Below, one piece after another: positions 1 through 64,000 of a stretch of 64,000 nt of DNA; within the stretch, counting starts at the first letter, position 1, and each line of letters starts with the position of its first letter. The translations under genes were made by a program, and so were the position numbers. The stretch is from Ischnura elegans (lineage: Eukaryota; Arthropoda; Insecta; Odonata; Coenagrionidae), in NCBI RefSeq assembly GCF_921293095.1, contig NW_025791658.1, positions 1,550,001 to 1,614,000 on the forward strand, written 5' to 3'. The notes under the pieces were generated by a model. The model saw only the letters and a list, made by a program, of their open reading frames with translations, was not told the DNA's origin and did no database searches.

Positions 1-290
1 AATGCTTTGCATGATTTTTATTCAGTGCGGCGCTTATAAATTGTTTGAATAGTTAGTCGTTATTTGAGTAAGGAAATTTAGTGATGCAAAAAAACATCGC
101 CTTTCGTCTGGATTTATGCTTATGTTTATCAGATAGATGTTTATCTGTCGCCGCACCACTCCTGTTCCTGTACATCTGTTCGCAACAGGTATATTGGCTA
201 TTATTTGCTCCACCTCCGGTAAAGCGACAATTCGCTATAGCGAGTGTTTATTAGTGCACCGTGGGGTGTCGTTATATCGAGGTTGCACTG
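1..290 (+). mobile_element. right half of a pogo/Tigger-like TIR element
   Basis: This stretch is a close match, by eye, to the right part of the element at 13136-13875. The match runs through the shared start AATGCTTTGCATGATTTTTA and the GTAAAGCGACAATTCGCTAT segment. It ends in GAGGTTGCACTG followed by TA, the expected right end for a CAGT..ACTG element inserted at TA. The left half lies outside the window. No transposase reading frame was seen, so it looks non-autonomous. Confidence 0.7.
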
Positions 291-461
291 TACATACATT
301 GATTCTTGCTACTTTCTTTCTGGTAGCCCAGAATGTATGATTTAAGTTCCAGAGAACTTTTCATAATTTGATTCAAAGCCAGGATACCCTTTTGACAGTT
401 GGAATTAGTGTGAACGCAACTGGCTGTTATTTAGACAGTGTTTTGTTTTTCCTTCTAATAG

Positions 462-3400
462 GTTTGCTCGATCAAGGAGGAGCCGCAAGAGTCGGAGATT
501 GTTGAGATTCCTGTCGAGCCAGAAGTCTCCATCAACGAGGAACCGAACGAGGTGATTATATTTTGATCATGAATTTGGTATTTTGCAGCCCTCCATTTAT
601 TTTTAATTACATACCAATCAATGGCAAAATCTCTGTTCCTTCGGTGAACACATTCCAACGAAAACAAGCCTTTTTAGGTTTGGCTTTACATTTTTGTCTG
701 AGCTTTTGTGACATCCCGGACACCCCTGGAAGGCTACGCTAATGGGAAAGGGGAAGTACACCGAAAGAGAGAGGGGGGGAGGGAACTTAACGTTGCCTTA
801 TGTACATACCCACACTAGTTTGTCCCTGAAAAAACCTATTTAGTATTAAAGGTATTGGTGTAATTTCTGCAGCTGTTTTTATTACAATGATTTGTGATAT
901 TAATGATTTTCACAACCCTGAAAAACTCACTGCTTATTTTGGAGTAGTACCATCAGTTTCTCAGTCCAATCAGCAATTTACTATAGGAAAAATCACCAAA
1001 CATGGAACAAAAATGGCACGTACTTCTTTAGTACAGTGTACCTGGTTTGCTATACGTTACAGTCCTTACTTGAAAAGCTTTTATGAACATATAAAGGAAA
1101 AGCGTGGTTCTGCTAAGGCTATTATTGCAGAACCACGCTGAGACAATATAAGTGGTTTTCCTCTTTGTTCAAAACAAATCCTGTGGTCAGAAATAATAAG
1201 TCATGTGTATAAATAACAAGTTGGTAATATCGTTAGAATCGAAATACATTATCGATAATCGCACCAGTGCACATCATTTCTGCGCAGAAAATTTGCCGAA
1301 ATCATTCACCATGTAAAGTGGTACTGACATATGTATTTAATTTGAATGATCATTCGAATGAAAGTTCCCCGTGTGAAGTGGTCTTTAGGGGAACCCGTGA
1401 GGTTAGGCAACACTGCTCCACGAGAAGATTCACGATGTTCACTCATCGGAGGTCTGAGAGCGACTCACTGAGGCCACGCCTACTGTATACTGATTGGCCA
1501 AAGGCAAAGTCCCGTGACGGGAAACTAACCCTCCCCTAATCCCCACTTGCTTAAACCACACCAGCTCACCAGCAAAAATATAATGAACAGGAAGGAGTCA
1601 ATGGGGAAATAGAGTAGTTTCCTTCATCAAATAAAACGAAAGGCATTGATTGCGATTCGTTACCCACCATTACTGTATTTATAATATACAAATTATTTGG
1701 TTTTAGAAATACCGGTTTACACGAATGGCAATGGTCCATTTTTATCCTCATTCGAAAAGGGCCAGATTGGCGCCCATGCGATGCCACTCCACGTGACGTC
1801 ACAGGGACCTAGTTTCTATACGAGAAGATAGGAGTTATACATCGTCTGAGGTTACCAATGCATGCATGAGGCACAGAGCCCAGGGAAACATATCTTAATA
1901 ATCCCCTAGCAGCAGGGTACTCAGCTACCCGCTAGCAGCCTGCGTCGTATCAGCGCTCAACTCGCCTCAAGGTCACCTCACAGGGCGGCACCGGGGACCA
2001 GAAATACGTCCTACAGAGAAATTTCCCGGCATTCATACTTACGCGTCGCGTTTTCGCGCGCTTGAAAATTTTCACTTCTCATTTATTCGCGAAAAATAGA
2101 TACGGTCATTTAAAAATCTAAAAGCGTGAAATACGTACTCCAGGAGTAATAATCTTTCGATTTAGGCAATAAAAAAATTATAGGAAACCACCCTATTAGC
2201 ATTTAATGGTGCTTGAGGCACACTATCTGTGCAGCCCCAGATCAAGAAGATGGACTCATGGCCATCTGAAGAATGCCAGGCCACAGAGGAGGAGGAATTG
2301 ACAAAACAGAAACGTACAAAACAAAACAGATGTAGTGATAGTCATACAAAAAGTTTTCTCTATTTTTCAGGCATCACGTGACCCCATGTTCACCCCTCCC
2401 CCTTTATCCACCTATGCCGATTCGATTGATTATTATCCATCCTTACTGGTGGAATATTGATTTGTCAGTAGCATTCCTGTCATTAAAATTTAAGAATGGA
2501 ATGGAATAAAATAAGAAAGATGATTATTGATTGATTGATGAGGCGTTGGGGGATCAGCTCCCAGGGCACTTAGACCTGTGGGTCCGTTGTGCTAACCACC
2601 GACAACTGAGCACCCAAAGAGGCCTATGTCCTTAGCGAAGGACAAGAGGTCCCCAATGGGAAGATCCCTTACCTCCTTGGGCTCTGTAAAAGGTTAGCCC
2701 AGGCGTCTGTATCGAGTCCTCATGATTGCGGGGCACTCGCATATTAGATGAGTGGTTGTTTCTTCTCCCATCTCACACTATCTGCACCTATCTTAGTCTG
2801 TTACCCCCAGTGGGTGCATATGTCTCATTACATGATAGTGTCCCGTAAGCAGGCCTACTACCGTCTGCACTAGTCTTCTGTTCATAAGAAGAAGTCTTCT
2901 CTCGAGTCTAGGAGAGAGCTCTCCTATAATGGTTTTAGCCTGTCGTAACCCCGGTGTTTCTCGCCAGATTTTTGAGTGTTGGGTTGATCCCCACACTTTG
3001 ATTGCAGCCATCCCCATTGAGGGGGCAAATTGCACAATTGGTTCTGGGCCAATTGGGTTCTGTTCAGCGCTGGCCTTAGCCAGTTCATCTGCCTTCTCGT
3101 TTCCAGTAATACCTGAATGTCCCGGTACCCAGAAAAGTTCTATTTTGCAACGGCTGCCCAAATTATTGAGTGCTTTGTAGCATTCAGCCAATAGCTTGGA
3201 CCTGCACCAAGGTGAGTTCAGGGCTTTAAGAGCAGCCTGACTATCGGTGCATATATGGATCAGTCTCTTGTGGAGACCTGTCTCCTCAATATCGTGCACT
3301 CAGGTTAGGATAGCAAACATTTCTGCCTGAAACACTGTGGCATATCTTCCTAGGGGGACATATATGCTCCTAAGGCGAAGATTATTAAGTGACCCTAAAA

Positions 3401-6400
3401 GTAAACAGTGGAACTTGGTTAGTACATTCCTCTTCCGCACGTTTTCCTCCTTAACACGGCAATTTCTCTCGGTCTCTGTACCATCTGAACAAAATACATG
3501 AAAAACTATTTGGTTAGTATGTTTTAAATAGTACGCTCATTTACTTACATGACGACACAACCCACAAGTTGTTTCCTAGTATTTTCTGAAGGTGTTTACA
3601 CCTTGTAATTCACAAGTTATTTTATTATTACAGTAAAACCTCTTTACATCTTAATGGAGGGGACCAAAATTTGGGCAATTTGATGTATTGGAGGTTCACT
3701 ATAGAGAGGTTTCAGTGATAGGCACCATTTTTTCATATCCTTTGGAAATGAAAGCCTTTACTGTCTTTTAAACCATTATATTTATGAGTTTAAACAAACA
3801 TGCATGCATAAGTGAACATATATTCATTGTTTAATTATTAAAGAAAGTGAGTAGTATCGCATGATTTTTTCCATGATTCGGGAGAAAACGATGTGATCTC
3901 TCTTAATTCAACAGTCACTTAAAATGATTATGATTGTTGGATACCTTTTTTCTTATTTACTGTTAGGTATGCTTTCATATGGAACAAAATGGCCACCACT
4001 AATGGTTAACGTGAAAATTACAGCACATAAAAAGTGTATGAGAAAAAAAATAAGGGTGAAACATTTATCGCTGAAAATGTCATTCCATGTACGTAATCGC
4101 AGCTGCATTAATAGTATCTAGTTGTCTCGGTACGATTTGCGGAGGTAGTTAGGCTGTCTCGTGGGTGTCTCCTTGGTATGATAAGTGGAGTTTTTATGAG
4201 ATAAAGAGGTTCACTACAAATAGGATTGCCTATAAATTTACATGTAAATCTGACGGGACGGTAGGGGTGGTATGAAGTATGGAGGTTTATGATGTAACGT
4301 GGTTCCCAACATAGAGGTTTTACTGTAACAGCCATTGATCTTCTAACATTCATCCCACATTTCTCTTTCTACGCGCGAGTGTTGTGGGAGCAGACGACGC
4401 TTTGGGTCTCCATGTGAAACTTAATGCAAAAATATTTGATCACGGCACTAGAAAGCAGACAACATTTGACAAATGTGTTAAGAGAATTTAAACTGAAGAG
4501 TATAAAAAACTGCTTATAATAACCTTTGAATGTCTTATTAATTGTGGTATCAATATTGATGTATTCATCGATATGGAATCATTCCGAGAGAGTATATGGG
4601 TCGTGCCGGAATTTATGGTACAGGAAATGTTGCCCAATTTCGATGATTTTTTATCATTTTCCACGAGTAGTCTGTGAGAAAGAAGAAATGTCCTAGGTTA
4701 ACTTGTCCCCTTAATACATAAACGACAAATCTTGGGAGAATGAAGACGTTTGTCTGTAATATCCTCGGGGAAATCTGTGTAAACATTGTGATTTTAATTC
4801 ACATGGTAGTTTTTTGGCAGTTCAGCACTAATTTTCTTGATTTTTAAAGTGAAAAGATATATTGAAAGCGATCCTAAAAGAACATCGGATCAGGGTTGAT
4901 TGATTTAAATCACTTTGATTTAAATCATGATTTAAATCACAATTTAAATCACGATTTAAATCATAATTTGATCTATATGTTTGATTTTTAAAGAGTCAAG
5001 AAAAGGAAGCTGTAAGTGTATAATTTTGATTTTTATTTCTTAATTAATACAATGAATCGACAGTTATCAGCACAATGGTGGCTCTTAAGTAGAATTATTG
5101 ATACTGTAGGAATGCATGTAACATGAAAATTTAAATAAATGGCTTTGGTTAGAATACTATAGTGTATCGGTTGAAAAAAAATTGTTTTCTGATTTAACTT
5201 CTAAGCGTAGGCACCATACAAAGTTGCAATTACAGAATTTTTCTTAACTTCGTATGCTTTAGAACCGCATAATATAGCACATTTGAGACTTCCAATGGTA
5301 ATTTTATATTATGCTGGCGTAATTTTTAATTTGATACCATTGGCATTTCCATAGTTCTCTCCCCTGATTGACTAAATGTTGTATTGAGTTTAGAGTATGT
5401 TGCCTCTTATTGTTTCTGCAAACGATCATTCTCCAATATGCTGCCCAAATAGTTAGTTTTGCAAATAACTGAATTTTTGATGAATGAAGAATCATAAAAA
5501 TCTCATTTAAATCAATAAAATCCAATTTGAATCAAAAAAATCAACAAAAATGATTTTTTTTTTAATCAGGATTTTTATCAACCCTGCTTCGGATAGTGAT
5601 AGTAATTATGATGACTTTTCCACAAACTACAATTACCCCGATTGCTATTACTGACTTCCCTGGTTAGCACGTATTCCTGGATAGTAATTTCATTTTTTGT
5701 GGTCCCTTCAAAAACGTACCGAAGAAGTTCTACAATATTTCGATAAAATTGTAAAATACAAAAAAATTGTAAGATTTCTAACATGATCAAAAAACACTTA
5801 TGAAGGTAATGTTCACATTAAGAAACAAAATTAATTATCGAAGTACCTTCTAAATATGCCCACAATTAACATGTGATGGAATTCCTCAACCTCCTAACTG
5901 TAATGCTTTCAAAAATCTTTAAAAACTATTTGAATGGAAGGATAATTAGAAAACTTTTATAATGCTCTGAATACTGTTTCAAATACTGATTTCATAAAAT
6001 TCAGTCATTTAGCCGTTGATTTAACAAGATAAAATATTTCCTGCCTATGGCCTGTATTCTTAGTGGACCCTTCAGGGCCAACCGACCCTGGATACGTCAT
6101 CAGCCCCTACATAAACCGATCTCGCCTTACATACGCCACATCTAGCCCTACAATTTGGCCATTTTTGGAACTGATCGGGCCCTACTTAATGTTTGGTACC
6201 CGAACCAGCCCTACAACCTACAAAAACATGGCGGCCAAATTTCATCTGCTGAACACTTCGATTAAAGAATGTACCGTATAAGCACGTGTAAGAGGCGCAC
6301 CTTTTTTCCCAGACATTGCAGCCGAAAATGGGGATGCGCCTCTTACACAAACATCTTATCTCCCCCCTCCCCTTCACCGGTCGCAAGTTCAAGGGGAACT

Positions 6401-9290
6401 GAGTGGCCTTGGTTTTCAGCGTGAGTCAGTCATCTGAAACCCTGGGTCAAAATCAAGCGGCAGGCAGGGTACTTTCTCCCTTAGTGACGTATTTTTTAAA
6501 ATGCTCCTGTTTGAATTTCTTGCAAGCATCGCGCCGTCACGTCGCTACCCCAGAGGTGAACATTGAAAAGATCGCGCGGGGTGATTCGCACCGGAGTGCA
6601 CACTAAATTTACTGCCACGAGTGGGCATCCCGCGGCATTTATACTGCATAGTGTAATCGCTTATCAAACGTATAGGAATGCGTAGTTTTGAATGACATAC
6701 CTGGTCAATAGTCAACATCTGTCTTGCCGAGCAATTTGTAAAATAACATTACGCTGAGGACCTGATTTTCCAAAAATCATCTTCAGACGCTAATATGAGG
6801 ATTTTTGCAACTGAAAATCATATTGGTGTCAAAACCTGCGGTTGAAAAAATTCGAACGAGTGTGTTCATTGTTGGACTAAATGGTGGATAGAAGATATCG
6901 GAAATGCTTATAAGTGAAGAGCGCTGAAGGAGAGGTCGAGGGGAAGGAGCGCGCTCCCTCCCCTCCGTATTTCAAGCTACGAGGCTATGAGCGAAGGAGC
7001 AAGGGAAGAACACGTCCGATCTTGCTTGTGATGTCGTTGCCTTTAATGCGAAGGGGCGAAGGCGCAGCAATGTGATATACGCAGTTTGCGTTGCGTGAAG
7101 TTTCTAGTCCGTCTCGTCTTGTTTGAATGAGCTTATGCTACGCTTGTTTCTTCCAAAATTGTGCTGTTTGGACTATGTTGAATATTAGTAGCCTTGTTTT
7201 AGCTATAAATCTTTGTGTCAATCAATTAGAGCTAAAAAAAAACTTAAATACTGTCAGATATACTTCGCGTTAGGTCTAATTCTTTTTAGAACCTCGTGCG
7301 TGTCTTACAATTGCTGAAAGATATCGAGATATCTCCGAGCTCAGAAGGTGACTCACCTAGCATTTGACCTCCAGAAACTCGGAAAATTGAACCTGGTAGA
7401 CTGAAAAAGGTTAGTTGGTGAGATGGGGTAGGGATGAAACACGTTTCCATTGCTCTCCTGTAACTTGATATTTTCCTATTTTCCTGTGGAGTCTCGGAAA
7501 GGAAAAAAACGGCCGAGGCATTGGCTGATGGAGGGCCGAGTGTAGTTCCGTTAGGCCCCTTGCACACACACCGATTATGGACGGCCGGTAAAATATCGGC
7601 CGATATTCTACCGGCGAAGTGATGCTTGCACACAAGCCGGATTTTTACCGGTCAAACGATATGTTGCTATGTTTTTGAGCCGGCGCCAGCGATCCACAGT
7701 GACAATGGCCGGCAGCTAACCGGCATTTTGCCGGTGCCGGCGCGTGGTCGGTACGTGTGCAAGCTCCAATGCTCTCCCATTGTTCACTTTTGGAATGTGG
7801 ACGGCCTATGTTTTACCGGCCGTCCAAAATCGGTGTGTGTGCAAGGGGCCTTAAATCTTCGACGTGGTTATTATCCTACGGCGCTGAGATTGCCCCGATT
7901 GTTGTCCAATCTCTTGGGAAGGTTCATGCTATGTGCCTGTCGTGTTTTGCCTTAAAATTTTCCACTGCTGCAATTCTATTGCAATACTTCTGCGAGAGCT
8001 TTTAAAGAAAATTGTTCGTGAGTAGGACAAGCAACGTAGAGCTATGGCGGATGCAAAGAGAGGATCGGAACTCTTTCTACTCCCTCTTATGCCGCTATTA
8101 CCGCCGCAGTTATCAAAATTTCCTCTTTCAAATAGTACTGAAAGAGGAAATTTTGATAACTGTATAAATTCCAGGCATACGTATGCAACACCGCATGATA
8201 GGATAAAAAAAAATGCCGCAAAATTTTTTTCTTTATAGCTTCGATCCTCAAAATAGGGGTGCACCTCTTACACACGCTTATGCGGTACGTTACAATTGAT
8301 ATTAAGGTTACTTACAATTGATACTCTCCCATAAACCATTTTAAAATGTTCAGTAACACAGCAGAAAGGTAATAATACTACCACATTATACCCATCAAGT
8401 GAAATTAATAATAAACTTGGCTGAAGTATAACAAGTACAATATAATGTGGTATACATCACTTTGTTTCTGCGGATATATATATTAACACCGATTTATCTC
8501 GTTTATTTACCTTGAGCCGTTTGCCATACAATACTCCCAAAAATTATCGCACGTCTTTTCTTAGTTTCATAGGTAGTTCCCATTATGCCACCAGAATGGG
8601 AAAGTGGCGCTGTGCCATCATGTACGTCTCTCAGAGAAGTTGACGACGGAATTACCCCCCACCACTTTTGTAGGGTCGACTATGAAACGCATGTAGGGGC
8701 CTCTAGTTATGTAGGGACGGATATGTTGGGTCGTCTAAGAATACGGGCCTAAATGTTGATTTGAGAGAAAAAGCTGACATTTTTATGGAAATGCCCTGCT
8801 GTCTGAAATTTAATTTCAAAAGGGAACTATCATTTTTTTTGGTAGTGTGCCAACGATCAAGTTTTGGGGAAGCAAACATACAGAAAGAAGAAAAAACCAG
8901 GTACCTACATGTACAAATCAAGGAAGAGGAAGCGTATATTCTGCGGCTACAGGAATAAAGCTCCGGAGAAGAGGTATTGCTCGCTTGTTTCAAACTTATT
9001 TTATTGCTGATATTGATAATTCAATGTGTTTACCCATCTTATAGCTAGCATCCTGGTAGTGTTTTGGTAATGAATAAATTGATATATTTTATAGTGACCC
9101 CAGAGATGAAGCGGATTTGGGTCCACAAGAAAATCTGCCGGCCATAAAAACAAGCGAAAAACCTGATGCACGAATAGCCCATGAAATGCCGGAAGAATCG
9201 ACACCACTCCCCATTCCGCCTTCATTACCAATGCCAGATTGCAGCCCCTCGGAAGACGAAATTGTTTCTCAATATACTCCACTGACATAG
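462..9290 (+). CDS. three-exon gene model, acidic IKEEP protein with basic segment
   Basis: Exons are 462-551, 8846-8973 and 9095-9290. Each has an AG before it and the first two have GT after them. Phases fit: exon 1 is 0/0, exon 2 is 0/2, and exon 3 supplies the one missing base. Exon 1 encodes 30 residues starting VCSIKEEPQESEIVEIPVEP, with an IKEE sumoylation-type motif common in arthropod zinc-finger and BTB regulators. Exon 2 is basic (YRKKKKPGTYMYKSRKRKR). Exon 3 is acidic and proline-rich and ends at TAG TAG (9288-9293). A good donor (CAG|GTGAGT) follows at 9324, in phase with the candidate exon at 15085, so the stops may instead be a lesion. The true start is not visible and probably lies upstream of the window. 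Family not identified. The 121-bp intron 2 and phase agreement are the main support. Confidence 0.5.
830..1165 (+). pseudogene. IS110-family bacterial transposase, C-terminal fragment
   Basis: The open frame 830-1141 reads through SIKGIGVISAAVFI, DINDFHNPEKLTAYFGVVPS and GKITKHGTKMARTSLVQC to GSAKAIIA. This is the order of the Transposase_20 (Tnp) domain of the bacterial IS110/IS116/IS902 family: helix-hairpin-helix-like GIG, then SP-KL-AYFG-VPS, QS(N/G), G-ITK-G, R-SLVQ, then AK-IIA. The catalytic serine of this family is expected in the QSN segment, and a serine is present. The N-terminal DEDD domain is absent. The frame stops at TGA after AIIAEPR, where the family continues with a basic helix, so the end is frameshifted or truncated. 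It lies inside a 8.3-kb intron and between ordinary eukaryotic repeats. I read it as a dead relic of lateral transfer; a bacterial contaminant joined in assembly is the alternative. Confidence 0.8.
1166..1609. other. unassigned intronic sequence
   Basis: No gene or complete element was recognised. It holds a short palindrome near 1340-1357 (TTGAATGATCATTCGAA) and a GC-richer patch around 1380-1530 that is open on the plus strand but has no coding signature. Confidence 0.4.
1610..2195 (-). repeat. TIR element family B, copy 1
   Basis: The ends are AGAGTAGTTTCC on the left and GGAAACCACCCTA on the right, imperfect inverted repeats. The interior matches, in reverse orientation, the copies at 17810-18805 and 31551-32201, including CTCCAGGAGTAATAATCTTT and the TAGCAGCAGGGTAC block. 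No coding frame was seen. It is a non-autonomous DNA-transposon-like repeat; its superfamily is not clear because the target duplication cannot be fixed. Confidence 0.6.
2196..2539. other. unassigned spacer with simple GATT repeat
   Basis: Nothing coding was recognised. The stretch near 2520-2540 is a short GATT microsatellite, which is probably the 3' tail of the minus-strand LINE fragment that follows. Confidence 0.4.
2540..3495 (-). pseudogene. LINE ORF2 C-terminus: RNase H and zinc knuckle
   Basis: The minus frame 3299-2793 encodes HICTDSQAALKAL, FWVPGHSGITGNEKADELAK and LLTGHYHVMRHMHPLGVTD. These are the RNase H motifs (TDSQAAL with the catalytic Asp; VPGHxGIxGNExAD with the active-site His and Asp) and the post-RNase H segment of I/Jockey/R1-type LINEs. 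Upstream to about 3495 the homology continues (DGTETE; LGRYATVFQAEMFAIL) across an in-frame stop. Downstream a CCHC-like block follows (CRxCEMGEETTTHLICECP) in a shifted frame. The rest of ORF2 is missing, so this is a 5'-truncated, decayed copy whose 3' end is the GATT repeat. Confidence 0.85.
3631..4325 (+). mobile_element. TIR family A element (pogo/Tigger-like MITE), 695 bp
   Basis: It starts CAGTAAAACCTCTTTACATC and ends with the inverted GAGGTTTTACTG, flanked by TA on both sides (3629-3630 and 4326-4327). Further copies are at 16197-16895, 21702-22395, 22723-23724 and 29575-30278, with partial ones at 15732-15988 and about 52080-52160. CAGT termini with TA target sites fit the pogo/Tigger group. 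No transposase is encoded. Copy divergence is modest, so the family was amplified in bursts. Confidence 0.8.
4328..4882. other. unassigned AT-rich sequence
   Basis: No coding frame, RNA gene or repeat ends were recognised here. Confidence 0.4.
4891..5586. mobile_element. hAT-type MITE with ATTTAAATC arrays
   Basis: Ends are CAGGGTTGATTGATTTAAAT on the left and the inverted TTATCAACCCTG on the right. Flanking 8-mers CATCGGAT (4883-4890) and CTTCGGAT (5587-5594) differ at one base, an 8-bp target duplication typical of hAT. Just inside the left end is an array of AATTTAAATCA-type units. No transposase frame was seen. Confidence 0.75.
5595..6048. other. unassigned AT-rich sequence
   Basis: No gene or repeat boundary was recognised. 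Open frames here are short and have no family resemblance. Confidence 0.4.
7554..7850. mobile_element. PIF/Harbinger-like MITE, 297 bp
   Basis: It begins GGCCCCTTGCACACACACCG and ends with the inverted CGGTGTGTGTGCAAGGGGCC, flanked by TTA on both sides (7551-7553, 7851-7853), the 3-bp TWA duplication of PIF/Harbinger. The arms continue with GGACGGCCGGTAAAA-type sequence, and the interior is rich in CCGGC words. No coding capacity. Confidence 0.85.
8108..8161. repeat. perfect 23-bp hairpin, 8-nt loop
   Basis: Arm 8108-8130 (AGTTATCAAAATTTCCTCTT, then TCA) is the exact reverse complement of 8139-8161, with the loop AATAGTAC. An exact palindrome of this size in decayed transposon sequence is notable. 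It could be a small-RNA precursor or a palindromic mini-insertion. Confidence 0.85.
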
Positions 9291-9363
9291 TAGTGTTGTG
9301 CACAGACCAGAACGCTGTCTCAGGTGAGTTAATGATGTATGTACTCATTATTTATTCAATTAA

Positions 9364-9680
9364 CCTTTTTACTGCCACCGGGCCGATGTATCGCCCCTCG
9401 CTGGTTCAGCGAAAAGTACCTGGGGCCGATTTATCAGCCAGAATTATTTCACTTTTTTTTCGTGATTATGGCCATTTCAGTGGCTGCAATTTATGTAAAC
9501 CCCCATAATCTATCTATGGTTATAAGATCTAAATGTTTCTTAAGAATTGGGAAAAAATGTAGACATGTTGAATAAAATTAAGTATCTGAAAATTGTTAAA
9601 ATCTGAAATGTTGCAAATTCCGGAAAATAGCCTTGGCAGTCTTCGTACATTCCACCCGAAATGGGCTGGCCCTAAAAGAG
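9364..9680. mobile_element. TTAA-flanked MITE, piggyBac-like, 317 bp
   Basis: TTAA occurs at 9360-9363 and 9681-9684. The ends CCTTTTTACTGCC and, inverted, CTCTTTTAGGGCC are imperfect TIRs of the CCYTTT type found in many piggyBac relatives. No transposase inside. The short TIR similarity leaves some doubt. Confidence 0.5.
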
Positions 9681-9684
9681 TTAA

Positions 9685-10194
9685 AACATACATTTTTTCT
9701 TTATTGCATTTGAAAAATTATCAGTAAGATTGAGTGAAACTGTGGCTGGACAATTAAGTTCTTCGTCGAGTGTATGTATATTTATTTGTGCCCTTCAAAA
9801 AATTGTCCTAATAAAGCAAAGTGTGTACTGATGAAATTGTGTCCTTGGTAAAGAATACTGGCTTGTAGAAAAGTAAGCTAAATCATGGATGATGAGGTTG
9901 ATAAATTGTAAGTAAACATTCTTTGCAAGAAAAAGCTGGTAAAACCAATTTATTTGATCAATGATTATAATGTTTGAAAATAAAAACACTTTTGATTATG
10001 AATAACTATAAGGGTATCATGCACATCCCGCCCGAAATGGGCTTGCAGTGAAAGGAATATCAAGGGCATATCCATGATGAAAACTACAGGAGGGCATTCC
10101 GAGGTCGTTCAAGTTGGGACACAGAAAAGGTTACGAAACCAAAATTTGCTACGTATTAATTTTGCTATTTGGTGATTGTTTTTCGGGTTCATTC
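9685..10194. other. unassigned sequence
   Basis: No gene recognised. A short CGCCCGAAATGGGCTTGCAG near 10030 resembles the right inner part of the MITE at 9364-9680, so a fragment of the same family may lie here. Confidence 0.35.
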
Positions 10195-11166
10195 CGCGTT
10201 GACTCACGTTTTGCGGACGACATGGCCACGGATTTATCTGCACACGTACATATATTTGATCTTTTTGCCATGATGACACATTGACCTTAAGGCTGTACCA
10301 AAGCCGGAAGACTGGTAACCAAAGTGTTCATTAACACTTGCGAAAATTCAGACTCTTCTTAACTTCTCTGGCATCCTGGTCCCTCTATTTTCCCACCCAC
10401 AACCTTTCGAGCTCCGACTCGGCGCTCATCATCAGGGCTACTGGATGCTGTGATACGGGAATGGGCCTGCTTATATGCTGCCCTCCCCCGGTCAGGTTCC
10501 TCGGGATTGGCTGGTAGTTTCCCGCCTGGTGGGGTTGACTCCGGATTGGTCCGTCCGTCGTATCGTCCCTTCCCTGTATTCGGTCAGTTTTTTTAGAACG
10601 GGTTTCCAAGTGCTGCTAAGGGAATACCCTGAATCGCGATTAAAGTTCTTCCTCTCCAGTTTAATTTCGATGGCCTCTTTGGTGAGACGGTCCCAAAAAC
10701 TTATGGCATGACAAAATATCTCTGTTTTTTCGAATTGAATTTTATGGTCGTGTTCGACACTATGCTCAGCAATGGCAGATTTTCCTAGCTGACCAAGCCT
10801 CAGATGCCGCTTATGTTCTTTAAGCCTGGTTTCGATGGTGCGGCCAGTTTCTCCAATGTATGCCTCACCGCACTCGCAGGGGACACGGTAGACACCAGGA
10901 ATCTTGAGACCGGCTGGGTCCTTCGCTCGTACCAGCTGTTCCTTCAATTTCATGGGAGGCTTGTGGATGGTCTCGATGTTGTGCCTCCTGAGTATCCTCG
11001 AAATCTTCCCCGAAACTGTTGAGACATAACTGCCCCGAAACTGATAGGTGACGTCGCGAGAGATAGCACTTTCATTGCTACGTTTGAATTCACTGTCGCG
11101 GCTAATAGTTTTTTTAGTTAGTTTTAAAAGTACAAATGTATTTGAAAATGGTGTAACAGCCGACAC
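10195..11166 (-). pseudogene. Penelope-like element 3' part with GIY-YIG endonuclease
   Basis: The minus frame 11166-10492 (224 aa) contains GVYRVPCECGEAYIGETGRT, RLKEHKRHL, SAIAEHSVEHDH and, near its end, ERKNFNRDSGY. This is the GIY-YIG endonuclease domain (GVY..YIG, Arg, His) with the CxC motif and C-terminal tail of Penelope-like reverse transcriptases. The RT domain is absent, and upstream residues show only the RT-EN linker. The downstream segment 10220-10480, with the CTCATCATCAGGGC motif, resembles a Penelope terminal repeat, and part of it recurs at 12845-13133. Confidence 0.85.
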
Positions 11167-11262
11167 TGGTAATAAAATAGAAACTCTGTGAATTTTGTGG
11201 AAGTAACAAAGTGTTTTTCATTATTAAACTTAAAACCGTGAATAAGCCGAGAATTTAGTATA

Positions 11263-12708
11263 CAGGCATCCCCCGAGTTACGTAAGGGATGCGTTCCGGC
11301 AGACTCTGCGTAAGTCGAAATTTACGTAAGTCGAACCTTTGCCTTAGTGCTTCAGAGATTGCGATCGGCGCGGTGAAATTCTCTGCGGAGAAATACGCGG
11401 TAAATTCTCGATGAAGTTTCATTGAATTCACTGCGATATTCATGAACTCTACCGCGTATTCTTACATTATTAGATACAAAATCGATAAACATTAATATAG
11501 TCTGAGAGTTGCATCTCGAGCATTGCCAATCTAAATGCGTGATATTATTCCCAGAGTTGACCGATCGCGTGGATTCGGAAAAGTGCGGTATCTCAACGCT
11601 ACATTACTAAACTGAATACTTAAATTGATTCATTATGTTATACTGCGATCTAAGGGCCCAAAGAATGCGTCGTATAACTACCTATAATCATTATATCTTC
11701 TGCCTTTTATATATTACGTTGATCGATGAATCTGGTGGTTTCACTGTCACAGTTAATACACATAGGAGTGTCTAGGACGATCTAGGATTACGAGTAAATA
11801 ACTTACACAAAAATACCAGTAAATTACTATATTCTTAGATACATTCTCACGCATTTACACTCAATCTTTCACGCACGGAGACATACTTTCATTCTCTCAT
11901 ATCTCAATAAAATAACGTGAAAATATCATCATTTGAATATTTACTTCGCTGGAAACATCGAAGAGTATTTCCAAAGCACGAAGCTAATTAAAAGTGAGCT
12001 TTTATTCAGCCAACTCCGTCATTAACATGAAATGAAGTTAGTGGGGAAAAGCTATCAATGACGCAATATTCATTTACAGTTGCACACAATATGAGAGAAC
12101 GAGAAAATGCAGCTTAATAAAATTTTCCGCCAGAAACATGTAAAAAATTACGCAATTAATATCGTGTGTCAACTTTTTCTTAACTTTTTCGCAGCGCTCA
12201 TTGCCAACACTCAAAATTTCAATGCCGTTACGTGCGTACTAAACAATTCTTTTCCGCAATAAATATTTCTGCTTGAACTTCATTTCCTTTTAATTCCACA
12301 GATGGAAATGTCCAAACTTAAGGATACAATTTTTAAATAGTTGAAAGTCGGAGTTTGGGTGTGAATGCTGTATAACAAGTTGTATCGTACAGGAATGAGC
12401 GCAACCACTTCCATTGCTAGAACTGCAAATTTTCACGTTGATTGCTGACTTGGGATTTTTAAGCGATTTTTACACAGAAATTAATGAAAATTCCTTCGAG
12501 GAATGACAAAAATGGGTCAGTTTGTTACGTTTAGCTCGTAAAAGACTCGATAACTATTCGATATTTTTTCTACCATAGGTTGTACGAGCGAATATCTACT
12601 TCTTCGCGCTCGCATTCGAAAATTAACGTAATCATTTGAAATACGATTATCGCTTACGTAAGTACGGATTTACGTAAGTCGAGACATACGTAACTCGGGG
12701 GATGCCTG
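11263..12708. mobile_element. TA-flanked TIR element, CAGGCATCCCCCGAGTTACG ends
   Basis: CAGGCATCCCCCGAGTTACG at 11263 is matched by its inverted form ending CTG at 12708, both flanked by TA. The subterminal GTAAGTCGA words also occur in inverted pairs. At 1446 bp it is longer than a typical MITE, but no transposase frame is visible. Ends and target fit the pogo/Tigger group. It sits between the two related Penelope remnants. Confidence 0.85.
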
Positions 12709-12844
12709 TACCGTGAAAAAACCTGGAAAAAGCCGTGAGTTTCATTCTAAAAGCCTTAAAATCTCCCAATCTTGATTTTACGATCGTAGAACTAGGATTG
12801 TTAGATTAAAAGAAAAATTGATATTTAGATCATATTTCAAGGTC

Positions 12845-13133
12845 AGTAACGCGCAGACATGGCCGAGGGTTTATCTGCACACGTATATTTGAGGCGCAAT
12901 TATTAGTCCATGTGCCATGATGACACATTTACCTGTAGCAAAGCCGGAAGACTGGTAACCACAGTGTTCATGAACACTTGCAAAAATTCAGACTCTTCTT
13001 AACTTCTCTGGCATCCTGGTCCCTCCATTTTCCCGCTCACAACCTTTAGCCGGAGCTGATATGTGACATCAGAAGAGAGAGCACTTTCATTGCTGCGTTT
13101 GCATTCATGGCGTTGTCGCGTTTGCTAAATTTG
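12845..13133 (-). repeat. internally deleted second Penelope remnant
   Basis: The segment repeats 10220-10405 (GTTTATCTGCACACGTA, CAAAGCCGGAAGACTGGTAA, CTCTGGCATCCTGGTCCCTC). After ACAACCTTT it jumps to a match of 11040-11090 (the GAGAGCACTTTCATTGCT region). About 630 bp present in the first copy are therefore missing, including the whole GIY-YIG domain. Confidence 0.7.
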
Positions 13134-13135
13134 TA

Positions 13136-13875
13136 CAGTGGAACCTTGTTAAAGCGAGTACTGGCTATTGCGAGACCTCCGCCATTACGAGAGATAGCCA
13201 ATGCACCGTCAATTGACCCTATAATAAGCATGTTTAAAAAATTCGTTTTTACGAGGCCTTTTTGGTTTTGGCAATTTCCATAGCGAGTGTTTTGCCGGAG
13301 AGATCGCCGGAAAACCTTCACCAAGAGTCCCTTATCTCTGTAATTTCTTGCGATCTGTTAGAAATGAAGTTAACATGGAGTGCTCAGTCTCAAATTCATG
13401 TAGTAAACTGTCATTCGATATAAATAAGTAGTTCATTTTGGTGAAAATATTGCGGCATTAACATTCGCGAATGCTTGATCTTCTTACGTTCCTCGGGCGG
13501 CAGAAAGCAGACGGCAGCATACCCGCACGTCCGAGAGTTGCGTGAATAGAAAGCATTTCATGGCAGACACCATGACCAAAAAACAATGCTTTGCATGATT
13601 TTTATTCAGTGCGGCGCTTATAAATTGTTTGAATAGTTATTCGTTGTTTGAGTAAGGAATTTTAGTGATGCAAAAAAAACATCACCTTTCGTCTGGATTT
13701 ATACTTACGTTTATCGGATATAAGTTTATCTGTCGCTGCACCACTCCTGTTCCTCTGTAACTGTTCGCAACAGGTATATTGACTGTTATTTGCTCCACCC
13801 CTGGTAAAGCGACAATTCGCTATAGCGAGTGCTTATTGGAGCACCGTGGGGTCTCGTTTTATCAAGGTTGTACTG
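13136..13875. mobile_element. pogo/Tigger-like TIR element, 740 bp
   Basis: The left end CAGTGGAACCTTGTTAAAGC and the inverted right end (CAGTACAACCTTGATAAAAC in reverse complement) are imperfect TIRs. TA precedes the left end; the right TA is lost. The right third matches 1-290. No transposase frame. The element abuts the Penelope remnant with no spacer. Confidence 0.75.
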
Positions 13876-15084
13876 TTGTTAACATGCGGCCTATGATTGC
13901 TACGTGATCAATATTTCTCCCTAAAATGGTTCATCTACAAACCGTGAATTTGAAGACATTTAGACCGTGACAACCTGGAAAAAAACTGAGAATTTTATAA
14001 TTTAGCTGGGGTGGCTTAAGTTCTAACAACACGAATCTCAAAAAAAAAAAGAAACTTTTCAGGAGAGCTAAAAAAATGATATATATTTTTTTAATTGCAT
14101 ATAATTTTAATTTAAATTTAAAACAAAAAATACATAAAACTGAAAAAGAAGAATACGTTTCCAAACAAAGAGTTGTTTTTTTGCTTGAATTTTATCGTTT
14201 ATTAACAGTATTAGCAGTATTAACTCAGAGCGGCCAAATTTGGAGATACGTGTTGTTAGAACTAAGCCTTCGATGTATGTATTCATCAGCACGAACCTCA
14301 GTAAATGTGGTCTCGAAAGTGACTTTTGATTGTCTTGTGCAAACACAATAGGGTGTACCCAAAACCTCCTTTAACGGACATTTTTCTTCCATTTTTTCTA
14401 GCGTGGTCCACAGCGATCGCTTGGATTGCATTTGGCAGTGTGTTGTTCTTCTACCTTGGCAAGTTGCACATGCTGATATTGTGTCGGACATGGACAGATT
14501 TCGTCTGCACCTTTGTGAACAGCGGCGACCACTTTCGGAGCCATGCACACATAGTACAGAACGTGGACCGAATGTGGCGATGGCATAAAAGAGCATGCAC
14601 TCATCCTAGTGACTACCCTTGACAACTTCAGACATGATTTACGCGTTTTTGACTGAAAACATCTTCATTTCACGTAATTTATCGTATGCATAGAGTGTAG
14701 AATGAGGCTGTGTGTTGCGGGTTGTCTACCCAATTCAACCGCTTTCGGGGACACGATCAAAGGTCATTTTCTCGATAATTAAAAGGAATAGAGCTGACGC
14801 ATTTGGTCTAAAATATCATGGGAAGACCAATGTTATACACCATTGGAAGAAGTGAGCGCTCGATAGAACCAAATTGAAATTATTTACATTTTCAGCGTTT
14901 TTCGTTAAAAATTTCGAAATTTCAAGACAAAATGGCGAACAGAAGATATTTACTGATTTTGGAAAAAAAATCAAATCTCTTATTCCCACCAGGGTGTGTA
15001 ACTTTTGCAGGGTATTACGATTCGCTCCTAAAAAAGTGGCGAAATGAGGCACCCTAGTATCCGTCCATGTGAAACAGGCCTAAG
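13876..15084. other. unassigned region with overlapping open frames at 14225-14625
   Basis: The minus frame 14596-14225 (123 aa) is open, but so are three other frames over the same bases. None shows a motif I recognise, so I do not call a gene. The remainder is AT-rich. A CCGTGACAACCTGGAAAA block at about 13965 resembles 12712-12735 and may mark an unnamed repeat. Confidence 0.35.
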
Positions 15085-15640
15085 GGTCCACCGTCAGACC
15101 CCATTCAATGCTTGGAAGAGTGCATTCCAGAAACCAGCCAATCACAGTACAGCGGCAAGGAAGTAGAGCTGAACGAGCTCAGTGAAAATGCTGATATTGG
15201 CACTCAGAGACCTAAAGATGCGTGGAGGAATCCCGAAAAAACTGTCGTCAAAATCTGAAAACAATGCGGTGGAAAACAGGATGATGGAGATATCTTTGAA
15301 ATGCTATTATTCTTGCCATGGTAATCCTCAAATTGAGGCAATTAAGAATGAAAGTATCGTTTACCTTGAAATCCAGGAAGTAAATATCAATCCAGAGAGA
15401 AGTTCAGATTATTTTAATCAAATCCGATGGCAACTCATTATGGATTTCAAAAGAGGAGTGCTGTATTATATGTATTTTTAATTTGGAGCCTTACCTGCTT
15501 TTATTTCAGGAAAAAGGAAAGAGATGTGACACTTTAGTGAATGCCACACTGTGCAAGGTTTAAAGTCATTTCAAGTCAATCATTATCTTTCATAAATATT
15601 GAAATTGGAGCACAATATTAAATAAATGCTTTTATTTTCA
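15085..15640 (+). pseudogene. candidate terminal exon, decayed, possible BESS-like tail
   Basis: After CCTAAG, frame 15085-15255 is open (57 codons: GPPSDPIQCLEECIPETSQS, later GKEVELNELSENADIGTQR) and acidic like the exon at 9095. It ends at TGA 15256. Beyond this, shifted frames give QDDGDIFEMLLFLP and AMVILKLRQLRMKVSFTLK, loosely like a BESS motif (acidic start, LLxLP, hydrophobic heptads). AATAAA with a T-rich stretch lies near 15620. Phase agrees with the donor at 9323. Decayed or misread; low certainty. Confidence 0.3.
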
Positions 15641-15731
15641 TAAAATAATGTTTTTTCATTGACTACCAACTCCATGAGACTTACTCTTTGACGGTTAGAA
15701 GCTCTGCAAGGAACTAAGGAAATTCAAATTA

Positions 15732-15988
15732 CAGTAAAACACCTATGTAGTGTTGAACCTCATTACATCATAAACCTCCATACTTCATACCACCCCAATG
15801 GTCCCGTCAGATTTACATGTAAATTTATAGGCAAACATCTTTTAGCGAAACTCTCTATCTCGTAAAACCTCCACTTATCATACCAAGGAGACACCCCCGA
15901 GACAGCCTAACTACCTCCGCAAATCGTACCGAGACAAATAGATACCATTTACGCAGCCGCAATTACATATATTGAATGAAATTATCAG
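15732..15988 (+). repeat. partial family A element (left third)
   Basis: It starts CAGTAAAACACCTATGTAGT and follows the left third of the 16197-16895 copy through the ACCTCCGCAAATCGTACCGA block. It breaks off near CAGCAATA, exactly where the transposase-like coding fragment begins. Confidence 0.7.
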
Positions 15989-15989
15989 C

Positions 15990-17207
15990 AATATGTACCT
16001 ATTACCATTTTGGTGTACAAGATGGAATTTTATTTGCTTTAAGGCATTTAACTAAGAATAGTGTGCCAAGTGTAGTAGAAATTCTGGTCAATGTAGATGG
16101 ACTTCCCGTGTGTAAAAGTTCTCTAAGTCAGTTCTGGCCAATATTGGGGACATGTGCAAATATTAACTCATGTCAACCGTTCCTAATGGGCTGTCACAGT
16201 AAAACCTCTTATGTAGTGATGAACCTCTTTACATTATAAACCTCCATACTTCATACCACCCCTATGGTCCCGTCAGATTTACATGTAAATTTATTGGCAA
16301 ACCTCTTTGTAGTGAACCTCTTTATCTCATAAAAACTCCACTTATCATACCAAGGAGACACCCACGAGACAGCCTAACTACCTCCACAAATCGTACCAAG
16401 ACAACTAGAGACCATTAATGCAGCCGCAATTATGTACATGGAATGACATTTTCAGCAATAAATATTTCAAGCTTATTTTTTTTCTTTTACACCTTTAATA
16501 TGCTGTAATTTTCATATTTATCATTAGTTATGGCCATTTTTTTTCATATGAGAGCATACCTAACATTAAATAAGAAAAAAAGATATCCAACCATCATAAT
16601 CATTTAAAGTGACTGTTGAATTAATAGAGATCACATCGTTTTCTCTCGAATCATGGCAAAAATCATGCAATAGCGCTCGCTTTGTGATATCATTTAATAA
16701 TGAATACATGTTCACTAATGCATTTATGTTCATTTAAACACATTAATCTAATGGTTTACAAGACAGCAGTGCCTTTCATTTCCAAAGGATATGAAAAAAT
16801 GGTGCCTATCGCTAAAACCTCTCTATAGTGAACCTCCATACATCAAAATGCCCAAATTTTGGTCCCCTCATTCACGGTGTAAAGAGGTTTTACTCTAATA
16901 TAATGTACTCATCGTCATCACTGGTCAACAATCCTAACATTGGCTTGATGTGGCTCTCCACTCAATAATCCTATCAGCCAATATTTACTAACGTTGGGGA
17001 CATGTGCCAATATTAACTCATGTCAACTGTCCTTAATTGGCTTTTACTATGTACCATTGCAGAGGGAAACCAGATAGCTGCAACATTTTCTTGCGACCAT
17101 TCCCTAACAAAGTTAAACAGTTGATAACAAATGGATTCCTATTTGGCTCCAAGAAAGTGGTTGTTAGTGTAGTGGTTTTCATTTGCGATGCCCCAGCCCA
17201 TGCTTGA
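15990..17207 (+). pseudogene. transposase-like gene fragment (DGLPxxKSS...CDAPA family), duplicated and interrupted
   Basis: The frame at 15990-16196 reads YYHFGVQDGILFAL, VVEILVNVDGLPVCKSS, SQFWPILGTCANINSCQPFL. At 17049-17207 another frame gives GKPDSCNIFLRPFPNKVKQL, then a valine-rich strand and FICDAPAHA. The series IDGLP-KSS-QFWPIL, PFLIG-G-KP-NxFL, ICDAPARA is that of a family annotated as transposase domain-containing protein in many invertebrate genomes, probably CACTA/tnp2-related (inference). The TLGTCANINSCQ block occurs twice (16145-16190, 16995-17040), and a family A MITE (16197-16895) lies between them. Frames do not connect, so it is dead. It has the same orientation as the DUF4806 gene downstream. 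Confidence 0.65.
16197..16895 (+). mobile_element. TIR family A element, inside the transposase-like fragment
   Basis: Left end CAGTAAAACCTCTTATGTAG; right end is GAGGTTTTACTC, with the last base changed from the usual CTG. It is full length and disrupts the coding fragment right after CQPFLMGC. Confidence 0.8.
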
Positions 17208-17809
17208 ATGACAAGAATTAAGTCGACTGGGAAATGAACAAACTCCAATGGCCGTAAGAGGGGACCTCGTCGCAGGTATAAACAAAACACTGCGTTGGTA
17301 TGCTGGAAAGGGAAGATTTGCAGCAGTGACCAACCCCAGCCTGTCAACCAGAAACCCTTCACTAACACACGTTCAACAGTGAAGAAACCTTCGCGAGGGT
17401 TTTGGGGGGCCTCGCTAAGGTTGCTTAAGTTAAGGAAACACACACAATCAATCACACACACAACACTTACTCCGTGGGTTAAACTGCGGGAGAATTTGCT
17501 CGAAAACGAGCGATGGAAGTGCCACCTGGACGGGAGAAGCGTGCCGATTTCGGAATCCAAGATTCCCTTCTCAACGCAACTGAGGATTTGAGCTTCACTT
17601 CAACAAGGTTGAATGATGTAAAAACAATAGACATTGCTGAAATATATAGCTAGAGAGGGAGGGGGATGGTTGTGGGGTTTTAGGGTGGTGGAGGAGAGGG
17701 GGGGGTTTGAGGGCTGATGAAGACCATCATTTGGATGGAGAAAGAATTATTTTGGAGGAAGTGCCAGGCCTAAAAGAGGTTGAGCACTTTCCTTTTGTAT
17801 AGGGTGGTT
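17208..17809. other. unassigned sequence
   Basis: A minus-strand frame (17560-17033) is open for 175 codons, but its lower part overlaps the plus-strand transposase-like fragment and it has no recognisable motif. The stretch 17640-17720 is G-rich. Confidence 0.35.
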
Positions 17810-18805
17810 TCCCATTATTTTATTGTTGCCTAAATCGAAAGATTATTACTCCTGGAGTACGTATTTCACGCTCTTAGATTTTTAAATGACAATACATATC
17901 TATTTTTTCGATTGAATGAAAAGTGAAAATTTTCAAATGCTCGAAAATGCAATGGCTAAGTATGAATGCTGGGAAAACCCCGGGTGACGTTATTCTGGTT
18001 CCCGCTGTCGCCATGTGAGGTGACCTTGGGGAAAGGGTATGTGCTTTGCTGCAAAGCAGTCTGCTAGCAGTTAGCAGAGTACCCTGCTAGCAGGTAGTGC
18101 TGGGCTTAAATAAGGATTATTAATGCCCTATCAAACGAAGGAAACTTTCCGACCATAGGTAGTTTTAATAGTTGTTTATTAAGAAGTGTTTCCCTGTGCT
18201 CTGTGCCTCATGCATGCATTGGTAATCTCAGACAATGCAAAACTCCTATCTACTCGTATAGAAACTAGGTCCCTGTGACGTCACGTGGAGTGGCATCGCA
18301 TGGGGACCTATCTGGCCGTTTTCAAATGGTCATTCTGGTTCCCGCTGTCACAGTGTGAGGTGACCTTTGGGCGAGTCTTTGAGCGCTGCTACGATCCTGG
18401 CTGCTAGCAGGTAGCAGAGTACCCTGCTAGCAGGTAGCACTTGGATTATTAATGGATTATTAATACCTTGTCAAACAAAGGAAACTTTCCGACCATAGCC
18501 AGTTTTAATAGGTGATTATTAAGACATGTTTCCCTGAGCTCTGTGCCTCATGCATACATTGGTAATCTCAGATGATGTAAAACTCCCTTCTACTCCTATA
18601 GAAACTAGGTCCCTTTGACGTCACAATGAGTGGCATCACATGGGCGCCAATCTTGCCTTTTTCAAATAAGGTTAAAATTCACCATTGCCATTCGTCTAAA
18701 TCGGTATTTCTAAAACGAAATAATTTTATATTATGAATACACTAATGGTGGGTAACGAATCGCAATCAATGCATTTCATTTTCATTGATGATGGAAACTA
18801 CCCTA
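17810..18805 (+). repeat. TIR family B, copy 2, with 340-bp internal tandem duplication
   Basis: Ends are AGGGTGGTTTCC and GGAAACTACCCTA. The interior carries the CTCCTGGAGTACGTATTTCA block. A segment beginning ATTCTGGTTCCCGCTGTC is present twice in tandem (about 17991-18330 and 18331-18665), each with the CTGCTAGCAGGTAG core, which explains its extra length compared with copy 3 (651 bp). Confidence 0.7.
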
Positions 18806-19340
18806 TTGCCTTTGGGGTATGGCATTTTTTACGTTGCAGTTCTTTTAAATGCGAAGGAAGTGAATCTAATGTCATCATTCGGTAAGGTCGTTTTTAGGCA
18901 AAAGCTGAAAAGGGGTGCTTTAAAGTAGGTGGTTGAATTGCAGCATGATGTAGAAGGCAATGGAACCTGGGGGTGTAGAGGGGGGGAAGGGTGGTGGGGG
19001 GTTAGGACACTATGTTCTGCTGAGGCGCAATGTGTACACAAAGGGAAGAATGAAAAGAGGAAGAAAGTCCGGCAGATAGCAAAGAGAGTTTGTTTTTCTA
19101 GGGTTAGTGTTTGAACATTAACTCTGTGTAGCCTTAAGTACCTAAAGAGTATAGAATGTGCGCAGTGTACCTATCAAATTTCAGCGTAATAATATATTTC
19201 TTGTAGATTTACTGTTTGTGTCGCATTTTGTCTTGAGTTTTTGAATGGTGTTATTTGTGTGTGTGTATATGTATATATATATATAACATAAAAATATCCC
19301 AGGTGGGCAGAATCACAGGACACAAAAAAAGATAAAAAAC
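18806..19340. other. unassigned sequence with TA/GT microsatellite
   Basis: No gene recognised. A TGTGTGTGTA/TATATATA run is at about 19255-19285. Confidence 0.4.
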
Positions 19341-19461
19341 ACTCACAGTACTAAATTTTTGGTGGCACATTGCCACCTTCCTCAGAGTTAGGTAGGAGGC
19401 AGTCTCCTACCTAACTCTGAGGAAGGTGGTTATGTGCCACCAAAAATTTAGTACTGTGAGT
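19341..19461. repeat. large near-perfect hairpin, 58-bp arms
   Basis: Arm 19341-19398 (ACTCACAGTACTAAATTTTT..) pairs with 19404-19461 around a 5-nt loop, with only about two mismatches (ATTGCC versus ATAACC). The arm carries CTCTGAGGAAGGTGG and GTGCCACCAAAAATTTAG words, of the kind found at Penelope-like termini (inference). It may be a fold-back end or a small-RNA source. Confidence 0.8.
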
Positions 19462-20649
19462 ATCCCCCGCCGAAAAAAATACTGGAGATAAGATTAGCCT
19501 GGATAGCTTGGTGGTCTGAGCAGCATTCATTCCATCTCCGAGCCACAATGTGTCATCGTCCTGTATTTATGTTTCTGTCTCTTTGTTTCAATCTCTATCT
19601 GTTATTATGATTGTATATTTGCCTGTGGCGCATTGTGTGAATGTGAATTTGAAATATATATTGTGACGAACGGGTTTTGCGTCCGTTATAAAATAGAGCA
19701 AGAAACACCTCAGAGCGGGGGCGACGTGAAAAAACAAGTAATTTTGGGAATGCGAAACATACGGGATAATTGGAAGGGGAGGTTGAGGGTAAAAGACCAC
19801 ACGTATTCCTGGGTTGGGAACCCAAGAAATGCATTTATTCACAAAGATCGCAATAATTAAATTTAACATACAAAAACATGGGGAGTAGCACTTGAAAAAA
19901 TGTTAGTAGGGCCGGATTGTCAAGGATCAAATACAAAATACAACGAAACCAAAAATCAACTTGATAACATAAAAGTAAACTTGAAATGAACTGCATTTAC
20001 CTAAATCTTTTCGCAGGGTTTAAAAGTCCACTGCTGCACATTTGAGATTCAAGATTCACTAATTGTTCTAGCGCTTTCTTGTAATGGGAAAAAAGGGGGG
20101 GTAGGAGGGAAAAACGTTCTTGACGCTGCTTCGACTGGGGAGAGTGGTGAGGGCACGGTTGATTACTGCACCTTATTCGGGAACACGTTGTGGTGACGAG
20201 GCCGAGTAGACTTCTCATGGGCTCGTGATGGTTCCTCGTTGCATTTTCCAAGCCGTTGACTGGGGAGTTGCCAAGGTGCTTTCTCTCTCTCCGGTGTCCT
20301 TTGGCTCAAATGCTCCACCGACTCTCTCCGATGTTGGTGGCTCGATCAATGCTCGACCGACTCTCTCCGATGTTGAGTGGTTCAATGAAAGACTGCCTCC
20401 AGGCACCTCGTGAGAGGGGAAGGGAGGGGAGGGCAGTGGTTTCACTAGCGCGCTCTGTCGGTTCGTGATTCACTTTCTTTGCGCGGTATTAAAAAAAAAT
20501 GCTATTCACACGCATACATGAAATAAATTAAATTTATACCAAAAACACTCAAATAGTAAAAAAAAGGAAAGGGTAGGAATTGGGACAAGTGCTACTCATA
20601 ATCAGATAATTAGCGCTGCCGTTACAATATGTATACTACTTCATTCATT
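19462..20649. other. unassigned sequence
   Basis: No gene recognised. 20310-20400 contains a 40-bp direct repeat (GACTCTCTCCGATGTTG twice). Open frames occur on both strands over 19590-19870 and 20215-20470 without motif support. Confidence 0.35.
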
Positions 20650-20800
20650 CACGAGGCACAGTAAACATACAAATAAAGTGAGAGATAAGGAAAGAAAGGG
20701 ATAGGAACATATAATGGAAAAAGTACGAGGACAACAGTGCTGTGGTAGATGGAAAAAAGCCAGAAATCAGAGGGTAAAAATGCGGCCTGACTGGGCCGAA
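20650..20800 (-). repeat. inverted, truncated SINE copy
   Basis: Read on the minus strand it is the body and tail of the SINE at 20848-21040: GACTGGG/CCCAGTC, GCGGCC, TTTCTGGCTTTTTTCCATCT, CTCGTACTTTTTCCATTATA. It lacks the tRNA-like head beyond the T arm. With the plus copy it forms a long head-to-head inverted repeat of about 100-150 bp arms. Confidence 0.75.
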
Positions 20801-20847
20801 GCAAAGGGAGTTTCCTGTGTATAAACCCCCGCCGAAATCATGGTAAA

Positions 20848-21040
20848 TTTAAGCGTCCTGGTAGCGCAACTGGTAGAGCACCTGGCCGGCAACCAGGAGG
20901 TTCTGGGTTTGAGTCCCAGTCAGGCCGCATTTTTACCTTCTGATTTCTGGCTTTTTTCCATCTACCACAGCACCGTTGTCCTCGTCCTTTTTCCATTATA
21001 TCTTCCTATCCCTATCTTTCCTTACCTGTGAATTTATTTG
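20848..21040 (+). mobile_element. tRNA-derived SINE, tRNA-Ala(GGC)-like head
   Basis: The head has an A box (TAGCGCAACTGGTAGAGC), an anticodon-like stem CCTGG/CCAGG with loop CCGGCAA (GGC at the anticodon place, C instead of T33), and a B box (GGTTCTGGGTTTGAGTCCC). The 5' GCGTCCT pairs with AGGCCGC except one base, but two extra bases before the 3' strand break a true tRNA fold. It is followed by a unique body and an AT-rich tail, so it is a SINE and not a tRNA gene. Confidence 0.7.
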
Positions 21041-21128
21041 TATATTTCTGTATGTATATATTTTTAAAAGAAGTTAAATGAGAAATTGGTACAGAACAGT
21101 TTTTAAATGTGCTTATTTCTGGCAACAG

Positions 21129-24100
21129 ATGAACAGTTTTGCGGTCGTGCTCTTTTTGGGCAATGAAGACACGTTGGCTGTTGTGCCTGAAAAATGGCTC
21201 ATAAGGCGTGTTGATTCCACCGAGAGCTACTGGCCGAATGGGCCAGGCACGGAGAGGAAGGTGCGCTGCCAGCGGGAACCACAACAAACGTGGGATGTAT
21301 ACCCCGTGCGAGTGTTGGAGGAAAAGTGTGGTAAGGATATCATTGTTATCGTGCATTCTTGTTGAACTTTACCATCTCTACTTTACCAGATGCATCAATT
21401 TGTTAATAGTACACTTTATTAATTATTATTTGTGCTTATTTTTTCTCAATCAGTCTTCTTCTATTATGTTGCTAAAGTTTTTCCCCAATGTATGCATTAA
21501 TACATTCATGGTAAAATTCTTTTTCCCAGAAACTTATGATCGTGCGAGGTTGAACTGTATGAAGGTAGAGAGTACCTCCAACCTTAACTCTGCTGGTCAA
21601 ATGGGAAGGGGATGCAGAATCAAGAAGAGGAAGCGTACGGATATGGAAGGTGAGAGGGGTAAGTTCTAGGGCTTAAATCAGATATTGGACATGTATTTAT
21701 CGTGTGAAACCTCCATGCAGTGAACCTCTTTACATCGTAAACCTCCATACTTCATACCACCCTTACGGTCCCGTCAGATTTACATGTAAATTTATAGGCA
21801 AACCTCTTTGTAGTGAACCTCTTTATATCGTAAAACCTCCACTTATCATACTAAGGATATACCCCCGAGACAGCCTAACATCCTCCGCAAATTGCACCGA
21901 GACAACTAGAGACCATTAATGCAGCCATGATTACGTACTTGGAATGACATTTTCAGTGATAAATATTTCACGCTTATTATTTTTCTTGTACACCTTTAAT
22001 ATGCTGTAATTTTCACGTTAATCATTAGTTGTGGCCATTTTGTTTCATATGAGAGCCTACCTAACAGTAAATAAGAAAAAAGGTAATCAACTATCATAAT
22101 CATTTTAAGTGACTGTTGAATTAAGAGAGATCACATCGTTTTCTCTAAAATCATGGTAAAAATCACGTGATAGCGCTCGCTTTCTGCTATCATTAGATAA
22201 TGAATGTATGTTCACTAATGCATGCATGTTTGTTTAAACAAATAAATATAATGGTTTAAAAGACAATAGTGCCTTTCATTTCCAAAGGATATGAAAAAAT
22301 GGTGCCTAACGCTAAAACCTCTCTATAGTGAACCTCCATATATCAAATTGCCCAAATGTTGGTTCCATCCATTAAGATGTAAAGAGGTTTTACTGTATCA
22401 TGCAAAATTGTCAGTCTCTGAACTGAGCAATTTTTAATTCTTAGGAATTTTTACATTTTCATTCATTTCAGAAAGAAGAGGAGAGAGTGACGATGAAGCA
22501 AGTACCCAGCATTCTCTTCTTCCTCCTCCTCCTCCCAAGTGTTCCTCCACGAGTCTTCCCACCAGAGGCTTGCACCAAAGTGAGGGTGGCAGTTCTACAA
22601 ATGGTTTTCAACATCAGCCTGCGAGTGAAAACTCACGAAAGCCGGAAAGTTCCAAAGATAAAGAAAAAATACCGCAGTCGCCCACGGCAAGTTGCAGCTT
22701 AGGTAAGGTGGAAAATGAAGTACAGTAAGACCTCTTTACATCGTAATGGAGGGGACCAAAATTTGGGCATTTTGAAATTTGGAGGTTCACTATAGAGAGG
22801 TTTGAGTTATATGCACCATTTTTTCATATCCTTCAGAAATGAAAGGCACTACTCTCTTTTAAACGATTATATTTATGCCTTTAAACAAACATGCATGGAT
22901 TAGTGAACATATATTCATTATTTAATGTTGACACAAAGTGAGTGCTATCAGTGGGGCAGCAAGGGGGGGGGGTTTTATCCCCCAAAACCCCCCCCAGAGC
23001 TCACAGAAATTTTTAAGTTTAATCCATTTTACTTATTTGGATCAGTATTACTTATAGAATAGTGTTAGGATTAATCAAATATCACTCAGAAAGCCGTAAA
23101 ACTCGCCATTTTGAACCATTATTCTTCAAATTTTTCTGGAGGAGGGCCCCTGCAACTCCTGCTTACCCTGGTGGGTATGCAATACCCCCACACCCATAAG
23201 TATTAGTTGCGCCCAAACCCCCCCCAGCCTTAATTCCCTGCGCCCCTGAGCACTATCGAATGATTTATAATCATGATTCAAGAGAAAACGATGTAATTCT
23301 CTCAATTCAACAGTCACTTAAAGTGATTACGATAGTTGATTACCTTTTTTCTTATTTACTGTTAGGCATGCTCTCATAGGGAACAAAATGGCCATAACTA
23401 ATGATAAATATGAAAATTACAGCACATTAAAGGTGTATAAGATAAAAAATAAGGGTGAAACATTTATTGCTGAAAATGTCATTCCATGTACGTAATCGCG
23501 GCTGCATTAATGGTCTCTAGTGGTCTTGTTACGATTTGTAAAGGTAGTTGAGACATCTCGGGAGTTTCTCCTTGGCATGATAAGTGGAGGTTTTATGTGA
23601 TAAAGAGGTTCACTTTAAAGAGGTTTTCCTATAAATTTGCATGTAAATCTGAGACGACCATAGGGGTGGTATGAAGTATGGAGGTTTACGATGTAAAGAG
23701 GTTTGCTACAAAGAGGTTTTACTGTATTGCTTAATTATAGACATAAATTACAAATGGAAAATATTCACAGTTTTTTATTTCTGCTTGCATTTTTCTCAAA
23801 TAGGATTGCAACTAAAAATGGAACGAAAAATTAATCAGGTGCTGCAAAATCAGCAAGAAATACTGATTAGGCTGAACGAAATTGCTGATAAAAGCAAAGA
23901 GAAGATTGAAGAGAATGTATTTGAGCATTTACCTTTTCAGCATTTGCGCCTCGTCACAGATTTTGAGAACGAATTGGAGAACTCGGATATCAGGAATCAA
24001 TTTGTAAGTACAGGTTTGGTCCATGTGTCACTGAATTAGTCTTTGATAATAAGTCTACAGATATATGTAAAGTGATGCACTTTATGCATTGCTACATGAT

Positions 24101-27100
24101 CTGTGGTGTATTGGATTTAAGTGTAGATAGCTTTGAACGTAGGTTTACGCAGCGAGTGGTATCTTTGCTAATGGCTTCCGGGTGCAGCTGCGTATTGCGC
24201 TTTGTTGTGCAAGCTTTCGCGTCCGTTACAGGGCACATCATCAGGCGATGAATGAAAATATGGAATTGGTTGTCAATTAATATACTCGTCCACCCTCCCC
24301 CATCCACCAGAGTCGTGTGGGGGAGGAGGGCGAAGCTGACGTCAGCAGGACTATCAGCCCTGTCCTTGAGCGGCAAGCGGACTCTTCTTCTTATCTAGCG
24401 AATAACCTTGTTGGTAACATATTCGCCGTTTTCTCTTTCTGAAAATTGTTTTCCAGGTCTGGCTGAGTTTGACGCTCCGTCAACTCTGTTGAAATTCTGG
24501 GGGCATTTCTCAATCTCAATAGCCTCCCGAATTAGTCGTCGATGATAAAATTTCTCTTGCTAACACCTGCGTCTCGTCGATTAAAATTCAATGCCCATCT
24601 TCCGAGTAAGCATGCTCCGCTATAGCCGACTTCTCCGTGTCACGATTTAATATCGCCCGTTTGTGTTCCTTAATATATAATATTCTTCATTAAACCAGTT
24701 TGGCACTTGTGAGGGAGCGCATTAAATCTACACGTTACTCTCTCCACTACTGCACCGTGGAGCTGTATTCTCTCCACCTGGAGCTCTCACGCACTCTGCG
24801 ACCGGAGGATTGGAACCACATCGATCATATCACCAACGAATCCGCCAGCAAAACCTTTTCTAAGTCTACCAGCAAGCAGAAGAAAAAATGCCAACATCTC
24901 CACGAGAGACAGCATCCTCAGCCACCCAACAACAAGGAAAAGTTAATTTGCAACCTTGCGGGCATTCAACTGAGTGACGCAGCCACGCCTGTTCTTGCGA
25001 AAGGATTAAACTTTGCCTTCTCGCCACGCCATATCCCCATGGAAGATATCATCACCGGAGTAGAAGTCGCCCTGCGGAAGCTTCCAAATCAAGATGCCGA
25101 AGAGATATGGCAAGATGTCGCCAATGTTTTGACAAAGTCTAAGCCTCCACGTCCCAACCTACCTTTGGACCAAAGACGAGCGCTGGACGACCTGAAATCC
25201 AATCGTGGCATCATCATTCTGGGAGCCAGCAAAAGGAATTCAACAGTCATCATCAATGGAAAGGAGTACCAGGCCAAGATAAAGTCACTATTGGAGGATC
25301 CAACGTATGAAAAATTGAAGTACCCGACTGCTAAAATTGAACGAGAAGTAAGGGAGCTCATCAAGCGCTCCTCCGTCTCTAACGAAGAACAATTTCAACT
25401 TTTGCCTTCGTCTGCCAGACCTCCTCGTCTCTACGGGCTGCCGAAGATTCACAAAGAAGGAGTTCCGCTTCGTCCTATCGTCAGCTGTATTGGGTCACCA
25501 ACCTATGCATTGGCACGCTATCTCGCCCACCACCTCCAACCCTTCATCGGACAGACGGGATCCTGCGTGAAGAATTCGAAAGAATTCATCGAAGTTTTGA
25601 AACAACTGAGAAAATCTGACAATGACATCCTCGTTCTGTTTATACGTTGTTTCACTTTTCACAAAGGTTCCCATAAAAGAGTCTGTTGACATCATAAAAA
25701 GGCTCACCAAATTCGGGCTTCCGACAGATTTTCAGAAACTGGCTGATTTCTGTCTGAGGAGCACCTACTTTTTGTGGGACGGAGAACTTTACAAACAAAA
25801 GGATGGAGCAGCTATGAGGAGCCCCCTAGTGATGGGTCGGTCATGAACGATCGAATCATGTGACCAGGATCATCTCTGAGCGAATCGGTGAACAGGATCA
25901 TTCAGATGACCAAGAGGGTCATTTCCTCCCGTCGGTAGTTCGTGACCGTGGACGTTCTCCATCAGTCGCGATCGTCGGTCGTTCATGATTGTTCTAGATG
26001 CAGGTCATTCATGATTGTTCTAGATGCAGGTCATTCGTGATCGTGGTCGTTCTCCGTCAATCGCCAGCCATTAGGTCATTCGTGATTGTTCATTGAATAG
26101 GTCATTCTCAAACACAGTCCAATCGCTATCATTCTTCCAAGATGTCGCGGCTGATGAACATCACTCGTGACCTGAATTGACCGTTTTTGACTGCTCTTTC
26201 ACTCGTGGTGATGAATGGCATGGTATTGCACTCACAATTAGGGGCAATTTTCGTAATAACTGTACATTTTTCTATAATCGACATTTCAGGGTACCTTCCT
26301 ATGGCCTTCATATCTCAGGTGATATGCCGAACTTCTTGAGAGAGCCCAGTTTTCTCTCATGCCTCTCAATCAGTTCCATTATTTATATTGACTTTCCATA
26401 ATAAAATATTGATCACTAACCCTATGCCCCACGAATGATTGGAAATTATCGTTGATTCTGTATCTTGAAAAAAAATAAAAGGAGTGTAATAAACAACATT
26501 TAAGGAACATTCTGTATTTTTAAATGTTTTTGAAGTAATTAAGATAAGAATTAACTAGTTTCTGGTTTTATCAAATGAAAAACTTTATAGATTAATGATA
26601 ATAACTCATTTCTCGTTTAACAAGCTACATAGATATTGCCTTTAAGAAGAAAGTGATAAGCGGGTCATGATTGACAACAGAGTAGTGATTGCCCCCTCGG
26701 TCGTGATTGTCTACGCGGTCGTGATTGCCTACTCGGTCGTGATTGCCTACTCGGTCGTGATTGCCGTCCACTTTCCACAATCATGACCTCCCGTTCATGA
26801 CAGAGTCACTCAAATGAATGGTCACCGTGATTGGGATCATGAGAATGACCGACTAAGTCCATCACTAGAGCCCCCTCTCGCCCGTTGTTGCCAACTTATA
26901 CATGGAGCATTTTGAAGAAGACGCCATGGTCTCGAGCAAGCTTCAACCATCTTGTTGGATTAGATATGTCGACGATACTTTCGTCATATGGCCACATGGA
27001 AAAGAGACGCTAAAAGAATTCGCCGGTCATCTCAACGGCATCCACCCATCCATCCAAATCGCCATGGAGATAGAGATGAATGGAGAACTACCCTTTTTAG

Positions 27101-30100
27101 ATGTTCTGGTGCAGAGAGGCATGAACGGATCCGTGAGACACGCGGTCTGCAGAGAAGCTACACACACGGACCGTTACCTCCACGCGCACTCCCACCATCG
27201 TCCGCAACAGAAAGCATCGGTCATGAAAACACTCCTTCATAGGACCAGAGTGGTTTCTGACGATTGCGCTCTGAAGAAAGAAGAGGACCTCGTTAAAGAT
27301 ACCTTCAGACAGAATGGATATTCGGAAGCCTTCATCCATTGCCACGCAAGAATACCGAATAAACGCCCACCACAAGACTGCGCGGAGAGAAGGGAGGAAA
27401 ACAAGCCAGTGGCCTATGCCACTATCCCATATGTTGCAGGAACGTCTGAGAGAATTTCTCGTGTGCTGAGGAAAGCAGGCATCGTGACGCGGCACGGAGC
27501 ATTAAAGAAGATGAGCTACTTGTTTCCCTCTGCTAAGGACCAACTCCATCCCCTCAACGTGGAAGGCATTTATGGAATCATGTGCTCATGCGGGAAATCT
27601 TACGTTGGGCAGACAGGGCACACCGTGACTTCCCGTATTAAGGAACACAATCGGGCGATATTGAATCGTGACACGGAGAAGTCGGCGATATGGGAGCATG
27701 CTTACGCGGAAGATGGGCATTGAATTTTAATCGACGAGACGCAGGTGTCAGCCAAAGAGAAATTTTATCATGGACGACTAATTCGGGAGGCTGTTGAGAT
27801 TGAGAAATGCCCCCAGAATTTCAACAGAGTTGACGGAGTGTCAAACTCAGCCAGACCTGGAAAACAATTTTCAGAAAGAGAAAACGGCGAATATGTTACC
27901 AACAAGGTTATTCGCTAGATAAGAAGAAGAGTCCGCTTGCCGCTCAAGGACAGGGCTGATAGTCCTGCTGACGTCAGCTTCGCCCTCCTCCCCCACACGA
28001 CTCTGGTGGATGGGGGAGGGTGGACGAGTATATTAATTGACGACCAATTCCGTATTTTCATTCATCGCCTGATGATGTGCCCTGTAAGGGACGCGGAAGC
28101 TTGCACGACAAAGCGCAACACGCAGCTGCACCCGGAAGCCATTAGCAATGATTAAGTGTACATAGCTTCATATCAAAAACCTCTCCATGGTGATGTTTTG
28201 GATCGGAGTTCCAATCAGGCAATTGTTATCAAAAGTAGAAATTTCAATTAATTTTGTCTGTCTCATTTTTGAGAAAGATTTTTGTAGTTAAAGATGTCAC
28301 CGTGATATTGTTAAAGGTGGGATAAGTAGTGGGATTTGATTTGTTGGAGGCAACTTTTTGTGCTCATTACTCAGGGATAAAACCATTGGGCCATAATGAT
28401 AAGGTGAATATCAGTTTATCTGTGGTACTATGTATTGTTAATACCCAGCCCAATATAGGAGATGGTTTAGATTCATTTTAATTTATGTCTGCTTGAATCA
28501 CTTCTCAATTGAGTAGATGTGTTGGCTCCCTGGTATTGTTTATTTCTAAGCAAGCCGACTGTTTAATCTTGATTCCTATTATATTCTTCACGTGAAACTG
28601 TCATATTAGATACATATAGCCTTTGGTTCAATGAATTATCCCTAATTTCATCCCTAATCCCATTGTATCTCTGCCCAACATTCAAATCGGAAACTACACC
28701 ATACCCTATGAAGAATCAATAAAAAACCTTGGTGTAACATTTGATAAACATCTTACTTGGAAGCAACAAGCACGAAGTACTAAACAGAGAACCCTAGGTA
28801 TATTACACCAGCTGTATAGATCAAAGAATATTAAACAGTGGAGCCCCGCTAATCCGAAATAATTCGGACCGGACCCATCTCGGATTAGCGAATATTTCGG
28901 ATTAAGCGGACTGTTATTAATTTAACGATAAATTATTAAATACAACGTGCAACTACATAAATTAATCGCCGAAACGCCGTTTCACGTCCATACGGTATGA
29001 GAAACAACCAACTTCATTATGTATGCCGTACGGCAACGCTCTGCACGGCTACCGCTTGAGTTCGTAGTTGCAAAGAAATCCGATAGGTAACAGCACAACC
29101 AACGTTGTTGTTCTCTCCGATAAAAAAATGTTACGGACTTTTTTAAACCAATGTAGTTTTGTTCTGTGACACTGTTTTATTTCGTTTATTACATTTTCCA
29201 ACCTGAAAACATACTGTAATTTTCAAAAATAAATTTTACCATGTTTTTTCTAGATTTTATAAAGTTTTGTTTTTTCCTGATTTTGATTTCGGATTAAGCG
29301 GATTTTCGGATTACCGGATTTCGGATTAGCGGGGCTCCGCTGTACCCCCAAAAATACGCACCATCCTTGTACAAACACTAATATATTCTTTATTAGTGAC
29401 ATAATTTTCTATTAGTCCTACGTGTTTATGTTACACCTGAATATTTTTCTTAGTATAAATAGTGATGCTGTTTCAAATGTATTTTATATGTCTGAAAATG
29501 TTGTGTGGCTAGATACAGGGATATCTGCATTCGGGATGCAATTGTACGTACAGGTATGCTTGTAAAGACTTATACAGTAAAACCTCTATGTAGTGAACCT
29601 CTTTACATCATAAACCTTCATACATCATACCATCCCTACGGTCCCGTCAGATTTACATGTAAATTTATAGGCAAACCTCTTTGTAGCGAAACTCTTTACA
29701 TCGTAAAAACTCCACTTATCATACCAAGGAGACACCCACGAGACAGCCTAACTACCTCCGCAAATCGTACCGAGACAACTAGACACCATTAATGCAGCCG
29801 CGATTACATACATGGAATGACATTTTCAGAAATAAATGTTTCACCCTTATTATTTTTTTCTTATATACCTTTAATATGCTGTAATTTTCACGTTAATCAT
29901 TAGTTGTGGCCATTTTGTTCCATATGAAAGCATACCTAACAGTAAATAAGAAAAAAGGTATCTAACCATCCTAATCATTTTAAATGACTGTTGAATTAAG
30001 TGAGATCTCATAATTTTCTCTCAAATCGTAGTAAAAATCATGTGATAGCACACCCTTTCTGTAATTATTATGTATATAGGTAATAAATATATGTTCACTA

Positions 30101-32730
30101 ATCCAGGCATGTTTGTTTAAACACATACATATAATGGTTTAAAAGACAGCAGTGCCTTTCATTTCTGAAAGATATGAAAAAATGGTGCCTATCACTGAAA
30201 CCTCTCTATAGTGAACCTCCATACATCATAATGCCCAAATTTTGGTCCCCACCGTTACGATATAAAGAGGTTTTACTGTATTTTGTTTTTGTTTTCTTTC
30301 TCTATTTTTTTGCATTTTTATGAGTCTTGCTGTAGTGTTTTTTTTTTCTTTTAACCTTTGTCAAATGATATTTGCGTAATTGTTGTGCACTTGTAAATTA
30401 TCTCATAGGCCAAATGGCCCACGATAATAAATTATTTGAATTGAATCAATACCATTTTTATTTCAGATTCATTTTTTAAAAAGAGTCGGGGGTTCCACTC
30501 CACAAGATGCGACAAGGCGAGGGTTGAGGTCAATATTTTCGGATGATATTGCAAAAAATTATTCACTGGAAGGCCTGAAAGGGAACATTAAGTTTGGAGA
30601 TACACGTATTTATTCGTCTCTGAGCTGTAAGTAAAGTTTTCAAATTTCTATTAACCCTCAACCGGTGACGTGCGATCTTAGAGTCGGCTGCGCTTCTAAA
30701 ATTATGAATATTTCAAAATATCTACAATCATTGTGAGCATCATAATTTTGCATGAGAAGGATTTAGCACTCTTAAAATGTAACGTTGTTATTATTTAATT
30801 CTGAAAATTTGCAACTGAATTTTAGTAGCGGTCTGTGAGACCTTGCGTCACAAAATTGGAAAAACCGATAAACGTAATGCTGGTGGAAATGATTCGAAAA
30901 GTTATTAAAAACAATTCTTGGTGATTTTCCAAGAATAATAATAATAATAGTAATTAATAATTTGAAAGGCAGCATTTTTAGTTGTACAACGTGTATAATT
31001 AAGTAGTACTTAATCAAATAAAGTACCATAATAAAAACAATAACTCGAGTGGTTTTTGGTCCTGTTTCAAATAACAGTTTTTACTGAAAAATTTGGTTCG
31101 TATTGGGAATGCGTAATATTAAAATAAGTTTTACAATAGTTCAGAAGTCAAAGAAACATTAAACTAAGCTATAAAAATGACTTTGCATTATATTATGAAT
31201 TTTTGTTTTATTGCGGTCTTCCAGTCACTGGTAGTGTAACGAGAATTGCACTTCAGTGTTTAAGGGTTAATTAAATACTTCAATAAGACCCAACATATGT
31301 CAGTAGCTTAGGTATTTTCCTTGAGAGCTAGCGGCAATCCCTCCACGCTTTCTGTTGAAATTCTCGTGAGGTCATTACTTTTGTTATTTTGTGCTGTCTA
31401 GAGCCCGGAATTGAATTATGATTTCTAGTTTCTTGGGTTGAATGGAAAGGTATTACCCTCCCTTTTAATACAACCTTAGCATTCAATTATTTACATTAGC
31501 ATTCCCTTGATGTTCCACATTGGCTGTTGTCAAAAAAAATCATGAGATAATAGGGCGGTTTCCTTTTATTTTTTTATTGCCCAAATCGAAAGATTATTAC
31601 TCCTGGAGTACGTATTTCATGCTTTTAGATTTTTAAATGACGATATCTATTATTCGCGATTAAATGAAAAGTGAACAATTTCAAGCGCACGAAAACGTAA
31701 TGGCAAAGTATGAATGGTGTGACGTCATTCTGGTTCCTGCTGTCACCGTGTGAGGTGACCTTGGGGCGATGCTTTGAGCACTGATACGATGCAGGCTGCT
31801 AGCATGTAGCAGAATACCCTGCTAGCAGATAGCGCTTCGCTTAAATAAGGATTATTAATACCCTATCAAAAGAAGAAAACTTTACGACCTTAGCCAGTTT
31901 TAATAAGTGATTATTAAAATATGTTTCCCTGAGCTCCGTGCCTCATGCATGTATTGCTATTCTCAGACGATGTAAAACTCCTATCTACTCGTATAGAAAC
32001 TACGTCCCTGTGACGTCGCGTGGAGTGGCATCGCACGGGCGCCAATCTGGCCTTTTTCTAATGAGGTTAAAATTGACCGTTAACATTCGTCTAAATTGTG
32101 ATTTCTAAAACCAAATGATTTGTATATTATGAATACTCTCATGGTGGATAACGAATCCTAATCAATGCTTTTCATTTTCTTTGAAGAAGGAAACTACCCT
32201 ATTTGTGTTTTCTTTGAATAACTTTTTATCGGTGTTGTGCTAGCTTATTTCATGAACATTTGGACTTAAAATTTTGTTTCTCTGAAGTAATGAAACCACT
32301 TTCCAGCCTTAAATTTAACAGGTGGATCTTGTGGGAAAATGAACTGCTCAGGCCTTAATTATCAAAGACATTTCAAGATGTAATGTAATGACAGTTATGC
32401 TAATGGAATAGCTCAAGAGAATGACTTAAGTATATGCAGCCAAGCTCATGTCTCGAACCCTTCTTTGTTATTTCATATGAAGTAATTTCCTGCCTTAGAG
32501 AAAGTCCAAATTAGTGGGCTCTTGCCTAGGTGGCAAGTGCAATACTGAACGTGTTACAATTCTGTGATGACCCGTTGTCTTATGCTGGTAATTTGCTTAT
32601 AATGACAGGTGCAGTTCTAAGAAATTTCCCAGCCGCAACAAAGAAAGAAGTGGATTCAGCTATAAGGGATTGGCTGAGGCACGCTAATGATAGACGTAAA
32701 TACAAGAAAAATGTAACTGGTGGTGTTTAA
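21129..32730 (+). CDS. DUF4806-domain protein gene, six exons
   Basis: Exons are 21129-21330, 21530-21649, 22472-22702, 23804-24003, 30467-30626 and 32530-32730. Exon 1 (MNSFAVVLFLGNEDTLAVVP, YWPNGPG, TWDVYPVRVLEEKC) is the usual N-terminus of DUF4806 proteins. Exon 2 gives TYDRARLNCMKVESTSNLNS, and exon 3 is Ser/Pro-rich. Exon 4 has a coiled-coil-like segment (MERKINQVLQNQQEILIRLN) and LPFQHLRLVTDFENEL, exon 5 GGSTPQDATRRGLRSIFSDD, and exon 6 ATKKEVDSAIRDWLRHANDR with the stop. All borders are GT..AG and phases fit through exon 5. Exon 5 ends in phase 1 but exon 6 needs phase 0, so a base is lost or gained or a small exon is missed. DUF4806 has no established function; some members lie in or near transposons. 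Introns 2, 3 and 4 are mostly transposon sequence. Confidence 0.8.
21702..22395 (+). mobile_element. TIR family A element in intron 2 of the DUF4806 gene
   Basis: The left end is degraded (GTGTGAAACCTCC) and the right end is intact (GAGGTTTTACTG, TA at 22396-22397). It fills most of the 0.8-kb intron, ending 76 bp before the next exon. Confidence 0.75.
22723..23724 (-). mobile_element. TIR family A element filling intron 3 of the DUF4806 gene
   Basis: Left CAGTAAGACCTCTTTACATC, right GAGGTTTTACTG, TA on both sides. It starts 20 bp after the exon 3 donor and ends 79 bp before exon 4, so nearly the whole intron is transposon. It contains a secondary hAT-like insertion at about 22950-23250. Confidence 0.8.
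22951..23251 (-). mobile_element. hAT-type MITE family C, nested, with G/C runs
   Basis: Ends are CAGTGGGGCAGCAAGGGGGG and, inverted, CAGGGGCGCAGGGAATTAAG. Flanks AGTGCTAT and AGCACTAT agree at six of eight positions. Related copies are at 38634-41740 (split), 56787-57135 and, more distantly, 50805-51026. The common CAGKGGCGYAGC start and the 8-bp duplication fit hAT. The TACCCTGGTGGGTATGCAAT core is shared. Confidence 0.65.
24700..27723 (+). pseudogene. Penelope-like RT/GIY-YIG polyprotein, nearly full length, broken
   Basis: The N-terminal domain and RT fingers run from 24700 (a TTG-initiated open frame; the true start is unclear). They include RPPRLYGLPKIHKEGVPLRP and GSPTYALARYLAHHL. A one-base shift near 25635 precedes VVSLFTKVPIKES. 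The frame then runs to AAMRSPL, where the hAT element enters, and resumes with SPVVANLYMEHF. The catalytic YVDDTFVIW box and the GIYGIMCSCGKSYVGQTG endonuclease follow (27570-27620). A stop after EDGH (27721) and a shift truncate the C-terminal tail (EIEKCPQNFNR). All RT and EN core residues are visible, so the copy died recently. Confidence 0.85.
25827..26867. mobile_element. non-autonomous hAT element, 1041 bp, perfect 8-bp duplication
   Basis: GAGCCCCC occurs at 25819-25826 and 26868-26875. The element starts TAGTGATGGGTCGGTCATGA and ends, inverted, TAGTGATGGACTTAGTCGGT, matching the hAT terminal rule (TAGNG). Near both ends are short tandem units (TCGGTCGTGATTGCCTAC at 26697-26765; a 29-bp unit at 25980-26040), which may be transposase binding arrays. 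No coding capacity. It sits in the RT palm of the Penelope element and is therefore younger. Confidence 0.9.
28169..28639. other. unassigned intronic sequence
   Basis: No coding or repeat signature recognised in this part of intron 4. Confidence 0.35.
28836..29342. mobile_element. pogo/Tigger-like MITE, CAGTGGAGCCCCGCTAATCC ends
   Basis: The left end CAGTGGAGCCCCGCTAATCC and its inverted right end (one mismatch) are the strongest TIRs here. The CGGATTA motif recurs inside both arms. TA follows the right end. It interrupts a LINE reading frame that resumes on the far side. Length 507 bp, no coding frame. Confidence 0.85.
29575..30278 (+). mobile_element. TIR family A element, 704 bp
   Basis: CAGTAAAACCTCTATGTAGT to GAGGTTTTACTG with TA on both sides (29573-29574, 30279-30280). 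It lies inside the LINE fragment, in intron 4 of the DUF4806 gene. Confidence 0.85.
30655..31266. mobile_element. TTAA-flanked piggyBac-like MITE, 612 bp
   Basis: TTAA at 30651-30654 and 31267-31270. The left end CCCTCAACCGGTGACGTGCG and the inverted right end (CCCTTAAACACTGAAGTGCA) are imperfect TIRs. Starting with CCCT next to TTAA is typical of piggyBac relatives. No transposase. It lies 25 bp after the exon 5 donor of the DUF4806 gene. Confidence 0.7.
31551..32201 (+). repeat. TIR family B, copy 3
   Basis: Ends TAGGGCGGTTTCC and GGAAACTACCCTA. It is the simple form of the family, with a single CTGCTAGCAGATAG core, in the last intron of the DUF4806 gene. Flanking bases do not settle the target duplication. 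Confidence 0.7.
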
Positions 32731-32845
32731 ATGTTGTTTCAATAAATTTTTTTTAAATAAGGCTTTTACTCACTTATTGGCATGTTACAGATTGTTTGAA
32801 CCCTTTAGATAGCATTTCTCTGAAATAATTGCAAAATCCTGAAAA

Positions 32846-32955
32846 TGGCATCCTATGGATGTCCATAAGTGGGACATTTGGACGTCCATAGGAAGTCCAT
32901 AGGACATCCAATGGATGTCCATGGATGTCAGCCAGGGCATCCAATGGATGTCCAA
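32846..32955. repeat. degenerate palindromic minisatellite of GGATGTCCA units
   Basis: Words such as GGACATCCAATGGATGTCC, itself a palindrome, recur with spacing of about 10-30 bp. The array can pair with itself in many registers. Nothing coding overlaps it with support. Confidence 0.65.
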
Positions 32956-34431
32956 AGGAGGAGGACTGTTGGGGTGTGTGTAGCTTATTAGCCGAGGCGA
33001 CCAGGCATGCAACTGTCGACTGAACATTGCATGCGTGCGCATGATACTGCCCTGATGACAACGCTCCAGGCAGACACAATCTCAGTTCACAGCCCATACT
33101 AGTGGTGAGTTGTTCCCACTTGAAGTAACTTACTTCCCCTAGCACGAATACTATCGTATAGTGTGTCATAAAGCCCGTAGGTAAGTCTAGACATCAACAG
33201 AGGATGCTTCCAAAACCTTCCGACCATTCGCCTTCCCTTTTTTTTATGGGAAGAGCTAGCAATGGTACGTCCTTGCAACACAACACCATGTTAACTACTG
33301 CTGTGTGATGTTAAATTTTTGAACCAATACTGTTGGCACCATTGGTGACCTGGTCGGTGTAATCCTGAGCAACCAGAAGACGCTCCTCCGTTGGGACGTG
33401 TGGTGGAGTGTCCAGGTTGCCTCAGCTAATAGAGGCCTAAGCCACTCGTTTTCAGCAACAAACTAGGGTGGCCATGTACACTTGGCAACGTTAACCGTTT
33501 TGGACTCTGCATTATCTTTGACTCTGGGGGTAGTTGTGCTCCCTCCTTTCGGGGTTTATAACCCTACCAACGGCATTGGTTCGCGATTGATTATATGAAT
33601 TAGCTATATGGATAATTGTTGCTTGAACGTAAATTGCACACTTCGAATTGAATTCCTCCTTTTATTCTGAGAATTGTCAAGTTTTGAATGAAGCTCTACC
33701 GCCAATATTAATGCATTTAATGCAGCAACAATTTCCATTTTGTGTATAGATTGAAATCAAGATATATCGAACCTAATTCACACATTTTCAGTGACGAAGT
33801 AGGGTGGGTGTGTACATTTGGCAATGTTAAATTTACTCCAGCCCTCTCTCTCTCTCTCTCCCTCTCACTGTACTTCCCTCCCCTATCAGCAAAGCATGTA
33901 AACCCTTTCAGTGCTATCCTTCTTCCCGGGGTACAGTCGAAAAATCCAGAGGGTATTTTAATAAAATGTGGCAATTAGGAAAAATAAACTTTATGTAGTC
34001 AATTTTATAGATATCTTTAAGCGGTTTTTTTTTAATTAATGAGATTAAATTGGACAATAATCACAACATTTTTTATACGTTTACTGATGTATAAGTTTTA
34101 TTATTTTCCTCTCTCCCTCTCTCTCACTGTACTTCCCCTCCCCAATCAGCAAAGGGCTTCAAGAGCGTCCGGACATCCACAGAAGCTCACCGACAAACAT
34201 GAGGGGAACAGACTAAAGATCAGTTCAAGACCTTTGAGAACGAACGCACAATTGTAATGCAGTTTTGATTTCTGCAGGATAGCCCTCAATATACGATGTC
34301 TTGTGTAGGTTTTTCAACTTACGAAGAAGTTCTCGGAATTCATCTTGTTCGTATGTCGAGGACTTACGGTACTTGCTATGCATTGCTTCCATATTTTCCC
34401 ACTTATATATTCAGCAGTATGATGATTTTGT
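32956..34431. other. unassigned region with CT microsatellite
   Basis: No gene recognised. Two related blocks (33840-33900 and 34110-34155) share CACTGTACTTCCCTCCCC, a CT run and a CAG that could act as a 3' splice site. A short open stretch follows the second (34150-34256, QRASRASGHPQKL..), too weak to call an exon. Confidence 0.35.
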
Positions 34432-34862
34432 GTATGTGATGTATTTTTGTTTGTGTATAAGAATTCTAAAATAACAGACTAACTGCATCAATAATAATAT
34501 ATTGTTGATTTTAGGTAAAATATAAACGTTGCAAGATATTTAAGTGAAAGTTTGGGTTATCCGGGTTTTTCGATTATTCGAGCCGTCCCTTCCCATCATT
34601 AGCCCGGATAATCGGGAGTGCATTGAATGTTGATTTTTTTGTATGTGATGTATTTTTTTAGTGTATAAGAACTCTAAAATAACAGGAACAAACTGCATCA
34701 ATAATAATATATTGTGTGTTTTAGGTAAATTATGAACGTTGCAAGACATTTAAGTCAAAGTTTGGTTTATCCGTGGTTTTAGGTTATCCGTGCCGCCCCC
34801 TCCTTAGCACGGACAATCGGGAGTGTACTGAATGCTGATTTTTGTGTATGTGATGTATTTTT
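34432..34862. repeat. 205-bp tandem duplication upstream of the zinc-finger exon
   Basis: Two copies, plus the start of a third, begin TGTATGTGATGTATTTTT at about 34432, 34639 and 34846. Each holds TGCATCAATAATAATATATT and an inverted pair GGTTATCCG / CGGATAATCGGGAGTG. The inverted pair resembles pogo-like ends, so a MITE may have been duplicated in tandem. Confidence 0.7.
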
Positions 34863-34874
34863 TTTATTCTGAAG

Positions 34875-35624
34875 GTCCTGGATAGCGGAGGTGAACGTGG
34901 ACCAGGGGGTGAGAGTCTACAGGGGATGCACTCTGGAGAAACGGTGGACAAGACTAACGAAAGCCGCAAGAGCGACGTCGGTGGCGGAAGGCAGCACGCG
35001 TGCGGCACGTGTTCGATGTCATTCGCTCGGAAAGACGACCTCAGCAGGCACGTGCGTTCGCATTCTGGAGAGAGGCCTTATTCGTGCAGGCTCTGCCTCA
35101 AAACCTTCACTCAGAGCTTCAACCTGGACAGGCACGTGCGCGCGCACGGCTCGGAGAGGCCCCACGCGTGCGGCGAGTGTAAGAAATCGTTCGTCGACAG
35201 CGGGGATCTCACGAAGCACATGCGGACGCACACGGGAGAGAAGCCGTACGCTTGCACCGTGTGCTGCAAGGCGTTCAGCAAGAGCTGCAACCTCAACAGA
35301 CACGTCTTGACGCACACGGGACAGAAATTGTATTCGTGCGACGTCTGTTGCAAGGCTTTCTCCGGGAGTGATCACCTCCGCGTGCACATGCGAGTACATT
35401 CGGGAGAGAAACCGTACTCGTGCAATGCGTGTCCCAAGTCGTTTGCGCAGAGGAGCGACCTGAAAGCGCACGTCCGCACGCACACGGGGGAAAGACCGTA
35501 CAAGTGCAGTGTTTGCGCAAAGGCATTCACGCAGAGTAGCAACCTCGACAGGCATATGCTCATTCATAAATCGGTTAAGGACGAAAATTTGAGAAAGGAG
35601 GAGGAGAAGGAGTCGATGACGTGA
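34875..35624 (+). CDS. C2H2 zinc-finger protein, last exon, seven fingers
   Basis: After the acceptor TTTTTATTCTGAAG the frame is open from 34875 to the stop at 35622-35624 (an internal ATG is at 34926). It encodes a short Gly/Glu-rich linker, then seven fingers, each C-x2-C-x12-H-x3-H. Linkers are mostly canonical (HTGEKPY, HSGERPY, HTGERPY). Helix positions differ between fingers (e.g. RKDDLSRH, QSFNLDRH, DSGDLTKH), so a specific DNA site of about 20 bp is likely. The tail is a charged KEEEKE. It is presumably a nuclear DNA-binding regulator. 5' exons are not identified; exon 462-551 is the style of partner expected but is too far away to link. GC-rich codon use differs from the AT-rich surroundings, as expected for a live exon. 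Confidence 0.9.
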   Translation, partial: VLDSGGERGPGGESLQGMHSGETVDKTNESRKSDVGGGRQHACGTCSMSFARKDDLSRHVRSHSGERPYSCRLCLKTFTQSFNLDRHVRAHGSERPHACGECKKSFVDSGDLTKHMRTHTGEKPYACTVCCKAFSKSCNLNRHVLTHTGQKLYSCDVCCKAFSGSDHLRVHMRVHSGEKPYSCNACPKSFAQRSDLKAHVRTHTGERPYKCSVCAKAFTQSSNLDRHMLIHKSVKDENLRKEEEKESMT

Positions 35625-35905
35625 TCACGATGAAAAGATAGAAAGTCTTATACGACCGACTCTCGATTATCCGGCTTCGGTTTATCCGTGTTGTTGATTA
35701 TCCGCCCAGGAGTTCACACAGTGGCAATGGCAAACCGCATCGCAAGTTGACTTGTGTCGACGTGTGTCGATGAATGGAAAGCACCCAGTGTAGTTTCCGA
35801 TGTCGCATAGTGGTTTTGCCCCTTTGCATTGTTCGGGAATCAGCCTCGATGGTTGGCCTGGACTGCAGTTTCATCAACATAATGAGCAGTCTTTTCAAAG
35901 CAAGT
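35605..35905 (+). repeat. 3' flank of zinc-finger exon, repeated at 47478-48090
   Basis: The end of the finger exon and its 3' side (GACGTGATCACGATGAAAAG, CTCTCGATTATCCGGCT, AGGAGTTCACACAGTG, GCATTGTTCGGGAATCAGCC) recur at 47478-48090. There about 350 bp of extra sequence separate the two halves. The last part reads like the start of a LINE endonuclease (FHQHNEQSFQSKL). The segment is either a duplicated gene end or a repeat that inserted next to the gene. Confidence 0.6.
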
Positions 35906-36169
35906 TGACTGCATATAGGAGGCCCAATTGCATTTTATTGAAGGCTGATTTCTGTTGCCACTTCGGTCGCATTTTAATCGGTCTTCATAAATGTCCACAG
36001 CATGGTGGTGAGTGCATTGGGATCCCTTTATCTCCAATATTTGGCAGTGTAATGTTTATAATTGCAAGGAATGGCATTGAAAAGTAATGAATCTGATAAT
36101 CTCTATAGTCTACGGCTCAACTTTGCCGAAGTTCATTACAAACAAATGGAAAGAAAACTATTTACTTAT

Positions 36170-36465
36170 CGGGGATCGGGTTGGAGTGGTGGCTAGAGTG
36201 TTGGCTTCCCACCTTAGTGGGCTCGGGTTCAAATCATGGAGGTGGCACAGAATTTTCATAGACTACCTGATCCCTGCTTGAATGCTATGTGGAGGAGATT
36301 TCAAGCGCAACACTCTGTCCATCGGATGGGACGTTAAGCCGTGGTCCCCTTGGTGACTTAGGTTAAGAGCAGGTTGACGCCAGCGCTGGGTTTCTCTCCA
36401 CCGTTCCTTCCATATACCCTTCCCTCATGGTGCAAATGACTTCAGCTGTCGGTCTCCTCCTCCAA
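36170..36465 (+). mobile_element. tRNA-derived SINE
   Basis: The head has A-box-like GGAGTGGTGGCTAGAGTG and B-box GGGCTCGGGTTCAAATC. The body has GGATGGGACGTTAAGCCGTG followed by GTCCCCTTGG, a conserved block seen in several invertebrate SINEs. The tail abuts the TA-flanked element at 36469. No clear target duplication. Confidence 0.7.
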
Positions 36466-36468
36466 ATA

Positions 36469-38291
36469 CCGTATATCTCCGAATATAGTCCCCCTCTGAA
36501 TATAGTCCCCCCCCCAATTTTGAGACCTCAGTTTTGGGAAAAATTTTAAAATGCAAAGGAAGGCAATTTTTCTGTGGTTAGCAAGTTAAGATTCTAGAGT
36601 CTATAAAAACTATTATTTTCTGTGAAGATGAAGAACAAATCTGTTCACATATTTTCCATCATAACAAAATAACTATACCTAAAACATGTTGTGATCCATT
36701 GCATGTATCAGTAATTTATAGTTCCTTAACCAGATGTAATGAAGAAATGAGAAAACTTTTTTAGCATCCAAGGCTATTGTATTTTTTAAACATTCACAAA
36801 TTATTAATATTTTTGATTTCCAAATGACTACAGACAATGTCAATATATAAGCTTTAACTTAAAGCCCATAAACAGTATTGCATTTGGCCCTGAAACTTCC
36901 TTAGATCCAGTGTAACACACCCATCAAGTCATCACAAATCCAAGTGACCTGAAGAATTTAGGAAATCTAAATAAAATTGTGTTAAATAAATTATAAATAT
37001 TATAAAAATATTGCCATCAAATGCCTGCTAAGCAAAATAATTAAACTACAGGACTTACAAATATCAAAGTAATAAAATTAAGAAATAAACTTTTTCCAAC
37101 AAACATTAAAACTGAAAAAAATATGATATCAATTTTCAATGCCTCATCGCGAATCATTGCGTAAGTTACACAAAGAGCTTCTGCTCTGCATTTGCGCACA
37201 AATTCGAGGATATTTTCCTCTAATTCTTTGAATCTGCCGCATCGAGACCCCTGAAATGACTTCCGCGATGTATTAGCGCTTTGCAAGCGCTGTGAATACT
37301 ATGATTTACGGCGTATTCTGCAACGGCTATTTTGAAATTGGCATCGAAACTCCGTCTTTGATGGCCTCTAATCTGCCGCAGGATTGATCCTCATCTTTCT
37401 ACTTGATCCATCACCTCACTGTTGAACGTAAAATTATTTTTAATAAAGAAAATATCGCGGAAATAATTGCGAAACATTATGTGACGTAATTAATCGATCC
37501 TACTTACCCTGGCGAATTGAATAGATTCCTCAATAAATTGATAACACTTTAGATGCTGAGTCGCTGGATTTCGATCAAATGCTGTAATGCCGGCGCTTCT
37601 GGTTTAAAGTCGTCGATTATTGCGCCTTTTCAGAAACAAATGAACATCACCTATTGCGCATTCTTGTTCTGTGAAGGCGGTAAAGGCAGTGGTTGTAAAC
37701 ACGAATCTCACGGGCACATAGCTACGGACGCAATGAAATGCTAAATCGTCACGAAAGGTTCACTTTATCTGCTTATTTTTCGCAATTATTTAAATCGTGT
37801 AACTATTAAATGAGCGACGGGTACATATATTATTGATTCAATTCTAGTGCTCGATTAATGTAATGATAGTGTGTGTTTAGTTTTCATTTTAATTATTTAC
37901 TGTTTTGCGTCATTAAGTGATCAGTGTCGATTGAATTATTCTAACAATACTTTTCCAAGAAAAATTAACGGCTACGCGATGGATTCCGTGAAAACGCGTA
38001 TTCGATATGCTATTTGAATCGGAAGAATCGTATCTTTACAACATTTGTGGTAAAAATTGTCTTAATTTCCGGTAAAACGTGGCAGTATTTACTAATATTT
38101 CCGATTATAATCCTCATAAATATACTCAAATAGAAAGACTACGAGAACATTAGCCATTATGCCGTTATTTATACCTTTATGGTCACCTTTAGTATGCTAA
38201 ACTGGATTACACTCGATTATAGTCCCCCCCCCCTTACTTTTCCGCGGCCATTTTTGGAAAAAAAGGGGGGACTATATTCGGAGATATACGG
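36469..38291. mobile_element. TA-flanked TIR element, CCGTATATCTCCGAATATAG ends, 1.8 kb
   Basis: CCGTATATCTCCGAATATAG with a C-run at the left, exactly inverted at the right, TA on both sides (36467-36468, 38292-38293). The interior is AT-rich with no transposase frame; open stretches at 37041-37286 (minus) and 37553-37744 (plus) show no motif. Ends of this type belong to mariner/Tigger-like groups. Confidence 0.8.
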
Positions 38292-38313
38292 TACATACCA
38301 TGCCACCCATTTA

Positions 38314-38482
38314 CCGTATTTCTCCAAGAATAATCTCCCCCTGAATATAGTACCCCCCCCCCCCCCTAATTTTGAGGCTTGAGGAAAAAATTTTAAAAAA
38401 TGGGTTTTGAATATAGTCCCCTCTTAACTTATATCATGGGCATTTTTGGAGAAAAGGGGGGACTATATTCAGACAAAAACGG
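38314..38482. mobile_element. short MITE related to the 36469 element, 169 bp
   Basis: Left CCGTATTTCTCCAAGAATAA and a right end GACTATATTCAGACAAAAACGG share the CCGT start, the TATAGTCCCC-type block and TA flanks (38312-38313, 38483-38484). It lies only 20 bp from its longer relative. A long C-run is inside. Confidence 0.75.
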
Positions 38483-38633
38483 TAATTGACACCAATTTAT
38501 TCTTGCGGTACAACTAGTTTCGATGCAACGGCGTCACCTTCATATATACCAAGGTTACAAGCATAAAATACGCCCTTGTGTATCATGAAAGTGATGTGAA
38601 TTCAGTGGGGGTAGAAAACTATGTACTTATCCG

Positions 38634-41600
38634 CAGGGGCGCAGCTAGGAATTAAGGCTAGTTGATTAAACCTGGCTCAGCAATAGAGTGGGCGATAGTG
38701 AATTGGAATTAGCACACAGTCACCAGCTATTTCGACGTGATCGGAGCTCTCGTGGTTGGGGGTGTACTTATGGCGATTGACCCCACCATCCCGGCCACTC
38801 GACGTTTTGATCTCGAGTGTGAAATAGTGTAGGTTGAAATTCGGCTTGAGGATGGTTGCGGAATCCGGAAGAAAAAAACTCTTCATTGGCTGCTTCCATC
38901 GTCCCCCTTCAAGTGATGTATCAGTGTTAGAGGCATGCCTTGAGTCGGTCCTCCGCGTTCACACCCTTGGTGACCTAATCCTACTAGGGGATTTCAACCT
39001 CCCGATCACATGGAATTCCCAGACCAGCGGCATCAGCGCCAACAACAATGGCACGTTTCTTATAGATCATTTCTTAGACGGCATGGGCCTTTTCCAGTGC
39101 AACCCTTTCCCCACCAGAAATTTGGCAACCTTGGATCTCGTCCTTTCCTCATTCAGTGTAAACTCTCCCACCACATGCAGGAATATTTTCAACTCGGACC
39201 ACTCCTCGCTCGAGTTCTCATCGCCCATGTCCCTCCCCCACTGCATTTCTGCCCAAACTTCGCCACCAGCACGGTCAGTGAAATCTTGGAAGAAGGCCGA
39301 CTGGGAAGCCATCAACTGCACCCTCTCCCTCCTGCCCTGGGGTCTCCTGGAGAGCGGGTCCCCGGATGATGCTAGACAGAAGTGTTTTATGACTTTGTGC
39401 ACGGTGTCACCAATGGCTTAGTTATCCCTCCCGAAGAATATCGAAGAAAAGACCCATGTGGCTCACAGCTGAAACCACCCGAGAAAACAAAAGAGCTGCT
39501 TGGAAGCTTTGGAAATCTTTTCCCAATCCCCACACATATGCCTCATTTTCTTCCCTTCGTAGAGTGTCACGGAATCTCTTAAGCCGCATTGTAGCAATAG
39601 CATCAAATCAATTACAGATGACATGGCTTCTAACCCTAAACGCTTCTGGTCATTATTTAACTCGAAACGGAAATCAGCCCGAATACCATCCATCATTAAA
39701 GCAGACCAAGGGTCTTCTCGGGGGTTGAGCGACCTTCGGCTTTTAACAAATACTTTCCTCAAACTTCACCCCTCCCACTCTGCAATTCGAACTTCCAACA
39801 CTTTATCCGGTTTGCTCTCACTCACTTGCCATGGTCTCTGTTACGCCCGAGGAGACTCTACGTACGCCTCCTTAAATCTTTGCCTCCCAACAAAGCCACT
39901 GGAGCCGACGGCCTCGGATCACTCTTTCTGCACCGAACAGCTGATACTCTCCACATCCCCCTCTGTAAATTATGCAAGCGATTCTTTTCAGCGGGATCAT
40001 TTCCTTCAACTTGGAAAACAGCACTTGTTACTCCCATTTTGAAATCCGGCAAAAAAGATGATGTAAGTAACTATCGTCCTGTGTCTATCCTCCCTATTCT
40101 TTCTATTTTATTCGAACGTGTTATTCATGACCGACTTCTAGCATTTACTATCGCTTACATCTCACCCCAGCAGCATGGCTTCCTTCCTGCTAGCTCCACT
40201 GTTACGAACCTATCTATCCTACATCAGCATATCACCGCTGCTTTCGAAGCTTCTCAAGTAGGCGTTTGCTACATTGACTTTGCTTAAGCCTTCGACTCTG
40301 TCAATCACACCCTTCTCATCCACAAATTGTCTTATCGCTACAATATCCACGGCTCTTTCCTATCTATACTCTCGAATTTCCTAACCGACCGCACTCAGCG
40401 AGTTATTCTTGACGGAGCGTCTTCTCCAAGCACCCCCATCCTTTCAGGCATCCCCCAAGGCAGTGTTCTCGGACCTCTTCTCTTTTCCCTCTTCATTGAC
40501 GATATTACGAGCTGTGCACTTTCTAACGCATGCGGAATTCTCCTCTTTGCAGATGACTGCAAAATATTCAAAAGAGTCGAGAATACTTCTGACTCTCTGT
40601 CTTTGCAGTCTTCCCTTCATTCCCTCGAGGCCTTCAGTGGCAACTCAAAATTAATATAAGTAAATCAAAATACATACCTTTGTCTTTAAAATGCACCCTC
40701 ACTTCCCATAAATATACTATTTTTAATGAAATTGTTCCAATAGATTCCTCCATCAATGACTTGGGTGTTACTTTCGACCCCAAACTAACTTTTCTTCCGC
40801 ACCTCAACAATATGAAATCCAAGGCCATGTCAGTCGTGGGAGTTCTTAATCGACTCACTTCTGTTACCGATCCAATCGCCATGAGAGCTATTTTCACTGG
40901 TTGCGTTCTCCCAATCCTCGAGTACTGCTCCATAATTTACTCCACTGCCAGTTCCTCCAACCTTAAAATTCTTGAACGCCCAGTTAATTTCTTTATTTCA
41001 GTAGTCCGACACCGTGTTCCTCACCTCTATAATTCTTCTCGCTCTGAAGTAATGCCTGCCTTATCATTGGTCCCACTATACTCCCGTAAAATTTTCCATG
41101 ATATTTCCTTCATTTACAATGCCTTAAATGGCAAGTTCCGATCCTCAGATATGATGCCTTTCTTTTCACTCCACATTCGCACCAGCTCCTTCCGTAATAA
41201 TCACCTACTACACCAACCTAAATTCCGTCTTTCTCTCTCAGAGATCACTATTTTACAGACTCCCTACCTCCTTCAATGCCATTTTGAGTACTCACCCTTC
41301 CCTGGATCTTTCAATGCCCGTAAGATTATTCAGGAGGCAGCTTCGAAAAGCCATGTACTGAATTCCCTTTTTTTTTCTTTTTTATATCCTTTTTATAGTT
41401 TATATTTGTTAAAGCTGCAGATTTTATGTTTTGTATTCAATGTAAAGGCCATTTTGGCTGTGTTTGAACAATTTAATAAATAAATAAATAAAAACATTAA
41501 GGCTAGGGGGGATTTTAGGCGAAATTACCTAATACTTTGGGGTGTGGGGGTATTGTATACCCATCAGGGTAACTGGAAGTTGCAGGGGGCCCTCCTCCAG

Positions 41601-41740
41601 AAAATATTTAAGATTAAGGGTACAAAATGGCGAATTTTACGGCTTTCTGAGGGATATTTGATTAATCCTTGCACTTTTCTATGAGTAATACTAATCAATT
41701 AAGTAAAATGGATGAAATGAAAAAATTTCTCTAAGCTAGA
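38634..41740 (+). mobile_element. hAT MITE family C copy split by a LINE
   Basis: CAGGGGCGCAGCTAGGAATT starts at 38634. After ATTAAGGCTAG the LINE enters, and the MITE resumes at 41507 (GGGGGATTTTAGG.., TATACCCATCAGGGTAAC, ACGGCTTTCTGAGGGATATT). Its right end is worn, so the outer target duplication is not seen. Confidence 0.65.
38662..41495 (+). mobile_element. 5'-truncated CR1/Jockey-type LINE with 11-bp target duplication
   Basis: ATTAAGGCTAG at 38651-38661 and 41496-41506 is a perfect target duplication. The insert begins inside the APE endonuclease (NETWL.. in shifted frames) and ends in an AATAAATAAATAAA tail. Endonuclease: LLGDFNLPITWNS, NLATLDLVLSS, NSDHSSLEF (39820s frame break follows). 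RT: KATGADGLGS, SNYRPVSILPILSILFERVI, SGIPQGSVLGPLLFSLFIDD, FADDCKIF (all present). A stop replaces one residue of YIDFAxAFDSVNH (40285-40287), and four or more frameshifts occur. The post-RT NDLGVTFDPKLTFLPHL is intact. A dead but fairly young copy. Confidence 0.9.
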
Positions 41741-43809
41741 TAATTTCCTCCCACAATTTGGCTTATTCAATTCCCCGAGCTTAGGGCACAATGCATGTGT
41801 CTATCGCAAAGCGTATATCAAACGTGTAATGAAGAAATACTCAGGTTGCTTGAACCAGTTTGAACCAACAATTTTTTTTTTCTAATATAAAATTCCATGT
41901 TTTCAATAATTGTCTATATTTACAACATACTTCTTGTAAATACGTCATATAAAAATTAATAAAATGATAGAGTCAGAAGAATAAAGAAAACTTTATAATT
42001 TTTTAAAAGGGCCACGCGAAAAGCTTATTTTAGAGTTTTTTTTTTTTTTAAGATTTGTATTATTCAATTGTATAAGTTGTGATATTGTAACTTTTTACAG
42101 AATTTTTTTCTGTTGAAATTGTGATGAAAAACTTTTATATAGTTTTTACCTCTTGTGCTGTAATGATGAGTCTATCTCGTCATCGTATTTTCATAAGTGT
42201 AGCACTATTTAGAGGAACAATATAATTATTTTGAAAGCTTAAAAATGTTAAAACATTCATAGCATACATGAATAATTCGTATATCATGAAACGTGATGCA
42301 TTGGAAGGATTTAAATTATTTTATTCCAGTAGCGATAGCTGTGATCTCCATTTTTAATGATCACATTTTATTTTGCGGTTCTACTGTCGCGACCCGGCCC
42401 TGGATAAGCCGGGACTCGAATCCGAACTATTTTAACGTGGGCTCTTGCCCTTGGCGTCGGGTATCAATGATGGCACATGGATTGCATTTTAATAAAAAGA
42501 AAAAGGAACTCTACCTTTATTGGCGACAAGGCACGAACCACCCCGGGAGGCTGGAGGCAGGAGAAGGCGGCAGCACGCTGTGGCGGCGATCAACGGACTG
42601 GCAAATACTGGCCTAGCCACGGATAGTGCGCGAGGAATTTCCCAAGTTCCCGGAGGGGGAAGGGATTATGAAGTCTAAATTTCGCAAGTAACGGAAGTTG
42701 ATGGCGAAAATGGCCCACAAAAGAGGCCCTAAAAGCAAGGTATGAAGAGAGTGAAAGCAAGAGCAAAAGAGCCCGGGAAGCGGGTATTGGACGAGCCAAG
42801 TAGGCGCAAGACAAGCGTTGACGGTAATTAAGCCGGGCACAATCACGCCCTTCGCGATTAAAACTTCACCCCGAAGTAGTGGAAGACTCGAAGTAGAAGA
42901 CCCGAAGTATATCCCAGTTTACCTTTATATAGTGTCTCTCGAATGACGTAGAGACGTTCAAAAAGCCCAGGTGGGGGGTATTCCGCGAAAACATATCTTT
43001 TAAACTAAACCCCCCCTTCCAAAGGTTAGAACCCGTGAGCGCTCCATTAATGGTGTTTATTCCTATTTGCCAGTCTTTCGGTCGTTGCCTTTCCTTCTCC
43101 ATCCTCCCGGATCTCCCATTTTATGACAAACAGGGCTGTTTGTGCATCGTCCTCTGCCTCGCAAACAGCCCTGTCCTTTGCGAAATAATTTGCAAATGGC
43201 CCCCGAATTTCGGGCCATTACACTATGTTGATTACAAAATATCATTTCATTACCTATCATTTAAAAGAGAACCGCAGAAAAGTATAAATGGAGAATGGGA
43301 GCACTATATTGGGAAAATAAATCAAAGTGGAAGTGTTTAAGAGCCAGAATAGTGTTGTAATCCATTTCTGGGCATGGACTCTCCTAACGTTTTCTCGGAA
43401 AGGGCCCCATCACGAGCCCCACCAAGGGCCCCCCATTCACCCCAGACTGCCCGTGAAATTGGCACGAGAAGTAAAAAGATCACGACCAAAACATCAAATG
43501 TATGCTCAAATGAAAAATTCCCTGGATTGCTATTCTGACCTCGGAGAGGAAGGTAGGATAAATTTATTGACCAACAAAATATAGGCAACCAAGTTACTCT
43601 GCCTTTTCAATTAACCATAGGAAAATCTTCCAAAAAAGGATGAACAAATTTATCAGCAATATTTTGAGACATGATGGTCTCATGACATCATTCATCGGCA
43701 ACCAGGAATTTTTGTCTACATGTCCAGACAAAAATGTTTATTTCATCCATTAAACGTAACAATTACATTTTATTTCAATCAAAGTTGAATATACAACATG
43801 CTCCATTAA
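41741..43809. other. unassigned region
   Basis: No intact gene found. 42390-42480 has a GGACTCGAATCC word that could be a reversed B box, but no partner A box is clear. 42860-42925 repeats GAAGTAG/CCCGAAGTA words. 43130-43186 forms a 13-bp hairpin (CAGGGCTGTTTG / CAAACAGCCCTG). 43380-43450 resembles the GGGCCCC-rich MITE end seen at 50400-50490. Confidence 0.35.
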
Positions 43810-46350
43810 CACTTAGCATGCCGGCCCAAAAACTGCAGGTCATTCCCTGTGTGCCGGCCGTTTTTGCTATTTTTCAAAAATCTATTACAAAGTAAGCACT
43901 CAACTCATGATAATGTTACTTACCTCATTTGAAAGCTCTTGATTTCTTCTTTCAAAAATATTGCTTTTTTTAGCTTTTACTTTTCAATATATTTTTTATG
44001 TTGTTGTTGGAAAAAGAACTGTTTTTGAGTTTTCCAAAAATTTGACCAAATACTAGTATGCTCATATGATTTATTTTTAAGGTTCAGCATTGAAAAAAAG
44101 CTTTATACAACAATAAAAAACACAATTAAAATATCATTTTCCCAAAAAGTACATTTGAAACTACTCAAATTGGAGCAGAAAAAATTTTTTTAGAGTGAAA
44201 AATTTTGAAGCATGGCTCCACACACAGAGCTAGTTTGCACTCTGAACACCAGTAAGAAGTGTCTTTTCTTTTCGCTTTTCCACTTTCTTTTTTACCTCTA
44301 GCAGAGCAAACTTTGCACATTTTCTGTATTCTTGTCTTTCCTGGAGGGATTGGAATTTTTTCTAGGAAGTGATTCCCAGTAGAAAGCCTACCGAGCTGGC
44401 CTCCACTAGAACCCTGCCGTGGAGAATCGCCCTCACAAATTTGCAGCTCAGTGCAAAGAAGTTTCATGAACTGAGTTACTGACATCTTCTTTCCCTTTAC
44501 CTTATTATGCAGAATACATGCATTCACTACACTCATGAGAAGACAATGAAAAGTGAGTTTTTTCCACCACTTCACAGTTTTGTGGTCAAATACCCCATAT
44601 GACATCAACTGGTCTGTTAGGTCAACACCAGCCTTATTTTGGTTATAATCTAGAACACAAGCAGGCTTTGTTTTTTCAGTGCCCCTTTTTGTTTGATATG
44701 TTATCATTTGAGCAGTGTGCCTTGTACTCAGCATGTACACTGGGCGTTTGTCTTTCCAGCATATGGCTAGAAGATTTTCAGACCTACGAAAAATTTGTTC
44801 CCCTTTTTGAAGAATTAGATTTTTCCATTCTCTTGGCAAACCCCTCCTATTCTTCATTACTGTACCTACAAGAGCTGTGCCAATTTTTTCAAGTTCTCTT
44901 GCTAGTTCAGGACTTGTATAGAATCTGTCAGTGTACAAGGTACGGCCAGCTCCAGATAAGCTGCCTAATAAATTAGTAACAATATTGATTACAACATTGC
45001 TCTGGCCACAAAATACACTAAAATTCCAGACGTAACCAGAGTCGGCTTCCGAAAACATATACAATTTTATCCCATATTTATTGGGCTTTTGAGGCATGTA
45101 TTGCTTGAATTGCAGCCTACCTCTAAATGCGCACATACCCTCATCTATAGTTATTTTTTCTCCAGGCAGATAGGCCTGCTGAAAACGACGCTGAATATTA
45201 TCAATCAGAGGTCGAACTTTATGGAGAGGATCATGACCTGGCTCCCCTCTCTTCTTGAACAAATAATTATCATTCAAGTGAAAGTTGGAAAGAATGAGTA
45301 GGAATCGGTTCCTGCTCATGACATTTGGGCAATAGTTACATGCAACAGTAGGGTCTTTACTCCAGTGATCGATTAGTTGAGGTCTCTGGCTGATACTTTG
45401 GTGGAATATTATAGCTAAAAATTTTTTTATCTCTACTAGAGTAACAGTTTTCCACTCATTCATTCTAGATTTGACTGTCAAAGACTCAGAACTTCTCATT
45501 TTTCTCAACTTTTGACGTGCATATAAATTAGTCTGTTGTTTGAACATATCAATAAGTTCATTGTCAACAAAATACGAAAAGAAGTCCAGCACAGAACTAT
45601 TTACATCTAGTTGGAAATCATCTGTCACTCCACTTATATCATTGAAAACATCCAAAGTCGGTATAGCATCCACCTCATTCCATAATGCTCTAGGATCAGG
45701 TTGCTGGAGTCTGTTTCTGCTTTTAGAAGCACCAGCAAGATTTTCCGGTATGTTGTTGGTGATTACTGTTTGGTCCATGTCCTCATTTTCTGATTCCGAA
45801 TCTGAACCAAAAATGAGTAAATGTATCGGTAAATGAGGAAAATAGTGACAAAAAACGTATGGACACAAACATAAAAAAATGTAAACAAATCCAACTGACC
45901 AAACATATATGTTTCACGTATATAGGTTAGGAATTTATGACGGCAAATTGCTCTACTAACCTTCATTATTTTGAAATTCCTGCAGAACATAGTCGGGATC
46001 ATCATCAGAATTGTCACAAATAATATCTTCATCACTATTATCACCTTCTAATAAGGCTTGAATATCACAGTCCTTCAACTGGCGTGAATCCATTTGCATG
46101 CTGTGAATGTCGAAATGACAACAGACGAGCAGGTGGCAAGAAAGCATAATATTTCTGCATGCTTATGCTATCTATCGGCTTCAAATGGAATTAACTACAC
46201 CAAGGAATGAACAGAGACACAGGGATCACGTATAGTGACGGAATAACTAATTTAAATTGTGTTGAAATGAGCATTCCGTCAATTGACGTGAAAAGCAGTT
46301 TTGGAGTTGTCTCATCATTCCGTCAATTGACATGATCGGCACGCTAAGTG
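43810..46350 (-). mobile_element. complete piggyBac element, 2541 bp, TTAA on both sides
   Basis: TTAA at 43806-43809 and 46351-46354 flank CACTTAGCATGCCGGCC and the inverted CACTTAGCGTGCCGATC. Subterminal repeats are visible at the gene's 5' side (ATTCCGTCAATTGAC twice, about 46273 and 46316) and GTGTGCCGGCC near 43850. It carries one intact two-exon transposase gene. All parts needed for an autonomous element appear present. Confidence 0.92.
44165..46093 (-). CDS. piggyBac transposase, two exons, intact
   Basis: Exon 1 is 46093-45961 (MDSRQLKDCDIQALLEGDNS, acidic) and exon 2 is 45801-44165. The donor GTTAGT and acceptor TTGGTTCAG fit, and the phase 1 join makes Asp before SESENEDMDQ. The product is 589 aa, normal for the family. 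The catalytic aspartates are in place: ITIDEGMCAFRGR, LYTDRFYTSPELA, and NKAGVDLTDQL with two. The YMPQKPNKYGIKLYM and VKWWKKLTFHCLLMSVVNA blocks are well kept. A C-terminal cysteine-rich domain (CKVCSARGKK.., WCSECKLALC, PCF) would bind the element ends. The enzyme cuts and pastes DNA at TTAA. No stop or frameshift was seen. The longer open frame upstream of exon 2 (to 45868) is intron. Confidence 0.92.
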
Positions 46351-46354
46351 TTAA

Positions 46355-46820
46355 AATCAGCTCACGGAAAATAATTGATGCCTCTCAACAACCAACCTGG
46401 TTTTCCAACATCCAATACCCTCTCCTTTGATAGTATCACTTGCTCAGTGAGCAGAGGTGTGTGATCAGAGCAGCTGTATGCCCACATTCTGTTCAGTGCA
46501 ATGACCCAATCATTTTGCATCATGATTTCGTCAAGAATGACACATCTCTTTGTAACTTAAAAAAAACTTTTGGGCCTATGGGCCAAAACTTAAGGAACTG
46601 TGATTCCCTTAATCTTCCTTGAAAAAGCAACCAAAATAGGTCAGGAAACGTAGATTGTAGACAAAAATTAGCATGACAACATAGCGGAGAAGCTTTTCTT
46701 TAACCAACATGATGAGTAACACTGAAAGTTCTAATTAAGACTTATGATGCATCTAAAATTTACTATAGCATTTGAAGAGGGTAGGGAAAAGGTATTGCTG
46801 TTATGGTAAATGATATTGGA
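46355..46820. other. unassigned sequence
   Basis: No gene or repeat end recognised between the piggyBac element and the minus-strand exon. Confidence 0.35.
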
Positions 46821-47003
46821 TTATTCCACCGAGGACTGAATTTGTGTAGTAGCAAAACAATGCTTAACAAGGCAAACATGAACTGAGTCGTCAGTTGCCA
46901 ATGGGTCTAAAGCATCACTTGAAATTCCAGCTGGATCCGGTGTGTACATCTCAGGATAATTACCTTTACTGGGAGGGTCTTCATTCTCCTCTTTCACAGT
47001 TTC
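46821..47003 (-). CDS. candidate exon with VKEEN motif
   Basis: On the minus strand, after the acceptor ATTATCTTCTAG, 61 codons are open to TAA: ETVKEENEDPPSKGNYPEMY, TPDPAGISSDALDPLATDDS, and on to QIQSSVE. Acidic, Pro/Ser-rich, with a VKEE sumoylation-type motif like the IKEE of exon 462-551. This is the style of linker exons in arthropod zinc-finger genes. A possible donor (AAAG|GTAATT) lies after 41 bases, so the real exon may be shorter. No neighbour exons found. Confidence 0.4.
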   Translation of the reverse strand, partial: ETVKEENEDPPSKGNYPEMYTPDPAGISSDALDPLATDDSVHVCLVKHCFATTQIQSSVE

Positions 47004-47204
47004 CTAGAAGATAATGCTGGGTGCGAATCAATGGGGCAAAATAAAAATGTAAATAGTTATAAATAATAACAATAAAACATCCTCTTTCATCTGTGACCAC
47101 TCAGGCTGGCTGAAATCATGTTTGCACGAGATTTTAGGGACAACCTGAAATTAAATGGCTGACATGACCAGTTTACTCTGCACACCTTGGTGTGGAATGC
47201 TTCT

Positions 47205-47345
47205 CAATGTGCTAGCCACAGTAGAAGTGGTTAAAACATTCACCTTTCTACTCGGATATTACAGGTTCGAATCCCAAATGGGTGGCCTTCCCCCGTCCAG
47301 GTCTTGGTATATGTATTTGCTTGTTCTCAACTTGATTGTAGGAGA
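47205..47345 (+). repeat. tRNA-like SINE fragment
   Basis: GAAGTGGTTAAAACATTCAC (A-box region) and ACAGGTTCGAATCCCAAATG (B box) are spaced as in a tRNA head. The remainder (CCCGTCCAGGTCTTGG..) is a body without a clear tail. Confidence 0.5.
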
Positions 47346-47439
47346 GGACTGATACTTTATACCCAGATATTTGTGCTTCAAAGCAAGATCTAGATAATTT
47401 CCTTTCACTATAGGGCCTCTGTTAATTTCACATGATGGC

Positions 47440-48250
47440 CCCATCTGAAACCTGGCTCAGGGATAAGTGGGCGACAGTCTGTGAGAAAGAGTCAATGATG
47501 TGATCACGATGAAAAGATAGAAAGTCTTATATGGTCGACTCTCGATTATCCGGCTGTGGTTTATCCGTTTTCCTGATTATCCAGGCATGAGTTCACACAG
47601 TGACAGTGTAGTTTTCGATGTCACGTAGTGGTTTCACTGCGTCCGTGTGAAATCACTGTGCGATTCTCTTTTCGGAATCTGTGATCTCGCAGACAGGGAT
47701 GCGTGGTTTTCGGAAACCCGGTTTTACATGGATCAGTAAGGTTATGAGTGCAGTCTCACTATCCCTGCTAAAAAGATCGCATTTGGGAAAAGAAAGCTCC
47801 CACTGAGCCCTGGAAGATATCTAGCAAACAATGTGCGTAAATAATAATTATATATATTATTTGATTTACGTGAATTGTGAAAATTACGTGAAATTAAAGT
47901 GAAATTTTCGATTATTTGTGTTTTCCAATTATTCCTGCTGCCTCTCCCAATCATCACCCTTGATAATCGGGAGTTTTTTGTATATTGTAAGGCTCTGCAG
48001 CATTGTTCGGGAATCAGCCTCAATTATTGCCCCATTTTCTGCAGTTTTATCATCGTAATGTGCAGGGTCTCCAAAGCAAGCTCCACATAATTTCCTTCCA
48101 CCGTTCGAACCTCTGTTTATTTGATATGATGGCCCTACATGAATCCTGGCTCAGTGATACATTGGGCGACAGTGAGTTCACACAAAGTCATCAGATATAT
48201 TTACTAGACGGAACCGATCTGTTGAGGTGGAGGGGTGCTTTTGGCAATTA
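47440..48250 (+). pseudogene. composite of zinc-finger 3' end and LINE endonuclease pieces
   Basis: 47440-47475 reads as a LINE endonuclease piece (ETWLRDKWATV) joined directly to the finger-gene end (GTCAATGATGTGATCACGAT..). 48003-48250 encodes FHRSNLCLFDMMALHESWLS and DTLGDSEFTQSHQIYLLDGT. This is the APE endonuclease segment of the same LINE type as at 38662 (ALxETWLxDxVxDSE). The mixture recalls 35605-35905. Confidence 0.6.
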
Positions 48251-48341
48251 ATTACTGTCGGGGGCAGTCAGGCCAGGTCGGCTGGTAGGCAATCGCCAAG
48301 GGCCCTGACCTTAGGAGGGGCCCACAACGCTCGCGTTTATC

Positions 48342-49290
48342 GTGAGCATTAGTGGAAGTAATAGTAAAATTAGACATTGCATTATTTCCACTGAGTTTTA
48401 TTATGACACAACTTGTTTTGTCATTACAAACAACATTATCAAGATAAAAAAGCCATCACGTCAATTAGATAATTTTAACAATGTTTTAAATTCCATCCAT
48501 GACAAGATTAAATTTATGATTGAATATGGTGGGGACAATATCAATTTCTTAGATTTAAATGTTTCAATTATTAGTGGTAAACATGATCTGTCTGTATACA
48601 GAAAAGAAACGTTCACTGATGTTGTTTTTCCTGTAGATTCGTCTCATCACCATATGCTTAAGCTAGCTGCATTGAGCTGTATGACCCACCGGTCAATGAA
48701 TATTCCCATGCCTGTCCACAACTTTGATAAAGAACTCAAAATTGTAGAAAACCTTAGCAGTAAGAAATGGCTTCAATGCCCTGTGCATAGGCAAGATGCT
48801 TAAACTCTATCACTCCAAAAGAACCACAAACTTACTGACATCTCTGTGTATGGTACCGACAGAGATTACCCGCTGGGTCAAACTACCTTTCATTAGAAAT
48901 ATATCGTATAAACTCCAGAATGCCTTCCCCAAAAATAATTGCAATATTTCATTTTATAACCCATTGACGCTTGACAAGATTTTATTCAATTCCAAGTACA
49001 AATATGATTGTATGGACAAAAGTGGAGTGTACAAACTAAAGTGTGAGAACTGTGGTTTATGTTATGTTGGCCAGACTGGTAGAAGGTTTAAAGACAAGAG
49101 TGGAGGAACACAGAATAAGTTTTATATACATATAATGACGGAAAATTTGTTTTGCTAATCATTTATGCCTGAATAACCACTTTAGCAATTTTGACAAAGA
49201 TATTTTACATTGCGTTGACAAAGGGATTAAATTAGATTTTATGGGAAAATTTGAAATCGCCAACAGCCCGGATGGACTTTGTAATGATGT
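48342..49290 (+). pseudogene. second Penelope family: RT thumb and GIY-YIG
   Basis: The first frame gives FNNVLNSIHDKIKFMIEYGG and DNINFLDLNVSIISGKHDLS (RT motif E and thumb). After a shift at about 48800, LPFIRNISYKLQNAF and SGVYKLKCENCGLCYVGQTG (GIY-YIG with the CxxC) follow, then shifted pieces to 49290 (GKFEIANSPDGLCNDV). It is much less like the element at 24134 than expected within one family, so at least two, and with 10195 three, Penelope lineages are present. Confidence 0.85.
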
Positions 49291-50500
49291 TTAATTTTGT
49301 ACTGACTAACCTTTGTTAAAGTTAAGCTTCCCCATGACGTCAAAATCCTGACCTACACTCATGCTCCTCTTGTTGTATGTCTTCTGTTATAGGCCATCAT
49401 TCATTTGTTCACGCTAACTAATTTCCCCTCCCACTCCCCCCACTCCAATTCCCTATGCCCCCACCTCCTACCTTGGCCTGGGTATATACACCAGGAGAGT
49501 GTTTTGTTGGATTACCTTGAAAATGACGCAAAGCATCTAAACAATGGTCGGTGGTTAAGTGATAAATTAAATAGTGTGGAAATTACTGTTTGTGTTTTTA
49601 TCGTGGATATAATAATATTCCACAAAATCAGGCCTGAAACGATTTTAAACATTATCAAGTGTAACAAGTCTTAGTAGTTCCTCCTTTTATATGCCTTGGT
49701 GCTTGTGTTAAGGTGGAGAATGGGGTTTGGGTGACGAGAAATGGGGATATTGAAGGTTGTGGGGGAGAAGGGTCGTTTTTTAGGGTCTCTGAAGAGGAGT
49801 AGGGTGGATGGGGGGGGAAGAAAGAAAGGTTCCAGGATGGGTGAGGGTACCACGCACACCTTCACTGTCTACTTTCACGTTGTGGTCGTCCGTATTGAAA
49901 TCCTTGTCCAGATGATCTTCAAATATTGCAATGTCTAATTTTACTAATATCAAAAACTTCCACCATATTGTGCCCAACATCATACAAGATATTCGCAAAT
50001 GGAAGGTTTAATATTAAAAAACTCAGATTGCTTTAACCAAAATTTTTTTGCTTTTGTAAAATTCTACATTTGTTTAAGTTGCTCTATTTACAATATACTA
50101 AGAGTAAAAAGATAAAATAAAGGTGTTGGGAGATTAAAGAGAGCCTTGTGATTTTTTGTATGAGATATTAGAAAAGGTTGTTTTGGAGGTTTTTCAGATT
50201 TCAGTGCGGTTTCAAGGAAAAAATTCACAGAATAGATATTAGAACAATGATACATTAATAAATTTAATGAGCTGTGGAATTCCCACTTTTCATAGTATAT
50301 TTCTCGTAAGAAATTGCTATTTTTATTTGCTTTTATCTTGTTTTTAAGAGGCAGAATAGTGTCAAAATCCATTTTAGGCATGCAAATACCTGAAAATTTC
50401 TGGGGGAGGACCCCAAAAGGCCCTGGTTATGAGGGCTCCTTGAAAAGCCCCAGCCGAGGGCCCCCAAGCATCCTAGATCGCCCCTGATTACAGTCTGGGC
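49291..50500. other. unassigned, probably Penelope 3' part and GGGCCC-rich MITE
   Basis: 49300-49500 may be the 3' UTR of the Penelope fragment. 49680-49880 is G-rich and then unassigned. 50400-50490 ends CGCCCCTG, like the inverted end of a hAT MITE (CAGGGGCGATCTAGGATG); its other end was not found. Confidence 0.35.
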
Positions 50501-50504
50501 ATCG

Positions 50505-51400
50505 AGAGTTGTCTGATGACAACCCTGGCGTTGTTGTCACATGTAAATAAAAGGTTTCCGTGAAGAAAGGAGCCGTAAGGGACGACAAGCGTGAAGGACC
50601 CAAAGCAATAACCCCTTGTTAGGGCGATTCGAAAGAGAAAGGGATTGTTTTGGTGGTTCATATGCACGTGGCAACATTGTGCGACTAGGCGACGGTATGA
50701 GGTGTGTTTGGGGGACAGTGATTGGCTGAAAACCATGCTAGCGCAGAGTTCTCCACCCTCCTCCTGTGCTGTCAGCGGACAGCTCTCGCCAGCCAAAATG
50801 TAGGCAGTGGTGTAGCAGAAATCTTGTTTGGGGGGGGGTCCAAAACCAGGGGGGGAAATTTTTGAAAAACAGGGTACCAAGTAGAGGGTTTTTTACTACT
50901 TTTATCAGTTTTCGTAATCGAAAAAATTTCATTTAAAAAAAATCTTTTGCAAGTTCAAGGTTTTATGATGGAAAATAATTGTGTTTTTACATTTCGGAGG
51001 AACTTGCCCCATCTGGCTACGCCACTGACTGTAGGAGAGGGTTTCCCCTGCATTAAAACACAAATCTTACACTGTCAATTTCTTGGAATTCTAAGCGAAG
51101 CGATTAAAAATTAAAATGGGAAAGTTGACGCTGACAACTCACGAGATAGTGAAGTCATCATTATTCTCATTTTTGCTGCTTTTGACAGTTAATTACAGTC
51201 TAGCCACATAGAGTCAGTTGTCCGATGACACGTAAAAGGGTCTAGTTCAGTGTGTTTACAAGATTGCCAAGTAAGAAAGGGATATGCCCAACTCACATGT
51301 AAACAAAAGGGTTCCGTTAAGGAAGCAGCCTGAAGGGACGACGAGCGATAAGAACTCAAAGGAAGAATCCCCCGTGCGTTGGTGATTCAAAGAAATGGCT
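50505..51400. repeat. diverged direct repeat of about 150 bp around a hAT MITE
   Basis: 50505-50660 and 51225-51400 share TTGTCYGATGACA, CACATGTAAA, AAAGGGTTCCGT-like, AAGGGACGACRAGCG and GGTGATTCRAAGA words in order. The unit is an unnamed repeat present twice in the same direction, about 720 bp apart. Confidence 0.55.
50805..51026. mobile_element. hAT-type MITE, 222 bp
   Basis: CAGTGGTGTAGCAGAAATCT at the left and GGCTACGCCACTG at the right are inverted ends. AATGTAGG and ACTGTAGG flank it (7 of 8 match). It contains a G-run and an A/T-rich middle. Confidence 0.8.
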
Positions 51401-52975
51401 TGCATCGGTGGATCAGTCTTATTTCAGTGCTTCATATGTGCAGGTCAATCCCCATAAAAAAAACCTACATTTTCTGCAGGCAAAATTAAAAATAATAAAT
51501 TTTGTTTTTATTAAACCAAAATTGAGTAATTACAGTTGGTTAATTGTACAAGCTAATGATGTGCCAGAGATCGTTATTAATATTTACACTTTTTGAAATA
51601 CTTTTTTGCTGTCTACAGATTTGATATATGTGTCCACAGGAACTGCGGAATAGGAATATTGTGTTTACTCACAAAAAATGTATGTTTTAATTGTCATTCA
51701 TTGGACATTCTGTAACTGGTGATAGTGTATCATCATGTCCGTTACCATCTGGCATCTTCATTGACTGCAGTGTTCACGAACATGATGCCCACCGACTTGA
51801 CGATTTCCGCTAAATTAAGTTATAGTTGGAACTGGCAGTAATTAAGTTAGTATACTGTCTTTAATACATTGAACTTGCATCTTATAACTGTAAAAGATAT
51901 ATCAATTGTAATTAGTAAAATATTTTACTGTTATTAGTTTTTACTTGTCCACGTACATGACTGATGATCTTGGATCTGTCAAAAAACTGAACTAAAATTT
52001 TTACTTTCCGCATTAAAACATTCTCTGAACCATATAAACTCAAAATATCCAATGAAGCTGACTAACCAAACCAAATCAAAATGGTGGGGACCAAAATTGC
52101 CCAAATTTTGGACCCAACCATTTCGATGTAAAGAGTTTTATCACTGTAATAATGAGAGTTTCGTCGTATCCTAAGAATCCCATCTAAGTTTCCCGCATAA
52201 CATGGGTGTATTCGAGTGTTGCGGGACTGCAAGGGGAGCCGATAAGTAAGCAGCCGCATCAACTCGCATACATTTATGTATTTATATCACACCAAAAACA
52301 GCACTAAGGCTTTTACATTGGGTTAATAAACAAAATAAATTATGTAAATATAATTAATAAACATGTATAAAAATAATCTCATGAATAACAACCATTTTTA
52401 ACATATACAAAACATACAAAAGGTCGTTGTCAAAAAGTCTTTTCAATTGGATATTAAAATTGGTGCGGGAGGCAAAGATGTCAAGTGAAGTAGAAGTATT
52501 GGAGATTGAATTGAAAATAGAAGGCAAGCTGTAAAAGAGGGATCTTTGGGATATTGGCAGACGGAAATTAGGCTGGAGTAGAGCTTCAGTATTGCGGGTT
52601 TTGCGAGCAGGAATGCGTAGTGAAAAGAATTAGATAGGAGATCAATGCATCTGAAGGACCTACTCATGATGTGGTGAAGAAATTTGATGTCTGATGTCAA
52701 TCTGCGGTGGTTTGGGTGTAATAACAATTTTATTGGTCAATAGTTTTCAGAAATACGGAGACCTCATCAGAAAAAAGTGGTACAAAAATATACAAGAGAA
52801 ATCACATACAATCAAATATATAGGTTACCTACATCAAAATACAATGTCATCAGTACTATGTGTAAAAAATTCATCGACAGAATATAAAGGATGAGAGACA
52901 ATCCAATTGTGAGTCACCCTCTTAAGTGTAGACAAACTGGTCATTCCAATCCAAGTGAATGAAGAATTTCAGTGC
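51401..52975. other. unassigned, with a family A remnant
   Basis: 52078-52160 is a worn right end of family A (GGGGACCAAAATT.., GATGTAAAGAGTTTTA). The minus frame 52727-52443 is open but unrecognised. Otherwise AT-rich. Confidence 0.4.
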
Positions 52976-53182
52976 CTGGGGGGGTGTGCTTGAATCGCTC
53001 GAGATTAATTCCGATACGTAACCAAGGACTCATCCAGAAAATTTCGATACGGAATGTGATTTGGTGTGCTTGAAACGCTCGAGATAAGATTTTGCTCGGG
53101 ATCTGCTGATTCCGTGCCGGAATGAAAGCCAAGTGGTCGTAGTTAGGTGAGATTATAATTCCGTGTCGCAATCTTGAACAAT

Positions 53183-53404
53183 ATGGCGGATGTTATGGTT
53201 TATTTGCGGTTAATGAGAGAATTAGAATAGGAAGAAGGTGAAGTTTTTGGAAGAACGAGATACTTCAGGGAAACAGAGGATTCCTTCAATGTGAGCGACG
53301 GCGAATTCAAGAGCCCTTTTTGTCTCTCAAAGGTATTGACAAGAGATTTGACTGAATCTCTCACAGATGTCTTTCCGAAGGAATATCCTCATCGCTTTCA
53401 GTAG
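53183..53404 (+). pseudogene. Harbinger-like transposase N-terminal remnant
   Basis: The frame MADVMVYLRLMRELE, a stop (TAG), then FGRTRYFRETEDSF, SDGEFKSPFCLSKVLTRDLT, ESLTDVFPKEYPHRFQ and TAG. The pattern of acidic region, then EFxxxFxLSKxxxxxLxxxL resembles the start of HARBI1-like DDE transposases. The catalytic domain is gone. Confidence 0.45.
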
Positions 53405-54261
53405 AAACTAAGGCGAGTAACATTTTTGCTGAAATCGTATCAGGGTAATGTGCTTATGAGTAAATTTTATTAACGTAATTAAGTCCCTTCATCTTGAATT
53501 CTTTGAGTTTCCTAAATTTTAAAAGCATATTCATTGCCATAACTTCAGGTTATGATGCAATTTCAGATGTTTGCACTATACATACGCGGCTGCGCGTGTG
53601 ATGTGCATCCAGAAACATTATGTTAATTTTTGAAGACCATACAAATTAACATGCTCGAATGTACCACTGTACGCGTTGAAGAACCCGGCACGAATATCGA
53701 ATGTGTGTGTGCTGTGTATGCTGTGGTTAACTATGTTTCCTGTTGCTGCTGAACGAAATCAAAGGATGTACTTGAAGGTGCATTTAGTAATTTTTGGACG
53801 CCGAAAGTTACTTGGAAGAGCTCTCGTTATTTATGCTTACCTTCAAAGTTAATAAATGTGGATTGAAACAAAATAACGTATCTATAATGGACAGAAGCCT
53901 AATATTCACTGAAAGTTGTGACAAAAATGCCTTTTCTGGGTTCAAGGAGTCTAGATTAATTAATAAAATGCTATTGCATACTGTATTTCAAGTGGTTCAA
54001 ATAAAAAAATGTTATTTATTCTAGAGATTTCATTTAATTTCACCTTCCCTAGTAGTAATCCTAATTTATTTTTACTCTTTTTAACCCTGCTAGTATGAAT
54101 ATACTAATTTTAAAGAATATTAATAGGGGAAAAGTTACTAAGGTTAATATTTATGATTATCATGAGAATGCAATTTGGATGGAGGTAAACAAATTAGTTA
54201 TTAAACGATTTTAATTTCTCCGGGTGAATACTATTGATGAATTCTTTGATATTGATGATTC

Positions 54262-54421
54262 TTTGATGAATTCATCTCGGGTTCTCAGCCAGGTGAAATT
54301 TTGTGAAATTGGACTTTCAAAGAGTGACACGACCTTGAAGATGGGAGACAAGTCGTCTCTCAAAACGTCGGCTTATACAAAAGAATTAACCTGGCTGAGA
54401 ATCCGAGAAGAATTCATCAAT
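54262..54421. repeat. 160-bp fold-back with 31-bp arms inside the Harbinger element
   Basis: GATGAATTCATCTCGGGTTC.. (54263-54293) and its inverted partner (54389-54420) match except for about three bases. It may be a MITE inserted into the older element. A few bases upstream TTCTTTGATGAATT-type words are repeated. Confidence 0.6.
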
Positions 54422-54520
54422 TTAGTTGTTGGTTATAGGAGAGGTATTCATATGAAATATTTCAATGGTAGAATTCAATTATTATATTGAACACAAATAA
54501 TCACATACAAAGTTTGACAA

Positions 54521-55100
54521 CTAAAAATTAATTTTGTCGATCTTGGCCTCAATGTTTACTAGTTTTAGTTCCTCCCTTTCCAATCTAAGCATTTTGCATT
54601 AACTTTTTTTTGTTTCCTCTAATTGCTTCACTTCGGGTAGAATACTTTTTCCTGTAGTAACAGTGGCTTCTCTGGAATTCTTTCAATTACTCTACAATGG
54701 TGTTGGTATCTGAAATAAATATTTTGTAAATAATATAATATTTTTAAAAAGGGCAATGAGGTTTTTTAAGTTCATAATGTTAATATTTACAGTATTTAAA
54801 TTAATAAATTACATAGTATAATATGATTTTACACTATTAATAGGAATTTTAGAATAGTATTAAAGTAATAACATTGTGTATGGTGAATTATTATTCAAAG
54901 GACAACTTTAAAAAAACCTCTCCTCATCAAAAAAAATCACCGACTCATTAATATTGAAATAGCCAAGACTTGCATTTCCACTTATTATATCAGCCACCCG
55001 CCTCTGGAAATATTGAGCTACTGGAGCCCCACTCGCAGTGTGGATTACATCTTTTGATAGGGCGGCTGCTTTGCCCTTGGAAGCATATTTATCTTGCGAA
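54521..55100 (-). pseudogene. Myb/SANT-like partner protein remnant of Harbinger element
   Basis: On the minus strand KYASKGKAAALSKDVIHTAS, GAPVAQYFQRRVADIISGNA and SLGYFNINESVIFFDEE are open (55095 down to about 54920). After a gap, PEVKQLEETKKKLMQ and, shifted, KMLRLEREELKLVNIEAKID lead to a stop at 54521. A conserved N-part followed by a C-terminal coiled coil is how the Myb-like DNA-binding partner of PIF/Harbinger looks. Confidence 0.55.
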
Positions 55101-55874
55101 GATTGTAAAGAGATATATCACTCATGATACCGATACATTGTTCCACTCATAGCTATTAAAATTATCGCCATACAAAAATATGCGTAACGCTTCATTAACC
55201 GAATCTATTTTATTATTTATGCGCCGAAAAAGTCATAGCACTTACAAAATTGTGAGAAGCCGTGTCGATGATTCGTGGTTGAAAATGATAAGTATTTACT
55301 TCGCGATACTTAAATTGATTCAATTTTCATTATTTCCTTTCTCCACCACTTCCATAACCTCATACATTCTTTAAGTTTCAGCTGGTTTCAGCGTCACCTG
55401 CTGCCAATGCATTGCTCCTTCTTTGGCAGTAAAATTATTTTTTAGTTTTCCGTTGTTTGTGCTTTCACTTTCTGAAAAGTAAACACTGATAAAAAAACAT
55501 TATATATTACAAACAATAGAATCAAAATTGGTTCTAGTTACTTATGAGGTTACTTACCTTCACAAATTGAAGAAGTATTTCCTTATGTTGTTTAGTTGTA
55601 TCAATTTATATCAGCGGTATCTGAATTTCTGCTGTCGATTGTTTTGTAAATATTTGTAGGCTCGGCGTTAACAACGGCCGTATTTACGTCCTAAACCCGA
55701 CGTTGCCACGTCTATCGCTCGGGTTGAATCTAGATAGCAACACTCGAAGCCGACAATTGGCTAGAAAATTTCAAGCACACAAAATCCCGAGCAAAAAGAT
55801 TCCGACACGGAATGAGAGATCGGGATTATTCCGTGCCGGAATTAATCCTGAGCGATTCAAGCACACCCCCCCAG

Positions 55875-56786
55875 GACCCTTTCCTCGAGGAGCTCACCCA
55901 CACAGGACCGTCTCATCGACCCTATCAGTAGGGGGCCTCCCTCCCGAAAAGTGACCACTCTGACTGCAATTTGAAAATCAATCAATCAATCCGATCATCA
56001 AAAAATGATTGTTTGAATCGCACTCCTGCAAATCAAGCAATAAAGTACGTCTTTGAACCGTGTTTCTGCAATGAAAAATAACGATTTAGTTAACTTTGCT
56101 AAAAACGTGACTGCGGACCACCGGACAATGGCCATTTTAGGGGATGGCTTTTAGGAAAATCTGGGGAAAATGAAATGCCTGCAAATACATTTTACATAAT
56201 ATTAGCACTTAAAATTTGGGTTTCATTAAAATATTACGTTAAAATTTACTATAAGTCAAAACTAGACAATCGTTTTGAATACTATTTTTATTTCTCTCAG
56301 TCTTGGGGGGATCTATCCCCCTGCTCCCCCCATAGTTAAGCCACTGGTCCTTATAAATTCTCTCCTGACAGACATTGATCTCTTTTCGCTGTAAATTAAA
56401 ATTTTTATCAGAATCATCTCATTTAATGCATTGTAACATCTTCTGGCCAGCCAGCCAGAAGATGACACAATGTACAGAAACCGATCGAAAGTGAATAAAT
56501 TATTGTGGAACTGTCTAAGTTTTATTATTTTCTGACAGATTTGAAATGGAGTTGACATCATGGGCATACCCAGCAGAGGACAGGAGAGGCAGCTTGAAGC
56601 AAATGTAAGCTTAGTTCGAAATGAAAGTTTTGAACAAATTTTCCTTCAATCCCAAAAAGGTGATGTTAGCACAAAACCTGTGATTAAAATAAAATATTTT
56701 ATTTTCTAGAAATTAATATTAAAAACTGATAAAGCGCTTTTATATTTTACTTGAAATTAGATAACCTTTTTTTAAATACTTCACAA
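55875..56786 (+). other. unassigned; weak exon candidate at 56534-56603
   Basis: TTTTCTGACAG precedes and GTAAGC follows a 70-bp stretch open as FEMELTSWAYPAEDRRGSLK. Splice-like borders alone do not make it a gene. The CCCCCTGCTCCCCCCATAGT area at 56310 resembles a hAT MITE end. Confidence 0.25.
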
Positions 56787-57135
56787 CAGGGGCACAGCTA
56801 GGAATTAAGGCTGGGGGACGTTTAGGTGCAACTAGTACCAGGGTGTTCGGGGGTATGGAATACTCACCAGGATAAGTTGTAGGTGCGATATTAATAAATT
56901 GCGGAAATTTGAAGGTAAATGTTACAAAATGGTGAGTTTTACGGCTTTATAAGGGATATTTTATTAATCCTTATACTATTCTATTTGTAATATCAATTCA
57001 ATCAAGTAAAATGGATTTAACTTAAAAATTTCTCGGAGCCCGCGGGGGGGGGGGTTGCCGGGGGGGGGTGGGGGGGGGGTTGCCGGGGGGGGTGGGGGGG
57101 GGTTATCCACCAAAACCCCCCTCGCTTCGCCAATG
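56787..57135. mobile_element. hAT MITE family C, 349 bp, perfect 8-bp duplication
   Basis: CTTCACAA at 56779-56786 and 57136-57143 flank CAGGGGCACAGCTAGGAATT and the inverted CATTGGCGAAGCGAGGGGGG. Long G-runs lie near 57040-57110, where the sequence may be hard to assemble. Confidence 0.85.
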
Positions 57136-57143
57136 CTTCACAA

Positions 57144-59974
57144 TAGTGTGGCTCCGTTTTTTTTTTTGCATAGTAACCAGTCAGTTTCTGACACCCAAAC
57201 ATTTAGCTATTTGTAACTCCCCACCTTCTGAATGAATTCTACAATGAACACTGGAAATTAACGGTTCACCTCAAAGCGAACTAGAAGTATCTCATCACCT
57301 TCACATTGCGAGAAACAATTAATTAAAAAAGGAGCTGGTTTCTTCTTTTCAGCAAGGAAAGAAGAACAAAATAAATTCAACAAAAACCGGGCTGAGTTAG
57401 CATGATTTGCGGATGAATGCCAATATACCAAGTTATACTGGCACTTTGTTCTTTGTTAGCTTCGCGTTTTGTTGATCTTTTGAAACGACGAAGAGAAAAG
57501 TACGCGGAGCTAAGATTTACCCTTCTACGGCTGAATCGGAGCGGCCCACTCCCAACCATGCCCACTAGATGTCCTCAGCGTTCTACCGGCTTCAGAGTCC
57601 TCTAGATTGCTCTCTCAACACTACTCTCTCATCATATCGAGTCGTCGCATAGGCTTCCACTATGGGAATCACGACGTCCGCCATTGTTAGTCCTAGCAGC
57701 CCATTTACCCGTAAGGAGATGTGGGCAGATTTCTTCGTTTATTTGGTATGCAAAGGATGTTGGTAATTTTCGGATAGTTGATATTAATTGCCGAAACCTT
57801 CGGTAACATAAATAAAAATTTTCTAGGCATGACAACAATGGAAACGGCGAAAATAAAGATAAAACCACGGCAAAGACTAAACGTATTACGACCTGATAGA
57901 ACCCTTCTTTTAATGGGTTGACAGTCAATTGCGCTTAATAATCACTGAAAATACTATTGTATATTGACAACCATGGACCACCAAAACAGCTTAACATAAG
58001 AGCAACCAGTGACTCCGTTTAATTACTCTAGAAGTATTTTGAAAACCATTTTTCAATGTAAAGTAGCCAGGCTATGGAAGTAATGAAAAATGGTATAACT
58101 GAAAAATTGCCAGAATATAAACAAAGGCAATGTGAAAGAAAAGAACTTGTAATGGATAGTTCAATCTTACTTTCAAACAAACTCTTCAATTTGAGAAGCT
58201 ACCTCATTTGATAGATGATAAGCATTAACAAAGACTACGTGCCTATTTTCCAACAGCTGTGCTGATTTCTCAAAAAATTATAGATGAATGATAATGTTAA
58301 CAAATACTTCATTGAAAAATATACATATATGGTCATATCTCAGAAAAAGACCAAGCGCAGGTGACACGTATGGAAGATGAGAAATGACTTACACCGCCTA
58401 AAGACATGATGATACACCGCCTAATGAGGCATAATAGAAAAAGACAAACTACAAGAGATTTTAGGAGTCCATAACTCAGAGTAATAGGTGCTTATGACAT
58501 GAATAAACGCGCAAATAAAGATATGCTCAGTATCTCCAGCTCCTAAGACTGCATGTAGCCATCAAAAACACTCAACCCCTCCAAGAAACGAAACCTTGGA
58601 TTCATCCAGCCATCGACTATGCCAAACATGAATTACACACAGGTGATTTTTTCCAAGGAACACCATCGAGAAACCACAGGTCAATGATTTTGGTTTCATG
58701 CAAAAAACTTGCATCAGTTCACATTTTAATACAACATGGAAGTACTCTTAAAGATGTAAACAAATAGGACGTTTAACAATGAAAATATCAATTAGGTACT
58801 TCTTAATTAATTACTAAAACGGTCTCTTTTTTTACTTTTAGCCGCAGGTAGTTCAAATACAGTGCCACAAAATGAAGGTAGTTTCAACATCATTTGAATT
58901 TTCAATCTCAGCTATGTTTTTTATTTGTAAATTAGTTCACAGACCTCAATAATACAATGGAGCTATGAAAGGAAAGTCGAGATATCACTGGCTTGTGCAT
59001 GCTTGCCACTTCTTACTTATTACCAACGTGAACCAATAATTAAGGAGTATATATAAATACCACTTTATTTTAACTATAATACTTCAGGCTGCGCCTAACA
59101 TTGACAACCTAAACTATTGAATGGACGATGAGGATACATGATTGCTTTGTCGATGCGGTTCCCTAATAAATGCCCTAGCATCACTTTATCAATCCACCAG
59201 TTGTTTTTACGAAAACTTTCCAATAAACCCATTCATAAAGGGATTGATATTGTACAATCATATTTTTACAGCCTAGATCTAATAGGTAATTGTCTCTCAG
59301 GCTGGTTAATAATCTAAACAAGACAGCCTTCAGTGCTACTATTGAATAATTCCAAAATATAGTCATCATAAGAAGAGATAAGTGGGAAATAAAAATTGTG
59401 CTACCTGTTGAGCGAAGGTTTGTTGGTGAAAGCAAATGATGATGGTATTGAAAATGCTACTCAAGATGAACAAAAGAAAACAAAGCCCAACAACCAGATG
59501 GCTCAAATACAATAACCCAATAGAACGATGCCACAATACTTCGTTATTACCTATAATAATAACTTTCACCACAATGCACTAACTCTGATAACAACATAAA
59601 CACTCTCTCTCAGCAAATTCCAAGAATAGTACCTACGAATAACAGTACGACCTTAATATGTACACACCATACTCGATGGCTCTTCAACTTCAGCAAAGGA
59701 AAAGACTTCATGTGACACTAGTGGCACGTAATTATTAGCCGGCAATCGAATATTAGAGGTCTCCTCTTTGGTGTGATAGGCTTAGGATAATTCGCGACGT
59801 CGAAAATCGTCGGAACATCATTAGGCTTTTAATTTTTTCCAGCCTTCCTTCCGAGCGGATTCAAATTTTGATTTTTTTAAGTGTACCTGTGGCAAGAAAA
59901 ACGAAGATAACTCGCACGAGAATGTTTTCACAATGAGTAAATTGCTAAATAATTACGTGCATGTACTGCATGTT
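57144..59974. other. unassigned AT-rich region
   Basis: No complete element or gene found. A 42-bp stretch at 58842-58883 has an acceptor (TTTTACTTTTAG) before and GTAGTT after it, open as AGSSNTVPQNEG, a weak exon candidate. 57640-57690 shares GTCGTCGCA / CCGCCATTGTT words, inverted, with 63758-63795. Confidence 0.35.
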
Positions 59975-62792
59975 GCCTTTCCCTTGGGCTACAACCTTGT
60001 CGCGGTGGAAAGGCTTGTACGTCCCTATGACCCCTAGAGCTAAACTGGCGGGATTAATTATAAATTATTCCTGGTAGGGCCACCCATGCCAGATTGGTCG
60101 AAGGGTAGGAGCCAGACGAAAGGTAGTCCACGTGATGGAGTCACGTGAGTACAATGAAATGAGCCTCGGAATCTCATCGCCGTCCGCAAAGGGCGGGTGT
60201 TGGGCACGGCAGCGAGGTCGGCAAGGTCCTCGGGGTCGTCAACATGCGAAATCCTTGCAGAGACTTATCACCATCACCAGCAGCAGCAGTAATGAAGAGA
60301 TAATAAGACCAAGAAGATGGAGAAGAAGAAGTCGGCTGTAAATGTAGAGATGTGGAATGTGAGGACAATCATGAGGGCGGGGAATTTAGAAAATATCAAA
60401 AGGGAAATGGATAAAGGGAGGATAGATATCTTAGGATTATGCGAGGTGGGGTAGAGGGATGGGGGGGACTATTGGAGTGATGGGTATAGGGTTATATATA
60501 GTGGAGGGGAAGAGAGCCAGCGAGGGGTAGCTTTAGTATTAAACGGGAAGATGGGTAAGCGTGTGGTACGTATAGACCAGGTAAGCGATAGGATTCTGGT
60601 GGTAGAAATTGAGGCGCGGCCCACCAACCTTGTGGTGGTCCAAGTTTACATGCCCACTACCAATCATAGGGAGGAAGAAGTAGATGAGGTGTATGAACAG
60701 ATCGAGGAAATAATTAGAGACACACCGGGTAAGAAAAATCTGGTAGTAGTGATGGGGGACTGGAACGCCTTAGTCGGGGAAGGGAGGGATGGAAACGAAG
60801 TAGGAGAATTTTGATTAGGAATTCGGAACGACGGGGGTGAGAAAGCAGCAGAATTTTGCAGGAGAAACAAGTTATTCATCACAAGCACGTGGTTCAATAA
60901 TCATAAAGGGCGAAGGTACACATGGAAAAGTCCAAGGGATGTAGGGAGATATCAAATACACTACATTATGGTAAGACAAAGGTTTCTGAATAGTGTAAAA
61001 AACTCGCGCAGCTTCCCAGTCTCAGATGCGGATTAAGACCACAACCTAGTACTTATGAAATGTAACCTAAGGTTCAAAAGACGTATGTACTAAAGTTAGG
61101 AAGGCGAAGAAAGGGAACAGAAAACCTGAAGGGGAGGAAACTGAAAGGGAGGATATCATGAACAAGTGTACATTAGTATACGGGAGACTGGAAGAACACA
61201 GACTGAAGAGGAAGGGTGGGATAATATTAAAACGGGAATAGTCAATGCGGCGGAGAAGTCAATTGGCTACGTTGACAGCAGAAGGATAAAGAAGCCTTGG
61301 GTTACGGAGGGAATGTTAAAAGAAATGGAGGAAAGAAGGAAGTGGAAGTACGTGGACACAGATCAGGGCAGAAGAATGTATAGGGAACTAAATAATCGAT
61401 TACTAAAATTAAGGCTTAAGATGGAAGGATGCTAACCGGGCGAGAAGATGTACAGAGTAGATGGAAAGAATACGTGGATAATGTCTATGAAGGAAGGAAC
61501 AGACCGGAGAGATTGACTTTAGAGGATGAAAGTGAAATGGGGGAGGATTATTTTGGATCGGGGATATTAAATTCGGAAATAGAGAAGGCACTTCGTGATA
61601 TGAAGGCTAGTAAAGCAGTGGGCGTGGACAATATCCCGTCCGAGTATTCGGGCGAAGATCTGTTTGGTTTTAGAAAAGGTAAGTCAATTCGTGATGCAAT
61701 AGCGATAACGTGGTCCCTGGTGGAGTGGATCCTAGAATATGACCAGGACGTATATGTCTGTTCCGTGGATTTTGAAGAAGCGTTTGATAGCTTGAACTGG
61801 TTAGAGTTAATGAAAATCCTCAAGAGAATAAGTGTAGATTGGAGGGGTAAACGACTAATTTGCAATCTGTATATGGCCCAGACTGCGCAAGTGAGGGTAC
61901 CGAACGGAAATCCTGGGTGGGTAAGCATTGGCCGAAGTGTGAGGAAAGGCTGTCCTCTATCGCCGCATATGCCTGCTTTTTATCGTATGCGCTGAGGAGA
62001 TGGCAAGAGAAGCGTGGGATGAGTTAGAAGCTGGAATAAAAGTGGGAGGAATGATGTTCAAATAAGTGAGATTCGCGGATGATCAGGCGTTGATTAGCCA
62101 GTCAGCGAGGGGGCTCCAGGCTCTAGTGAATGCGTTATACGAGCGTTGCGAGGAGTATGGGATGAGGATTAATCACAAGAAAACTAAGGTTATGCGGTTT
62201 TGTAAAGCATCATGAGCGAGGAATGTGAGACTTAAGATAAAGGCGGGTGGTGAAAAATTTGAGCAGGTTGAGAAGTTCAACTATTTAGGCAGTACGTTAG
62301 AGGAAAACGGATGCGGTAGTAAGGACATTAGGAAGAGAATTGCATTAGCGAAGGAGGCGTTCATGAACAGGAAGGAGCTTCTGAGAGGATCGTTGTGTAA
62401 GAGTTTAAAGAAAAGGTTAGTGAAGAGTTTGATCTGGAGTGTAGCGCTCTACGGTGCGGAAAAGTGGACATTGTGGAAAGAAGACGAGAGATGATTCGAG
62501 GCATTCGAGGTGTGGGTATGGAGAAGAATGGAGAAGGTGAAATGGACGGAGAGGAAAAGGAACGACGAAGTGCTGGATATGGTTGGCAAGGAGAGGCAGC
62601 TTTTAGATGAGGTACGGAGGAGACAGAAGGTATGGATGGAGTTAGTGCTTAGCGGGGAGGGGATGTTGAAAATGGTGTTAGAGGGTAGAATGTTAGGGAA
62701 ACGAGGGAGGGGAAGGAAAAGAATAGGATTTTTAGATAAATTGAAAGGAAGTAGGCCTTACAGTGAATTGAAGAAGGCAGCGCTGGAAGGAT
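59975..62792 (+). pseudogene. APE-type LINE (craniofacial development protein 2-like type), internally deleted
   Basis: A 5' leader (CCCTTGGGCTACAACCTTGT..) is followed by an APE endonuclease in broken frames: VEMWNVRTIMRAGNLENIKR, DILGLCEV, SDGYRVIYSGGEESQRGVAL, VVVQVYMPTTNHREEEVDEV, VVMGDWNALVGEGRDGNEVG. RT follows: SKAVGVDNIPSEY, then a jump to FGFRKGKSIRDAIA, VCSVDFEEAFDSLNW, RSVRKGCPLSP, FADDQALISQSARGLQALV, VEKFNYLGSTLEENGC. About 110-150 residues of RT fingers are missing at 61645, and several stops and shifts occur. The end SRPYSELKKAALEG is the usual C-terminus. Such proteins are often annotated under the quoted name in arthropods. Confidence 0.85.
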
Positions 62793-64000
62793 AGGGAGTC
62801 TCCCAAATCACTTCTTTAGTACTCCATGGAAACCTACCTTAATTGGTAGAATACTATAATTATAAACTGTATGTTGACTATTATATTAATTAAGGAAGGT
62901 TTCGCTGCTTATAAATCGCATGTAATTACAAGGTGTAAAATCCAGCATGAATTCGAATACAATTACCTGCAAACATTCGTTACCAATAACGTAGTTCCAA
63001 AAGGGACATAAATATTACATTATTTCAGTAAGTCTTTAATAAAAACTGGTATCATTGATTCCATCGCACGTAAAAGTTCCTCATGGCATTTCAAACGTGA
63101 AAGCGCTTATATAATTACAAGTATAACTTTCAAGGACACTTACAAGTATAACTTTCACGCGACGAAATAATAACAACTAACCACATTCCATCATGTGATT
63201 AGGCTGCGTATTCTGATGTTTATTGTTTTAATTAATCTCTTAAATGTATCTCGGGTTACTTGTATCAGTTTTGCGACACTATAAACGTTTAAAAACCATT
63301 GCCACAAATAACTTTATAAACATGAAAAACTCTCAACAATAGCAGGAATTATTATGCACTCTTTTCTGTTTACATTACGTACATCGTAAAACTGAGTACC
63401 AAAGGTATTAAACTTTGAAACAAATCACCGCCTTTCATCAACTTAAGCCGAAACTAAGTAAAAACTTGATCTTCATATGAATAGTTACCCAATACATTGA
63501 TTTAAATCAACTTCTAACTCACCTCACAAATTGTGGAAGACGGCTATGGTTGCCACTTATCCATCCCGCACATTTGTTACAATTTCGCCCTTATCTCAGG
63601 ATTACAAGGAAAAACAAAAACACGGAACCCATCCCTGCAACTAATGGAACAGTTTAGTGCAGAAGAATCACCCACTTCTCTTATTAATCAATTACAAAAA
63701 TGTAAAAAACTGCACCTACTTGACGTTACGCCTATGCTACAACACAGCCCGCCATTAATGATTTGACCAACAATGGCGGACTGCGACGACTCAACTTTGT
63801 AGTTATTATTTGGCAATATAGAGGACTCTGACCGGCTTATGTAGTGGTTTACGGTTCACACGATTGATCAATGCAACCCTTTTTTGGAATTCAGAGAGTA
63901 TATCATAGGTCATAAGAGAGAATTATATATAAGTATAACGGATTTTAATGTTATTATTTTTTTTAGAGGACTCGTAAGAAATCTCGGATGGTGTGTTTAG
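62793..64000. other. unassigned; possible splice acceptor near the window end
   Basis: AT-rich with no gene recognised. TTATTTTTTTTAG at 63954-63966 is a good acceptor; the following RTRKKSRMVCL could begin an exon that continues past the window. 63533-63766 is open on plus without motif. Confidence 0.3.

Follow-up and report, generated by a model that had tools for sequence, protein, structure and literature searches.

How a piece of bacterial transposase gene came to lie among the chromosomal sequences of the damselfly Ischnura elegans, from which bacterium it was derived and what has become of it since are questions raised by a single stretch of 64,000 nucleotides (NCBI RefSeq assembly GCF_921293095.1, contig NW_025791658.1, positions 1,550,001 to 1,614,000), the whole of which is here called the window. 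The window is animal DNA containing many retrotransposon and DNA-transposon remains. A long open piggyBac-type transposase (44168-45781, - strand, DDE_Tnp_1_7) is 98% identical (316/323) to an annotated I. elegans protein. Penelope-like remains were recognised by eye at 10495-11217 (-), 24694-25686 (+) and 26869-27720 (+), the first of which matches the Pfam GIY-YIG domain just under the curated cut-off (E 3.5e-4), while the other two gave no Pfam match.

Identity and gene context of the IS110 fragment

The fragment and the coding features around it are located as follows:

462..551, + strand: likely zinc-finger gene exon, VCSIKEEPQESEIVEIPVEPEVSINEEPNE, phase 0 at both ends, with AG/GT borders
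830..1138, + strand: open frame of 103 codons, the first codon and the last four codons of which overlap or lie in the junctions
833..1128, + strand: Wolbachia-derived IS110 fragment, transposase residues ~210-307, Transposase_20 domain (Pfam, 84.3% DNA identity, trees)
34875..35621, + strand: C2H2 zinc-finger exon, the phase of which fits exon 462-551 (phase 0, Pfam)

The 830-1138 frame matches the Pfam Transposase_20 profile (PF02371) over positions 3-87 of 87, with an E-value of 2e-20 and a score of 73.4 bits (cut-off 21.3), and 63 of the 64 candidates matched at E <= 1e-3 when the frame was used as a protein query. Chance resemblance to IS110 is excluded. The NCBIfam model transpos_IS110 is matched only at model positions 221-325 of 343, and the score of 76.9 bits falls below the whole-protein cut-off of 140, as is expected of a fragment. 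The initial annotation, which placed an IS110 Transposase_20 domain at 830-1165 or 830-1141, was correct as to the domain but not as to the right limit; when the IS110 of Wolbachia phage WO is taken for comparison, donor homology extends over about 833-1128 (~296 bp), and the terminal codons of the open frame (EPR) are junction-derived and non-IS110. Its further reading, that only the C-terminal domain is kept, with the QSN serine present and the DEDD domain gone, is borne out. A tblastn comparison of the 64-kb window with the part of the WO IS110 that precedes its frameshift aligned residues 210-307 at this place and nowhere else at a meaningful score, and the DEDD domain, which the Wolbachia relatives tested possess, was absent from the whole window in this comparison. 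The QSN serine, which we take to be the catalytic residue, is retained in the fragment and is invariant in all 12 rows of the alignment (A1).

The bridge RNA of IS110 elements is encoded at the element ends. Neither end is present here, the host repeat taking over at 832 and 1136, and no Rfam family reached its gathering score in window positions 1-4000. Since the DEDD domain, the remaining gene and both element ends are missing, the fragment cannot transpose as IS110. It belongs to the IS110 family by sequence homology and lacks the DEDD domain and element ends of a functional element; no working IS110 in the animal is implied by it.

The phase-consistent three-exon gene model within which the domain had been placed stands in part. 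Exons 462-551 and 34875-35621 fit together, but the exon-like stretch at 22472-22702 runs into a terminal stop if the phase of 462-551 is carried through it. An intronic position is plausible, and the insert would then be situated some 280 bp inside an intron of 34 kb.

Wolbachia as the donor

A DNA search of phage records returned two matching records, both of Wolbachia phage WO (MN180250 and MN180252), with 84.0% identity, and the identity to the WO locus L017 is 84.3% over 842-1128. At the protein level, 2133 proteins among 3533 candidates matched the WO transposase at E <= 1e-30, and the best 120 of these 2133 comprise one group at 80-100% identity, the next standing at 70% or less. Fourteen rows of the 80-100% group were labelled 'wol' in the trees; three of the 14 (P0191, P0192 and P0195) are Wolbachia-named, and the remainder were labelled by similarity, with P0184 being 100% identical to the WO query. 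Among the matches listed, the proteins closest to the fragment are P0192 (87.8%), followed by P0191 and P0195 (both 86.7%). The fragment falls inside a Wolbachia-type clade in both trees, comprising 17 rows with support of 94/91 in the first (30 other rows) and 19 rows with support of 98/97 in the second (23 other rows). This clade also takes in P0001 and P0002 (source 'lgn'), which are degenerate or chimeric IS110 proteins and may represent Wolbachia pseudogenes or insertions in the nuclear genomes of other hosts. The phage WO IS110 (L017:2750-2880) is frameshifted near its 3' end, beside an A run, relative to other Wolbachia IS110 proteins, and P0184 (34 member sequences) reads like this frameshifted WO IS110.

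The DNA identity, protein identity and trees support Wolbachia as the donor, this type of IS110 also being carried in phage WO. The transfer from a bacterium or endosymbiont into an animal genome that was originally proposed is thus upheld and its donor named; the nearest named protein matches (P0192, P0191 and P0195) are those of a bacterium and not of an animal-encoded family. IS elements pass between strains, and no supergroup is therefore assigned to the donor. The two closest relatives whose names state a group belong to group A; the published I. elegans Wolbachia is assigned to supergroup B in the portion of the source consulted (PMC8466699). One I. elegans Wolbachia genome of 2.19 Mb is described as rich in WO prophage (PMC9894559, as consulted in part). 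No match to an exact donor strain was found among the sequences compared.

Insertion within a MITE-like host repeat

The sequences on either side of the fragment are host repeats, the parts of which are arranged as follows:

699..832, + strand: left part of a dispersed MITE-like host repeat (outer end ~684), ending ...CTGAAAA at the IS110 start
1101..1139, no strand: perfect 13-bp inverted repeat at the right junction, arms 1101-1113 and 1127-1139
1136..1153, + strand: short middle piece of the first host repeat, CGCTGAGACAATATAAGT, overlapping the inverted-repeat arm by 4 bases
1170..1387, + strand: second dispersed host repeat, a piece nested in the first (best 40 of 350 candidates scored)
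1387..1590, + strand: right part of the first host repeat, matching 16/19 other fetched copies

In a genome-wide search with the left flank (699-832), 39 of the best 40 scored among 457 candidates, the window included, reach base 832. None of 19 other fetched copies of the repeat shows IS110 in the 45 bases after ...GAAAA, and most other copies run on as CGTGTGAGTCATGGGTGGCCACAGG... towards GAGACAATATA (14/19 inspected for this stretch). As copies elsewhere continue past the left boundary, the IS110 piece is internal to the repeat. The left boundary had also been considered as a transposon end, three window copies sharing ...TGAAAA, and this was rejected because other copies extend beyond that base. 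The repeat resumes at 1136, with 15 of 15 bases of 1136-1150 present in copy L046, while L035 goes on with AAGT; by count on copy L033, the IS110 piece stands in place of about 40 bp of the repeat. The boundary of the second repeat lies at about 1387 (11 copies compared).

The first repeat is short, dispersed, non-coding and present in many copies, as is expected of a MITE. In L033 and L048 the inverted-repeat ends lie about 0.5 kb apart, and the terminal inverted repeats measure 32 nt at 84% and 41 nt at 78%, respectively; none were found in L034 and none were paired at the ends of the window copy. The terminal inverted-repeat alignment beats shuffles in three of four copies, the exception being the worn copy of the window (13 against a shuffle maximum of 16). 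The surrounding repeat is MITE-like rather than a proven MITE. Host repeat lies within a few bases of the fragment on both sides, on a scaffold (C15) of 11.9 Mb. The smallest I. elegans chromosome listed in the portion of the source consulted is 21.32 Mb (PMC9975421), and C15 is thus presumably an unplaced scaffold. With host repeats flanking both of its sides, the IS110 piece is very probably integrated in host nuclear DNA.

The fold of the inverted repeat at the right junction far surpasses those of 200 shuffled sequences (z -7.1). Its second arm is not found in the donor, the sequence of which diverges there, suggesting that this arm was probably copied from the first. The chance of a random 11-mer matching the reverse complement of the fragment is 6.8e-5; if the junction CGCT is assigned to the host repeat, only seven bases are templated and the snap-back signal is weaker.

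The locus is most probably a nuclear Wolbachia insertion, in which ~296 bp of an IS110 transposase gene were captured as filler during the repair of a break inside a host MITE-like repeat. A copy of the repeat would have been broken internally, Wolbachia IS110 DNA would have been taken up in the repair in place of the lost stretch of repeat, the second arm of the right junction would apparently have been templated from the first, and the piece would afterwards have drifted without function. End-joining repair characteristically leaves small pieces of filler and insertions templated by snap-back; when gap repair is aborted after a transposon has been excised, the resulting copies are internally deleted and contain filler. 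The junction layout is compatible with both, and the break may accordingly have been repaired either by end joining with snap-back or by abortive gap repair following excision of a transposon.

Further IS110 fragments and the number of transfers

Whole-genome protein searches with the window fragment and with the full-length P0190 found the same three IS110 places, all of them partial. The search of the host assembly for further copies, suggested by the initial annotation, thus added two fragments to that of the window:

C15, window 833-1128: window copy
C16, G000:C16:8273949-8274362 (L024, L027, L029): P0190 residues 202-339, 2 stops
C2, G000:C2:138614304-138614687 (L025, L028, L030): P0190 residues 166-294, 4 stops

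The count of three rests on protein searches and is a lower bound, and neither of the two whole-genome protein searches found a complete IS110. Beside the C16 copy lies a stretch which is presumably mariner-like. A repeat family represented in the window at 1605-2198, 17799-18810 and 31548-32204 (80-91% identity) also occurs 1.8 kb downstream of the C16 fragment. In the sequence surrounding the C16 and C2 copies (9.9 kb each), neither window 699-832 nor 1387-1590 appeared among the matches listed at E <= 1e-8, a weak negative, and the link with a MITE-like repeat consequently rests on one case. It is conceivable, albeit unlikely, that breaks at host DNA transposons form a recurrent entry door for such DNA, the repair of a MITE excision gap having captured the IS110 filler, and that the resulting composite MITE might be moved by a host transposase. 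If so, MITE copies with internal filler would record past infections.

Over 271 bp the C16 and C2 copies agree at 90.8% of positions, and those two could share an origin, which speaks for a single transfer that was later duplicated in the host to give three fragments. This is nevertheless a decidedly improbable history, given that the tree places the C16 and C2 copies with P0190 but the window copy with P0191, P0192 and P0195, that one clade for all three host fragments is rejected (p-AU 0.0066) and that the ends differ among the three. The separate groupings and this rejection point to at least two donor IS110 lineages.

Elsewhere in the host genome the capsid protein of phage WO has two short matches, L064 (G000:C8:59745094-59745255, 78% over 54 residues) and L065 (G000:C6:86723873-86723977, 74% over 35 residues), each with one TGA stop. 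Searches of the 64-kb window with pieces of one WO record and by megablast against phage records, in three parts, found no more Wolbachia DNA beyond the IS110 piece, and blastn of window 1140-1400 likewise found no further Wolbachia DNA. When WO pieces were compared with the 9.9-kb stretches L026-L028, only the known IS110 fragments were matched.

Alternative sources of the fragment

The possibility that the fragment derives from another bacterium, such as Rickettsia or another symbiont, has very little in its favour. Torix Rickettsia are reported from Odonata in the portion of the source consulted (PMC7794209). The IS110 family is widespread, and 2045 plasmid records match the fragment, but all 2045 do so at less than 60% identity, the 16 loci recovered in an alignment-pattern scan of bacterial genome contigs reach only 55-65% identity, and the Rickettsiales-named row P0240 lies outside the Wolbachia-type clade in both trees. 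None of these 16 loci is titled Wolbachia, because the two short patterns of the scan do not fit the WO sequence; a single-protein scan of bacterial genome contigs found no relative.

An assembly chimera, in which Wolbachia reads were misjoined into a host scaffold, is similarly far-fetched. Such reads existed in the sample, as I. elegans carries Wolbachia according to the parts of two studies consulted (PMC8466699, PMC9894559). The fragment, however, differs by at least 12% from every listed Wolbachia protein and sits on a long end branch, it is a piece of only 296 bp with host repeat within a few bases on either side, and other scaffolds contain two more copies, both decayed.

Probable decay and fate of the fragment

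The fragment departs from none of the 26 columns that are invariant in 42 rows; of 61 columns that do not vary among 12 Wolbachia-type rows (a set that excludes P0184 and P0194), it departs from three. Compared with the WO copy it differs at 10 first, 9 second and 30 third codon positions, 23 of the 89 codons being changed synonymously and 17 otherwise, and this third-position excess suggests that much of the divergence arose under selection in bacteria. The end branch of the fragment is long (0.14 in the first tree and 0.19 in the second) and those of its closest neighbours are near zero, which suggests drift since the transfer. The intact frame and the absence of departures from the 26 invariant columns leave a loss of constraint unproven for the window copy, and count against its explanation as captured filler that has since drifted. 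The stops in the C16 and C2 copies are as expected of decaying inserts. Co-option by the host as an exon or regulatory element is scarcely credible, for while an open frame of 103 codons and the universally conserved residues are kept, the fragment comprises a portion of a single domain, lodged in a repeat within a probable intron, and the survival of a frame of this length through a modest number of changes is judged unremarkable. The fragment is real but probably dead.

Relation to known transfers and significance

The NUWTs of arthropods and nematodes are likewise Wolbachia DNA, short or long, in the host nucleus, and are described as mostly decaying in the parts of the literature consulted (PMC12693587, PMC9894559), where those of filarial nematodes are associated with some repeat classes. 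The damselfly piece is very probably itself a NUWT (nuclear Wolbachia transfer), being Wolbachia by phylogeny and bordered by host repeats on both sides, and it differs from those described in consisting of one 296-bp IS110 piece within a MITE-like repeat, where both the empty site and an apparently templated junction can be read. A degenerate Wolbachia transposase insert of 475 bp in Formica exsecta is also a lone piece, of nearly the same size and content, in a different host; the transposase family of this insert is not named in the text consulted, which places an IS110 transposase near another Wolbachia insert of this ant (PMC6469114). The phage WO IS110 (MN180250, MN180252; L017) shares the Transposase_20 domain and 84% DNA identity with the damselfly piece, but is phage-borne and has the DEDD domain, whereas the damselfly piece is without most of the gene. 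In I. elegans itself, a chimeric protein arising from horizontal gene transfer (XP_046403459.1) contains a fragment of likely bacterial-endosymbiont origin; as far as the source was consulted, it forms a fusion with a host gene and carries a protein annotation, while the IS110 piece is probably intronic and shows no sign of use (PMC13389597). The gene set of Calopteryx splendens is reported, in the part of the source consulted, to include 20 Wolbachia-similar genes that could be transfers (PMC5381652). No description of IS110 in a damselfly nuclear genome was found in the titles and abstract openings of the open literature searched.

Leakage of this kind from bacterium to host is already known, and the interesting part of the locus is its readable junctions. 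A donor can be named for a lone bacterial transposase piece in a damselfly, and the joining of a tiny endosymbiont fragment into a chromosome can be read from the uninterrupted repeat and the apparently templated junction. That a single damselfly genome contains three IS110 fragments, derived from no fewer than two Wolbachia lineages of IS110, points to repeated past transfers.
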